A DNA stretch of 64,000 bases from Owenia fusiformis. Lineage: Eukaryota; Annelida; Polychaeta; Sabellida; Oweniidae. Below are positions 1 to 64,000 of the stretch, in pieces; within the stretch, counting starts at the first letter, position 1; each line of letters opens with the position of its first letter. The translations under genes were made by a program, and so were the position numbers. The notes beneath the pieces were generated by a model. It worked only from the letters and a program-made list of their open reading frames with translations, was not told the DNA's origin and searched no databases. The stretch covers positions 350,513-414,512 of the forward strand of contig CAIIXF020000004.1 in the NCBI GenBank assembly GCA_903813345.2. The letters run 5' to 3'.

Positions 1-463
1 AGCAGGGTTTCACAGAGACGTAAAGCCAGACTTAAACAAAAGGATAAAGACTAGCTTCATAAGTTTTATTAAGAACACTGGAAGATTTCAAGAATAATTA
101 AGTGTTATTAGACTCCAGATTGAAAATCTGGAGTCTATTGTTTTCGTCAGTTTTCTTATTCTTCTTCTTCTTCTTCTTTTTCTAAACCAGTTTTCTCAAT
201 AACCATAAGGTCTTCAGTAAAGTCAGTCATTTGGTCAATTTAGGTTCAGTATCTAGTTCCTCGGAAATTGGGTCAAATTTTTATCTAGGTCAAAGGTCAA
301 GAACTAGGTCAAATCCAGTACTTTGTCACTTTTTTCGATTTTCTCGGTCGTCCTTCAATATTTTTGATCCGGTTTTTTTTTCATTGTGTTCCTTATAAAA
401 AAGTAGGAAACCTAGGGTCGATTTAGTTTTTTGATATCTCAAACCGATTTCGAGATATCAGTG

Positions 464-1225
464 TCCGAAAACGAGGTCCAAAACAAAGTTCTCCGAATCA
501 AATGTTCAGGATATTAGTCTTATAGGAAATTTTCTCAGGATTCCGAATCTAAAAACGAAATTTGGATCTGACTTCCAGTTCGGAAGTTATGGCGTTTTGA
601 AAACTCAAAAATCGCTAAATTTGGTGCCCATGTTAAGTCAATGGGAAAAAATATTTTTTTGAAGTGAAAAATACGGAATATAGACTGAGTTCAGCTTCAT
701 ATAATCAAAGCCTTTAAAAGAAGGGGACCTCAAAAGCCATCTAGCTTCACAATTTGGACACCGAAATGCCTAGGTCAAAATCTAGGTCAAATTCATAGGT
801 TTTCCTTATTTTTTCGATTCTGACACTACACTTTAATTATATTCTTCGAAATTCTGTATACATGTAGCCAAGAATATGCTTATAGTGTTAGCCTTTTGCC
901 GTCAGAAAGTATTTTGACCCACTTTTGAGATATGGTGTCCGAAAAGTAGGTCAAAATAAAAAGTTCTCCAAATTGAATATATGAGTTATGAATTAAGGGT
1001 AGAATTCTGTCAGGAATCTGAATCTGCAAACCAAATTTCAATCCGACTTCCGGTTCGGAAGTTATGGCGTGTCCGAAAAGTAGGTCAAAATAAAAAATCT
1101 CCAAATTTAACGTATGAGTTATGAATTAGGGGTAGAATTTTGTCAGGAATCCGAATCTGAAAACCAAATTTCGATCCGACTTCCGGTTCGGAAGTGATAG
1201 CGTTTTGAAATTTCGAGAAAAATCG
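464..1225. repeat. Three diverged copies of a ~140-bp dispersed repeat
   Basis: Three blocks (about 464-600, 930-1068 and 1069-1215) share the order GTCCGAAAA..AGGTC, AGTTCTCC, a TCAGGA..CCGAATCT stretch and ACTTCCGGTTCGGAAGT followed by TATGGCG. The last block motif is itself palindromic. The surrounding 1-880 sequence is rich in AGGTCAAA motifs and has a short CTT microsatellite near 160-180. I see no gene in 1-2270. Confidence 0.7.
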
Positions 1226-1289
1226 ATCTGATGGTATCCTGATAGAAAGTCAAGAGTAGAGAAGAAAATATTGAAAAATTCATCCATCC

Positions 1290-1470
1290 TTCCTATCTCA
1301 TCCTACCCTATCCTTCCTATCTATCCTTCCTTCATATCTTTACCTTCCTATCCTATCCTATCCTATCCTTTCTTCCTATTCTATTCTATCCTATCCTTCT
1401 TTCTTATTCTATCCTATCGTTCTTTCCTATTCTATCCTATCCTACCTTCCTATTTTATTTATCCATCTCT
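1290..1470. repeat. (ATCCT)n-type degenerate pentanucleotide microsatellite
   Basis: Runs of TATCC, TTCCT and CTATC repeats fill this stretch. The reading frames through it are repeat shadows. It is followed by three copies of a short GATGACTCGGCTTATTCTG-like unit (about 1476-1525). Confidence 0.85.
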
Positions 1471-2264
1471 TTCTAGATGACTCAGCTTATTCTGGATGAC
1501 TCGGCTTATTCTGGATGACTCGGCTAAAAAAAAGTCTAGATCTGGAGTCTGAAATTGAACTTCGTTCAATTTCCAAAATCTAGTTGAACTTGTTTTTATA
1601 CAGCGGATTTTTAGAAACTTTTACCATGGGCTTTCAACTTGAAAGCCCATGCTTTTACCTAGCATTTACATCAGGTGGTGTTTAGAATTGAGTGATGTAA
1701 TAAATACAGCTGTATACATGTATGCATTGCTAGCGCCATTTTATTCGACTTGAAATGTAACAACTTTATCAGTCTTGCAACTAGAACCAATGTCTATGAC
1801 TATGTTCTCCACTGTATAAAAATTATTGAAAAAATATGGAAACATATTTTTTTTTAAATTGTACTTTCAAGATATGATGGTCAATAAAACAATAGTTCTA
1901 GTTTATGTCAAATGCCAACCAAGTATTTTGCAAGTAATGATAATGTATACTTACCCTCAGAGCAACCATAAATGTGGATTTCCAAACAATTTTTTTGAAT
2001 TTCTGCAAAAAGCGGAAGTTGTTGTAATTCTGGTAAAAAGACGAAAGACAATGTTTTGATCATTAATTCAATAATATCAAAACTTCAATTACGTATAATT
2101 AAATCAATTAAATCTGTGCCAGAATAGTTTGAAAATACTAATTAATTTTAGGTGTATCAATTTTATCATGCTCTAATGAGATAGTCAATCAAATTAAGAC
2201 TGTTTGATGGTAATAAAAACGAACATTTTTTTCATAAAACGTTCGTTTAACTAACGCGCTTCAT

Positions 2265-2300
2265 TTGAACCGCCATGTTTGTAAACATTTTAAAATTCTG
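2265..2300 (+). other. Candidate 5' noncoding exon end of the CEP295 gene
   Basis: The first coding exon of CEP295 (5813-5933) begins at a good 3' splice site upstream of its ATG, so a noncoding exon must lie upstream. The best donor I see is TTCTG|GTAAGT at 2300/2301, just after an otherwise unexplained stretch with an ACGTTCG-rich start and a GCCATG motif. This is inference only; no TATA box or CpG-rich promoter is obvious. Confidence 0.25.
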
Positions 2301-3530
2301 GTAAGTTTTCTTCTTCTTCTTCGTTCAGTATAGACTCCCTGAAGGATATTACGTATTATAGTGCACGATATTTACCCTTTTATCTTTAAGGTGATTTTAA
2401 CTTTAATTTAGCATACATTTGAACTAGCCCTGTCGTTTTTGGTGTAAATTTCTGTTTCTTTGCTGTGGCATGGATGGAAGTTTTTATTTTTTATTAGCCT
2501 ATGACTTGTCTTAGTTTTATATAAACTGCCTCTAGCCTTATAGCCTAACCTTGTAGCCTAACCTTGTCATTGAGTTCAAAATTGAAGAACGAGTAGATAG
2601 GGGCATTCTCGGACACGGGCCATTCCCAGACAAACCCTGGGTATCATGGTGAAAATCTTGAACATCGTTAGACTTTTTACAATATATATCACCACATCGA
2701 TAATATTAGTGTCTAATTTGAGGTTTTAATAAAGAAACCATATACAACCGACAATGCCCCATGTCCGAGATTATCTTACTCGAGTCTCTAGCCAATACTT
2801 GGCTATAGAGGGGATTTCATCTGGAATACTGTGAACTCCATCTGAAAAAAGCTGGCCACCGTGTCATAAATTTATTGAATATTTTAAAAATCGCCAGATA
2901 AATAAATCATTAATCAAAACGAACCCCGCTCGGCTCCTTGATGAGATATGACATGATTTCGTCAGGATTTCGTCTAAAATCAAAACAAAATGGCTCCAAG
3001 AAAAATGGCGATGTTCGAAAACTGGACGAAATGTCATTAACGTCTGACATTAGTAACTGGCTGTAAATTCTAAGTTAGCAATCCAGAAGATGTGAACTAA
3101 TACACTGATCACTTTATGTGTGTTTTGGAATTTTTGGTGAGGTAATAAGACCAAAGCTCGCAATTCAAATTGTGATGTGGAAAAATGGCGGACATATGAT
3201 TTCAAATTTTATGATTACGACATGACCAGTTGTTCATGCAGGAATATATATTTACTGGAAGGCCACGATACAGTGGCTTTAGAAGAAGGTAAAGATTATC
3301 CCTCCTATAGTGGGGTTTATTAAGAAGTATACTAAAGCTAGTCATTCGGAACTCTACAGGACTGTCAAGTGTTTTGTATGGATTGTTTTTCGAATTTATG
3401 ACTTATTTAAGCGAAGGCATTCTTCCTGTTGCCATTCAAAACTGAGGTTGTGCGCCTTGAGGGGGTGGGGTGTTTGATTTTAAGGGGTTACCTTACTTGC
3501 CTTTCATGGATATTGGTGTTGTGTACATCA

Positions 3531-4489
3531 CTAGAAGGCATCCTGGTTCTTAAAATCGTATCTGGTTGGGTGATCTTTCCAATGATTGTCTAGGTTGATC
3601 TTGAACTGTTGTAAATTCTCAGAGTCAATGACACTTTGTGGGAGGCTGTTCCAAGGGTTTATAATTCTTTGTGTAAAAAACTTGCTCCTTTTAACTGTCC
3701 TAGAGTAATGCTTGACTAGTTTCATACTATGACCCCTTAAGAGCTGTATACACTGTCAATAGTGTTTCAATGGTTTCAATTGTTTCAATCGTTTCAATCA
3801 ATTCAATGGTTTCAATGCTTGCATCATTTCCTACGTTTCAATGCTTGCGTCATTTCAAGCATTTCGCCTGCCAGTGTATACACCCCTTATAGTCTTCCTG
3901 GATCGCCTGCTCTGGTGAATAACCCTTCTACTGGTATATTGTAGAGTCCATTCATAAGCTTATATGTCTCGATCATGTCACCTCGTTTTCTCCTAAAGGC
4001 TAGGGTTGTCATTTTCAATTTCTTCAATCTATCTGGATATTCCATATTGTTGAATCCTGGTATTATTTTTGTTGTATGCATTGCTCGTTTCTGCACCCTC
4101 TCTAGAGTTTCAATGTCATCTATCTGGTAAGGGGACCAAATTGTCGCTGCATATTCAAGTCTTGGTCTAACTAATGCTTTGTATAGGTGAGTCATAGTGT
4201 CTGAGGTTAAATATTCAAAAGTTTTTTTAATTATACCAAGGATGCTATTGGCTTTCTTTGCTATTGTTCTTATGTGTGACCCCATTTTTATTTTCTCTGT
4301 GACTTCTACACCAAAGTCAATCTCACTTTTGCATTGCTTGATCTCCTTTCTCCCTAGTTTGTATTTATATTCTGGCTGGTTATTTCCAATTCTCAGGACA
4401 TGACACTTCTCCAAGTTAAAACCTTGTTGCCAATCCTCTGACCACTGAGCCAATCCTCTGATCACACCCTTCGAGATATCAGCATCCAT
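3531..4489 (-). mobile_element. Non-LTR retrotransposon fragment (reverse transcriptase C-terminal part), broken
   Basis: The - strand frame 4489-3887 (200 aa) reads like the end of a CR1/Jockey-type reverse transcriptase. It has a fingers/thumb-like stretch with KANSILGIIKKTF, then LYKALVRPRLEYAATIWSP, LERVQKRA, and RRKRGDMIETYKLMNG. A second piece (3725-3531) carries the usual last block, FFTQRIINPWNSLPQSV..F. The two pieces are separated by a small insertion (about 3738-3891) and a frame change. No start, endonuclease or catalytic FADD box is present, so this is a 5'-truncated dead copy. Its insertion date relative to the flanking 57-bp satellite cannot be told. Confidence 0.85.
3738..3891. 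mobile_element. Small MITE-like insertion within the reverse transcriptase fragment
   Basis: The insertion interrupts the retrotransposon fragment. Its ends are imperfect inverted repeats of about 18 bp, TAAGAGCTGTATACACTG at the left and the complement of TAAGGGGTGTATACACTG at the right. ACCCCTTA occurs at both edges (3732-3739, 3882-3889) and may be the target duplication. The interior is a degenerate TTTCAATNG repeat. Confidence 0.55.
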
Positions 4490-4589
4490 TTATTATAAAT
4501 TGCGTTTACTGCAATTTAGTCAGTTTTTAGATGACAGGTACACACATGGTAAACATGCCCAAGTGGGAACTATGTTTTATTTGGACACT

Positions 4590-5690
4590 CACAACTTAAT
4601 ATTTTGTGACATCCATCACAGCATTATATTAAGAACTCATCATCTACACGTACTTGCATTTTGTGACATCCATCACAGCATTATATATTAAGAACTCATC
4701 ATCTACATGTACTTGCATTTTGTGACATCCATCACAGCATTATATTAAGAACTCATCATCTACATGTACTTGCATTTTGTGACATCCATCACAGCATTAT
4801 ATTAAGAACTCATCATCTACATGTACTTTCATTTTGTGACATCCATCACAGCATTATATTAAGAACTCATCATCTACATTTACTTGCATTTTGTGACATC
4901 CATCACAGCATTATATTAAGAACTCATCATCTACATTTACTTGCATTTTGTGACATCCATCACAGCATTATATTAAGAACTCATCATCTACATTTACTTG
5001 CATTTTGTGACATCCATCACAGCATTATATTAAGAACTCATCATCTACATTTACTTGCATTTTGTGACATCCATCACAGCATTATATTAAGAACTCATCA
5101 TCTACATTTACTTGCATTTTGTGACATCCATCACAGCATTATATTAAGAACTCATCATCTACATTTACTTGCATTTTGTGACATCCATCACAGCATTATA
5201 TTAAGAACTCATCATCTACATTTACTTGCATTTTGTGACATCCATCACAGCATTATATATATTAAGAACTCATCATCTACATTTACTTGCATTTTGTGAC
5301 CTCCATCACAGCATTATATTAAGAACTCATCATCTACATTTACTTGCATTTTGTGACATCCATCACAGCATTATATTAAGAACTCATCATCTACATTTAC
5401 TTGCATTTTGTGACATCCATCACAGCATTATATTAAGAACTCATCATCTACATTTACTTGCATTTTGTGACATCCATCACAGCATTATATTAAGAACTCA
5501 TCATCTACATTTACTTGCATTTTGTGACATCCATCACAGCATTATATTAAGAACTCATCATCTACATTTACTTGCATTTTGTGACATCCATCACAGCATT
5601 ATATTAAGAACTCATCATCTACATTTACTTGCATTTTGTGACATCCATCACAGCATTATATTAAGAACTCATCATCTACATGTTTTTGCA
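4590..5690. repeat. Satellite: 19 copies of a 57-bp unit
   Basis: The core GACATCCATCACAGC recurs from 4608 to 5640. Spacing is 57 bp in all but two units, which are longer by 2 and 4 bp through TA insertions. 57 is divisible by 3, so a 160-codon open frame appears (5226-5708), but it is a repeat artefact. The array ends about 120 bp before the 3' splice site of the first coding exon of CEP295. Each unit contains CCATCACAG, which resembles a weak acceptor. Confidence 0.95.
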
Positions 5691-5812
5691 TCCCTGAAAC
5701 ATTCATAGAATTTTAGAGCAATAACAGTAGAATTTCTCGAGAAAGAAAGCCCATGAATTAAATAATATTGACCTTCACTTTAATGCTTCACCTCACATCA
5801 ACATTGTTTCAG

Positions 5813-5933
5813 AACCTGGCAAGTTGTAAAGATGCCCAACTCCAAGCTTGTTCCCTTCAGACTCAGTCCCAATGAAGAGGCACGCATCATTAAACAAGAA
5901 AGAGAGAGAAGACGCAAAGAAAGGATTATACAG
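5813..5933 (+). CDS. CEP295: CEP295 exon 2 (start codon exon)
   Basis: The acceptor is ATTGTTTCAG before 5813. After 19 nt of 5' UTR the ATG at 5832 opens 34 codons: MPNSKLVPFRLSPNEEARII, then KQERERRRKERIIQ. The block LSPNEEA followed by a charged ERRR helix is the conserved N-terminus of CEP295 proteins. The donor is CAG|GTTTGT, phase 0. Confidence 0.93.
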
Positions 5934-8900
5934 GTTTGTGCTGAAGGTGTAAGCTTGGTCATGCAAATGTGATGACCTATTTTTATTCTACATTCATTGA
6001 TCCACTTAGAGTCATCACTTAAAACTGATAAATTACTTACTTCAAATCTCTCTGCTTCATGTCTCTGTGTTGATCAAGATTTCCATTTATCACACCTCCA
6101 AATATTTTCTCCCAATAAACAAAAATAAACTAGCGGTTATGATCTAAATTCTCAAAGTTGCTCTGAAACTCCAGGGATTTTGAGAGTGAAAAAGGTTCAT
6201 AGAATTTAAATTTTCTAGGGTTGTAGACAATTAAAGGTAAAAACTCTTTACGATCAGAGAAGGCAATAATAAAATGCTTCACTTTTTCACATATTTTCAC
6301 ATTCTTTAGCTGATTCAAACTAGATGCTCTGAAGATTAGAGTTCAAGCATTATTAGAGATTCACATTTCCACTTACTCTAGACATTAGGTATGGTTCACA
6401 TTTTCACATTCTAGGTGGGGAACAATCAAAAGTAAATGCCTTGAAGATCAAGGAAGCTGTTAAGAATTAGACATTAGTAAAGATTCACATTTTCACATGT
6501 TAGACAAAGAAATACTTCACATTTTCACATTCTAGGTGGGGAACAATCAAAAGTAAATGCCTTGAAGATCAAGGAAGCTGTTAAGAATGAGACATTAGTA
6601 AAGATTCACATTTTCACATATTAGACAAAGAAATACTTCACATTTTCACATTTTCTAGGTGAGAGAACAATCAAAATTAAATGCCTTGAAGATCAGGGAA
6701 GCTGTTAAGAATGAGAAACAGAAACAACTGCAGCTTGTTGCTGAGAATTTGCTGCAGGAGTATGAGAAGGAAAAGCAGGAGAAGCTGTCTAAGCTGCAGG
6801 AGGATTACAACAAAACTTTACAAACAGTCGGCAAGGCACACCAATCTGCAGATGACTGGGTATGTACTGTCAGCTTACACATTAGTTTTGAAATAAAAAC
6901 TGAATATAAAAGGGTGCATCAATGAGATATATACACAGCTAAAAAGTTTTTAGCTGGTTCAAGTATTGAAAATAAACTCATATTAAAATTTAATGTTAAC
7001 TTCAATGTTGCTGTCTTGGCGTTTTATTAGAGCAGTAGAAATGGAAGCTATTTGGAGGCAGAAAATGGATTGCAATTAGCATTAGGCTCGATTGAAAACG
7101 AGTGGTTTTATATCTTTACCAAAGTAGGAGGGGATATATTGTTATGACTATGACTTGTCTTCAGCAATAATGTTTGGATATGGTATCTGTAAAAAATATG
7201 GTTACAGTAATACTTTTGTAATTCTAACCAGGTAGTGAAATTGTTGTCATGGTAATGCTTTGTTTTTGTCTAACAGGACCCTAAGACCGAGGAGCGTTAC
7301 ATTGTATGGCAAGAAGACAACAAACGTGCGGAAGCTCGCAACAGAGTCGCAATCGCCAAAATGAAGGTAGAAAAAGAGGAGAAAGAAAATGAGCAGACGA
7401 AACACATTGTAGCAAGGTATATTTAACATCCATGTATCAAACAATAGGCTAGTGTTAATTTTGACAATTCACAATAGAATTTTTATGCATAAATATTTTA
7501 AGTTAAAGGGGATTAACAAATGAGATGTGTTTTGAGTCACTTTGGAAAGATGTTTAATCCTATGGATTTATTTTACAGAAAACATGCCATTGAGAAGGAA
7601 AGGTTGCGTGCAGCCAGGGTTGCAGCCATGCCCCCTCCCCCACCAGATCCTCTAGCTAACCTTGAGCAATCTAAAGGTAGGAGCTTGGAAAACAGTGTTT
7701 TAACCCTTGTTATCCAACCATAAGTCTGTTAGAAATAAGTCTGTTGGAGAGGCAATATTATCTCATTAGGTCAGTGTGAAATGAAGAACCTAAACTGCTA
7801 ATCCTTTAATAATTGACCAAACAGGGGACAGGGGAAATTCTCAGGGCAAATAAACTTAAAATTGTAGACAATGTATTTACTCTGATTCAAATGTTCCAAA
7901 TTATACCATTTCAGCAGGGTTACTTCAGAAATGCAAGAGAAATGTTTGATGGCTGAATTGTTACTCTGGAAACTTTTTTACCACTAGCTAGCTTAACATT
8001 CTTGTGAACATCCTAATGTTTCTGTATACATATGTTTCTAATATGCTATTTTAAATATGTTTTCAGTGAAAAAGTCAGTTCAGTTGACAGACTTAGATGC
8101 CTTTTCTAGTACACATTATCATTTGCATGGAGATGTTGCTGTAGAGAGAGCTGAAGCGGAAGAACAGGTCAGACATAACACACAGTAATATACAGGGTGA
8201 CCATGAGATAACACACGGTAATATACAGGGTGACCATAAGATAACACACAGTAATAGACAGGGTGACCATAAGATAACACACAGTAATATACAGGGTGAC
8301 CATAAGATAACACACAGTAATATACAGGGTGACCATAAGATAACACACAGTAATATACAGGGTGACCATAAGATAACACACAGTAATATACAGGGTGACC
8401 ATAAGATAACACACAGTAATATACAGGGTGACCATAAGATAACACACAGTAATATACAGGGTGACCATAAGATAACACACAGTAATATACAGGGTGACCA
8501 TAAGATAACACACAGTAATATACAGGGTGACCATAAGATAACACACAGTAATATACAGGGTGACCATAAGATAACACACAGTAATATACAGGGTGACCAT
8601 GAGACTACACACGGTAATATACAGGGTGACCATAAGATAACACACAGTAATATACAGGGTGACCATGAGATAACACACGGTAATATACAAGGTGACCATA
8701 AGATAACACACAGTAATATACAGGGTGACCATAAGATAACACACAGTAATATACAGGGTGACCATAAGATAACACACAGTAATATACAGGGTGACCATAA
8801 GATAACACACAGTAATATACAGGGTGACCATAAGATAACACACAGTAATATACAGGGTGACCATAAGATAGCACACAGTAATATACAGCGTGACCATAAG

Positions 8901-11900
8901 GTCTCTTTACAAGTACAATACAAAATCTTTGTACAGTGTAAATTACTTTGATCTTTATACATAACCCAGGCTTGGGAAAAAATTGTAAAATAAGAATTAT
9001 TTGTGGACTTAAAGGACAACTGAAATAGCTTTTCTCAACTTGCAGCTACAAAAATGCGGTTTCCTCCATTGTAAGCCCAACGTAGAGTTCTTGCGATAGC
9101 CATTATAAAATAAATGTTAGATAACTGCTAACGGTCATAAATAACGAAATAAAAATAACTGATCTATCAAACTGGCCCCCACGTGATGACTAACGTCACA
9201 TACAAAATATAGCTTTGGTTTGTTGGTTCCTTAGTAATCAAAACGTCACGGCAACCAGAGGATTGTAGTGTAAACCAAAACAAAACATTTTGGCATTATG
9301 ACGTTATGGGCCACTTGGGGACCAGTGAGAGATCACGTGGGGGCCAATAACGTCACAACCAATTCGAATATTGCTTATTAAGCAGCTATAACGATCGTTA
9401 GAGTGAAATAGTTTTCGCACTACTGATGAGAAAACATGTCCAAATACATTTATCAAAAAATTATATTGATTCCTGTAGGTTAAAAATACCATTTCATATC
9501 TGCTTTAAAAATATCCGCAGGAGAACATCAATTTGATACATGTAACAATATAAAAAGTATCTCCATGTATAATTGTCAAAATTCAACTGCATTCATAATT
9601 TGTTAAACAGTATAGCTATTTATTAAACATAGTAGATGCAAGTCCTGATGTTAATGAATTACTAGATTGTACATGCTCCTTGCCCATGTTTTACCATAAT
9701 GTGTATTCTCCAGGGAGATGCAAGGGCTGATGCTGTTGATGAAGAAGAGAGAATACAATACAGACAAGAAGAGGACCTCAGAGTGAACACAGAACATGTG
9801 GAGAAGGCAAGACTCAGACACAAACATGCTCTGAAGAAGGTCATTCTGAAACAGGTAGATAGGGATCAATACATGAATTTAGAAGGGATCTTACCTAGAA
9901 TAATATTAATAATTCTGTTATTTAAATAAAAGAAAATTGCAACAAAAGCATTACTTCAGCATCTCTTTAAGTATGAATTCGGCAGGGCAACACCAAAACA
10001 TTTTCATTTCCAAATCCCCTGACTTATATCTGTGATTGGGAAAATTCTATATATTTTTGTTGAAATCTGTCTTTAAATTAAATCAGTCAAAATTCAAAAA
10101 GATGCAATTCATCGGTGCAATGAATACCATGTGTACAGGATGTCCCGAAAGTATGCCCCCCCCCCTAGGCAGACATATACCAATGTCTTCATAGTATGTG
10201 TATATATCATTTTAAAGCTTATCCAAAGTTACATTGATTTGCAAAGTATCATGGTTTAACTCACAAATGGTAAAAAATTACCGAAAATATGGGTTCTGTT
10301 GTTGAAAATAGGATGGATATTGAGTTCTAAAAAGAGGACGTAAGGGTATATGCTCTAAAATGCCTTAAAAAGGTTAAATGAGGATTTCAAAATGCCACAT
10401 CCCTATTTGAAGCATTAAGGTCATATATGGAAAGCATTGCTGCTGTAAACATGGCCTAGGGAGATTAGCAACTATCATTTTGGTGTAAAATACTAAATTT
10501 TGAAATGCCTGTAACTTTTTCCCATTTGTGAGTAGAACCATGATACTTTGCAAATCAATGTAACTTTGAATAAGCTTTAAAATGATATATGACATGCCAT
10601 AAAGACATTGGTATATGTCTGCCTAGGGGGGGGTTCATACTTTCCGAACAACCTGTACACGGGACAAGATCAAAACACAAATTACTCACCTCTCCTTCCC
10701 CTAAAATGTAACTTTTGTTTATTGATTCCTCTAAAAGTTAAAAAACAATGCTAATCTACATGCAATTAAATTTGTTGATTAACATCATACAAACAAAAAA
10801 TAATCTATCTTCTATTTATAGGATTATGAAAACATTCTACATGACCTTAGTGATCTGCAGAGGGAGGATGTTCACAGGAGACAACAGCTTGTGACCAACA
10901 TTCCAGTAAGTATGCAGTTCATGCTTTAACACATTTGAAATGTCTACATTGTCATTGTCTTGTGCTCACGGAAAAGAAGAGAGAGTAAAATCAGTGGTAA
11001 CATCTTTAACTTCTAAATATAAGCACAACTGAGCTATTGGGAGGACTTAAACATATAACCACTTAAACCACACCTTGAAGGATTCCCTGTGATAATTTAT
11101 GTTCAACCATCCAATTGTAATTGTTGTTGACCACTCAGTGAACCACGCTTAACTTCCTAATGCAACAATAAAGCAATAAAACGAGTCTTGCCCGAACAAG
11201 AGATCTCATCCATCATCTGCATCGCCAGTGCATCCTCATTGATGTTGATTATTAATGCTATTGGTGAACTTGATAAATAGAAATAAACAAGATAAACAAC
11301 AAAATTAAAAATCAGGTTAAAACTGAGTCACTCAGCTTCATGGGCAGTATGTATAAAATCATATATACCTCCAGGCATTTTTACAGGGCATCATAATATA
11401 GAATTATTCTGAATTTTCCAGCGCCAGATATTTCAACCTCCACATAGAAGAGTTGAACAACGTGAAGATAAACAGAGACAACTAGAGGAGAGGTTTGAAG
11501 ACATGTATATGCAAGCAACAGGTGAAAACCTATTAAAACACTTATTGAATCAAATAATTTTCAAGTGTTATAAGGGATGTGGCCTGAATTTGAAATAGGC
11601 AAATTTTATAGGTGAGGCAAATTTAAATAGGTGAGACAATGAGGCAAAAATTGAGTTGCAAGCAGTATCATAGGGTAATTTACAGTTTCAATGGAAGAAT
11701 GGAATCAGCTCTCATCTTTGTCAAACTCTGACTTTTCAATATCTCAAAAAGCTGGCTGTCCCCTGCAACTTTTTTCCCAAAGATGTCACACCGTCCTAAG
11801 CAGATGTCTAGAATCAATATATCTCTCTCCTTCCTTTTTGGCTCACACAGTGAGCCTATGGGATCGACCAGGCGTCCGTCCGTTGGTCCGTCCGTCCGTC

Positions 11901-14900
11901 TGTCCATCCGTCCGTCCGTCCGTTGGTCCGTCCGTCCGTCCGTCCGACTAATTGGCCGCACAAATTAAAACTGCTATTCGGATTGAGTCACATGCACTTT
12001 CATTTTATGCATATCCATAATGCTTATTTGACCTATCATCGCCATTTCCCAAGTTGGTCCGGTTTCCGAGAAATTGCTGATTTTGACGTCAAAAAGTCAA
12101 AATTTTTGTAAATACTAGACACTTTGTTCAAGTAGAACTTTCAAACAACTTGTAGTAGTTGATGTATATGCAACCTATGTCCTCTGAAGATTTCAAAGCT
12201 CTTGGAATTACAGTTTTTGGTGTTTACCCTATAAACTTTGACAAAAAGTAGGACTTAGTCGTTTTCAGGAAACTTTCTCATATATAAAGTCAATGGGAGG
12301 TTTTGTGATCGACAAGTTTCTCAAAGTTTGCCTCATACTTGATCATTTCTTGCAATGAATTACATCATTACTAGATTTAAGCATTCCCTACATATTGCTC
12401 GATATATGTCAGCTTCATATTTTTACAGTTTTTGAGATATTTGACATCAAAAAACAGTAAAAATAAGTTATTTTTCAACTTGCTTCAATTTGACCAAATT
12501 TTTTTTGAAAATCATTTACAAATTGCCAGGAGTTCAAATCTGACATTAGTTTTAGGATTTGACCTTTAGTTGACCTTCAGTGACCTTCGAAAGGTCAAAA
12601 AGTTGATTTTCAAATTGATTTTTGGATGTAAATTTTGGTCAGCTTAATCACAAAAGACCTTACTGAGCTCTGAATAATAAGTAAAATTTTCAAGGTCAAA
12701 GGTCATCAAACTAGGTCACACAATTGTGCTATCTAAGTTTCTCAAAGTTCGAGACTACAAACCCAAATCAATATTCTTGTTTAAAAGTCAGGATGTACAT
12801 TCCTCTGAAGGTTCCAAACTGTGTGAGCACAGGACCGTGGGTCCTATTTTTGGATGTTCAAAATCGCTGTTTTGCTCAGTGTTTTCAGCATTTGAAACAG
12901 ACTTTTGTATTTGCTATAACTTACTAGATGGTGTCTTTGTAAACATTGAGGTTATCTGTGTTTTTAGATTTCATAGGTGACATGAGTCTTGCCCTTGACC
13001 CCCATCCTGTTCCTGCAACCCCCAGCAGTGAAGCAAGCCTTGATCTGACCCTAGATGCCTCACAGAATGATCACTCCCAACTGGAACAAACTGACCAATC
13101 CCCAGTAGATGTGATTATTGAACAACCAGTGGCTGTTGCCCCTGGAGTGCAACATGTAGACCCCATAAAAATTCCACAGGCAAGAGTGGAGGAAACTGGT
13201 CCTGATTTACAGAAAAAGAAACCAGGTGAGTGATCAACCTTCTATTTTAGAAATTTCATACATTTTAGATGAGATCACTTTTTAAGGTAACCACTAAAAT
13301 TGTAACAAATTGTTATATTCCTTGTTTTTTGTTGACTAATTTGAAACAAGTTGTTACACTTTTATTTACACAAAATTTCTTCCTCTAAGATCAAGGAATT
13401 TTTCTAAAGATACATTAAGTATATCTTTATTTTAAGATTTTTCACATCTTAATTGATACCCAAGAATTTTTAACAAGGAAGCCAACAGGAGATTAATAAA
13501 TTGGGACCAAGAAAATATGTTGCAGTCATTGGGAGTTGTCTTGAGACTTCATTGTAATTGTAGAAACTTTGATTCATTGACAAGTTGTTTTCATCTGTTA
13601 AAAGTTCAGGAAGATGTGTTGAGAACTACATTCTTTGCTTTCATTTTTGACTCAATATTTATGATGTTTTAATTTGAATTAAAATTAAAACTTATAAGTA
13701 TATTATATATTATTTGTAAAGGGGCACGTAAGATATGGCAAGCCATTTTCAAAGGGCTATATCTTTAGTTCTAAGAATGCTTTATCCACAAAAACAAATG
13801 GTTCTGTTAGATCCATGTCTCGTCTTCAATAAATGACAGTAGGATGATAATCAAGCTGATTGGATTATCTCTTAAGCTGTCCCTAATCCACCCATCTTCG
13901 CCAATTTTCCCTAATTCAGACGCAATTTTCACCAAAAATGCAGCATTTTCTTTCAGCTTTTATGGCAAAATTACAATTTATTGTAAGAAATGATTTACCT
14001 CTAAAAAGGAAAACTTAATTACTTTGGGATTAGGATAATCCGAAAACAATGATTTTTTTAAGCCGAATTTTCGACCTAAAAGTAGCAATTTTTTAATAAG
14101 TTTAATGCACGAAAACATTGAGCTATGTCACATGACTGATCTCCAAAAAGAAAAAAATGATCTAAATGAGATAAGCATTATCTGATAATCCATTTGTCAT
14201 TTTTACCTCATAGGTCATGACCTTAGTGTATAGTGTATGAAAAGATGTCACTTAGAGCGACATTAAGATGTACCCTATTTTATGCAATGATGTTTATAGA
14301 TAGAGTTATATATGGTCCATAGATGGCATGATATATTCTATATAGGTGAGTGCTTAATACCCTGTGTATTCATTGTTGCATAATTGCGTATTATAGAAAT
14401 GAGCATGGATATGTCAACATGACCGTGTCGTGTAAAGTATGTACAGTAAAACATAAATGTGTTTAACACCTAGTAAAACACATAAGATGAAATACTTGTT
14501 TATATATTTGTATTGTATAGTGTAAATGGATATTTGAAATGTTACACTTGTTACATTTGCGATGTTTCAAAACATGATTCAATACCATCTTAATTGAATT
14601 AACTCTTCCCATGTGTATCTTTCTTTATCATCAACCATCTTGGATGTTTCGAAAGTGCCTTCTGTAAAGGGGTTTGCTGTAAATGACTTTACGAATAGTG
14701 TTATTTGTAGTAGTATTGATACATGTACCACTGTATACAGAGTACATGTACATGCAAATAATAATTTTCTCCAATGGTTTGGCCAAACATTTGTTGCATT
14801 TTTTGTTCATTTCAAATTATATTGGATTGTTTTTGCTGATTGGAATTTTTATGGAAAAAACAGTTTAATGCTATGGGTTTTGCCCTTTGACAATAGGTAT

Positions 14901-17900
14901 ATTGCCTTGTGTAATTATGATATTGTCATTCGATCACTCTACTAGTATTCCCTCAGTCGTTACGTTGGGCTTTGTATAAAAAACCTTATAACTCGTACCC
15001 ACGTACCTACGTACTTGGGCCATGATACATTCTTTGAAGGGTTCATGTCTAACGTTTCAGATTATTCAGATTATATGAATTGTAGGTGCATTAATGCACT
15101 CATAGACCTATGTGTATGTCTTAATTCCTGATGACCATTGTGAATTCTTGTGTTTTATGGATTATGGCGACGACTTTTGAGAATGGATGTTGACCCTTTA
15201 AAACGCCTATGGACTTGGAAGAGACTGGATTTTATCTATCCCACATCATTTGAGACTGAATGCTCTATCTTGTATGAGTACTTGTATCTACAACTATTTT
15301 TGAGGTTATGAGTATTGGCTATCGATTTCAAATTTTTTCTTCTACATGTATTGTAATGGCTTCAGTATGAATGAAATGTCCCTTGGTGTTCTGGTCTTTG
15401 ATTGTGATATCGGTTCTTGAATGTTTGGGGGAAAGGGGGTATAAGACATTGTTTCTTTCACGTTAGATCATGGTTTTGAGATATATGGGGTTTGTTTTTC
15501 TTGACTGGTATGCACTTAGAGTTTGCTTTTTCTTGCTAAGTTCCATTACAACTTTTGGTCCTTTCCCTTGACACTAGTGCTTAGATATTCTTATAGATCT
15601 AACATTTCTAGTCATAAAATAAGGCCAGAATTGCAAAATTGTTTATCTTTGCTATTTTATCCTCGATAAAAAATGCCTAATTGAAATGCTCGTTCACTAT
15701 AGAACCAATCTACACTAAAACGTTTTTTATTTGCTGAGAAATTCCAGGAAGTCGTCTAAAAGGTGTCACCTATATTGCCACATTTAGATTGCTCGATCCC
15801 CCATTCAATATGGAATCATCATCCACTGTTAAGCACAACTGCACAAATTACATTGTCGTGTGTTGGAGTGAATTTAAGATTCCTGAGACTAAAATTATCT
15901 TTATTCATGCTGTGATTAAATAAAATGAAACATAGAATACCCCGACATATTTAAAACTTAGACTTAAAGTGTGCGCCAAAGTTTAAAACTGCGCAGGCGC
16001 AGCGCTGTCGCTAACCTATATAAAGAGATTACAAGGTACAGGCTTCAGAGGTAAGTCAGGAATGTGAACAATCTTCGTCCCATGTTGATTTCCCGTATAA
16101 TCGTAAACAGGCAAGTTTCACCATTAAAATTGAAAATTACTATTAGATGTACTTTGTAGATGTTATTAATGAGCTATTACGTGTATGCATCGATCAAATG
16201 GCTCATTTTGAACATATAAAAAGTATTTGTGTTTTGTTTCCCAGGGAATCGTATTCCCATGTAGTACACACATAAATAGTGTACATTATGTAGTACTTGA
16301 ATAGCCTGGTTTATATAATATTGAAGGGCATGCTGATTGTACACACGAGTACATGCATGAGGTAAGAAGCCAATACTTCGTCATTTTGGTCAACTTGAAG
16401 ACCTTTTTTTACCTTAAAGAATGTAAAGTAGTAAAAAAGAAAAGTGCATTCTTGTTCTATTGTTTTTGAAAAATGGAATCTTAAACCAGTGTGGCACAAA
16501 ATATGATTGACAGTGTTTGGCTCAAGATTAACACCTTGACTGTCACATGCAGTGCACCGAAGCTGCACTAATTAAACCCTTTTCAATCACTCAATAATGG
16601 AATTGTAAACAAAAAATAAATAACATTTTTAACTGTACCTTGCCTGATACATGCAGTGCATTGAAGCTGAACCAACCAACCCACTTCTTTACACACTTAC
16701 CTCATATAATTAATACAAAAGATTTTTTCTAAACTTGGATCATGGGCCATTTACCTTTCATAAGAGTCAGTGTGGGGTTTAAATAAGATAAACTATTCAA
16801 ACTTGTTCTAATGAGAACTAACAGCCTCAGGCCTCGAACTGATAGCCTCAGGCCAAGCCCCTCTGCTATTATTTCTCATAAAACCCAGTACTCATAGTTT
16901 ATCATAGTTTATGAATGATAAGAAGATTCAGTGACCTTCTATAAAATTACAAACTGAACATGTTGCTATACCACTGGTGGTCCACTCGATTACGCTGGTT
17001 ACCGAAACGGTTCGTTTTGGTAACAAAATGTTGGAACATCGAAGGTACGATTTTTCTTTTTTCCTTATTTCACACGTTGTAGGCAGAATTCCCACGACAT
17101 TTTTAACACAAACATGTATCAGTATCATATGTTTAAGAAAATGTACATATTTGCGAACAAATAGTTCAGGAGACAACAGAATCGTCGATTTAATTCCTCA
17201 CTTAAGTTACATAAACGGTTTTTCCAAAACCAGTTAAGATCTGCACTTTTAACCCAAACCGTTTATGTAACTTAAATGAGGAATTAAATCGACGATTCTG
17301 TTGTCTTCTGAGCTATTTTTCCGCAGACATGTACATTTTCTAAAACATATGATGCTGATACACGTTTGTGAGAAAAAACGTCGTTGGGATTCTGCCTACA
17401 ACGCATGAAATAAGGAAAACAGAAAAATCGTACCTTCGACGTTCCGACATTTTGTTACCAAAACGAATCGTTTCGGTAACCAACGTAATCGAGCGGATCA
17501 CCAGTGTATACTTTAGACGACTACCTGGTTGTTATTCACTAAAGGGAGTCTCATTATAGGTTGGCACATAAAAATGCTTTTGGGTTCCCTGGCTGCCACT
17601 TGGTTTGGGGTTGTTGTTTTTAGGGGCTGTAATTAGGAATAGAGGTTTTGGTTCAAATGAAGGATCCCAAACTTATCTGTAGGCCATATGCCTATGTAAA
17701 AGTAGAAGTAAGCACATCGAGAGCACTCATAAGCTGCCTTCCTACTACTTTTCCCTAGGCCTATGCTGTACGTCAATCGACGGAATTATGATTAAGCTTA
17801 GAGGTGCTGTGATTCCAGGGATTAATAAATGCTGCATCTAATATAACACCATTGTAATTAAGGGCATTCTTGAATGGGTTTGACCTAGGATGAAGAAACT

Positions 17901-20900
17901 ATATAGGTGACCACGGGCTTTGAAAGCACATTATAAGTAGTATTCGCGAATTCAACTAACAGCTGCCAGATCAACCTACTATTTTATGCCTCATTAAATA
18001 TTAATAGTACCTGCCACTATTTCATTCATATTAAAATGAATTTGCCATCAAAAGTAGGTTAAATCATCGCCTTTTACCCAACATATGACATCATGAATAC
18101 TTTCAAAGTGCAGTCTAATACTGAGTGAGCCAAAAATGTAGCCCTGCTACTGCTCTGCTAAAGTGCTATTACTCATAATAAAACCTTGTTTAATGTTCTT
18201 TTATTTTATTAAGTTTAATTGGCCCTGCCCAAATAGTCGGGATTTTATGGCTATAATACGAAACATGGTCCAAAATGCCAGCCTCATCTCATGACTACGG
18301 GCTATCTCTGATATAATGTCAACCCCTACAACAAGTTGGAGAAAAATTTCTCTGACCGTGAACTTACAACCTCAACCGACCAGTGCAGGTCTGCCTGAAG
18401 GGACGAGGCTGAAATTTGTAGAATGGCCATAGAATTGTGACTATGAGAAATGGACCCATGAAACATGGTAAATCGCAAAAAGATATTACATCGTAAAATT
18501 AACCAAATATGATTTCAACTCATACTGGATGAATGAGTTTATACCATTTCTTTTGATAGCATTTTTGTCTCACCCTGTAATTCATTTTATTTTCACACTT
18601 ATTCATTTCAGCCTGCCCAAACAAAATCTAGGTTGAATAGTCAAAACCAGGTACATGTAATTACAAAGAACTATTCAGGATATAAATAGCTCTACGTGAA
18701 TGACACAACTGTTTTATACACAAACAATATAAGGTAAAATACAGGATTAACCCTATCCATAAGCTGAGTAAGTCACTAGCTGAGTGTTTGAAACATTGTA
18801 ACAAACAAATTATTGTGACACTTAGCTGCCCTCTATTTTATTATTGTATAATATTAGTATGAAGCACTTAATAATATCAGAAAAAATTAGGAAAAAATCA
18901 CGAAAAAAATATCAAAAAGTAGGTTCATAATTAACTTTTCCCCTTTACAGTTTAAATCATGTCTAAAAGTTCAATACAACTTTGCACTAAAAATTATTAA
19001 AAAGGCCTGCATTTTTGGTGAAAATTGCGTAAATATTAGGGAAAATTGGTGAGGATGGGTGGATTAAGGACAGCTTAAGAGATAATCCAATCAACTTGAT
19101 TATCATCCTAATGTCATTTATTGAAGATAAGACATGGATCTAACAGAACCATTTGATTTTGTGGTTAAATTATTCTTCGAACTAAAAGATATAGCCCTTT
19201 GAAAATGGCTTGCCATATCTTACATACTCCTTTATATTATTCGTACTATTTATTCAACCACCAATTTGGTGACAATAGATTTCCAACATTCTTCAATAAT
19301 AAATCAAAGTAACATTTACACAATATTTGATCAGTGAAATTATTAATTTGCGGACATTTTAGCAAATATCCTCCAGCTAATGATTTCACTATTTTGCATT
19401 TTTACATTATGTCAAGTAACAATTAATTAATTCCTTGTAACTTCATTCTTTTCAACATGTTCTCGACTTTCTCAGTCTCTTTGACTCTACCCAGGGCTGT
19501 ATAGCAAGTGAACATGCTTTCAAGAGTCCATTTGTATTCCTCACTTGACTCACCAAACAACATTGCATAGTCTCCTTTCAGCTTTGGTAAATATTTCAAG
19601 GCAGTTTTATAATCTTCAAGATGTAACAGTGCATTAGTGTAGAATTGACCTACAACTGTCCTTTCACATTCAGGCAAATTGTTGTAAGCCTTAAATTTTC
19701 TCATATCATCAAAGCAAAGCACAACACTGGGATAGTCTTTTAATTTAGTATGCCACTTCAGTTTCATCATCATCAGGTTGTAATGAAAACTAGGCTCATC
19801 TGGTAGACATACTTTTATAGCAGCATCTATCTGCTGTAGACCAGCTGAAATATTCCCCATGTTTAAGTTTAAAATTGCTGCACTGAGTAAATGGCGAGAT
19901 TTGAGCTTATTTGGCATACTATGTGTTTGTTTTAGCCTTTTATTCATGAGAATATGTACTGATTTAAAGTCTCCTTTTAAGAAATGACAAAGTTGTGCTA
20001 GTCCATTATAATCAATCTGTCTGATAATCCCAGCTAGAACATGCCAAGATTGCTCTATAGATTCTATAATTTCTTCTGGCTCATAAATGATATCATCAGG
20101 TCCAATATATGTCTTCACTTTAACCAGCAATATACACCCTTTGCATTGGCAATACATAATCATTGATGATGGTTTTGTAGCCATTCCACATTCAATACAA
20201 TCAGTAATGCTTAGGAATCTCAAGAAGTAGCTCTGCATTAGCCTGTCATGTGGAATCAAAATACTTTGTCTCCAGACTTTAGATGGTGAAGAATCCATAC
20301 AGTATTTATGTTCTTGAACATATAGGTTACTAGATTCAATAATTGTTTTTGTTTCAATTTGTTCTTGAATATATAGGTTACTAGATCCAATTATTGTTTC
20401 ATGTTGTTGGTTCTTTGTACAGTATGTAAGCAATCTCATACCTATAGCAACGTTGATCATAAAGTAAAGGTGTGAACACTGCTCTGATGTTAGTAGAGAT
20501 TGCCTCTGTAGCTCTCTGATGATTTCCCATGGGGATGTGACATCTAGCATATGAAGATCTTTCATATTGTTTATAAATGTAGATGGGAACCTGTAGTAGT
20601 CCTTCTTTACATTTTTTGAAGAGCAATCATTGAGGTTAAATTTGTACTTCTGACAATCTTCATGCATTCGTTCAAGGCATATTTGTCTAACAAACTCAGG
20701 GTTTTCACCCCTCCTAGTCATATTAATCTGATTTTGGAAGTCAAGGAATAGATTCTCATCACCAAAGATTCTTATTGCTGTGGATATGATCGTTGCCAGA
20801 TGATAACCATGTATTCTGTCTGCCTTGGTTGTGCTTAGCTCTGCCATATATGTTGGCGTGCCGATGAGCTTGAGGGGTGGCTTCAATTCAGTTGCCTTAT

Positions 20901-23900
20901 GACCTGGGGGTGTTTTACTTGCCCAAGGCATATTCCCGTCAAGTTTAAACCCACTTGGTGTGACATCATCGTAAAAGTCATTTGATTCCTTCTCATTGTA
21001 GAAATCATTCAGACTCTGTATACCCATAGCTGGTAGAGGGGTTTGGCCAAGATTCAACACTTGGAGTTGGAAATGGAAATGTAGGTTGAGGTAATATTCA
21101 TCATGTTTGTCACTTTCAGTGAGAAATAGATACTCCAAGTCAGAGTATGGTGTTGATTCCCCTCTTGCCATAGAGCCAAGGCCAACCATTGTGAACTTAC
21201 ATGGTGGTGGTCCACATACAGAGACACTTTGCTCCATCAGCTCTGCACTGAATTCCTTTACAAACTTTGTGTTCTGCTTGCAGATTAACTGAGTCAGTTG
21301 ATTCATCCTTTGTTCAAATCGAGGTTTTCTTTTGTTCTCAGGTTTTGGGCATTCCTCCCAAACTTTTTCAAGTCTTTTCACTCTGACTTTTAGATGGCGT
21401 CGATATTTTTCCAACTCATCAATTTTTGCTTGGTTAATGCCTTTTTTCACGCAGTAAATATTTCCCCCTAGGATGTTGTCACAATATAGTGTTTCAATTT
21501 GCTCGCATGATGTCACAATATGTTCGCGGTACCTTTGATGATTGGGCCCCTTCTCTCCTGCATTTTCCAGACGTACAAAGGCAGCATTATACAGAGCTGT
21601 AGCATTTACGTAATGTTCTCTTTCTGTTGACTTATCAATGCATCGCCTTTTGTAAGTGTCACCCATTAGAGTCAAAATGATGCCTTCCTTTTCATGATCC
21701 CGAAAAACTTCTTTCCGTGAAGAACATAGTTCTTTTGCAAAGTTTTCTTCTATTTTCTGAAGTGGATCCATTGTATTGTCTGTTTTACTGCAAATATAAA
21801 ATGAATCTGATTTACTAATATAATTTTTATATAGATTAAGGCAACTAAAGATTGTGATGTTGTAGTGGAATAGTGAAGTATGACAAGGAAAAACAATTAA
21901 AAATCTTTCTTAAAAATTTAATTTTATTACTCCCATATAAAATCTGCATCTCTAACCTTATATTTTGATATCATTTAATGTATCACATGAACTGACTTAT
22001 CTAAATGCTCAAAATATCTTTTCTTTCTGTATATTTTTTTAAAAAATGGCCACCACTTATAAATAGGATTCCCCGATATATAATCACGCCAGGACAAGCA
22101 TAGTACTGAAAGTTTTTTTGTGTTGATTCAAGTCAATCAATATGTTTTTTGTTGTGTTCATAAAGTTACAGTGACATATGAATATTTGAAAAAAATATTT
22201 GTTTAGTGCTTGAAAGCATTTTTGATACAAGAAGTTCACTTATTGAATAAATGTTCACATTTTTAAACACATTCCAAAGTATAAAAGTTGAATATAAATT
22301 AGTACTGTGCAATGTTTTTTCACGAATGGGATTTCAAAACAGGCAAAACAATGACTTGTGTGCCAGATTGATCCTGGCAGGAAGTATCCGCAATCATAGA
22401 ACTCTGCTTTAACAAATCATTTTTCATTCATTGAATTTCCAGCTGTATACAAGGGATATCTCAGAAGTTGCTTGAACTTCATGTGTTTACTTTTACTGGC
22501 AGCCTATGCTAGTCTTAATAAAGCTTGGGAAATCCCTAGTATGCAACCATTACACTTTTAGACCTAAAATGATGTTTGAATAATAATCCTATTAAAATGC
22601 GTTTTGTGACTTTAATGTTAGTCGATCAATTCTTTTGTGTGTGTCACTAGTGAGTCTTCATATACAATAAGTTACCTTACTGACCTTTGCCATTACTTTG
22701 ACTGGTATATACAACCTTGACATTCTTCAATCTGGATAGTACTATGTGTGTGTTACTAGTGAGTCTTCATATACAATACCTTATTGACCTTTGCCATTAC
22801 TTTGACTGATATATATAACCTTGATATTCTTCAATCTGGATAGTACTATGTGTGTGTTACTATTGAGTCTTCATATACAATACCTTATTGACCTTTGCCA
22901 TTACTTTGACTGATATATATAACCTTGATATTCTTCAATCTGGATAGTACTATGTGTGTGTTACTATTGAGTCTTCATATACAATACCTTATTGACCTTT
23001 GCCATTACTTTGACTGATATATATAACCTTGACATTCTTCAGTCTGGATAGTACTATGTATTGTGTGTGTTACTATTGAGTCTTCATATACAATACCTTA
23101 TTGACCTTTGCCATTACTTTCACTGATATACATAACCTTGACATTCTTCAATCTGGATAGTACTATGTGTGTTACTAGTGAGTCTTCATATACAATACCC
23201 CATTGACCTTTGCCATTACTTTCACTGATATACATAACCTTGACATTCTTCAATCTGGAGAGTACTATGTGTGTGTTACTAGTGAGTCATCATATACAAT
23301 ACCTTACTGACCTTTGTCATTACTTTGACTGATATATATAACCTTGACATTCTTCAATCTGGATAGTACTATGTTTGCGTTGCTAGTGAGTCTTCATACA
23401 CAATACCTTATTGACCTTTGCCATTACTTTGACTAATATATATATAACATTCTTCTATCTTGATACTAAAGCCTCTGACCTTTTAAATATTTAATTAGCT
23501 TCTGACCTGAGGTGGTATTTGACCTGTTGTGATCTTTGACTGTGCCTGACCTCTTACATTATTATTTCCATAATTTAGTTCAACCAATTTGGTGGCACTC
23601 GATTTAAGTCTAGGAGGCTGTCTTACCTTAACTACTCATTGTGATATTGGTTATCCAAAAATGTTTATATACAAAAATAGGATATAACATATACATTATA
23701 TGATAACGCAATCTAGAAATGAATCAAATAATAGTTAAGACATGATAACCCAGTTTTATAAAGAAACATTAAAATGATTTGGAAAAGAACAATTGTCTAT
23801 TATCTCAAAGTTGTTAATGCAATATAAGTAATAACAATGTTTGCTGTATTAGACACCTTTCAAAAGAATATTGAAGAAAATCCACCATAATTGAGAAGAT

Positions 23901-26900
23901 GTTCTGAAACTCATTATATTTTAGTATAGTATAGTATTTTAAAACCTTGTCTTTTATATTTAATAGACTTGAACATTCCTCAGCAGGCCTTTATTTAAAA
24001 TATGACAACTTTTATTCATTTCATTGTGAAAAATCAATACATGTATTCGTAAAGTTTTATGTATTTCTTCTATTAAATCAATAAAGCGAGACATATTTCA
24101 AGTCTAGTATTTCGTGACCTTATACTTACCATTATCAAAATGCTCCAGAGCTTAGTTCATGAAATGTCTGCCTGCATATTTTCCTAAAATGTCTACCAGT
24201 CTGTATTGGGGTTCCCCGATATATGCAATCGTACTAGGACAAGCATAGTGCTTAAACATTTTTGTATTGATCCATTTTTTGCTGTGTAAAAAAGTTGGCA
24301 TGAGATATACAGTATATACTGGGAGAAAATATTTGTTTTCTGTTTGAAAAGAAGTTCACTCTACATAATTGAATTGATTTTCAGTTAGAATACAACTAGG
24401 AGTACAAAAGTTGAATTCAAATGAGTTTTGTGCAATATTTCTTCACGAAAGGGAATTCAACGCCAGCAAACCATTGATTTGTGTGCCAGTTTTGTCATGG
24501 CAGGAACTTTCATGAACACAAAACTCTAATTTTAACAACTAGTTTTCATTCTTGGTATTTCCAGCTATATACAAGGGGTGTCACAGACATTTAAAGTTTA
24601 GCATGAGCTTTGACCTTTGTAATATTTTATTAACAATTGTGACCTGTTGTGACCTTTGAACTAAGGTGATCTTTGACCTCAGGTGACCTGGGGAGCTCAT
24701 TCTCCTTCACAAGACCATGTACAGTAAAACCTGTCTAATCTGAACACCCATGGGACCAGCCAAAAGCGTTCAAATTGGCAGGTGTTCAAATTTCAAGGAT
24801 TTTGTTGGTCGGAGGGGGATTTTCATTGTTCAGTACACTATATTGAACAATTAATACTAAGTCAGAAAACAATACATGTTGTTGATGTGTTCATTCTTCA
24901 ATATGTTTATAGCCTATATGCTATGTTTTATTTACATTTTGAACAATTTCATTATTTTAGTAAAAATAACTCTTATATTTTGGCAAAGACTTTGTAATAC
25001 ACTGTAGAAGTATATGATAGTCTTGTACAAAATCTTATGCTAATCATATGACTTATCTCATATTATGGTTGAAATTTTTCTCTTTCTTGTGATATAATCC
25101 TGTCTGCAAATGTGTCTGTGTTGTCTTTGTGATTATAAAACATTTACTGATTGAATCTCAGCTATCATAACAGACCCATGGGATATAAAACAATTAGGAC
25201 CTGTTCATAATCCAAATCAAAAATATTCAGTTCATTTACAATAAGGATAAACCAATTATCTCCCAGATTCTCACCTTTCTCTTAATCCAAATCAAAAACA
25301 TCCAGGTAATCTCTAATAATGATAAATCAATTATCTTCTTGATTCACACCTTTCTCTTAATCCAAACATAAAACATTCAGTTCTTTTCTAATAGGATAAA
25401 CCAATTAACTCCTGTATTCACACCTTTCCAAAACATCCTGTTGTTTTCCACAAATTAGGGATGTCTCTGAGACTAAATAAGTTAATTAGGACAATATTGT
25501 TGCTTTGATTACATTGTATATATGTAAAGATAAATAACAACTTTAAAATTGACTCAATATCGTGACTATTGTTGAAATGTCCAGACATTTGATTTCTGAT
25601 AAAAATGTTCAGATTAGACAGGTCACTTTTTCAAATTTGGTTGTTCACTGTTCAGATTAGGAGGTGTTCAGATTTCAAGTTTTTTTTAACATGGGAGTCT
25701 ATGGAAGGAAAAAATGGGACCAAAAAAAGAGTTCAAATTGGAAGGTGTTCGGATTAGCCAGGTGTTCAGATATACAGGTTCTACTGTATACCAATTTAGT
25801 GCACTAAGATATCACTCTAGAAGGATATTGATAGATAAACTAACAGAATAAACAAAATGTTTACAGTGTTAATTATCCCACTGAACGAAGTTCGAGGGGG
25901 ATATAGAAAAGGCGTCCATTCGTCTGTCCATCCGTTCGTACGTCGATCCGTTCGTCCGTCCGTTCGTTTGTCTGGGCAATAACTCAAATACCAGTTGACA
26001 GATTTCATACAAATTTTATAGGCTCATGCCTTATGGGTGTAGGACCTCCGCTCGAGAAGGGATTTTCAATATGGTCACTTAGTTTAAAATCGCGGCCATT
26101 TTTCTGAAAACATATAATCATTGATAAATCAAATACTATTGGATGGATTTGGCTCAAATTTTATATGCTGTTGCCTGGGTATAAAAGAGCCTTGCTCAAA
26201 AAGACATTTTCAAGATGGCCACCATATTTCAAAATGGTGGCCATTTTTCGTAGAAAAACGTTATCTTTGATAAGGCAAAGACCATTCAATGGATTTGGTT
26301 CAAATTTTACATGCTGATGCCTATGGACATACGAGTTCTGCTTTAGAACTAGAAGGGAATCTCAAGATGGCAGCTAAATTTCAAAATGGCCGCCATTTTT
26401 CATAAAAGAACCTAACCTTTGATAACTCAAATACCAGTTGATGGATTTGGTTCAAGTTCTATATGTTGTTGCGTAGAGACAAAGAAGTTCTGCTCAAGAA
26501 GACATTTTCAAGATGGCCACTGAATTTCAAAATGGCTGCCACTTTTTGGAAAAAAACATAGTTATTGATAACTCAAATACCAGTGGATGGATTTGGTTCC
26601 AATTTTATATGCTGATGTTTAGGGAAAAAGGAGATCTGCTTCAGAAGAAATTTCAAAGGCGCCAGCTGAATTTCAAAATGGCTGCTATTTTTCATAAAAA
26701 AGGTTATCTTTGATAACTCAAATCCCATTGGACAGATTTACTTCAAATTTTATATACTGATGCCTAGAGATAAAGGAGCTCTGCTTGAGAAGAAATTTTC
26801 AAGGTGGCTGCTATTTATCAAAATCTCCGCCATTTTTCATTCATTTAACATGTAATCCTAGATAAATTAAGTTCCAGTTGACGGATTTGGATTAAACTCT

Positions 26901-29900
26901 ATATGCTGAGGCATTGGGAGATAGGAGCTCTGCTAAAGAAGAAATCTTTTGATTCAAGTTGTTTTCATCTGTTAAAAGTTCAGGAAGATGTGTTGAGAAC
27001 TACATTCTTTGCTGTCATTGGGAGTTGTTTTGAGACTTCATTGTAATTGTAAAAACTTTGATTCAAGTTGTTTTCATCTGTTAAAGTTCAGGAAGATTAC
27101 ATTCTTTGCTGTCATTTTTGACTTAATATTTATGATGTTTTAATTTGAATTAAATTTAAGACTTATAAGTATATTATATATTATTTGTAAATTACTATTT
27201 ATTCAACCACCAATTTGGTGACAATAGATTTCCTACATTCTTCAGTAATAAAATCAAAGTTGCATTTACACAATATTTGATTAGTGAAATTATTAATTTA
27301 CAGACATTTTAGCAAATATCGTCCAGCTAATGATTTTACTATTTTGCATTTTTACATTATGTCAAGTAACAATTAAAATTCAATATTACTTCGTTCTTTT
27401 CAACATGTTCTGGACCTTCTCAGCCTCTTGGATTCTACCCAGGACCATATAGCAGGTCAAGAGTCTTTCAAGAGTCTGTTTGTATTCCTCACTTGTCTCA
27501 CCAAACAACTCTGCATAGTCTTCTTTCAGCTTTGGTAAATATTCCAAGGCAGTTTTATTATCTCCAATATTGATTAGTGCATCAGTGTATAATTTACCTA
27601 CATATGCCCTTTCATATTCAGGCAAATTGTTGTAAGGCTTGAGTTTTGTCATATCTTCAAAGCAAAGCACTACACTGTGATAGTCTTGTAATCTACTATG
27701 ACAATGCAGTTTAATATACTTCAGATAGAGAAGAAGACCAGGAATATTTGGTGGACATACTTTGATAGCAGCATCAGTCTGTTGTAGAGCAGCTGAATCA
27801 TTCCCCATTTTAAGGTTTGAAATTGCTGCAAACATATCCTGAGTTGTGAGATTATTTGTCATATTATTTGTTTGTATTGGCTTTTTATTCATGAGAATGT
27901 GTGCTGATTTCAAGTCTCCTTTTACTATACGACAAAATTGTGCTAGGTCATAACAATTATTCTGTCTGATATTCCCAGCTAGAACATGCCAAGATTGCTC
28001 TAGAGATTCTATCATTTCTTCTGGCTCATAAATGATATCATCAGGTCCAATACATGTCTTTATTTTGACCTGCAATATACACACTTTGCATTGGCAATAC
28101 ATAATCATTGATGATGGTTTTGTAGCCATTCCAGATTTAATACAATAATTAATGCTTTGTAATCTCAGTAAGTAGCTCTGCATCAGCCTGATATGTGGAA
28201 TCCTAAGACATTCTCGCAAGACTTTAGATGGTGATAGAGAGTCCATGCAGTATGCATTATTTTCTTGATGGTAAGGGTTTAGTTCAATTATTGATTCATG
28301 TTGTTGGTTCTTTGTACAGTATGTAAGCAATCTTATGCCTATGGCAACGTTGATCATGAAGTAAAGGTGTGAACACTGCTCTGATGTTAGTATAGATTGC
28401 CTCTGTAGCTCTCTGATGATTTCCCATGGGGATGTGACATCAAGCATATGTAGATCTTTCATATTGTTTATGAAGGTGGATGGGAACCTATAGTAGTCCT
28501 TCTTTACATTTTTTGAAGACCAATCATCGAAGTTAAATTTGTACTTCTGACAATCTTCATGCATTCGTTCAAGGCATATTTGTCTAATAAACTCAGGGTT
28601 TTCACCCCTCCTAGTCGTATTAATCTGCTTTTGGAAGTCAAGAAATAGATTCTCATCTCCCAAGATTCTTGTTGCCGTGGATATGATGGTTGCCAGGTGA
28701 TAACCATGTTTTTTATCAGCCTCAGTTGTACTCAGCTCTGCCATGTATGTTGGCGTGCCAATAAGCTTGAGGGGTGGCTTCAATTCGGTTGCCTTATGAC
28801 CTGGAGGTGTTTTACTTGCCCAAGGCATATTCCCATCGAGTTTGAACCCACTTGGTGTGACATCATCGTAAAAGTCATTTGATTCCTTCTCGTTGTAGAA
28901 ATCATTCAGACTCTGAATACCCATAGCTGGTAGAGGAGTTTGACCAAGGTTCAGCACTTGTAGTAGGAAATGGAAATGAAGGTTGAGGAAATATTCATCA
29001 TGTTTGTCACTCTCAGTGAGAAATAGATACTCCAAGTCAGAGTATGGGGTTGATTCCCCTCTTGCCATAGAGCCAAGGCCAACCATGGTGATTTTACATG
29101 GTGGTGGTCCACATACAGAGATACTTTGCTCCATCAGCTCTGCACTGAATTCCTTTACAAACTTTGTGTTCTGCTTGCAGATTAACTGAGTCAGTTGATT
29201 CTTCCTATGTTCAAATCGAGGTTTTCTTTTGTCCTCAGGTTTTGGGCATTTATCCCAAACCTTTTCAAGTCTTTTCACTCTGACTTTTAGATGGTGTCGA
29301 TATTTTTCCAAATCGTCAATTTTAGTTTGGTTAATGCCTTTTTTCACACAGTAAATATTTCCCCCTAGGATGTTGTCACAATATAGTGTTTCAATTTGCA
29401 CGCATGATGTCACAATAAGTTTGCTATACCTTTGATGGTTATGCCCCTTTTCTGGGGCATTTTCCAGACGTACAAGAGCAGCATTATACAGAGCTGTAGC
29501 ATTTACATAATGTTCTCTTTCTGTTGACTTATTGATGCACCGCCTTTTGTAAGTGTCACCCATTGCTGTCAAAATTATGCCTTCCTTTTCATGATCCCGA
29601 AAAACTTCTTTTCGTAAAGAACAGAGTTCTTTTGCAAGGTTTTCTTCAATTTCTTCAATTTTCTTAAGTGGATCCATAGTCTTGTCTGTTTTACTGCAAA
29701 TATAAAATGATTTACTAATATAATTTTAATATAGATTAAGGCAACTAAAGATTATGATGTTGCAGTGAAATAGTGAAGTATGATAAGGAAAAGCTATGAA
29801 AAATCTTTCTTAAAAATTTAATGTTATTACTCCCATATAGAATACCTGTGTTACTGTAGTGTGAATGTGAACCTTTGGAATAGTGTTATTACAACCACTT

Positions 29901-32900
29901 ATAGCCTATTTTAACTTTTTTATAATTCGTAGAATTGAAATTGAAGACTTATATCTCAATGTGCCTTTGTAAAATTCTGTATGTCAACATTTGTTTTCTT
30001 TTGTTGCATACTTTATGTAAGAAATCAATCTTATTGTAAATTTTCATATTTAATTTTCTCGCCTCTGATCTGCATCTCTAATCTTATCTTATATTTTCGT
30101 ATTGTTTAATGTATCACATCAACTTACTTATCTAAATGCTCATTCTTTCTGTATATTTTTTAAAAAAATGACCACCACTTATAAATAGAATTCCCTGATG
30201 TATAATCACGCCAGGACAAGCATAGTACTGAAAGTTTTTTTCGGATTCAAGTCAATCAATGTTTTTGTTGTGTTCATATAGTTAGCATGACATATAAATA
30301 TTTGAAAAAAATATTTGTTTAGTGCTTGAAAGCATTTTTGATAGAAGAAGTTCACTTATTGAATAAATGTTCACATTTTTAAACACATGCCAAAGTATAA
30401 AAGTTGAATATAGATTAATACTGTGCAATGTTTATTCACGAATGGGATTTCAATACAGTCAAATCATTGACTTGTGTGCCAGTTTTATTGTGGCAGGCAC
30501 GGACTGTCACCATAGAACTCTGCTTTAATAAATCATTTTTCATTCATTGAATTCCAGCTTTATACAAGGGAGATCTCAGAAGTTGCTGGAATTTCATGTC
30601 TTTACTTTTACTGGCAGCCTATGCTAGTCTTAATAAAGCTTGGGAAAAATTCATAAGATTTTGTTCAGTGACCTTTCCTACCTCCTACTTTTAGCTATTT
30701 TTCAGTCACATTTTCAGAGGGCTGAAAAGGTTATTTCATCATGTTTAGGGTCATTCTGACCATGAACATTTTGATCCTGGACATGTAAATTGTATGTTGA
30801 ACTAGTTGAATTGACTGGAGGTCAAAACAGAACTCTGTTATCTTTGTCCAAAAATGTCTAAAAATGCAAAATTTTTTGTCACTTCCTGTTTTGTCATTTC
30901 CTGCATGGCACCTTAATAATTTTTTTTGTGTTGTAAAAGAGTTCGATGTCGGGCCTCGTGCAAAATTTTTTTTTCGAGTCTTGTACATGCTCGTACAAAA
31001 CAACAATTACGAGCATCGTACGAGCTTGTACAGGCCTTGAAAACAAGCTCTTAACGAGCCTGTAGGAGGATTGTGCTCCTTTTTGCTCGTAGTAACTCGT
31101 TATTCTCGAGGCTCATACGAGCTCGCACGGGGCCTGATGTAATTTGCATGTGTATTGAATAAATAAAGGGAGACATTTTCATGTCTAATATTTCGTGATC
31201 TTATACTTACGATTATCTCATTGCTCCAGTGCTCAGTTCATGAAATGTCTGCCTGCATATTTTCTTAAAATGTCTGCCAGTCTCTAGTGGGGTTCCCCAA
31301 TATATGGAATCACGCTAGGACAAGCATAGTGCTTAAACATTTTTTATTGATCCAATTTTTGCTATGTAAAAAAACTTGGCATGAAATATAAATACTGGGA
31401 GAAAATATTTGTTTTCTGTTTGAAAAGAAGTTCACTTGACATAATTGAATTGATTTTCAGTTAAAATACAAGTAGGAGTATAAGAGTTGAATTCAAATGA
31501 GTTTTGTGCAATATTTCTTCACAAAAGGGAATTCAACGCCAGCAAACCATTGATTTGTGTGCAAGTTTTATCATGGCAGGAACTTTTATGAACACAAAAC
31601 TCTAATTTTAACAACTTGTTTTCATTCTTGGTATTTCCAGCTATATACAAGGGGTGTCAAAGAAGTTGCTGGAATTTATCATTACTCTTTATATACAAAC
31701 AGCCTTTGTTAATAATGGGAGTTGGTAAATTCCTAGAATGCAACTTTCACCTTTTATTTACATAATAACCATTTTTGGAATTGTTTGATCTCTAAGTGTG
31801 ACCCTAATGGTGATCTTTACCTTCATATTTACATTTTGTTAATGACACTTTATATGCAATTCCTCTCTAACATTTGCCATTAATGGTAATTTTGACATTT
31901 AAAGTTTCACATGAGCTTTGACCTTTGTAATATTTTATGAACAATTGTGACCTTTGAACTGTGGTGATCTAAGATGACATTTGACCTGGGGTGACCTTTG
32001 ACCTGAGGTACCAATTTTGCGCATATATATCACTTATCACTTTAGAAGGATATTGATGGATGAAGTAATGAAATAAACAAATACAACAGTACTTTACAGT
32101 GTTAATTAAAGCATAAATTTACCGAGGCGCAACTTTATGGACGTTGTAGATCACTTCCACTGATGTGTCCATCAAGTAACAATGTACAATGATTATGATC
32201 AATAATAAAAAAAAATAATGCATTACAGATGCTGTCTTGAAAAAACTTCTGACTAAAATCAAGAGCCAAAGAGATGACTGGCTGACAAGTTCAACTGATC
32301 AGATCCCTGAAGTTGAGCAAAAGCAGCAAGCCAAGCCAGAAAATGTCAAACAGAGTGTTGATGAAGTTATTGTAAAGGATGGACAATCAGCTAATGATAC
32401 TCCACAAATATCCAAAGAGAAATCACTTGAAGTGCAGGGTTCTGAGATTTCAGGTTCTTTTAACTTACAAGCTCTTTAATGATCTCGTAATCCAGGTTAA
32501 ACATTGTATTTATGTTAATGTATTTCATTGGAGCTAACTTGGATTTTACAATTAAATTTGAAACTAACAAAATTCTTGCCAGTATTGATACATTATTATA
32601 ATATATACATATATATTCTTTTAGATGTTGATGTTTATTATCCCATCGAACGAAGTTCGGAGGGATATAGGGAACGCCTCCGTCCGTCCGTACGTACGTA
32701 CGTCCGTACGTCCATCCGTCCGTCCGTCTGTCCGTCCGTCCGTCCGGGCAATAACTCAAATACCGTTGGCCCGATTTTGTTCATATTTTGTACACATATA
32801 CCCTATGAGGGTTGAAGTTCTGCTCGAAAGCCGATTTTCAAAATGGCCGCTCATTTCAAAATGGCGGCCATTTTAGTGCCGATTTTACAGTAATTTAGGT

Positions 32901-35900
32901 GTAATATGTAAAACTGTAATAGCAATATGTTTTAAATGTAAAAAAATTATAAAGGACATTAATAATGCTACAAATGTAGATATTAAAGAAGCACATAGCA
33001 GCCATCTTGAAAAATGGCGGCCTTTACTCGTCATTTTACGATTTTTGCTATAACTCAAAAAATAGTGGAGCAATTTTGTTCATATTTGGTATGTGAATAC
33101 TATAAGCATTGCACACTGTCCTATGACACTTTTGGTAGAAGGCGGCCATTTTGAAAAAAAATTGAAAATGGCCGCCATTTTAACGTATTTTACTATAACT
33201 CGAAAAGTAGTGGAGCGATTTTGTTCATATTTGGTATGTGAATACTTTAAGCATGGCACACTGTCTTATGACACTTTTGGTAGAAGGCGGCCATTTTGAA
33301 AAAAATTTTGAAAAATGGCCGCCATAGGCCATTTTAATGTATTTTACTATAACTCGAAAAGTAGTGGAGTGATTTTGTTCATATTTGGTATGTGAATACT
33401 ATAAGCTTTTTTTTTTTAAAAAATGGCCGCCATTTTAACGTATTTTACTATAACTCGAAAAGTAGTGGAGTGATTTTGTTCATATTTGATATGTGAATAC
33501 TTTAAGCATGGCACATTGTCTAATAAAACTTTGGGGAGTAGTCGGCCATTTTGAAAAATGGCCACCATTTTTATGTGTGTTATTTTACAAGTACGTGTGC
33601 GATTTTTCAAAAATTTTAGAGGTGGCTACTTAAAAGCATATTATTTCTTCTGATGACAACTTGGCTAGTGAGCAACCATTTTGAAAATGGTGGCCTTTCT
33701 GGTGTGTTGTTTTATGATATTTGCTATTCGTTTGTAAAAATGCCAGCCATTTCTGTTCGATGGGATTCGCTACGCTTTGGCGTTGCCGTTGTTCTGGTTA
33801 TACAACTCAACCGCTCTTATTTTAAGGCAGCTTGTTGTTCAACATTGGAATGTTCATGTTTGTAAAAATCAACTTAGCATCTTAATGTCTTCATGTTTTG
33901 TTTAGATGCTCCTTAGGATCCCCAACTTCATAGTTTTAATATCTATATGATTGTCTTCTTCAGACACAGTCTCTGCAGATTCGATCTCCCAGTACCCAAT
34001 CTCCCAAAAGACAAGCTCAACAGTATCTCACCAGGCTGACTCCACTGTGTCACCTAAGGAGGTCTCCATGGAGTCTCAACAATCTGGCTCCACTGTGTCA
34101 GAGTACCCTATATCGGAGCAGGCAGTCACTGCAGTGTCTGATGGCAGAACAAACACTACAGAAAGACTTATAGAAACTGTTAGAAAATCACAAGGTAAAG
34201 TCATTTGAATTATGTTATTATTTTCAGTTCGGAATCTGAAATTGTTACTTATGAAAGGCAAAACGTACACTAGCTATAGTGATTTAGATTTGTTCATGAA
34301 AGCCCAAATGCATTGGTGATAATTTGTTTTATATGAACATACATTTGTATTACAGACCCATTCTCTCTGAGACAGCCCCATGATGATGCTATTGAAGTGT
34401 TAGAATCACTTCAGAGACATAACACTATAAACATATACATTTGTATTACAGACCCATTCTCTCTGAGACAGCCCTATGATGATGCTATTGAAGTGTTAGA
34501 ATCACTTCAGAGACATAACACTATAAACATATACATTTGTATTACAGACCCATTCTCTCTGAGACAGCCCTTAGATGATGCTATTGAAGTGTTAGAATCA
34601 CTTCAGAGACATAACACTATAAACATATACATTTGTATTACAGACCCATTCTCTCTGAGACAGCCCTATGATGATGCTATTGAATTGTTAGAATCACTTC
34701 AGAGACAAAACACTATAAACATATACATTTGTATTACAGACCCATTCTCTCTGAGACAGCCCTATGATGATGCTATTGAATTATTAGAATCACTTCAGAG
34801 ACAAAACACTATAAACATATACATTTGTATTACAGACCCATTCTCTCTGAGACAGCCCTATGATGATGCTATTGAATTGTTAGAATCACTTCAGAGACAT
34901 AACACTATAAACATATACATTTGTATTACAGACCCATTCTCTCTGAGACAGCCCTATGATGATGCTATTGAAGTGTTAGAATCACTTCAGAGACATAACA
35001 CTATAAACATATACATTTGTATTACAGACCCATTCTCTCTGAGACAGCCCTATGATGATGCTATTGAAGTGTTAGAATCACTTCAGAGACATAACACTAT
35101 AAACATATACATTTGTATTACAGACCCATTCTCTCTGAGACAGCCCTATGATGATGCTATTGAATTGTTAGAATCACTTCAGAGACAAAACACTATAAAC
35201 ATATACATTTGTATTACAGACCCATTCTCTCTGAGACAGCCCTATGATGATGCTATTGAATTGTTAGAATCACTTCAGAGACAAAACACTATAAACATAT
35301 ACATTTGTATTACAGACCCATTCTCTCTGAGACAGCCCTATGATGATGCTATTGAAGTAATAGAATCACTTCAGAGACATAAGACTATAAACATATACAT
35401 TTGTATTACAGACCCATTCTCTCTGAGACAGCCCTATGATGATGCTATTGAAGTGTTAGAATCACTTCAGAGACATAACACTATAAACATATACATTTGT
35501 ATTACAGACCCATTCTCTCTGAGACAGCCCTTAGATGATGCTATTGAAGTGTTGAATCAATTCAGAGACATAACACTATTAACATATACATTTGTATTAC
35601 AGACCCATTCTCTCTGAGACAGCCCTATGATGATGCTATTGAATTGTTAGAATCACTTCAGAGACAAAACACTATAAACATATACATTTGTATTACAGAC
35701 CCATTCTCTCTGAGACAGCCCTATGATGATGCTATTGAATTGTTAGAATCACTTCAGAGACAAAATACTATAAACATATACATTTGTATTACAGACCCAT
35801 TCTCTCTGAGACAGCCCTATGATGATGCTATTGAATTGTTAGAATCACTTCAGAGACAAAACACTATAAACATATACATTTGTATTACAGACCCATTCTC

Positions 35901-38900
35901 TCTGAGACAGCCCTATGATGATGCTATTGAAGTGTTAGAATCACTTCAGAGACAAAACACTATAAACATATACATTTGTATTACAGACCCATTCTCTCTG
36001 AGACAGCCCTTAGATGATGCTATTGAAGTGTTAGAATCACTTCAGAGACATAACACTATAAACATATACATTTGTATTACAGACCCATTCTCTCTGAGAC
36101 AGCCCTTAGATGATGCTATTGAAGTGTTAGAATCACTTCAGAGACATAACACTATAAACATATACATTTGTATTACAGACCCATTCTCTCTGAGACAGCC
36201 CTATGATGATGCTATTGAATTGTTAGAATCACTTCAGAGACATAACACTATAAACATATACATTTGTATTACAGACCCATTCTCTCTGAGACAGCCCTAT
36301 GATGATGCTATTGAAGTGTTAGAATCACTTCAGAGACATAACACTATAAACATATACATTTGTATTACAGACCCATTCTCTCTGAGACAGCCCTATGATG
36401 ATGCTATTGAAGTGTTAGAATCACTTCAGAGACATAACACTATAAACATATACATTTGTATTACAGACCCATTCTCTCTGAGACAGCCCTATGATGATGC
36501 TATTGAATTGTTAGAATCACTTCAGAGACAAAACACTATAAACATATACATTTGTATTACAGACCCATTCTCTCTGAGACAGCCCTATGATGATGCTATT
36601 GAATTGTTAGAATCACTTCAGAGACAAAACACTATAAACATATACATTTGTATTACAGACCCATTCTCTCTGAGACAGCCCTTAGATGATGCTATTGAAG
36701 TGTTAGAATCACTTCAGAGACATAACACTATAAACATATACATTTGTATTACAGACCCATTCTCTCTGAGACAGCCCTATGATGATGCTATTGAAGTGTT
36801 AGAATCACTTCAGAGACAACAACAAGAGCTTGAAGAACATCAACGTGATAGAAAGACTACAGAAGGACTGGCAACAGCTGGAATAGACCAACAACTAATT
36901 CAGCAGACTATGCGTGAACCTCATCCTATATTGGGAAAAACTGAGTCTGAGCAAAATATAGTGACTAATGATCAAATAACTAATGAATACAAAGCACATG
37001 AATCACCCCATAATAAATCCCCAGCTCATGAATCACCCCATAGTGAACCTCAACAAATAGACATCATCGACTTCTCAAAACTGAATGAGCAAAATGAACA
37101 ATTTGAGAAGATCAAGTCTCATCAGAGAGAAATCCTGGAGAGACATCGAATTATTGAGGAACGAGAACTTAAGAGAAAGGAAGAGGAGAGAAGACTGATC
37201 GAGAGTGAATCAACTGCAAAACAAGAAATTGATGAGATCAGAAAATATCAACAGTTGATTCTTGACCAGCATGCCAGGATTCAGTCGCAGAAGGATCAAA
37301 TTGAGAAACAAGGATTAGGTGTCCAAAAAGAATTCAAGAGTCAGTTTTTTCAAGACTTGCAACAACATCAAAATCAGTCATTACAACAAGAAGTACAACA
37401 ACAACAAGAAAGACAACAATGGAGTCCATTATCAGAAGACAGTAGTTTACAAATGACACCTCTAACCCCTGAGTTACAACCTGTGACCCCCAAATCAAAA
37501 ACAAGATCACCACTATCAGAGCATTCCCCATATGACCCTAAAAGATATGATGTTGAACATCACTATGATAATGAAGACCTTGAGGAAGATAGAGCTCAGC
37601 ATGGTTCATATAATATCCAAGCTCCATTTGAGATTTATGAAGATCAAACCACTGAACAAACACAAAAACAACAAGGTAATACAGAGCATGTCACTCTGGG
37701 GTATCCTCAGCAATTAGATACTGAAGAGACACCAGAAAGACACAGTGATCAACAGTTACTTAAAACAAGGCCATTTGATGAGTCACATCGGGCAATCACA
37801 AAGGAAAATACTGTGGTAGCTGACAAACAGTTTCCAAAGTTTGGATCGTCTAGTTTTGCTGATTGGGGCAAAGAAATGGAAAGATATAGACAGTCTACAA
37901 CACTAGCACCAAATCAGCCTGCCCCTGGTTTACAATATGAACACCCCAAATCACACACCCCTCAATTCAAACCTGGAGCCCCAAATTCAGTTACATTTGC
38001 TTCACCAAACAATCAGATATCATTTAATTCTGAGACAACTTCTCCATCCTCACAATATATCAGTCATATACAGAGGGATTCTGATTCACAATTAGAAGAT
38101 CCCAGATTGGGCCACCTTGGATTACAATCTGGGGACCCCAGATCTAGTTTTGTTGGGGAACCAATGAGATCATTTGAAGGTCTGTCTCAAGAAGAGATTG
38201 CGAGGATACAGAGATTACAACAACATCAAATGAAGCTGATTCAGAAGCACAAGGAAAGTGATGAGAACTTGAGACTGATTCAGAATATGATTCAACAGAA
38301 AAAACTGCAGCTTCAACAGACTTATGGTCCTACAACCACAAAGGAACCTCCAGTTCAACAAGGTTACTCCACACAAACTGATGATGTCATCAACAAGGAT
38401 GAGTTATCCATCCCACAAAATGATGACATCACAACAAGGGCTTTATATCAAAGACTGGAATCAGAAAGAAGACAGAAAGAAATGCGGCAACAACTTGATA
38501 GACTACGAATTGAAAAACAACAAATCTTAGAAAAAATAAAAGGCACCCCAGAGCCCCCAAAACACGCTCCACCACCCACAAGAAAAGCACCTTTAGATAA
38601 TGTGCAGTTTCATGAGCTAAGCACGATTCAAGAGGTTGAAACTCCTAAACCTGCTCAAAGATTTACATTGCCCCCATTTGACACTTCTTCTAGCGTATCA
38701 CCTGGTTCATCAACCGGGAATAGTTATGCCTCTCCAAGTGATAGACACCCCAGCTTTAACATACTTGACTCGGTAGGTGCAAATTTTAGAAAACAGGTAC
38801 AATTCGAACGTATGGATCAGGCACCAATAGTGTTAGCCACAGATACAAGCAGCGGAGGTACTCCAGATAATGGAAGAGCTGTTGATATTGACAGAGGGGT

Positions 38901-41900
38901 TACTCCAGAGAGTGGAAGAGCCACTGCAGACTCTGGATTCTACACCAAAACATTGCCTGAGCTCCAACAAGCATTAGAGAGGGAAATGAATAAAAAGAGT
39001 CCAACTGGACAGGGTCTCTACTCTGAATCTGATTATCAAAGGCAATTTCCCCAGCAGAGACCTTCCATACCACAAGCCACACTGAAACCTCCATCAATGC
39101 CCTTCCCTTCTGAACCAACTATGCATCAGGCTTCAGTAACAAATGCTCCATATCTGGGTGATGTATCTACTGGATATCCTCCCTCTCAATATGTTAACAC
39201 GTCTCAGCTCTCGCATAGTGACACACATTCTTTAAGGCAAGGAATCGAACAGACTTTCCAGGATAGTGCCACACAACCTTTCCAGCATTGGACTCTTCCA
39301 GAGCCCACCAGAGGGACCCATCTGTCCACAAGTGGAGGAAGCAGCCCTGAGAGCCCTCTATTGACAGATCCTGATGAACTGGTTGCCAAATATCTTGCCC
39401 AAGCTCAGCAAAAACGACAACTTGATCCTCATTCAGGAGTGCCAGAAGGAGGGATGATGTTTCATGGAAGAGCAGATGGAGGGATTTCAACACTTGGAAG
39501 AGCCAGGGGAGAGGGTGTTGGAGCATCATCCAATGGAGCAAACACCTCAACACATTTTTCTGATATTGCAGGTAAATCATTAACTTACCTTGTGTCATAT
39601 CTCCATTTTTGTATACCTTAGGGCATACATTTCATTATCTGATATTGCAGGTAAATCATTAACTTACCTTGTGTCATATCTCCATTTTTGTATATCTTAG
39701 GGTATACATTTCATTATCTGATATTGCAGGTAAATCATTAACTAACCTTGTGTCACATCTTCATTTTTGTATATCTTAGCGTATACATTTAATTATCTGA
39801 TATTGCAGGTAAATCATTAACTAACCTTGTGTCATATCTCCATTTTTGTATATCTTAGGGCATACATTTCATTATCTGATATTGCAGGTAAATCATTAAC
39901 TAACCTTGTGTCATATCTTCATTTTTGTATATCTTAGCGTATACATTTAATTATCTGATATTGCAGGTAAATCATTAACTTACCTTGTGTCATATCTCCA
40001 TTTTTGTATACCTTAGGGTATACATTTCATTATCTGATGTTGCAGGTAAATCATTAACTAACCTTGTGTCATATCTCCATTTTTGTATATCTTAGGGCAT
40101 ACATTTCATTATCTGATGTTGCAGGTAAATCATTAACTAACCTTGTTTCATATCTCCATTTTTGTATATCTTAGGGTTTACATTTCATTATCTGATATTG
40201 CAGGTAAATCATTAACTAACCTTGTGTCATATCTCCATTTTTGTATATCTTAGGGCATACATTTCATTATCTGATGTTGCAGGTAAATCATTAACTAACC
40301 TTGTGTCATATCTCCATTTTTGTATACCTTAGGGTATACATTTCATTATCTGATATTGCAGGTAAATCATTAACTAACCTTGTGTCATGTCTCCATTTTT
40401 GTATATCTTAGGGTATACATTTCATTATCTGATATTGCAGGTAAATCATTAACTAACCTTGTGTCATATCTCCATTTTTGTATATCTTAGGGCATACATT
40501 TCATTATCTGATGTTGCAGGTAAATCATTAACTAACCTTGTGTCATATCTCCATTTTTGTATACCTTAGGGTATACATTTCATTATCTGATATTGCAGGT
40601 AAATCATTAACTAACCTTGTGTCATATCTCCATTTTTGTATATCTTAGGGCATACATTTCATTATCTGATGTTGCAGGTAAATCATTAACTAACCTTGTG
40701 TCATATCTCCTTTTTTGTATACCTTAGGATATACATTTCATTATCTGATATTGCAGGTAAATCATTAACTAACCTTGTGTCATATCTCCATTTTTGTATA
40801 TCTTAGCGTATACATTTCATTATCTGATGTTGCAGGTAAATCATTAACTAACCTTGTGTCATATCTCCATTTTTGTATATCTTAGGGCATACATTTCATT
40901 ATCTGATGTTGCAGGTAAATCATTAACTAACCTTGTGTCATATCTCCATTTTTGTATACCTTAGGGTATACATTTCATTATCTGATATTGCAGGTAAATC
41001 ATTAACTAACCTTGTGTCATATCTCCATTTTTGTATACCTTAGGGTATACATTTCATTATCTGATATTGCAGGTAAATCATTAACTAACCTTGTGTCATA
41101 TCTCCATTTTTGTATATCTTAGGGCATACATTTCATTATCTGATGTTGCAGGTAAATCATTAACTAACCTTGTTTCATATCTCCATTTTTGTATATCTTA
41201 GGGTATACATTTCATTATCTGATATTGCAGGTAAATCATTAACTAACCTTGTGTCATATCTCCATTTTTGTATATCTTAGGGTATACATTTCATTATCTG
41301 ATATTGCAGGTAAATCATTAACTAACCTTGTGTCATATCTCCATTTTTGTATACCTTAGCGTATACATTTAATTATCTGATATTGCAGGTAAATCATTAA
41401 CTTACCTTGTGTCATATCTCCATTTTTGTATACCTTAGGGTATACATTTCATTATCTGATGTTGCAGGTAAATCATTAACTAACCTTGTGTCATATCTCC
41501 ATTTTTGTATATCTTAGCGTATACATTTCATTATCTGATGTTGCAGGTAAATCATTAACTAACCTTGTTTCATATCTCCATTTTTGTATATCTTAGGGTA
41601 TACATTTCATTATCTGATATTGCAGGTAAATCATTAACTAACCTTGTGTCATATCTTCATTTTTGTATACCTTAGGGTATACATTTCATTATCTGATATT
41701 GCAGGTAAATCATTAACTTACCTTGTGTCATATCTCCATTTTTGTATATCTTAGGGTATACATTTCATTATCTGATGTTGCAGGTAAATCATTAACTAAC
41801 CTTGTGTCATATCTCCATTTTTGTATATCTTAGGGTATACATTTCATTATCTGATATTGCAGGTAAATCATTAACTTACCTTGTGTCATATCTCCATTTT

Positions 41901-44900
41901 TGTATATCTTAGGGTATACATTTCATTATCTGATGTTGAAGGTAAATCATTAACTAACCTTGTGTCATATCTCCATTTTTGTATACCTTAGGGTATACAT
42001 TTAATTAGGGACCTTTTTATGTAAATTGTCATGCTTGAACCAATGTCAAAATTATTCAGTTTTGAATATTGGAAAAGGTTACCTTGTATGAATATTTCTA
42101 AATTAAGAATTGTTTCTTTGAAGATACTTCATCTACTTGTATGATACCTGTACTTAAATAACACACTGTGGACAAATACATTTAATGTATTGCAAAGTTT
42201 CTAACATTTCCCACATGCACTGTGCACTCATAGTGATAATGTTTCTGTTTCATAAAAGGTTCATTAGAAGATGGGTTCCATCCTGACACAAGTGGTATAA
42301 GTCTGCAGTCCACAGCAGAAAAACAGAAGCCTGGGAGACTATTCACACTGGACCATACACAGTCTACATTAGGTAGGTTTGGCTTTGGGTTTTGGTATTT
42401 TTTGAATAGGGAAAATGACGAAAAGCAAATTATTTGAGATTATAATTTTAACATATAAATCATCGCAAACTTCCTCTTAAGAATTTATTGTTTTCTGCCG
42501 AATGAAATATATTTTCAGTAAAATTGGACTGTACACTATCAAGTCAAGTTGTTTTAGACTTAATAGTTCAGAGGCCTGTTTTTTAAAATATTGAAAATCA
42601 AGATTCTTTAATAGTTATTGTCAGTGCCATTATTTCTTTTGTATAATCATGAAATTTGAATATTCAGCTTCAGTTGGCACCCAGTTAGGGAAATTTCCAC
42701 AAATACAGAAAATTCCACCAAATATGGAAAATTCCAGCAATCTTTCACAAGTATGTCTTTTGGATATGCTGTTAGTGTTACTGTGTCTCCTGTTGTTTGT
42801 TATAGGTGATGAGCTGAGTCAATATCCATTAGATGAGACAACAACCTCCATGCAGAGTCAGAAACAACCTCTCCAAAGCAGGTATCAGCAAGGTACTGTC
42901 ATACTCCCTGGCAGGCAGAGGTCACCTAGGGAACACCAAGATGCTGAAAGGTAAGTGGAGTGCAATACTAAGATGGTGCTGTTTGAATGATTTGGCTTAC
43001 AAACTTGGTCAAACATAAACCATGGACTAAACGATTGATTTATGAGACTAAATAATAGAGAAATGCATGCAGGGCTTTTTGTAGAATATAAAAAAAAATT
43101 CTGCAAAGTTTATGAAAACCAAAATTTTGCAGTTTTTCTGCAGCGACGCGGAATCACAGAATTCTAGTATCTGTGAATAACGAAAAACACTAATTCAATA
43201 CCTGACTCTATTTTATAATTCTTGTTCAATATTAATTTTTGCATTTTGAAGATTTTCTTAATTCTTTTCATACCCTTGCTTTAATGATCACACATACATT
43301 TCAATTCCTCCAGTTTCAATGCAATGTACAACTTGATGCAGTATTTGGTTGTTTCGATGTTAAATCACTTTGAAAATATATATGTCGTCTGTGGTAAAAT
43401 GTATATGTGTTGTAAAATTGTCTCTGCCTTTCCAGATTAAGACATGTCTACAAACCTTTAGATGAGACTCAGGAAACACATACTTCAATACTGAGTGACC
43501 AACATACAATGTCCAGTATAGACAGTCCAAATACAATAGTCGAGAAATACCTCTCTCAAGCCAAAGCTCAACAACAAGCTATGTCTCAACAAGGCAAGTC
43601 ACAACAACAAGGTATGACACAGCAAGGTATTACACAGCAAGACATGTTACAAGCACAAAGCAGAATATTTGCAGACCAGAGACAAAGAATGAACATTAGT
43701 GAACAACCAGAGAGTTCATATCAACAACTACCAAGTGATATATCATCCCTGTCTAGCTATGTTGATAGATCCCTTGGAAGACAGCAAGATGTGTCACAAC
43801 AAGGCCAGTCACCACAAAGTATGTCACAGCAAGGCCAGTCACCACAAAGTATGTCACAACAAGGTATGCCACAGCAATACCTGTCGCAAGCCATTTCTCA
43901 GAAAGGCATGTTTCATCAAGGCATTTCACAACAAGGTATGTCGCAGCAAGGCCAGTCACCACAAAGTATGTCACAGCAAGGCCAGTCACCACAAAGTATG
44001 TCACAGCAAGGCCAGTCACCACAAAATATGTCACAACAAGGTATGCCACAGCAATACCTGTCGCAAGCCATTCCACAGAAAGGCATGTTTCATCAAGGCA
44101 TTTTACAACAAGGTATGTCGCAGCAAGGCCAGTCAACACAAAGTATGTCACCACAAGGTATGTCACAGCAAGGCCACAAACGGCATAGTTTTGGAGCTAC
44201 CCTTGATGACATCTCTCAAGGTCAAATTCATTCAAACCTAGGCTCACCTGGGTCTAATGTTATATCAAGTGGTGACGATGTAAGACTCAGTCAGTACGGA
44301 GCTTATAGTGGAGCACGCCCAATTGATGACTCCACTGGTGACCCTATACAACAATCCACTGAATTAACTCCAAAGGTATCAGATTTATTGATGACTGGAT
44401 TATCAAAAGTACAAACAGAAGCCACAGATCAGCTGAATTTATATAGCAAGATGCCTCAACCATCCACACATTTATCTTCCCTTTCCCCAGAAACCTCTCA
44501 ATATCAACCATCCTCACATTTAACTTCCCATTTCCCAGAATCCTCCAAGAACAGGGATGCAATGTCACTGCCACCTATTGGTGAAGCAAGAGATGATGTA
44601 CATATTGCTCTGTATAGTGGCCACACTGATACTACATATATGTCACTTCCCCCAACTAGAACACAATATCACACTGGTTATATGGGGCAACCACAGGTTC
44701 TACCCCAAGCTGCAGAGTGTGACACCCCTCAAAGATTAGGAGGAGTAGGGAGAGATAATATGGATGGTAGGACCACAGATCAATCTATTTTAAAAGGACA
44801 CAGTATATCACAATACCCCAATATTGACAGCTCATTTGTAAGTTCCTACTCAGGAAGTCTCAGTCAGTATCCAGTAACGGAAATTTCCACTGATGTGGAA

Positions 44901-47900
44901 AATACCATGAGACAGACAACTCAAGGTCGTTATCAGCCAAGGGAATTTTCCACTGATAGACACCAGAGGACAATGCTCTCTGAGCTTTCCACCATCACTG
45001 GAGCTAGACTGAGTGACATAAATGTCACAAATGATGAGTTTCAACCCCTACAAACACGATCCAAATCAAGTACTCCAAGTAAACAACCAGGCTCTGACCA
45101 CTTCGCTCCACTGCCAGAGGTCTCCTCAAATAGCACCCCATCTAGTAAAAACACAAGTGACATAGAACAATTTAGAATAGAATCTCAGAGTAATATATCA
45201 CTGGCATTCTCAGAGTCTACCATACACTCAGATGACAGCCAATCAGATGCTGGCTCCTTGCATAATTATAGAGGTGAATGTAAATCAAGCACTCCATTGG
45301 CTGATAAATCAAAATGGCTGCCACTTGAGCCTGATACTCAGATGACATGTGACACTCATGTGACAAGTGATACTAGCAGGTGGACAACTCTAGGTGGTAG
45401 CTCATTGGAGGTAAGAACTATTATAACACATAAAAGCAATTTCTTGACAAATGAGTAATAATTGTTGATATAAATGCAAAATACACTATAAATCAATCAC
45501 TTATTTTTTCACCAATTAAGCATCATGTATAGCTAATTATGTTATTTGAAATTAGTGAAATAAATTAAGAGCCTGGGACCCGTTTTTGTACCGTTCTTAC
45601 TAACGAACGTTCGTAAATCCATTGTTTTATTTGCGAATTAAACAAAGTTGCATTTTCGTAAGATTTCGTAAGTTACAAACGATTCGTAAATTTACGAAAA
45701 TAGTGACGTCATGCCTGTTTTCGTTCGTAGATTTAATACCACCTCTGACCCTTTCGTAACTTTGCGAATGGCCTCTTATTTATTTATATTGTGATTTGTG
45801 ATGTTTTGTCATTCTAAATCAGAGAACACAAAGGGCAACACCGTTATCAACGTATTATCAACCTATTTCTATATCTATTTTAGTACTTTTCATGGAATCT
45901 TTATTTTTATAAAATTCTTATTGTATGACTTTGGTTTTATTATTTTGATCAGCCCTGTTGGTTGTACTATCTGTCCTGACAACTGTGGAATATGACGTCA
46001 ACCTATTCGTAAATCTTACTCTAAACAATTGGAAAGTTACGAATGACTTACGAAAGCGTACAAAAATGATCCATTCGCAACTTTACGAATTCGTAACTCA
46101 TTCGTAACTTTTTAAATATTTACAAATCTACGAATTGCGAACGTTCGTTACTACGAACGGTACAAAAACGGACTCCTGGAAATTTCAAAGTTGCAAAAAC
46201 ATGAAGTATAATAGCGTCAAATATACAATTAATAGTTTAGGACAAAGTATAATTATTAGTGAGGAATGTAATAATGAATGATAAAACAAACATTTTATTC
46301 TATCCAAGTATACATGTATATATATATGTTGCACTTTCAATAAATCTGCAAGGTATTTCCTTAGCTCCTTGGACTTCAGAAAATCCATTTGCTAAATTTA
46401 TATAATATATTAAGAATGATCATGTAATCACTTTATGGAATGAAGTATTTGTTTTATTCCTCACTGTTAAACTCCTTAGTTAATGCTTCATCCTCCATAA
46501 TCAAATGATTATTTCATCCATGTTTGATTTATAATATGCATTCTTTGATAATAGGTGACGAGGGAGGCTACTGGTATATCAGAAGAGCCGGATCTGACTT
46601 TTGTAACTGTCACATCTATAGATGACCATCTCTCAGTCATGGAGGATTATGATGAGGAGGCAGACACCACTATCACAGATCAACCTAACACCCCTGTCAT
46701 GGGACAATCTAAAACCCCTGTCATGGATCAACCCAACAGCCCTGTCATGGGCCAATCTAACACCCCTGTCATGGATCAACCCAACACCCCTGTCATGGAT
46801 CAACCCAACACCCCTGTCATGGATCAACCCAACACCCCTGTCATGGGCCAATCTAACACCCCTGTCATGGGACAACCCAACACCCCTGTCATGGATCAAC
46901 CCAACACCCCTGTCATGGGCCAATCTAACACCCCTGTCATGGGACAACCCAACAGCCCTGTCATGGATCAACCCAACAGCCCTGTCATGGGCCAATCTAA
47001 CACCCCTGTCATGGGCCAAACCAACACCCCTACCATGGGTCAACAGTCTCATATTGATGCTAACACCCCTATGATAGATCCCACAACAAAGAATAGACAA
47101 AATGATATTTCTCTGTCAGTGAATGAAAATTTGGGGAATATTAGCAAAACTACTGAGAATCTTTCACTTATGTCTTTTGAGCAACATGAACTTTCATCTA
47201 TGGAAGTTTCCGTCACTCTAAATAACAGTGAAAAGCCAAGTAATAGTGAACAGACATCAATATGGAATACTCAGACTCAGGACAGTACTGATGTTGATAA
47301 ATATCATAATCAAAAGGAATTTTCCTCAGGGGAAATTTCCATTCCTCAGGACAATGGAGAAAAGCCAGGTAGAATTGAACAAACCTCAGTTTGGGAGTCC
47401 CATGAAAGCACGGGTGTGAGAGAAAATTCAGGGGAAATTTCCATTACTCAAAACAATACTGGTAACCTTAGAAATTCTTGTGATAGCACAAATGCTAGAG
47501 AAAATACAAAAGACAATGACTCTACTGAACATTCTAATGGGAGTAGGACTCTAAAACTGAATCCTGTTGTTGACATTAAGATAGATGATAATACCCAGCC
47601 TAGGGATAATAACACTGATGTTCAACCTGGTAACACTGCAAAGGCACCAAGGAATGTTTTCCAGGCAGGGCAGGGAAAAGATAAGCGGCCAGGACTCCGC
47701 GCTAGAATCAATGAAATGAGAGATAGTGACAACAGGAGAAAACTTCAAGGTATTAGTTTTCCTTTTCATGCTGTTTTTTAATGCTAAATGTTTTTGGTTT
47801 TTCCCAACATAAACTTTTAAAATCCATGAATATAAGTTACCTTAAGAAACAGTTTATAGCCATGTTTGCATTGTGAACGACAATTGAAACAGAAATCTTT

Positions 47901-50900
47901 GTAAAACATTTTCAAGAAACTGGCATCTTGTTTTCCAGAGGTGATAGTGACTGTGCCTCCCGCAACATGGGACTCTGGTTCTGAAGAGAATCTACCAGTT
48001 TCAGGCCAACCAAAGTCTAAAGGTATGGAATTATATGTCAGGTCATAAAAGTTATATCTATGGTAAAAAAGTGGGAGGGGGCACCATTAACCACTTGCAT
48101 GCCAGAGCATTTTTCATTTTCGCTTGTTGCTTGCTTTTGCCATAATACTATCTTGATGTTCATGTTTGTAATATTCATGAACATAGAAAAATTAAACACA
48201 TTTTGATACATATTTTGTATCTAAAGTTGAACAAAGGGATAGGTATCAATATGGTGAACTAAATTCAACAATGTTTTTCTCTTAAACCAAATATTGAAAA
48301 CATTCTGTAAAAAAACACCATCCTTTATGTAATGTTGACTGATTGGCAACAATTTAATGCAAAAATTATTTATATATATTTTATATAACTGTTTCTGTTA
48401 ACATCTTTTGTTTTTTAGTGCAGTGTTTTTTGTTCATTTTTACCAATTCTTGAGAATGAAATAAAATGTCTTTCCGAACCTTGTTGGAACAAAATAGCAT
48501 ACACAACATTTTCTTAGACCTCTCAATATTATAGTTGAAAGGAAATTTGGGTTGATTTAACAAATAGTATGCAAAAACTTAAAACAAAACCCCCCAAAAT
48601 AGATAAAAATTAAGACAAACCTTTTATTTCATTAACAAGATACTTTTTTAAAATCAACCAAACTTTCCTTTGTACAATTACAATATTGAGAGACCTAAAC
48701 ACGTTGTGTTTATGTCGTTTTCTTCCAACGAGGTTTGGATAGATGTTTCATTTCAATCCGAACATATGATACCAAGAACAAAAGTAGTGTCTGATGTGTT
48801 TTCTAAATCAATATAGAGAAAAGTATATAGTATATATTTCAAATTATAATGCTACCATTCAAAAAATGACCATTAAATTGATGATGTGTAAAATTTCAGA
48901 TTGTTTTGATGACTGGTTTAAGAGAAACTTGTGTTCAAAAAGTTCACCATATCGATACCACTGTTAACTGTTTGATGGTTATTAGGATTTTTGGAACTAG
49001 GAGTGAATTCCTTATAGTATAATTAAAGGATTTAGACCTCATGACAGTATATATTTCTTTGAATAAATAAGATCCATGCCTGTGTCCAATATACTTTAGA
49101 TATTCTGATTGAATACATGAAACAACAACAACAAAAGTGAACAGTGATGAAATAAAAATATTGTGAGATCAAAAGTGAGATTGAAATGTGAAATTACATA
49201 CAATAAATTGTACACCTTTAGTTTATGGTTTTTCAAATTTTGATTTTTGCCCCCTATGGCTATCTAGTGTGTAAATGTAATACTTGATCATAATTATTTT
49301 ACATGAATAAATAAATGAATAAAAAATTAATGAAAAAAATGAAAAAAAATGAAATGGCATCATACATTGGGAGGTTTATAAATGTAATTCAGAATATGAT
49401 TACTGAACGAGGCCTAGTTTAATAGCTTATATATGTAATTCAGAGTATGATTACTGAACGAGGCCTAGTTTAGTAGTTTATATATGTATTAGTAGTTTAA
49501 ATATGTAATTCAGAATATGATTACTGAATGAGGCCTAGTTTAGTAGTTTATTTATGTAATTCATAATATGATTACTGAATGAGGCCTAGTTTAGTAGTTT
49601 ATATATGTAATTCATAATATGATTACTGAACGAGGCCTAGTTTAGTAGTTTATATATGTAATTCATAATATGATTACTGAATGAGGCCTAGTTTAGTAGT
49701 TTATATATATATAGTTATTCATTATATGATTACTGAACGAGGCCTAGTTTAGTAGTTTATATATGTAATTCATAATATGATTACTGAACGAGGCCTAGTT
49801 TAGTAGTTTATATATGTAATTCATAATATGATTACTGAACGAGGCCTAGTTTAGCAGTTTTGCTTTGTTTTTCTAGTTGATTCTGGGAAGATGTCTAGTG
49901 CTGTTACCACGGGAACCATAAGAAAGAAAGCTGCTAAAGAAATGTATAAGAGAACAGAAAGGTAGGACTACAGTGTAGGCTGCTTGTATAACACATTTTG
50001 TATTGCGTTGTGTTGTAGGACTAAGCTGCTTGTATAACACATTTTGTATTGTGTTGTGTTGTAGGACTAAGCTGCTTGTATAACACGTTTTGTATTGTGT
50101 TGTGTTGTATGACTAAGCTGCTTGTATAACACATTTTGTATTGTGTTGTGTTGTAGGACTAAGCTGCTTGTATAACACATTTTGTATTGTGTTGTGTTGT
50201 AGGACTAGGCTGCTTGTATAACACATTTTGTATTGTGTTGTGTTGTAGGACTAAGCTGCTTGTATAACACATTTTGTATTGTGTTGTGTTGTAGGACTAA
50301 GCTGCTTGTATAACACATTTTGTATTGTGTTGTGTTGTAGGACTAAGCTGCTAGTATAACACATTTTGTATTGTGTTGTGTTGTAGGACTAAGCTGCTTT
50401 TATAACACATTTTGTATTGTGTTGTGTTGTAGGACTAAGCTGCTAGTATAACACATTTTGTATTGTGTTGTGTTGTAGGACTAAGCTGCTTGTATAACAC
50501 ATTTTGTATTGTGTTGTGTTGTAGGACTAAGCTGCTTGTATAACACATTTTGTATTGTGTTGTGTTGTAGGACTAGGCTGCTTGTATAACACATTTTGTA
50601 TTGTGTTGTGTTGTAGGACTAGGCTGCTTGTATAACACATTTTGTATTGTGTTGTGTTGTAGGACTAAGCTGCTTGTATAACACATTTTGTATTGTGTTG
50701 TGTTGTAGGACTAGGCTGCTTGTATAACACATTTTGTATTGTGTTGTGTTGTAGGACTAAGCTGCTTGTATAACACATTTTGTATTGTGTTGTGTTGTAG
50801 GACTAGGCTGCTTGTATAACACATTTTGTATTGTGTTGTGTTGTAGGACTAAGCTGCTTGTATAACACATTTTGTATTGTGTTGTGTTGTAGGACTTAGC

Positions 50901-52070
50901 TGCTAGTATAACACATTTTGTATTGTGTTGTGTTGTAGGACTAAGCTGCTTGTACAACACATTTTGTATTGTGTTGTGTTGTAGGACTAAGCTGCTTGTA
51001 TAACACATTTTGTATTGTGTTGTGTTGTAGGACTAAGCTGCTTGTATAACACATTTTGTATTGTGTTGTGTTGTAGGACTAAGCTGCTAGTATAACACAT
51101 TTTGTATTGTGTTGTGTTGTAGGACTAAGCTGCTTGTATAACACATTTTGTATTGTGTTGTGTTGTAGGACTAAGCTGCTTGTATAACACATTTTGTATT
51201 GTGTTGTGTTGTAGGACTAAGCTGCTAGTATAACACATTTTGTATTGTGTTGTGTTGTAGGACTAAGCTGCTTGTATAACACATTTTGTATTGTGTTGTG
51301 TTGTAGGACTAAGCTGCTTGTATAACACATTTTGTATTGTGTTGTGTTGTAGGACTAAGCTGCTTGTATAACACATTTTGTATTGTGTTGTGTTGTAGGA
51401 CTAAGCTGCTTGTATAACAGTCATTTTGTATTGTGTTGTGTTGTTCAGGATTGAAACAAATTAGGCTTAAGCAGATGTTATATAATATTGTACACCCTTA
51501 TCATACTCTCTTTCCAGTAAAAAATGAATATTATATTTAGTCCTGCTTTCTAGTATATTTGTACAATTTAATTCAGGCTCTCTTTCTTTGAATTTTTTCG
51601 ACATTGTATTCCAGGCTCTATAACCAATTGGAAGATGTTAAAGAGAAGAAACAGGTCCAAGAAAGAGTCAAACAGTACAAGGAGAACAGAGAAAAGGCAA
51701 AACATTGAATATTGTATTTTAGACCCAATGTCTTGATCATATTGTAAATTGTATTTCAGACTCTACAACCAGTTGGAAGATGTTAAAGAGAAGAAACAGG
51801 TCAAAGAAAGAGCCATACAGTACAAGGAGAACAGAGAAAAGGCAAAACATTGAATATTGTATTTTAGACCCAATGTCTTGATCATATTGTAAATTGTATT
51901 TCAGACTCTACAACCAGTTGGAAGATGTTAAAGAGAAGAAACAGGTCAAAGAAAGAGCCATACAGTACAAGGAGAACAGAGAAAAGGCAAAACAATTTCA
52001 CAATAAAGTTCAAAAAGCTTTAAAACGAAAATCTGTGGAAAGAAAAGATGGCCTAAGTAGCAAACCCTAG
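5813..52070 (+). CDS. CEP295: CEP295 orthologue, centriolar protein (spliced gene, 19 coding exons)
   Basis: CEP295 (KIAA1731, fly Ana1) acts at centrioles: it is needed for centriole-to-centrosome conversion and for loading later centriole proteins. Exons traced by GT-AG sites and phase: 5813-5933 (ATG at 5832), 6659-6859, 7277-7416, 7579-7676, 8067-8167, 9714-9854, 10822-10905, 11422-11521, 12968-13225, 32229-32453, 33964-34194, 36755-39571 (or an earlier acceptor), 42259-42372, 42806-42950, 43436-45410, 46555-47749, 47939-48022, 49877-49961, 51905-52070. They sum to 8262 nt, an exact multiple of 3, giving 2753 aa, close to the vertebrate length of about 2600. Landmarks seen: LSPNEEA near the N-terminus, basic coiled coil, PPPPPDPLANLE, YHLHGDV, FEDMY, HELSTIQEVE near residue 1180, EEPDLTFV near 2254, and the C-terminal ALMS-type RLYNQLEDVKEKKQ..KAKQFHNKV. 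Exon numbers used elsewhere count an unseen noncoding exon as 1. Family identity is secure; the exact use of repeated splice sites is inferred. Confidence 0.93.
6354..6719 (+). repeat. Three 122-bp tandem copies of the exon 3 acceptor and exon start
   Basis: The block TTTTCACATTCTAG|GTG..GAACAATCAAAA..AAATGCC occurs with exon-like starts at 6415, 6537 and 6659. Only the third is the real exon. The first two lack one base in the exon part, which puts a TAA in frame after six codons, and neither has a donor. They are decoy 3' splice sites. Confidence 0.9.
6659..6859 (+). CDS. CEP295: CEP295 exon 3
   Basis: 67 codons, phase 0 at both ends. It starts VREQSKLNALKIREAVKNEK and ends in HQSADDW. The segment is a continuous charged helix (LLQEYEKEKQEKLSKLQEDY), aligning with the vertebrate VREQERDIALQIRED block. 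Acceptor TTTTCTAG, donor TGG|GTATGT. Confidence 0.93.
7277..7416 (+). CDS. CEP295: CEP295 exon 4
   Basis: Starts DPKTEERYIVWQEDNKRAEA and continues as a Lys/Glu-rich helix to HIVAR, with a phase 2 exit. Acceptor TTTTGTCTAACAG, donor CAAG|GTATAT. Intron 3 before it (6860-7276) shows nothing notable. Confidence 0.92.
7579..7676 (+). CDS. CEP295: CEP295 exon 5
   Basis: Encodes KHAIEKERLRAARVAAMPPP followed by PPDPLANLEQSK. This polyproline block followed by an LE motif is a recognisable CEP295 landmark (vertebrate form SLPPPPPTLFENIE). Exits in phase 1. The following intron 7677-8066 shows nothing notable. Confidence 0.93.
8067..8167 (+). CDS. CEP295: CEP295 exon 6
   Basis: Encodes VKKSVQLTDLDAFSSTHYHL, then HGDVAVERAEAEEQ. 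THYHLH corresponds to the STYHHLH of vertebrate CEP295. The exon ends CAG|GTCAGA in phase 0, and a 33-bp array begins immediately after this donor. Confidence 0.93.
8168..8900. repeat. 22 copies of a 33-bp minisatellite starting at the exon 6 donor
   Basis: GGGTGACCATAAGATAACAC recurs from 8195 to 8888 at exactly 33 bp. The sequence of the exon-intron junction itself (AACAGGTCAGACATAACACA) resembles the unit (TACAGGGTGACCATAAGATAACACA), so the array looks seeded by the donor region. Because 33 is divisible by 3, long antisense open frames appear; these are artefacts. Confidence 0.95.
8901..9713. other. Remainder of CEP295 intron 6
   Basis: No gene is visible. Short inverted matches (GGCCCCCACGTGAT near 9174 against ATCACGTGGGGGCC near 9332, each near an AACGTCAC) suggest an old palindromic element, but I could not define its ends. 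Confidence 0.4.
9714..9854 (+). CDS. CEP295: CEP295 exon 7
   Basis: 47 codons, phase 0 to phase 0. Encodes GDARADAVDEEERIQYRQEE, then a helix ending HKHALKKVILKQ, matching the vertebrate RPDARLAAEEEAKR..FQAMKKIHLAQ block. Acceptor ATTCTCCAG, donor CAG|GTAGAT. Confidence 0.93.
10134..10657. mobile_element. Mariner-like MITE with ~150-bp terminal inverted repeats
   Basis: The element begins TA-CAGGATGTCCCGAAAGTATG and ends with the inverse, CATACTTTCCGAACAACCTG-TA. The arms match for about 150 bp (for example GATTTGCAAAGTATCATGGT against ACCATGATACTTTGCAAATC). A TA dinucleotide lies at each edge and C and G runs flank CTAGG. It has no coding capacity. It sits in CEP295 intron 7. Confidence 0.85.
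10822..10905 (+). CDS. CEP295: CEP295 exon 8
   Basis: 28 codons, phase 0 to phase 0: DYENILHDLSDLQREDVHRR, then QQLVTNIP. Equivalent to the vertebrate LMKELKQLQQEDLARRRQTV segment. Donor CCA|GTAAGT. The next intron (10906-11421) shows nothing notable. Confidence 0.92.
11422..11521 (+). CDS. CEP295: CEP295 exon 9
   Basis: Encodes RQIFQPPHRRVEQREDKQRQ, then LEERFEDMYMQAT. The FEDMY motif is conserved in CEP295. Acceptor TTTTCCAG, donor CAACAG|GTGAAA, phase 1. Confidence 0.93.
11838..12950. mobile_element. Dispersed element with (CCGT)n core, GGCTCACACAGTGAGCC type
   Basis: A perfect short palindrome (GGCTCAC-ACA-GTGAGCC) is followed within 40 bp by a CCGTCCGT microsatellite (about 11874-11945), then about 900 bp of AT-rich sequence rich in AGGTCAAA and GACCTTTG motifs. 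It has the same plan (palindrome, CCGT run, long tail) as the other CCGT-core family in this window but a different sequence. The right end is not defined. It fills CEP295 intron 9. Confidence 0.5.
12968..13225 (+). CDS. CEP295: CEP295 exon 10
   Basis: Encodes DFIGDMSLALDPHPVPATPS and an acidic, low-complexity linker ending LQKKKPG, phase 1 to phase 1. A second acceptor, CATAG|GTGACATG at 12977, is 9 nt downstream in the same phase and would drop three residues (DFI). The next intron is 19 kb and holds the nested gene pair. Confidence 0.88.
14041..16000. other. Interior of the long-inverted-repeat element, no gene seen
   Basis: AT-rich sequence with no recognisable coding region, tandem repeat or RNA gene. 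A 110-codon frame at 14613-14945 has no family features. Confidence 0.5.
15990..16051 (+). promoter_or_regulatory. Promoter-like cluster inside the 5.5-kb element
   Basis: A GC-rich palindromic box, TGCGCAGGCGCA (close to the NRF1 consensus), lies about 25 bp before TATATAAA (16017-16024). About 26 bp further on is a strong donor, CAGAG|GTAAGT (16051). The spacing suits a core promoter with a very short first exon. No downstream coding exon was found, so this is a suggestion only. Confidence 0.3.
16968..17509. mobile_element. Near-perfect palindrome, two ~255-bp arms with a ~33-bp spacer
   Basis: The left arm 16968-17222 (TATACCACTGGTGGTCCACT ... AAGTTACATAAACGGTTT) is the inverse of 17256-17509. 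The arms differ by scattered substitutions only. The ends read TATA-C-CACTGGTG. The structure is that of a foldback element and could form a long hairpin in DNA or RNA. The open frames on both strands are mirror images and not genes. Confidence 0.88.
19249..19254 (-). terminator. Poly(A) signal AATAAA for the 782-aa NTase gene
   Basis: AATAAA on the - strand about 170 nt after the stop codon at 19423. The same hexamer is kept in the paralogue (27198-27203). The 5.5-kb insertion begins 16 bp beyond it, about where cleavage would occur. Confidence 0.55.
19423..21771 (-). CDS. Nucleotidyltransferase-like (DUF294/GlnD-type) protein with TPR-like C-terminus, paralogue A
   Basis: A single open frame of 782 aa in CEP295 intron 10, antisense to it. 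Residues 195-217 read MVGLGSMARGESTPYSDLEY: a G-S pair (199-200), then S-D-L-E with D211 and E213. That is the nucleotidyltransferase pattern of the DUF294/PII-uridylyltransferase N-terminal family. The later block ATIISTAIRIFGDENLFLDF also fits that family. Residues 30-70 and about 600-780 look like TPR helices (ALLHLEDYKTALKYLPKL). No signal peptide or membrane segment is seen. A 16-nt 5' leader follows a good acceptor (ATATTTGCAG at 21797-21788), so a noncoding first exon lies further up. An internal IIxSSNLYxQE repeat is unique to this copy. Substrate and role are unknown; such proteins are often lineage-expanded in invertebrates, and an immune or signalling role would be speculation. Confidence 0.85.
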   Translation of the reverse strand: MDPLQKIEENFAKELCSSRKEVFRDHEKEGIILTLMGDTYKRRCIDKSTEREHYVNATALYNAAFVRLENAGEKGPNHQRYREHIVTSCEQIETLYCDNILGGNIYCVKKGINQAKIDELEKYRRHLKVRVKRLEKVWEECPKPENKRKPRFEQRMNQLTQLICKQNTKFVKEFSAELMEQSVSVCGPPPCKFTMVGLGSMARGESTPYSDLEYLFLTESDKHDEYYLNLHFHFQLQVLNLGQTPLPAMGIQSLNDFYNEKESNDFYDDVTPSGFKLDGNMPWASKTPPGHKATELKPPLKLIGTPTYMAELSTTKADRIHGYHLATIISTAIRIFGDENLFLDFQNQINMTRRGENPEFVRQICLERMHEDCQKYKFNLNDCSSKNVKKDYYRFPSTFINNMKDLHMLDVTSPWEIIRELQRQSLLTSEQCSHLYFMINVAIGMRLLTYCTKNQQHETIIGSSNLYIQEQIETKTIIESSNLYVQEHKYCMDSSPSKVWRQSILIPHDRLMQSYFLRFLSITDCIECGMATKPSSMIMYCQCKGCILLVKVKTYIGPDDIIYEPEEIIESIEQSWHVLAGIIRQIDYNGLAQLCHFLKGDFKSVHILMNKRLKQTHSMPNKLKSRHLLSAAILNLNMGNISAGLQQIDAAIKVCLPDEPSFHYNLMMMKLKWHTKLKDYPSVVLCFDDMRKFKAYNNLPECERTVVGQFYTNALLHLEDYKTALKYLPKLKGDYAMLFGESSEEYKWTLESMFTCYTALGRVKETEKVENMLKRMKLQGIN
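22640..23460. repeat. Eight copies of a ~104-bp tandem repeat
   Basis: GAGTCTTCATATACAAT recurs at about 22652, 22761, 22865, 22969, 23078, 23180, 23284 and 23388. Each is followed by TTGACCTTTGCCATTACTTT and CAATCTGGATAGTACTATG. The array is absent from segmental copy 2, so it expanded after the duplication or was lost there. Confidence 0.9.
24720..25788. mobile_element. Pogo/Tigger-like MITE, ~1.07 kb
   Basis: The left end is TA-CAGTAAAACCTGTCTAATC and the right end is the inverse of CAGTAGAACCTGTATATCTG-TA. The internal ends carry repeated GTTCAGATTA/GGTGTTCAGATT motifs in opposite orientations. TA duplications lie at each edge. It has no transposase frame. The equivalent point in segmental copy 2 (about 32,010-32,016) lacks it, so it inserted after the duplication. 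Confidence 0.8.
25873..26945. mobile_element. CCGT-core dispersed element C, on the segmental duplication junction
   Basis: Begins ATCCCACTGAACGAAGTTCG, where GAAC-GAA-GTTC is a palindrome. A CCGT/CGTT microsatellite follows (25,910-25,970), then CAATAACTCAAATACC and about seven ~128-bp units, each with a GATGGATTTGGTTCAAATTT core and an AAAATGG..CCATTTT palindrome. It lies exactly between the right end of duplication copy 1 and the left end of copy 2. Confidence 0.75.
27198..27203 (-). terminator. Poly(A) signal AATAAA for the 763-aa NTase gene
   Basis: Canonical AATAAA on the - strand about 185 nt past the stop codon, at the same place as in paralogue A. Confidence 0.55.
27386..29677 (-). 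CDS. Nucleotidyltransferase-like (DUF294/GlnD-type) protein with TPR-like C-terminus, paralogue B
   Basis: A single 763-aa open frame, clearly a duplicate of the 782-aa gene 6 kb away; most residues are the same by eye. The catalytic pattern is kept (GLGSMARGESTPYSDLEYLF, with G202, S203, D214 and E216), as are MPWASKTPPGHKATELKPPL and the TPR-like end (DNKTALEYLPKL). It has three extra residues (IEE) near the start and lacks the doubled IIxSSNLYxQE segment. The C-terminal 200 residues diverge more than the nucleotidyltransferase part. The 5' leader acceptor (ATATTTGCAG) is conserved. Both copies being open suggests both are functional; substrate unknown. Confidence 0.85.
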   Translation of the reverse strand: MDPLKKIEEIEENLAKELCSLRKEVFRDHEKEGIILTAMGDTYKRRCINKSTEREHYVNATALYNAALVRLENAPEKGHNHQRYSKLIVTSCVQIETLYCDNILGGNIYCVKKGINQTKIDDLEKYRHHLKVRVKRLEKVWDKCPKPEDKRKPRFEHRKNQLTQLICKQNTKFVKEFSAELMEQSISVCGPPPCKITMVGLGSMARGESTPYSDLEYLFLTESDKHDEYFLNLHFHFLLQVLNLGQTPLPAMGIQSLNDFYNEKESNDFYDDVTPSGFKLDGNMPWASKTPPGHKATELKPPLKLIGTPTYMAELSTTEADKKHGYHLATIISTATRILGDENLFLDFQKQINTTRRGENPEFIRQICLERMHEDCQKYKFNFDDWSSKNVKKDYYRFPSTFINNMKDLHMLDVTSPWEIIRELQRQSILTSEQCSHLYFMINVAIGIRLLTYCTKNQQHESIIELNPYHQENNAYCMDSLSPSKVLRECLRIPHIRLMQSYLLRLQSINYCIKSGMATKPSSMIMYCQCKVCILQVKIKTCIGPDDIIYEPEEMIESLEQSWHVLAGNIRQNNCYDLAQFCRIVKGDLKSAHILMNKKPIQTNNMTNNLTTQDMFAAISNLKMGNDSAALQQTDAAIKVCPPNIPGLLLYLKYIKLHCHSRLQDYHSVVLCFEDMTKLKPYNNLPEYERAYVGKLYTDALINIGDNKTALEYLPKLKEDYAELFGETSEEYKQTLERLLTCYMVLGRIQEAEKVQNMLKRTK
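30945..31140. mobile_element. Small inverted-repeat insertion unique to duplication copy 2
   Basis: The ends TCGGGCCTCGTGCAAA and GCACGGGGCCTGA are inverse to each other. The interior is full of CGAGC/GCTCG and CGTAC words in both orientations. The paralogous region of copy 1 has no equivalent. Confidence 0.55.
32229..32453 (+). CDS. CEP295: CEP295 exon 11
   Basis: Encodes DAVLKKLLTKIKSQRDDWLT, then an acidic linker ending EVQGSEIS. It aligns with the vertebrate VLFKKLLNKIRSQKSLW block. Phase 1 at both ends. The donor TTTCAG|GTTCTT is weak at +3 to +6, but its phase agrees with exon 12. Confidence 0.88.
32637..33799. mobile_element. CCGT-core dispersed element A
   Basis: Begins ATTATCCCATCGAACGAAGT, followed by (CCGT/ACGT)n at 32,680-32,750 and CAATAACTCAAATACCGTTG. 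About five ~125-bp units follow, each with TAACTCGAAAAGTAGTGGAG and GGCGGCCATTTT/AAAATGGCCGCC palindromes. It ends GTTCGATGGGATTCGCTACG ... GTTGTTCTGGT. The 12-mer ATCCCATCGAAC near the start reappears inverted (GTTCGATGGGAT) near the end. Noncoding. It lies in CEP295 intron 11. Confidence 0.8.
33964..34194 (+). CDS. CEP295: CEP295 exon 12
   Basis: Encodes DTVSADSISQYPISQKTSST and further Ser/Gln-rich sequence to RLIETVRKSQ, phase 1 to phase 1. Acceptor TCTTCTTCAG, donor CACAAG|GTAAAG. The last G joins AC at any acceptor of the following array to give the same Asp codon. Confidence 0.9.
34332..36818 (+). repeat. 26 copies of a 96-bp unit carrying the exon 13 acceptor and exon start
   Basis: Each unit is about 32 bp of intron end (CATATACATTTGTATTACAG) plus about 64 bp of exon start (ACCCATTCTCTCTGAGACAG onward). 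Acceptors recur every 96 bp from 34356 to 35508 (copies 1-13) and 35603 to 36755 (copies 14-26). 96 is divisible by 3 and the intron part has no stop, so the array is open as a 32-aa repeat, DPFSLRQPYDDAIEVLESLQ plus RHNTINIYICIT. Copy 13 lost one base (GTTGAATC for GTTAGAATC), shifting the frame and causing a stop at 35617. Confidence 0.96.
36755..39571 (+). CDS. CEP295: CEP295 exon 13 (giant exon; minimum form from the last acceptor)
   Basis: 939 codons from the last of the 26 acceptors. It opens DPFSLRQPYDDAIEVLESLQ and runs into RQQQELEEHQRDRK. Residues about 670-752 form a strong coiled coil (HQREILERHRIIEERELKRK). Then follow Gln/Pro/Ser-rich linker, a second helix (EEIARIQRLQQHQMKLIQKH), and NVQFHELSTIQEVETP near residue 1180, equivalent to the vertebrate HELSAIQEVESP. 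The end is VAKYLAQAQQKRQ and THFSDIAG. Acceptors 14-25 would add 1-12 in-frame 32-aa repeats; acceptors 1-13 would meet the frameshift. Donor GCAG|GTAAAT, phase 1. Confidence 0.9.
39560..42003 (+). repeat. 31 copies of a 79-bp unit carrying the exon 13 end and donor
   Basis: TCTGATATTGCAG|GTAAATC recurs every 79 bp, with exon-end positions 39571, 39650 ... 41941. All 31 spacings are exact; the last copy has GAAG in place of GCAG. Units vary at a few sites (GATATT/GATGTT, GGCATAC/GGTATAC/GCGTATAC, ACCTTAG/ATCTTAG), and pairs of variants recur together, suggesting expansion by two-unit blocks. Reading through the first donor meets a stop after 16 codons. Confidence 0.97.
42259..42372 (+). CDS. 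CEP295: CEP295 exon 14
   Basis: Encodes GSLEDGFHPDTSGISLQSTA, then EKQKPGRLFTLDHTQSTL. Phase 1 to phase 1. Acceptor CATAAAAG, donor TTAG|GTAGGT. The acceptor is weak in pyrimidines, but the frame agrees with both neighbours. The following intron (42373-42805) shows nothing notable. Confidence 0.82.
42806..42950 (+). CDS. CEP295: CEP295 exon 15
   Basis: Encodes GDELSQYPLDETTTSMQSQK, ending SPREHQDAER. Phase 1 in, phase 2 out. Acceptor GTTTGTTATAG, donor GAAAG|GTAAGT. The intron after it (42951-43435) has no feature I recognise. Confidence 0.87.
43436..45410 (+). CDS. CEP295: CEP295 exon 16 (Gln-rich)
   Basis: 658 codons of low-complexity, Ser/Gln/Pro-rich linker starting LRHVYKPLDETQETHTSILS, followed by NTIVEKYLSQAKAQQQ, which echoes the VAKYLAQAQQK of exon 13. 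A coding minisatellite (SQQGQSPQSM) occupies 43790-44180. The exit is phase 0 at GGAG|GTAAGA. Presumed disordered. Confidence 0.88.
43790..44180 (+). repeat. Coding minisatellite, 30-bp unit SQQGQSPQSM
   Basis: Units of SQQGQSPQSM alternate with SQQGM, and a larger block (MPQQYLSQAI.QKGMFHQGI) occurs twice, so the array grew by at least two unit sizes. All copies keep the CEP295 frame. Confidence 0.9.
45589..46172. mobile_element. MITE with ~36-bp inverted repeats, TTCGTAA-rich
   Basis: The left end CCCGTTTTTGTACCGTTCTT is mirrored at 46,139-46,172. The edges read CCTGGGA and CCTGGAA, a possible ~7-bp target duplication. The interior has many TTCGTAA and TTACGAA words. No coding capacity; in CEP295 intron 16. 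Confidence 0.8.
46555..47749 (+). CDS. CEP295: CEP295 exon 17
   Basis: 398 codons. The start VTREATGISEEPDLTFVTVT holds the EEPDL(T/L)V motif of CEP295 C-termini. A 24-bp coding minisatellite follows, then Asn/Ser-rich linker, then a basic end (GLRARINEMRDSDNRRKLQ) leading into the ALMS-type region. Phase 0 in, phase 1 out. Acceptor GATAATAG, donor CAAG|GTATTA. Confidence 0.9.
46678..47037 (+). repeat. Coding minisatellite, 15 x 24 bp (DQPNTPVM)
   Basis: Fifteen exact-length units encode D/G-Q-P/S-N-T/S-P-V-M. Each unit supplies one TP or SP dipeptide, a minimal proline-directed kinase site. Frames on the other strand are shadows. Confidence 0.95.
47939..48022 (+). CDS. CEP295: CEP295 exon 18
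   Basis: 28 codons: EVIVTVPPATWDSGSEENLP, then VSGQPKSK. Phase 1 to phase 1. Acceptor TTGTTTTCCAG, donor TAAAG|GTATGG. Confidence 0.85.
48023..49376. other. First part of CEP295 intron 18
   Basis: AT-rich sequence with no gene, repeat array or palindrome that I can recognise. Confidence 0.5.
49380..49865. repeat. Nine copies of a ~51-bp repeat just before exon 19
   Basis: GAGGCCTAGTTTAGTAGTTT recurs at about 49409, 49460, 49530, 49581, 49632, 49683, 49739, 49790 and 49841. Each unit holds ATTACTGAAC, a plausible branch-point-like word. The last copy runs to within 20 bp of the exon 19 acceptor. Confidence 0.92.
49877..49961 (+). CDS. CEP295: CEP295 exon 19
   Basis: Encodes VDSGKMSSAVTTGTIRKKAA, then KEMYKRTER, the start of the ALMS-type C-terminal region. 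Phase 1 in, phase 2 out (AG). Acceptor TGTTTTTCTAG, donor GAAAG|GTAGGA. Tandem arrays lie on both sides. Confidence 0.9.
49962..51440. repeat. 32 copies of a 46-bp repeat starting at the exon 19 donor
   Basis: GTAGGACTAAGCTGCTTGTA recurs every 46 bp from 50015 to 51395, after a first 53-bp unit that begins with the real donor GTAGGACTA at 49962. The array fills most of intron 19. Each unit repeats the donor-like GTAGGA and a GT-rich tract. Confidence 0.96.
51615..51708 (+). CDS. CEP295: CEP295 alternative terminal exon, copy 1 (short)
   Basis: Acceptor ATTGTATTCCAG. In phase with exon 19, encoding (R)LYNQLEDVKEKKQVQERVKQ, then YKENREKAKH and a stop. It would give a CEP295 lacking the last 23 residues. 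No poly(A) signal follows it, so use would need the shared 3' end. Confidence 0.5.
51760..51853 (+). CDS. CEP295: CEP295 alternative terminal exon, copy 2 (short)
   Basis: Acceptor TTGTATTTCAG. Encodes the same helix as copy 3 up to KENREKAKH, then TGA. In phase with exon 19. Confidence 0.5.
51905..52070 (+). CDS. CEP295: CEP295 terminal exon, copy 3 (full-length end)
   Basis: Encodes (R)LYNQLEDVKEKKQVKERAIQ, then YKENREKAKQFHNKVQKALK and a basic tail ending SSKP, with TAG at 52068. It matches the vertebrate RLYNQLAEVKQQKEEK..KEFHKKTLEKLR end of CEP295, the ALMS-type motif used for centrosome targeting in the family. Confidence 0.93.
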
Positions 52071-52256
52071 TTGTTATAGAGATGATGAGCATTCCATTGA
52101 TATGCTTACCAAGAAAATTATTTATTGTGGTACAAGGACATGTTGTACAATGAAGTAGAACTGTACACTTGACTTGGCCAAATGTAGGCTACTGTATATG
52201 AGATTATTTTACTTAAGTTGAATGTGTGATTAGTTAATTATATGAATAATATATAA

Positions 52257-52262
52257 ATTAAA
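52257..52262 (+). terminator. Candidate CEP295 poly(A) signal ATTAAA
   Basis: The common variant hexamer, 187 nt after the stop codon. No AATAAA occurs nearby, so this is the best candidate. Confidence 0.4.
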
Positions 52263-52930
52263 AGATATGTATTTTCTTCAGTGTCTATGTTTAGGCTACC
52301 AAATAGAAGTGGTGCCATATTGATATACAGCCAACATTTTTGTCACTGAAATTTGGAGTATGTAACAAAATGTTACATTTTTTAATTTGCAATATCAGCT
52401 ATTACTGTTCAAAGACAGTAGGAACCATTTTGTCATGTTAACCCTTGTTGAATAGTCATTTGGATATATTTACCGCTGATGATACATGCGTACATATTGC
52501 AATACCCACTGCCGTTTGTAGTAGGAAGAACATTAATTTCACAAAGGACCGTGAGTTGTATGTAGAATGAATCGTGGATTTTTTCATGCATTTCGGTTGT
52601 GTTTTATCTGAAATACTCCAAGACTCTTAAAAGTATTTTATTGACTATGATGGCACCATATAATGTAATCCCAAAAAATATTTCTTATTTTCAAAGATTA
52701 TCTGTGGATTTACAACCAGATATTTTCATTTCTAAACTTCAGTCACTTCTCACTTGGGTCACTTCGAATCATTGATAATCAACGCTTTTGAATAATATAA
52801 ATGCTGTTTTAAATAAGTTTTATGTATGCCAATAATCTGAACGCATTTCTTAATCCCTATAATATTCTTTTGGAGGAGTTTCTCATAGAATCCAATGGTA
52901 TTGTTCCAAGTAGATTTTGAGATAACACGT

Positions 52931-52987
52931 AATACACACCTTATTGGGTTGTGATATAAACCAACACAACCCAATAAGGTGTGTATT
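52931..52987. repeat. Perfect 23-bp hairpin with an 11-nt loop
   Basis: AATACACACCTTATTGGGTTGTG (52931-52953) is exactly mirrored at 52965-52987. It lies about 0.9 kb past the CEP295 stop. A miRNA-like or foldback origin cannot be told apart. Confidence 0.8.
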
Positions 52988-53964
52988 GAAAATCTACTCT
53001 CCCGATTCATTCTACTTTCAATTCGCGGTCATTTCAGTTTTCTTGGAAAATAGTATTAAGTACGGGGATTTTTAACAGTTTGACATACTATGGAACAATA
53101 TGAGACCATAATATTTTAAAGTGGAGACCACCTGCTAACTTGCTGTCTGTTTTAATTGAATATTCATTTTTTATTCATAGAAAAACATTTGAAAGCAGTT
53201 ACATTAACGTTAATGTAATATCATCATGTCAGGTCACAGCCTTGTATCACTTGCGTTCAATCACAAAAAATGATTGAGATTTATTTTTGATGTTTTTACC
53301 ACTTATTAACAAGTTGCTCTCAATGATATTCATAGTTTGAAAACAAGTGGTGATAAGTATCAGAATGCAGATAGCTTTTTCAGTGAACAATTGTCCTTTT
53401 CTGTCGTACAGTAGCAGACATCCGCGTTTGACATGTTTGAATAGAGTGATTAATTGAGAAATACCAGATATTGAATGAAGTAAGTGGGCCTGACATTTTA
53501 ACTGGTTTATACTTATTATGCTGAAATTCTAGGAAATAACACTTATTCTTTTACAATGGTGTGGAAGTTACTATGGTTATATTGAATACAATTCACATGG
53601 TGAAATCAGTACATCACTATTGATGTTGTATTGTATTCTGAGAGAAGGAAATGCTTTTATTGAAATCGGTAATTTTTATCTCATACTATGTCCTACATAA
53701 CACTTAGAAATGCGTAAACAACAATCGGAGTTATCGACAACAATCACTGTGTAGAGTGTAAAAATAATATAGGCTTTAGAAATACAAATGTAGTGACTCA
53801 TTCGAATAAAAGTCATTATGATACTGTTTTTTTTAAATATACTTCATTTTTACAGTTAATTAAAAATGTAAACGATTCTGTAAATTTTGACGAAGCCAAA
53901 TGTCTGATAAAAAATCAGATCAAAAGGAAAGGTTGGACTGTCTGTTGTGCTTCTTGAAGTACCA

Positions 53965-54172
53965 GATTTGTCGTCCTAGTGTTACCCATTGTGTTGTCGA
54001 AGTGTTACACATTGTGTCGTCCTAGCGTTACCTCTTGTGTTGCCCTAGTGTTACCCATTATGTTGCCCTAGTGTTACCCATTGTGTTATCCTAGTGTTAC
54101 CCATTGTATTGTCCTAATATTACCAATTGTGTTGTCCTAGTGTTACCTATTGTGTTGTCAAAGTGTTACCCA
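53965..54172. repeat. 23-bp minisatellite, left part
   Basis: Units of GTTGTCCTAGTGTTACCCATT type, about 23 bp. The array is cut by a CCGT-core element and continues at 55,138. Confidence 0.88.
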
Positions 54173-55137
54173 TTATTATCCCATCGAACGAAGTTCGGAG
54201 GGATATAGGGAACGCCTCCGTCCGTCTGTCCGTACGTACGTACGTACGTCCGTCCGTCCGGGCAATAACTCAAATACCGTTGGCCCGATTTTATTCATAT
54301 TTTGTACACATATACCCTATGGGGGTAGAAGTTCTGCTCGAAAGCCGATTTTCAAAATGGCCGCTCATTTAAAAATGGCGGTCATTTTAGTGCCGATTTT
54401 ACAGTAATTTAGGTGCAATATGTAAAACTGTAATAGCAATATGTTTTAAATGTAAAAAAAATTATATAAGACATTAATAAAGCTAGAAATGAAGATATTA
54501 AAAAAGCACACGGCAGCCATCTTGAAAAATGGCGGCCTTTACTCGTTATTTTACGATTTTTGCTGTAACTCGAAAAGTAGTGGAGCGATTTTGTTCATAT
54601 TTGGTATGTGAATACTATAAGCATGGCACACTGTCTAATGACACTTTTGGTAGAAGGTGGCCATTTTGAAAAATGGCCGCCATTTTAACGTATTTTACTA
54701 TAACTCGAAAAGTAGTGGAGCGATTTTGTTCATATTCGGCATGTGAATACTGTAAGCATGGCACACTGTCTAATGACACTTTTGGTGGAAGGCGGCCATT
54801 TTGAAAAATGGCGGACATTTTGAAAAATGGCTGCCATTTTAACTTATTTTACTATAATTCGAAAAGTAGTGGAGCGATTTTGTTCATATTTGGTACGTGA
54901 ATACGTATAAGCATGGCACACTGTCTAATGACACTTTTGGTAGAAGGCGGCCATTTTTCAAAATGGCCGCCATTTTAACGTTTTTTACTATAACTCGAAA
55001 AGTAGTGGAGCGATTTTGTTCATATTTGGTATGTGAATATTATAAGCATGGCACACTGTCTAATGACACTTTTGGTAGAAGGTGCCCGTTTTGAAAAATG
55101 TTCGATGAGATTTGCTACGCTTTGGCGTTGCCGTTGT
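54173..55137. mobile_element. CCGT-core dispersed element B, inserted into the 23-bp minisatellite
   Basis: Begins ATTATCCCATCGAACGAAGT directly after a minisatellite unit, then (CCGT/ACGT)n. Five ~130-bp units follow with TAACTCGAAAAGTAGTGGAG and GGCGGCCATTTT palindromes. It ends GTTCGATGAGAT..TGTTCTGGT and the minisatellite resumes at once. Very close in sequence to element A (32,637-33,799). Confidence 0.85.
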
Positions 55138-55850
55138 TCTGGTGTTGTCCTAGTGTTACCCTTGTGTTGTCCTAGTGTTACCCCTTGTGTTGTCAAAGTG
55201 TTACCCATTATGTTGTCCTAGTGTTACCCATTATGTTGTCCTAGTGTTACCCATTGTGCTGTCCAAGAGTTACCCATTGTGTCGTCTTAGTGTTGACCTT
55301 GTATTCTCCTAGTGTTACCCATTGTATTGTCCTAGTGTTACCCATTGTGTTGTCCTAGTGTTACCCATTGTGTTGTCCAAGAGTTACCCATTGTGTCGTG
55401 TTAGTGTTTACCTTGTGTTTTCCTAGTGTTACCCATTGTATTGTCCTAGTTTTACCCATTGTGTCGTCCTAGTGTTACTCATTGTGTTGTCCTAGTGTTA
55501 CCCCTAGTGTTGTCCTAGTGTTACCCATTGTGTTGTTCAAATGTTGCCCATTGTGTTGTCCTAGTGAAATCCTATGAGTTTTCTTAGTGCTTCTCATTTG
55601 AGTATGACTGTTGTTACCCCTTATGTTTTCCCAATGTTACCCGTGGGATTTACTGGTCGTACCCCATGTGTTTTCTCGTATTTTCCTTGCATTACCCCTT
55701 TTGTCTCTCTAGTGCTTCACTCATGTTGCCCTGATGTTTACCCTTTGGTTTTCTTCGTTTTACCCCTTGCTTTTCCTTGTGTTACCCCTTGTGTTTTATA
55801 CCTATTACCCCCTGGTGTTTTCTAGTGTTACCTCTTGTGTTTTCCTATTA
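55138..55850. repeat. 23-bp minisatellite, right part
   Basis: The same CCTAGTGTTACCCATTGTGT unit, regular to about 55,570 and then increasingly degenerate (TTACCCCTTGTGTTTTC). Open frames here are repeat artefacts. Confidence 0.88.
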
Positions 55851-58800
55851 TTAATCTCCGTGTTATCTGAATTAATCATGAAATAACCGACACTGCTGAC
55901 CTTTCATAACAATTAGCTTCAATAATTAATGGAGTCGAGTGAAGAACTAGGGAGGTACTATGGTATCAAATGACTTTATTCACACAATTCTTTGCAATTT
56001 ATTAAGTGGAATGTTTCTACCGAAAGCAAATCAAACAATTACATTGCTATTTAATCAACTGAGCGGAGACAGATATTTCCCCTTATAGAAAATATACGAT
56101 GTTTAGGAAACGTTTTTAGGCCCAGGCCTTAGTGTATCTTTAGTCAGATCACGTTTTCGAAACGAATCCATTTTTGCACCGTGCTTTATATCACCCATGT
56201 ATGTTCTGTATCACCCAGCATCGGGATCGGCAAAATGATCATTAGAACATTTTGAACGGGTAAATAGCAATACTTACTTTATCAAAGTCACATTTCATTG
56301 ATCTAACATTTTTGCTATTTATTATATAAATGTTATGAAAATGTTATAAATTGAGGATGAAGGAAAAAAGTACAAGCTCTGGGATCTGGCAAGAGAGCTC
56401 TTCAAACAATGGAAATTGTATGAATAAAGTATATAAAATCTTGTTCCGTCATTTGTCATTAACCGTCTCTCGAACTTCTGTCACTTTATCAGCATTTATA
56501 TAGAATGTCGTCTGAAATTTTGTCCAGCAGACGACTCATCACACATCACGCAAATAGATCAAAGTTCACAATTGTGTTTATTTCATCAATTGGTTGATCA
56601 TACAGCAGTGGGGATACAGTAATTGTTTGAGTGTTTAAGCCTTGGACTCAGTGCAATGTGGAATGACCTTGAAGGCGTTGCTTTCCCAAATTTGCACAAG
56701 AGGAAATAACGTCCGGTGTGAAAGAAAATAATGGTCCCCCATGGATTATGGTCCCCTTTCTTAAAGTCTCTTACTGGCCCTGATTGCGTATAAGATAATG
56801 AGGGAAAGTGTGTTGTATTTAGGTCACCATATAAATCAATGGAGAGTAGGACCATAATTTGATAGGACCTCCTACCCTTTTACACCGGGCTTAAATTCTT
56901 TTCACACTTCGCAAAATATTCTCTACCATTAAAAGATACGAAATCAGTAAAAGAACATTTTCGAAAGTTTTTGGTCGAGTTGGCAAAGCATCAATTTTAA
57001 TCTGTAGAGTTAAGTTGTCACCTTGACAACCACATACGTAGTGACCTTGGATTCTGTGAGTGGTTATATAATGCACTGCAGTATATATGAAATACTGTGT
57101 TCGGATTGGCTGGAATCAGACACACCCTGCCTAACTATGCCTTTTTGCAGTTCATATATAACACGTTTGTCCTCAATATCTGTTAACGGCCCTTATCACC
57201 AAATTGACTTCTATTTAGGAAAAAGCTTAATATATTTTCTACATCTGGAATATTCAGATTATTTTCTTCAATGCTGTTCAGCATTGGACAACATACAAAC
57301 CATTTCTTTACAAAGTCTCTCCGACCTATTGTAACTGTAGATATTATTAAAATGTTCTTTTCCCAGAATCCATTACACAAGAAGTGGGGACCAGTTATAC
57401 TTTACCGTCACAATCACAAGCAAAAAGGGGACCGATCATTACAGGGGTACCCTTCAAGAATACAGAATTCGTTTTTTAGTACGATCGTAACTTACAGTTC
57501 CGAGATAACTAACCATTGTCTTCTTTTGACTTGCGACCAAATCGTAAGTTACGGGAGTTCCAATCAGGGGAACTACTGATCTCGAAATAGCCTACTAAAT
57601 TGGAGATAATTAACTGCGAATAAGTAACCCTGCATAATAAAAATCAATTGCAATGAGGCGCTGGATTGGATAAAGAAGTGATGTTTAATATGTGGAAAAT
57701 AGAATTATACATTTAACGTAATCAGTTTCTTTGACGTTGTAACGAATCTAGTATCCACAGGTACGTGAGTAAGACCGTGCGTTGAATACATACGCGCCGA
57801 CAAAGCATTCCGGTGTTTCACATATACAAGAAGGGTCGATAATGTTACATTTTCGCACCTAAACATGAATTATTTGCCACTGCTAAAAGCCTAATATATT
57901 TGTTAATTAGCGAATTCTAGAAACACATCAGCTCTCTCATTTTTGCCCAATCTGCAAATGTTTTGAAGTAAAGTATCCTGTAGCAAGTACAACTATAAGT
58001 ACCAAAGGATCAAAGATTGCTAACTATTCACATTTTCAGTAAAAAGCTAATGAAAATATACTTAATGGACCTTAATTGTTTTTAATCATTTGCTACTTTA
58101 TAAGGTCCATAATTAACGTTGCGCGGTACCTCAGATATCAATCGTGAACTCCTATTATTTAATTGTTTGCTTTCATATCAGGAAAACACGAACGCTCAAT
58201 TGCTGAACGGCACGGAACAAAAATAACTTTAAATATTTGATTTTCTTTGAAACAGGAATCAGTGTACAACAAAATGGACAATAACCAGCAGCTATGTAAG
58301 TACACTCCCCTCCATAAATTTGGCAATACACTCCCCTCCATAAGTTTGATAATCGGAAGTTTTCATTTAATTTGATAGTGTGTTTGTAAAGCCTGTAAAG
58401 TTTGGATCTTTGTTTGCTTCCTTGTTACATTAATTCTGAAAAATTTAGAAAATTAAATTAAAAATTGATGAATTTTAGAGTCTTAACATGAGATTCAAAG
58501 GGTACCTTTGGTTGTTATGAAGGGGGTGTGTATATTTGATAAACAGCATGTTAGGCTACGCGATCTTTACTTTAGATATAGTGTTGAGCCTTTTGTCCAA
58601 GAAATTAACAGTGTACCAACGATTAACACCTGAGAAACGAGCTCCTCATTTATTAGCATAAGACTCGAAGTCATGATTCATGGTAGACCTTATATTATTT
58701 CAGTGATCAAGGGTGTCCTTTTTAAGTGCAACCAAGAACGGTCTAGATGGGATGGACGTCAGCTATCACTGATGTAAATGGGATAGAAAAAAACAGGCTA

Positions 58801-59641
58801 GGAAAATTCAAATAAGCGCGGGAAAACTTTTAAAGCCAACCTTGAAATTACAGTTATATATTTAGTCATAAGATAATTTAACAATTGACATCAAATTCTG
58901 AGAAATTTTGACGAGGCACATAACTTGGACATTCGGATATATGTGTTCTTCAAATGTACATCATCAAATCATCATTCATTCTCCAAGCATATTCGCCTCC
59001 ATTTTTACGATACTATTACACAATCGTAGTTGAAACAATCAACCAACTGGAGATAGCACGTATCATTCTCAAGGCAGAGGTACCCCTGTCGTTCTAATGT
59101 AGCATGGGCATTGGGTTGAAACAGCCAATTCATTAGAGAATGCTAGCCAATTTCTATAAATAATCATACATCAGTATATAGGAAGAGGAAAGTCATTAAT
59201 TCATTCGATCTGCTAGCTGACAGTCAGCATATTACAGAAGGATTAATTACGATAGGCTATTCCTAGGATTAATTGCCATAGAACTACATATGTTATCTGA
59301 CAATAAGACTCTGAGACTGGATATCATGCAACATATAATCAATAGAAACATCTAGTGTAAAACCTGTATTATTTGTTGAAGACGGAGAAATGTCATTCTG
59401 TGTTCCGACTCCGGGTGGATAATACATATTAATATAAGGGCCAGGTATTCATTTTAAAGGGCCAGGTACCAGGGACTGGAGGTAGTCGACCATGTCAGAT
59501 AACTTCGATGAAAATGATGCAAACCCTGGAAGCGATTTCACTAAATGCATGCACAATTACCAAGTTCGGATTATATCTCCCTATTTAGTTGTATACTATA
59601 TCTAGTAGAGTGCGTGGAATGGAAGGTAGTCTTTGAGCAGG
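55851..59641. other. Intergenic region, no gene recognised
   Basis: No frame with family features on either strand. Frames up to 103 codons (57,023-57,580) show no conserved motif. A short local duplication (CACTCCCCTCCATAA) occurs at about 58,304-58,345. The ankyrin gene promoter presumably lies in the last kilobase, but I see no clear TATA box. Confidence 0.5.
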
Positions 59642-61051
59642 ATGGCAACAGCTTCGAATATTCCGTCAATTACTGAAACACTCTTCCGTGCAGTGGAGCA
59701 TGCAAAGATACGATCCGTCTCCAATCTATTGGACAGCGGGGCTGACGTAAACGTCCATGATTCTAACCTCCAAACGCCATTGATGCGCGCCGTTTACGTC
59801 CCTAAAGAAGACATCAGGCGTCATATTATACGTTTGCTCTTGGAGCACGGTAGTGACGTTAATAGTGTTGATGAGCGCAGTCGTACAGCGTTGATGCTTG
59901 CCTCGTTCGAGCCGAACCGTGAAGACGTCGTCCGTTTGTTAATTCGTACACGTAAATGTGACCCTAATGTCAATGACGTCGGTGGTAATACGGCGTTGAT
60001 GTATGCGGCATATGGCGGCAACGCTTCTGTCATTCGAATTCTGGTTCACTCTGCGCAAACCAAACACATTATAAAAGCGAACGTAATGAACTTTAACAAA
60101 CAAACTGCGCTTGACATTTCCTTGAAACTTAGACACAACGACTGTGTTAGAGTCCTCGTCAGAGAGGCGAACGTTGACACGTCAAACACTCCACAAGATG
60201 CCCTGAATGAAATACTGAACCAAGACCAGTACATTTCTTCCCAAGTACCAATGGGACATATAAAATCGTCATGGGCAACGTTAGAGAAGATAAGCATCCA
60301 TTCGAAAAGTAGCACCAGTATCCAAAACCACGTGTCCGACAACGATACAACAGTAGCCAAAAATGATCTGTACAGTGAACCAAACCAACAAAAAGCGAAA
60401 AAAACTAAATCAAAAAGATCGAGAAAAAAGATGCGTCAGGAGATGGATAGTAATATCAATTGTACTGCATTTGAAGATGTATTTGCGGTAAATACTATTC
60501 GGGATACGTTAACCGCTACATTATCTCCCAGGGGTCTGACGTCACCGTCAAGACGTACTCATTTGTATGGGGAGAATGCGTCGAACACTCCGAACGGATT
60601 ACCACCCGTGAATATTCCATTTACTGTTTCCGATGAGAAACTCTACCCAGAATACACCTCTTATAGAAACAATCGTCTACTTACAAATGAAAATATCAAT
60701 CCGCCTCAAGCAGGAAGTGCTCATCTCCAACCACTTCACAACGCCCCTAAATATGATGCCGCATTGGGAATAGAGTTCAATACACACAACGCAGCTTCAC
60801 CGGAACATCGGAAAATCAGTAATAGGGGTGACACAAATAGTATGTTTCAGGGTTTAAAGCGAAGTAAACAACTTGCGCCATTATCCCCACGATATACATC
60901 ACGTTATTCCAAACACAACAGAGACGAGTTAGAGACTGATAAAGATGACGTTCTTTTGTTACCAGCAATTAATAGTAAAGCTAAAAATCAAGGTGCTAGT
61001 TTGACAGTTGAATATAGTGAGGATGATGCTAACAGAGCAAAGACTGTATAA
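59642..61051 (+). CDS. Ankyrin-repeat protein, ANKRD34-like, single exon
   Basis: A 469-aa uninterrupted frame from ATG 59642 to TAA 61051. Residues about 10-175 hold four to five ankyrin repeats (LFRAVEHAKIRSVSNLLDSG, TALMLASFEPNREDVVRLLI, NTALMYAAYGGNASVIRILV). A basic stretch (KAKKTKSKRSRKK) lies near residue 250 and may be a nuclear signal. The rest is low-complexity and polar. The repeat layout (xxPLMxAxxV..RxxIIRxLLEHGxDVN), the N-terminal position of the repeats and the intronless structure resemble vertebrate ANKRD34A/B/C. The GC content and codon use are higher than in CEP295. Function unknown. It could be another small ankyrin family. Confidence 0.8.
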   Translation: MATASNIPSITETLFRAVEHAKIRSVSNLLDSGADVNVHDSNLQTPLMRAVYVPKEDIRRHIIRLLLEHGSDVNSVDERSRTALMLASFEPNREDVVRLLIRTRKCDPNVNDVGGNTALMYAAYGGNASVIRILVHSAQTKHIIKANVMNFNKQTALDISLKLRHNDCVRVLVREANVDTSNTPQDALNEILNQDQYISSQVPMGHIKSSWATLEKISIHSKSSTSIQNHVSDNDTTVAKNDLYSEPNQQKAKKTKSKRSRKKMRQEMDSNINCTAFEDVFAVNTIRDTLTATLSPRGLTSPSRRTHLYGENASNTPNGLPPVNIPFTVSDEKLYPEYTSYRNNRLLTNENINPPQAGSAHLQPLHNAPKYDAALGIEFNTHNAASPEHRKISNRGDTNSMFQGLKRSKQLAPLSPRYTSRYSKHNRDELETDKDDVLLLPAINSKAKNQGASLTVEYSEDDANRAKTV

Positions 61052-61465
61052 AGCAGCGTCCCAATTGGAGTATTAAGGCAGAACAGCAAATGTTAGGAAA
61101 ATAGGTTTATTTTTATCTGCACCTGGAAAGATCGGAGACGTTTCAACTTTATTTCAAATGGTTCTCCCAACACGGGGAAATTGACATAATAAGATGTGTC
61201 AGGGAAATGTCAAGAACTTTGTATCAGGGTAAATACTAGTTTTCAAAGTAGTTAATACTTTGCAGAGTGTCCCATAAATGTCTGAAACAAAAATGGAACC
61301 TAATTGGTAAAGGAATAATCTTGAATAAGGACGTGATCTAAATGATCTCCACCACGATCGATGCAATGTAAAATGCCAAACATGGAACAATAGGTGTTGG
61401 TGCTTACAATATTAACGTTTCACTGGGTAACCATATTGTATATTCAGTTTTTTCATATATTGATA

Positions 61466-61471
61466 ATTAAA
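61466..61471 (+). terminator. Candidate poly(A) signal ATTAAA for the ankyrin gene
   Basis: Variant hexamer about 415 nt after the stop codon. Weak evidence. Confidence 0.25.
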
Positions 61472-61828
61472 TAATGTGTCAGATGACTGAATTTAACGAA
61501 TAGCGGAATCAATTGGTGAATGATCTTGCGTTTTCATACTAAAGTTTGTTTTTGAGTTTTTTCTTATAGTTTTATGTATTTAAAGTTATTTAAGAGACAG
61601 GGCCCTTTTTCTAAAGCCCTTTTTAGAAAAATAATTGAGATTACACAGGATACTTGTTATTTTTGCTTTTAAACACAATTTTAATAGAAAATTCTAATTC
61701 CAAACTCCTTATCTCACTATAATTCACCAATGGACAATGGGAATTGAGCAACCAAACTTGGCACAAAGTTAGATCCTAGGATAAACTTTAATCTTAAGGC
61801 ATTGATTTTTTGTGATATCATATATTTG

Positions 61829-62179
61829 CCTAGCAACCACATAGCAACTGCCTAATATAACATATTTTACAATATAAATCCAATTAATATATGCTAGGAT
61901 GCTATAAGACCATTACAAAAAGTCTTCTTATCCTAAAATACAACAATTTTATCATATTTACAGAAGTGACATCAATATGTTGCATAGCAAGAACATGGCA
62001 ACAGGTTACAATGTCCATTCTGACATTTGCAGACCATATATCTATTATATGTTCACTGCTTTTAGGTCTTATTTCTTAACAATCATATAGCAAATGTATT
62101 GATGCAGTTATGTCTGACCATTTTTCCTAGCAACGGCTTGAAATAAAGGTTAAATTTTGCCTAGCAACGACCTAGCAAC
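61829..62179. promoter_or_regulatory. Cluster of four CCTAGCAAC words (RFX half-site-like)
   Basis: CCTAGCAAC lies at 61829, 62126, 62160 and 62171, with looser AGCAAC words between. This is the RFX/X-box half site (GTTGCTAGG). No second half at X-box spacing is evident, and the words may belong to an old repeat. Confidence 0.3.
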
Positions 62180-62482
62180 ATCTTAAAATAGCAATGTTTC
62201 TCACAAGAATTTCACTATATATCCACCATATGTACTATACATATATATATAATTTATAAAGCTTTATAGTTGCTCACTTAAAAATCTTAAGTATCTTGTG
62301 TAAAGCATGATGGGACATTTCTTGTCTTATGTATATCAAATTGCAATTCAAGTTTCAGTTCTGAGATAAAGTAAACACGAAATATTCATCACACTGATAC
62401 TTGATACATTTTCAGCATTGATACCGCTAAGATAATACTTTATTTGGGTTAATTGCTACAATTTCCTTTGCAGTTGGATAGT

Positions 62483-63300
62483 TTAGGTGCAGTAGAATGC
62501 ACCACAGCATTTGCAGTTCCCTTTGTAGTCACATTTGGTACATCCACATTTACTTATGACTTTACATGCTTTGGATGCTTGGGCAAAATTGTCAATCTGG
62601 GCACCCACAATCCTGATGGGCTCCTAAACCATCCCCATAGGCTTGGTGAAGGAAGAACTGGATCCACTATATACCACTGCCCCCATACATGTGCTTCTTG
62701 TCAAAAGGGCACCTGTAAGATCATTACATAAGTTCCATTGCTTGAAAACTGTCACCTTGCTATGATGGTAAAATCCAGATGTGGTATCAGTTCCAGTAAG
62801 GGGCGTGGAACATTGGTAGCGCACATGATCTTTGTGGTCCTAGTGCTTAAGCAATCTCATGAACTGGAATGTAGCGTTAGTTCTGCATTTTGAAAATGCT
62901 ACATAGATCTCAATCTGTAGCTCAGAGGCACAGGCTATTAGGCTATAACAACATAACTGTCCACCAGTCTTATCATAAATGTCCTGCAACCTTTTCCGAC
63001 ACCATGAGACACATCCAAAAACATATGTGTATCTGCCTCTTCCTAGGAGCAGGGACTATTATGTCATAATTAGCAGGATTACTGATGCACTCTCCTTCAA
63101 TGGTTGAGACAAAGACTCTATCGTCTGCCATAATATTTCTTGTAACAATTTCTAGTAGTGCAAAAAAACTCTATCTTGTTGGCATTGATTCTGAGAAATC
63201 CTATCCTAACACCAAACTACCAAGCAATTTGCAAGCGTTTCTAGAAAGACAGAGCTCTTTGCACAATTCCTACATCCTTCAGCATCTCAAGCGGTAAAAC
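62483..63300 (-). pseudogene. Decayed copy of a G-x-DTTS / Cys-rich C-terminus gene family, minus strand
   Basis: On the - strand one can follow GVGKGCRTF, a frame-broken middle, then TGTDTTSGFYHHSKVTVFKQ, then (stop)EPIRIVGAQIDNFAQASKAC, and KCGCTKCDYKGNCKCC to a final TAA at 62485. This order is what I remember of a widespread uncharacterised metazoan family (GCDTTSxF...ASKSCxELVKCGCKK..C) that is often repeated like a transposon. A TAG stands where the family usually has Trp (WEP), and a frameshift breaks the middle. Coding is lost. Confidence 0.6.
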
Positions 63301-63861
63301 TTGAAACTTTGAAATTAATGACTTGTATGTTTCAGCAAAGTCCAGATAGGATTTTTAGCTTTTAACAAGTATAACCTTGACCTAACAATTTAATCAGTAA
63401 AATATGGTGTCTTTGATTTAAAATCTATATACTAGTATTTTGAACACACCCTGCTGAGATACATACACCCCATATGCTGGTTTCAGTGGAATATTACTAT
63501 CCAAATGTGGAAAATTAACAATGTCATGAGGCAGATACATATATGTTTTTGCATGTGTCTCATGGTGTCGGAAAAGGTTGCAGAACATTTATCATACTAT
63601 CAGTGGACAGTAATGTTATTGTGATAGCCTTAGCCTGTGCCTCTGAGCTACAGATTGAGGTCTATGTAGCATTTTCAAAATGCAAAACGTATCGCAACAT
63701 TCCAGTTCATGAGATTGCTTAAGCACTAGGACCACAAAGATCATGTGCGCTACCAATGTTCCACGCCCATACTGGAACTGATACCACATCTAGACTTTAC
63801 CATCACAGCAAGGTGACAGTTTTCAAGCAATGGGACTTATGTAATGATCTAACAGGTGCCA
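62712..63861. repeat. Inverted repeat with ~335-bp arms around a ~480-bp spacer
   Basis: Left arm about 62,712-63,045 and right arm about 63,527-63,861 are inverse copies (for example ACCACAAAGATCATGTGCGC on the + strand at 63,730 against its complement at 62,824-62,843). The arms carry the same gene segment in opposite orientation. Outside them the two copies continue as different family members. Confidence 0.85.
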
Positions 63862-64000
63862 CTTTAACTCCAGCAGATTGCCCATCAACTGTAACAACAG
63901 AAGTTATGGGCACAGTTGAGAGATTCATTATCCTGGTTTACCAGCCTACAAGCAGTGAGACAAATCTCAATACCATGTGCAGGCACATGTTCACTCATGA
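63527..64000 (+). pseudogene. Second decayed copy of the same family, plus strand, cut by the window end
   Basis: The frame reads SHGVGKGCRTFIILSVDSNV, IVIALACASELQIEVYVAFS, KCKTYRNIPVHEIA, a TAA stop, then ALGPQRSCALPMFHAHTGTD and TTSRLYHHSKVTVFKQWDLC, and stays open to 64,000. The single TAA replaces what is usually Lys or Ala in the HEIA-x-ALGP motif. Otherwise the frame is well kept, so it may be a young pseudogene or a readthrough case. Confidence 0.6.

Follow-up and report, generated by a model that had tools for sequence, protein, structure and literature searches.

In the window analysed here, a stretch of 64,000 nucleotides of genomic DNA from the annelid Owenia fusiformis, a giant exon is preceded by a tandem series of 96-bp units, each of which carries its own 3' splice site. 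This raises the question which of these sites is joined to the upstream exon, and whether the choice alters the encoded protein. A sequence-only reading of this DNA had proposed that acceptor choice alone could yield a protein of variable length. The series lies in a gene model with an ORF of 2753 aa plus stop, whose introns are all GT-AG and whose exons are labelled E1-E9 and E11-E20 to match the exon numbers 12 and 13 of that reading. The features needed first are:

5832..52070, + strand: CEP295 gene model, 19 coding exons (E1-E9, E11-E20)
33964..34194, + strand: exon 12, whose final base G opens a split codon; followed from 34195 by the donor GTAAAG
34339..36818, + strand: 96-bp acceptor-spanning array (TRF: period 96, 25.8 copies, 97% matches)
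35508..35602, + strand: unit 13, 95 bp, also with substitutions, real or assembly error (exact scan)
36755..39571, + strand: giant exon 13, 2817 nt, from acceptor 26 to the first donor, the sites used by the public protein model

The acceptors before exon 13

An exact scan counts 26 successive acceptors, the number given in the sequence-only reading, all with one common sequence in which TTGTATTACAG lies immediately 5' of ACCCATTC. The last intron bases run 34355, 34451 ... 36754, with spacings of 96 bp in 24 of 25 cases and of 95 bp in one, and each 96-bp unit comprises about 31 nt of intron tail and 65 nt of exon head. Exon 12 ends in ...CACAAG/GTAAAG at 34194 and leaves one codon base (G). 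Since every acceptor supplies AC after this G, the same Asp codon arises at all 26, just as that reading had stated. The intron to acceptor 1 measures 161 nt. Downstream of the array, purines make up 65% of the 31 nt past unit 26, compared to 52% past a decoy unit.

The 26 copies are a homogenised tandem array, and a chance origin is out of the question. Concerted evolution, or homogenisation, is evident among the inner units; 10 distinct forms occur among 25 units, and units 6-10 are identical to units 20-24. Acceptors 2-26 score equal, and the 65 nt after acceptors 2-25 differ from those after acceptor 26 by 0-3 bases, unit 13 excepted. Thus, local strength does not explain acceptor choice.

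To determine the outcome for the reading frame, all 26 choices were translated. Acceptors 14-26 (13 of 26) are in frame with the giant exon and yield proteins of 3137 down to 2753 aa with 12 to 0 extra units, in agreement with the claimed 0-12 extra units of 32 aa at full length. The 95-bp length of unit 13 shifts acceptors 1-13 out of the frame of the giant exon; their products run into a stop and are truncated (980 down to 596 aa). The ORF is continuous across units 1-13 and then again across units 14-26. The term phase-matched, under which all 26 sites had been introduced, therefore fits acceptors 14-26 but not the shifted acceptors 1-13, for which the text of that reading had allowed.

The changes among the 96-bp units comprise 7 nonsynonymous and 2 synonymous ones, with TAT to TTA taken as two changes and unit 13 omitted (6:2 if taken as one); nonsynonymous changes were expected at a fraction of 0.788 (P = 1), and with nine changes this test of constraint has little power. 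Variable sites amount to 7 of 66 in the exon-derived part and 1 of 30 in the intron tail (P = 0.43, no difference). A coding-repeat reading finds no support in the nonsynonymous-to-synonymous ratio among units, which over these nine changes gives no sign of coding constraint.

Gene identity and the public gene model

The gene is CEP295, as indicated by N-terminal homology with mollusc, Lingula and amphioxus proteins, several of them named CEP295, together with a C-terminal ALMS motif. The N-terminal region is conserved: a Mytilus protein aligns to 26% of the query at 49% identity (E = 2.8e-103), and the protein search returned matches named CEP295 in Lingula and Branchiostoma. The ALMS motif (PF15309) scores 30.7 bits, above the cut-off of 27, in the C-terminal 126 aa obtained with the third last-exon acceptor; the first decoy last-exon acceptor (24.1 bits) and the last exon alone (19.0 bits) leave it short of that value. 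What sets the model apart from other CEP295 proteins is the repeat-unit peptide, for which 11 aligned relatives show no clear equivalent (best local score 62 versus 242 to itself, without shuffle control). Pfam matches of the raw repeat ORF were discarded as repeat artefacts, as no single stretch passes alone in 14 of 14 families, and Rfam at the gathering threshold gave 0 matches within the window.

Residues 130-1661 of the model are identical to the public O. fusiformis protein P0001 (1532 of 1532 aa), one partial gene model in a one-member cluster that ends short of the exon 2 acceptor and of the last exon. P0001 joins exon 12 to acceptor 26, with a single unit and without the translated intron tail NTINIYICIT, and takes the outermost sites at exon 13, namely acceptor 26 on one side and donor 1 of 31 on the other, so that both flanking arrays leave as intron. 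The published Owenia annotation is described as a mixture of RNA-seq evidence and ab initio prediction, to which P0001 may possibly be linked. A local Pfam scan of P0001 found 0 families; nevertheless, PF28375 is listed for P0001 in the protein search.

That search covered lengths of about 0.55-1.75 x 1633 aa and scored the 7994 candidates sharing most words. Among the 102 matches listed, 1 is named as Owenia, and 4 unnamed ones are just 40-45% identical. No protein with more than one unit appeared among the matches listed in this length range or in a search spanning proteins of about 234-745 aa, in which the repeat ORF as query matched no protein. A query with the C-terminal half matched P0001 and, weakly, one algal protein only, so that the last exons were not represented by any public model among its matches.

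Further arrays and their position relative to splice junctions

Six arrays of the gene other than the 96-bp one lie at or near splice junctions:

6348..6716, + strand: 121-bp array of 3 copies across the exon 2 acceptor (TRF)
8175..8900, + strand: 33-bp x 22 array, beginning 7 nt past the exon 5 donor (TRF)
39559..42007, + strand: 79-bp x 31 donor-spanning array at the exon 13 donor (TRF)
49374..49861, + strand: 51-bp array (overlapping TRF rows merged), stopping 15 nt short of the exon 19 acceptor
49979..51444, + strand: 46-bp x 32 array, beginning 17 nt past the exon 19 donor (TRF)
51603..51994, + strand: 145-bp array of 2.7 copies across the last-exon acceptor (TRF)

The 79-bp array holds GTAAATCATTAACT 31 times, preceded by CAG in 30 copies and by AAG in 1; a stop at 39619-39621 precedes the second donor, and only the first donor thus keeps the frame. 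In the 121-bp array the exon starts are 6415, 6536 and 6659, of which the third alone is in frame. The last exon can start at 51615, 51760 or 51905, whereby the third start gives 2753 aa and the first two give 2729 aa ending in KAKH, a loss of just 24 aa through the decoy acceptors. When all choices are translated, the full-length protein comes in these three straddling arrays from the copy adjoining the exon body only. The unit length is divisible by 3 in one of the four straddling arrays (121, 96, 79 and 145 bp; 96 only), and a multiple of 3 is unremarkable. Units of the 46-bp array repeat 8 nt of the exon 19 donor, GTAGGACT, with a score reached by a fraction of 0.002 of 500 shuffles; for the 33-bp and 51-bp units the junction match is no better than in shuffles (fractions of 0.48 and 0.55 of 500 reach the score).

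Whether arrays cluster at junctions was evaluated for 13 hand-picked arrays in the gene (TRF period of at least 20 and score of at least 250, overlapping rows merged, one period kept), 4 of which straddle a junction. The clustering depends on the null: it is gone when whole arrays are placed randomly (4 of 13 overlapping, 4.17 expected, P = 0.65), and under this null 7 of 13 lie within 25 nt of a junction with 4.35 expected (P = 0.09). Leaving out two wholly exonic arrays, the corresponding values are 4 of 11 (P = 0.55) and 7 of 11 (P = 0.043). Random placement of a single founder unit gives an expectation of 0.82 (P = 0.006) for 13 arrays and of 0.78 (P = 0.005) for 11; this null is thought to be better suited, because each unit carries the junction. 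Excluding three arrays that lie in the 19-kb intron, 4 of the remaining 10 overlap (0.94 expected, P = 0.0099) and 7 of 10 lie within 25 nt (1.50 expected, P = 5e-5), where the margin was picked after the distances were known and the observed 7 are whole arrays set against single founder units. We tentatively raise the idea, while giving it somewhat less than even odds, that Owenia minisatellites arise with a preference for splice junctions via a junction-tied process, as seemingly in amphioxus. Breakage at structures linked to transcription is one conceivable process of this kind, and selection in which only duplications removable by the spliceosome are tolerated is another.

Splice-site choice and the origin of the array

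The reading that we regard as probable is that the 96-bp array is a boundary-spanning minisatellite of the kind called mirage, which is removed with the intron while the exon-proximal site wins. It is suggested by P0001, throughout an acceptor-26/first-donor model with one unit, by the three sister arrays, which give full length from the exon-proximal copy only, and by amphioxus mirages, which reportedly leave splicing normal. The equal scores of acceptors 2-26, the homogenised units and the nine changes without sign of coding constraint fit it as well. A short segment made up of the intron end and the start of exon 13 would have been duplicated in tandem and have grown to 26 copies, probably by unequal exchange or slippage. 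The copy adjoining the exon body may win if the exon is recognised as a unit, through the nearest pair of sites across it, and sequence in the exon body may help that choice; for an enhancer there, the only hint is the purine content past unit 26. Recognition of this kind would run counter to the rule favouring the shortest intron. Low-level use of acceptors 14-25 may occur and would amount to in-frame noise, and transcripts spliced at acceptors 1-13 would contain early stop codons and be expected to decay.

Several observations stand against this reading. An exon-centric choice is odd for an exon of 2817 nt, and the classical rule of the nearest site across the intron, as reported, predicts acceptor 1. 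P0001 is a model and not a read, and short reads map ambiguously in such arrays. The clustering of arrays at junctions is also gone under one of the nulls (P = 0.65).

Amphioxus mirages have been described in Adh3, the globins BflGb6 and BflGb9, and PGBD5, where they span 5' and 3' junctions, reportedly without disturbing regular splicing, although cryptic use was thought possible (PMC3087553, PMC3902484). The Owenia arrays resemble them in that tandem units with splice signals span the exon-intron boundary on both the 5' and the 3' side, but differ in the annelid host and in the presence of four straddling arrays within one gene. Exon 13 has, with intact sites, 26 copies on one side and 31 on the other, compared to 6 and 3 units in the two reported BflGb6 haplotypes. 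Among the open-licence papers listed by the literature searches, the name mirage was found for amphioxus only and no annelid case was found, which is weak evidence of absence.

In humans, a VNTR in ABCA7 intron 18 includes the splice donor, and each unit is reported to begin with donor bases (PMC5954066). As in the minisatellite reading, decoy sites are seldom used there: retention of one unit, equivalent to use of the next donor, reportedly accounts for only about 2% of isoforms. This VNTR is not harmless, a further point against the minisatellite reading: according to the same report, exon 19 skipping grows with VNTR length, and in 90% of BA10 brain samples the alternative transcripts taken together outnumber the canonical one (PMC5954066). 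Unlike the Owenia case, it concerns the donor side alone, has a 25-bp unit and was measured at the RNA level. In human duplicated genes, internal tandem repeats that sit at exon-intron boundaries, minisatellites like those of Owenia, are reported to alter splicing, yielding alternative forms, and novel introns were proposed; they differ in their average 30-bp unit repeated four times and in the transcript evidence (PMC2812944).

These human repeats also lend some plausibility to a regulated or random use of acceptors 14-26 that would make CEP295 variable in length by 0-12 added units of 32 aa, as originally proposed, and the frame arithmetic of that proposal stands, with acceptors 2-26 equally strong and 13 of 26 in frame. 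We nevertheless consider it unlikely. Beyond this arithmetic the proposal is unsupported, and some evidence speaks against it: the single public isoform found lacks an extra unit, the units are without visible coding constraint (nine changes), the sister arrays are incapable of full-length variants, and the amphioxus precedents are reportedly spliced normally.

Less probable still, and very doubtful, is a plain exonic coding repeat, in which acceptor 1 is used, 26 units enter the protein and the 95-bp unit reflects either a null allele or a mistake in the assembly. Acceptor 1 offers the shortest intron, which an intron-centric proximity rule is reported to prefer, the frame is open over units 1-13 and again over 14-26, and single-base errors are possible in the published Owenia assembly, which is described as PacBio reads polished with Arrow and Racon. 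However, P0001 carries one unit, acceptor 1 as sequenced leads to a truncated product, and the units show no coding constraint in the nine changes. That the array length reflects assembly collapse or expansion is highly improbable: arrays of near-identical units are difficult to assemble, and the draft assembly of one amphioxus mirage was judged aberrant in the globin paper, but the units differ, other junctions show the same pattern with different units, and a reported read N50 of >25 kb contrasts with a 2.5-kb array, if the window stems from that assembly.

In conclusion, the Owenia array appears to be an extreme example of a type of splice-site repeat that is not widely known, and not a device for making a protein of several lengths. 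In the sources consulted, work on competing splice sites has relied on in vitro constructs and on near-equal sites that occur naturally in pairs. Exon 13 is flanked by 26 equal acceptors and 31 near-equal donors, and the public model takes the exon-proximal site on both sides, the reverse of the classical intron-proximity rule as reported; it thus offers a test of exon versus intron definition without engineering. If junction-biased birth of minisatellites is true, CEP295 would be a natural test bed for spliceosome choice among identical sites. The locus extends the mirage-type structure from amphioxus to an annelid and is relevant to the origin of new introns by tandem duplication.

The CEP295 gene and its acceptor array

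Joining of the exons at GT-AG borders yields an open frame of 2753 aa, which starts at 5832 and stops in the last exon. Among the 102 matches listed for a protein query of residues 1-1633, the top one is an 'unnamed protein product, partial [Owenia fusiformis]', from an annelid; relatives in Lingula, Branchiostoma and many vertebrates bear the name CEP295. The C-terminal 126 aa score 30.7 bits for the ALMS motif and thus pass the cut-off of 27 bits.

Two long minus-strand ORFs, alike by eye, are nested on the opposite strand in a 19-kb CEP295 intron (19423-21909, 828 aa, with a DUF294 nucleotidyltransferase match; 27386-29725, 779 aa). A single long ORF with ankyrin repeats lies 3' of the gene (59630-61051), and a minus-strand ORF at 3887-4489, without Pfam match at 0.1, resembles by eye the terminal part of a reverse transcriptase from a non-LTR retrotransposon.

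The giant exon 13 is preceded by a tandem repeat:

34339-36818, plus strand: 96-bp acceptor array (TRF: period 96, 25.8 copies, 97% matches)

Each unit comprises an intron tail of ~31 nt and an exon head of 65 nt. The exact string TTGTATTACAG|ACCCATTC occurs 26 times in the array, with 24 spacings of 96 nt and one of 95 nt, which bears out the run of 26 acceptors described in the sequence-only reading. Unit 26 continues directly into the body of exon 13; unit 1 is preceded by different intron sequence, which has the 17 nt immediately 5' of the acceptor in common with the units. Units 6-10 are identical as a block to units 20-24, the pattern expected from unequal exchange. Of its three forward frames, the consensus unit has a single open one. 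A comparison of 24 units (1-25, 13 left out) revealed nine distinct changes, seven nonsynonymous and two synonymous (expected nonsynonymous fraction 0.788), and no sign of coding constraint on the repeat, though these counts are small.

Predicted products and the sites used in the public gene model

Translation of all 26 acceptor choices confirmed the frame arithmetic of that reading: with acceptors 14-26 the protein shrinks stepwise from 3137 to 2753 aa, and with acceptors 1-13 the product shrinks from 980 to 596 aa. The public partial protein, P0001, aligns with 0 gaps and 0 mismatches to residues 130-1661 of the model that splices exon 12 to acceptor 26 and, at the far end of exon 13, uses donor 1 of the 31. 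P0001 is itself a gene model; it may come from the annotation of the Owenia genome paper, which is described as a merger of evidence from RNA-seq, Trinity, Augustus and PASA (PMC9977687). P0001 contains DPFSLRQP once and lacks NTINIYICIT, the translated intron tail. The proposed length-variable protein produced by acceptor choice is possible but unsupported.

In the 79-bp array at the exon 13 donor, five of the 31 donors were translated (the first four and the last). Donor 1 gives full length and the other four one common 1515-aa product; because a stop precedes the second donor (ORF end 39621), loss of full length extends to all thirty later donors. Of the three acceptors in the 121-bp array at exon 2, a single one leads to the full-length protein; use of either of the others ends the protein at 40 aa. 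A 145-bp array lies at the last exon:

51603-51994: last-exon acceptor array, acceptor repeated 2.7 times

All three acceptors are in frame, the first two ending 24 aa early, at KAKH; with the first, the ALMS score is 24.1 bits, under the cut-off. Since decay is not expected from an early end in the last exon, short C-terminal isoforms from these two acceptors are conceivable.

Splice-site choice and the placement of arrays

With a weight matrix built from the other acceptors of CEP295, array acceptors 2-26 score 11.48 each and acceptor 1 scores 9.38 (18 authentic acceptors, leave-one-out: -1.88 to 12.19); of the 31 donors of the 79-bp array, 30 have a score of 10.27 and one has 9.45. On these scores, neither acceptor 26 nor the first donor is distinguished by anything local; what sets them apart is position. 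Between competing sites, the nearest across the intron is reported to win under intron definition and the nearest across the exon under exon definition, the change occurring at flanking introns of ~200-250 nt (PMC9225289). At both borders of exon 13, the sites in the public gene model are those that the exon rule predicts. In keeping with exon definition, 16 of the 18 introns exceed 250 nt (that before exon 13 measured with acceptor 26). At 2817 nt, exon 13 is an unusual unit for exon definition, and its upstream intron would span only 161 nt if acceptor 1 were used. The purine fraction over 31 nt is 0.65 after unit 26 versus 0.52 in the decoy intron tail, a hint, no more, of enhancer sequence.

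Thirteen arrays in CEP295 reach the thresholds set. A junction runs through four of them and is ≤25 nt from another three; four are elsewhere in introns and two are wholly within coding exons:

43792-44174: coding minisatellite in exon 16, in frame, Gln-rich units of about 10 aa by eye
46664-47044: coding minisatellite in exon 17, in frame, PNTPVMGQ-like 8-aa units by eye

The choice of null decides whether the arrays at and near junctions are in excess of chance. Random placement of whole arrays gives no junction excess (P = 0.65 for overlap, 0.09 within 25 nt); random placement of founder units gives P = 0.006, and P = 0.0099 in the exon-dense part (5e-5 within a margin picked afterwards). 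A junction bias is suggestive, not shown. A 33-bp x 22 array just 3' of the exon 5 donor (8175-8900) has one open frame on the plus and three on the minus strand, as can happen when the unit length is divisible by three and no stop occurs in it.

Relation to known boundary repeats

Minisatellites over 5' and 3' splice junctions, termed mirages, are described in amphioxus, where they are reported to leave regular splicing intact (PMC3087553), with lancelet PGBD5 as a further case (PMC3902484), and repeats at exon-intron boundaries are on record for human duplicated genes (PMC2812944). In human ABCA7, every unit of a VNTR carries a donor, as in the CEP295 donor array; for ABCA7, one-unit retention is reported at about 2%, and exon 19 skipping increased with VNTR length (PMC5954066). 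No annelid or Owenia mirage or boundary repeat was found among the open-licence papers listed by the literature searches. The CEP295 array is best classed with the mirages. As far as the literature search reached, it places this structure in a new phylum and on an unusual scale, and it constitutes a natural experiment for splice-site choice.
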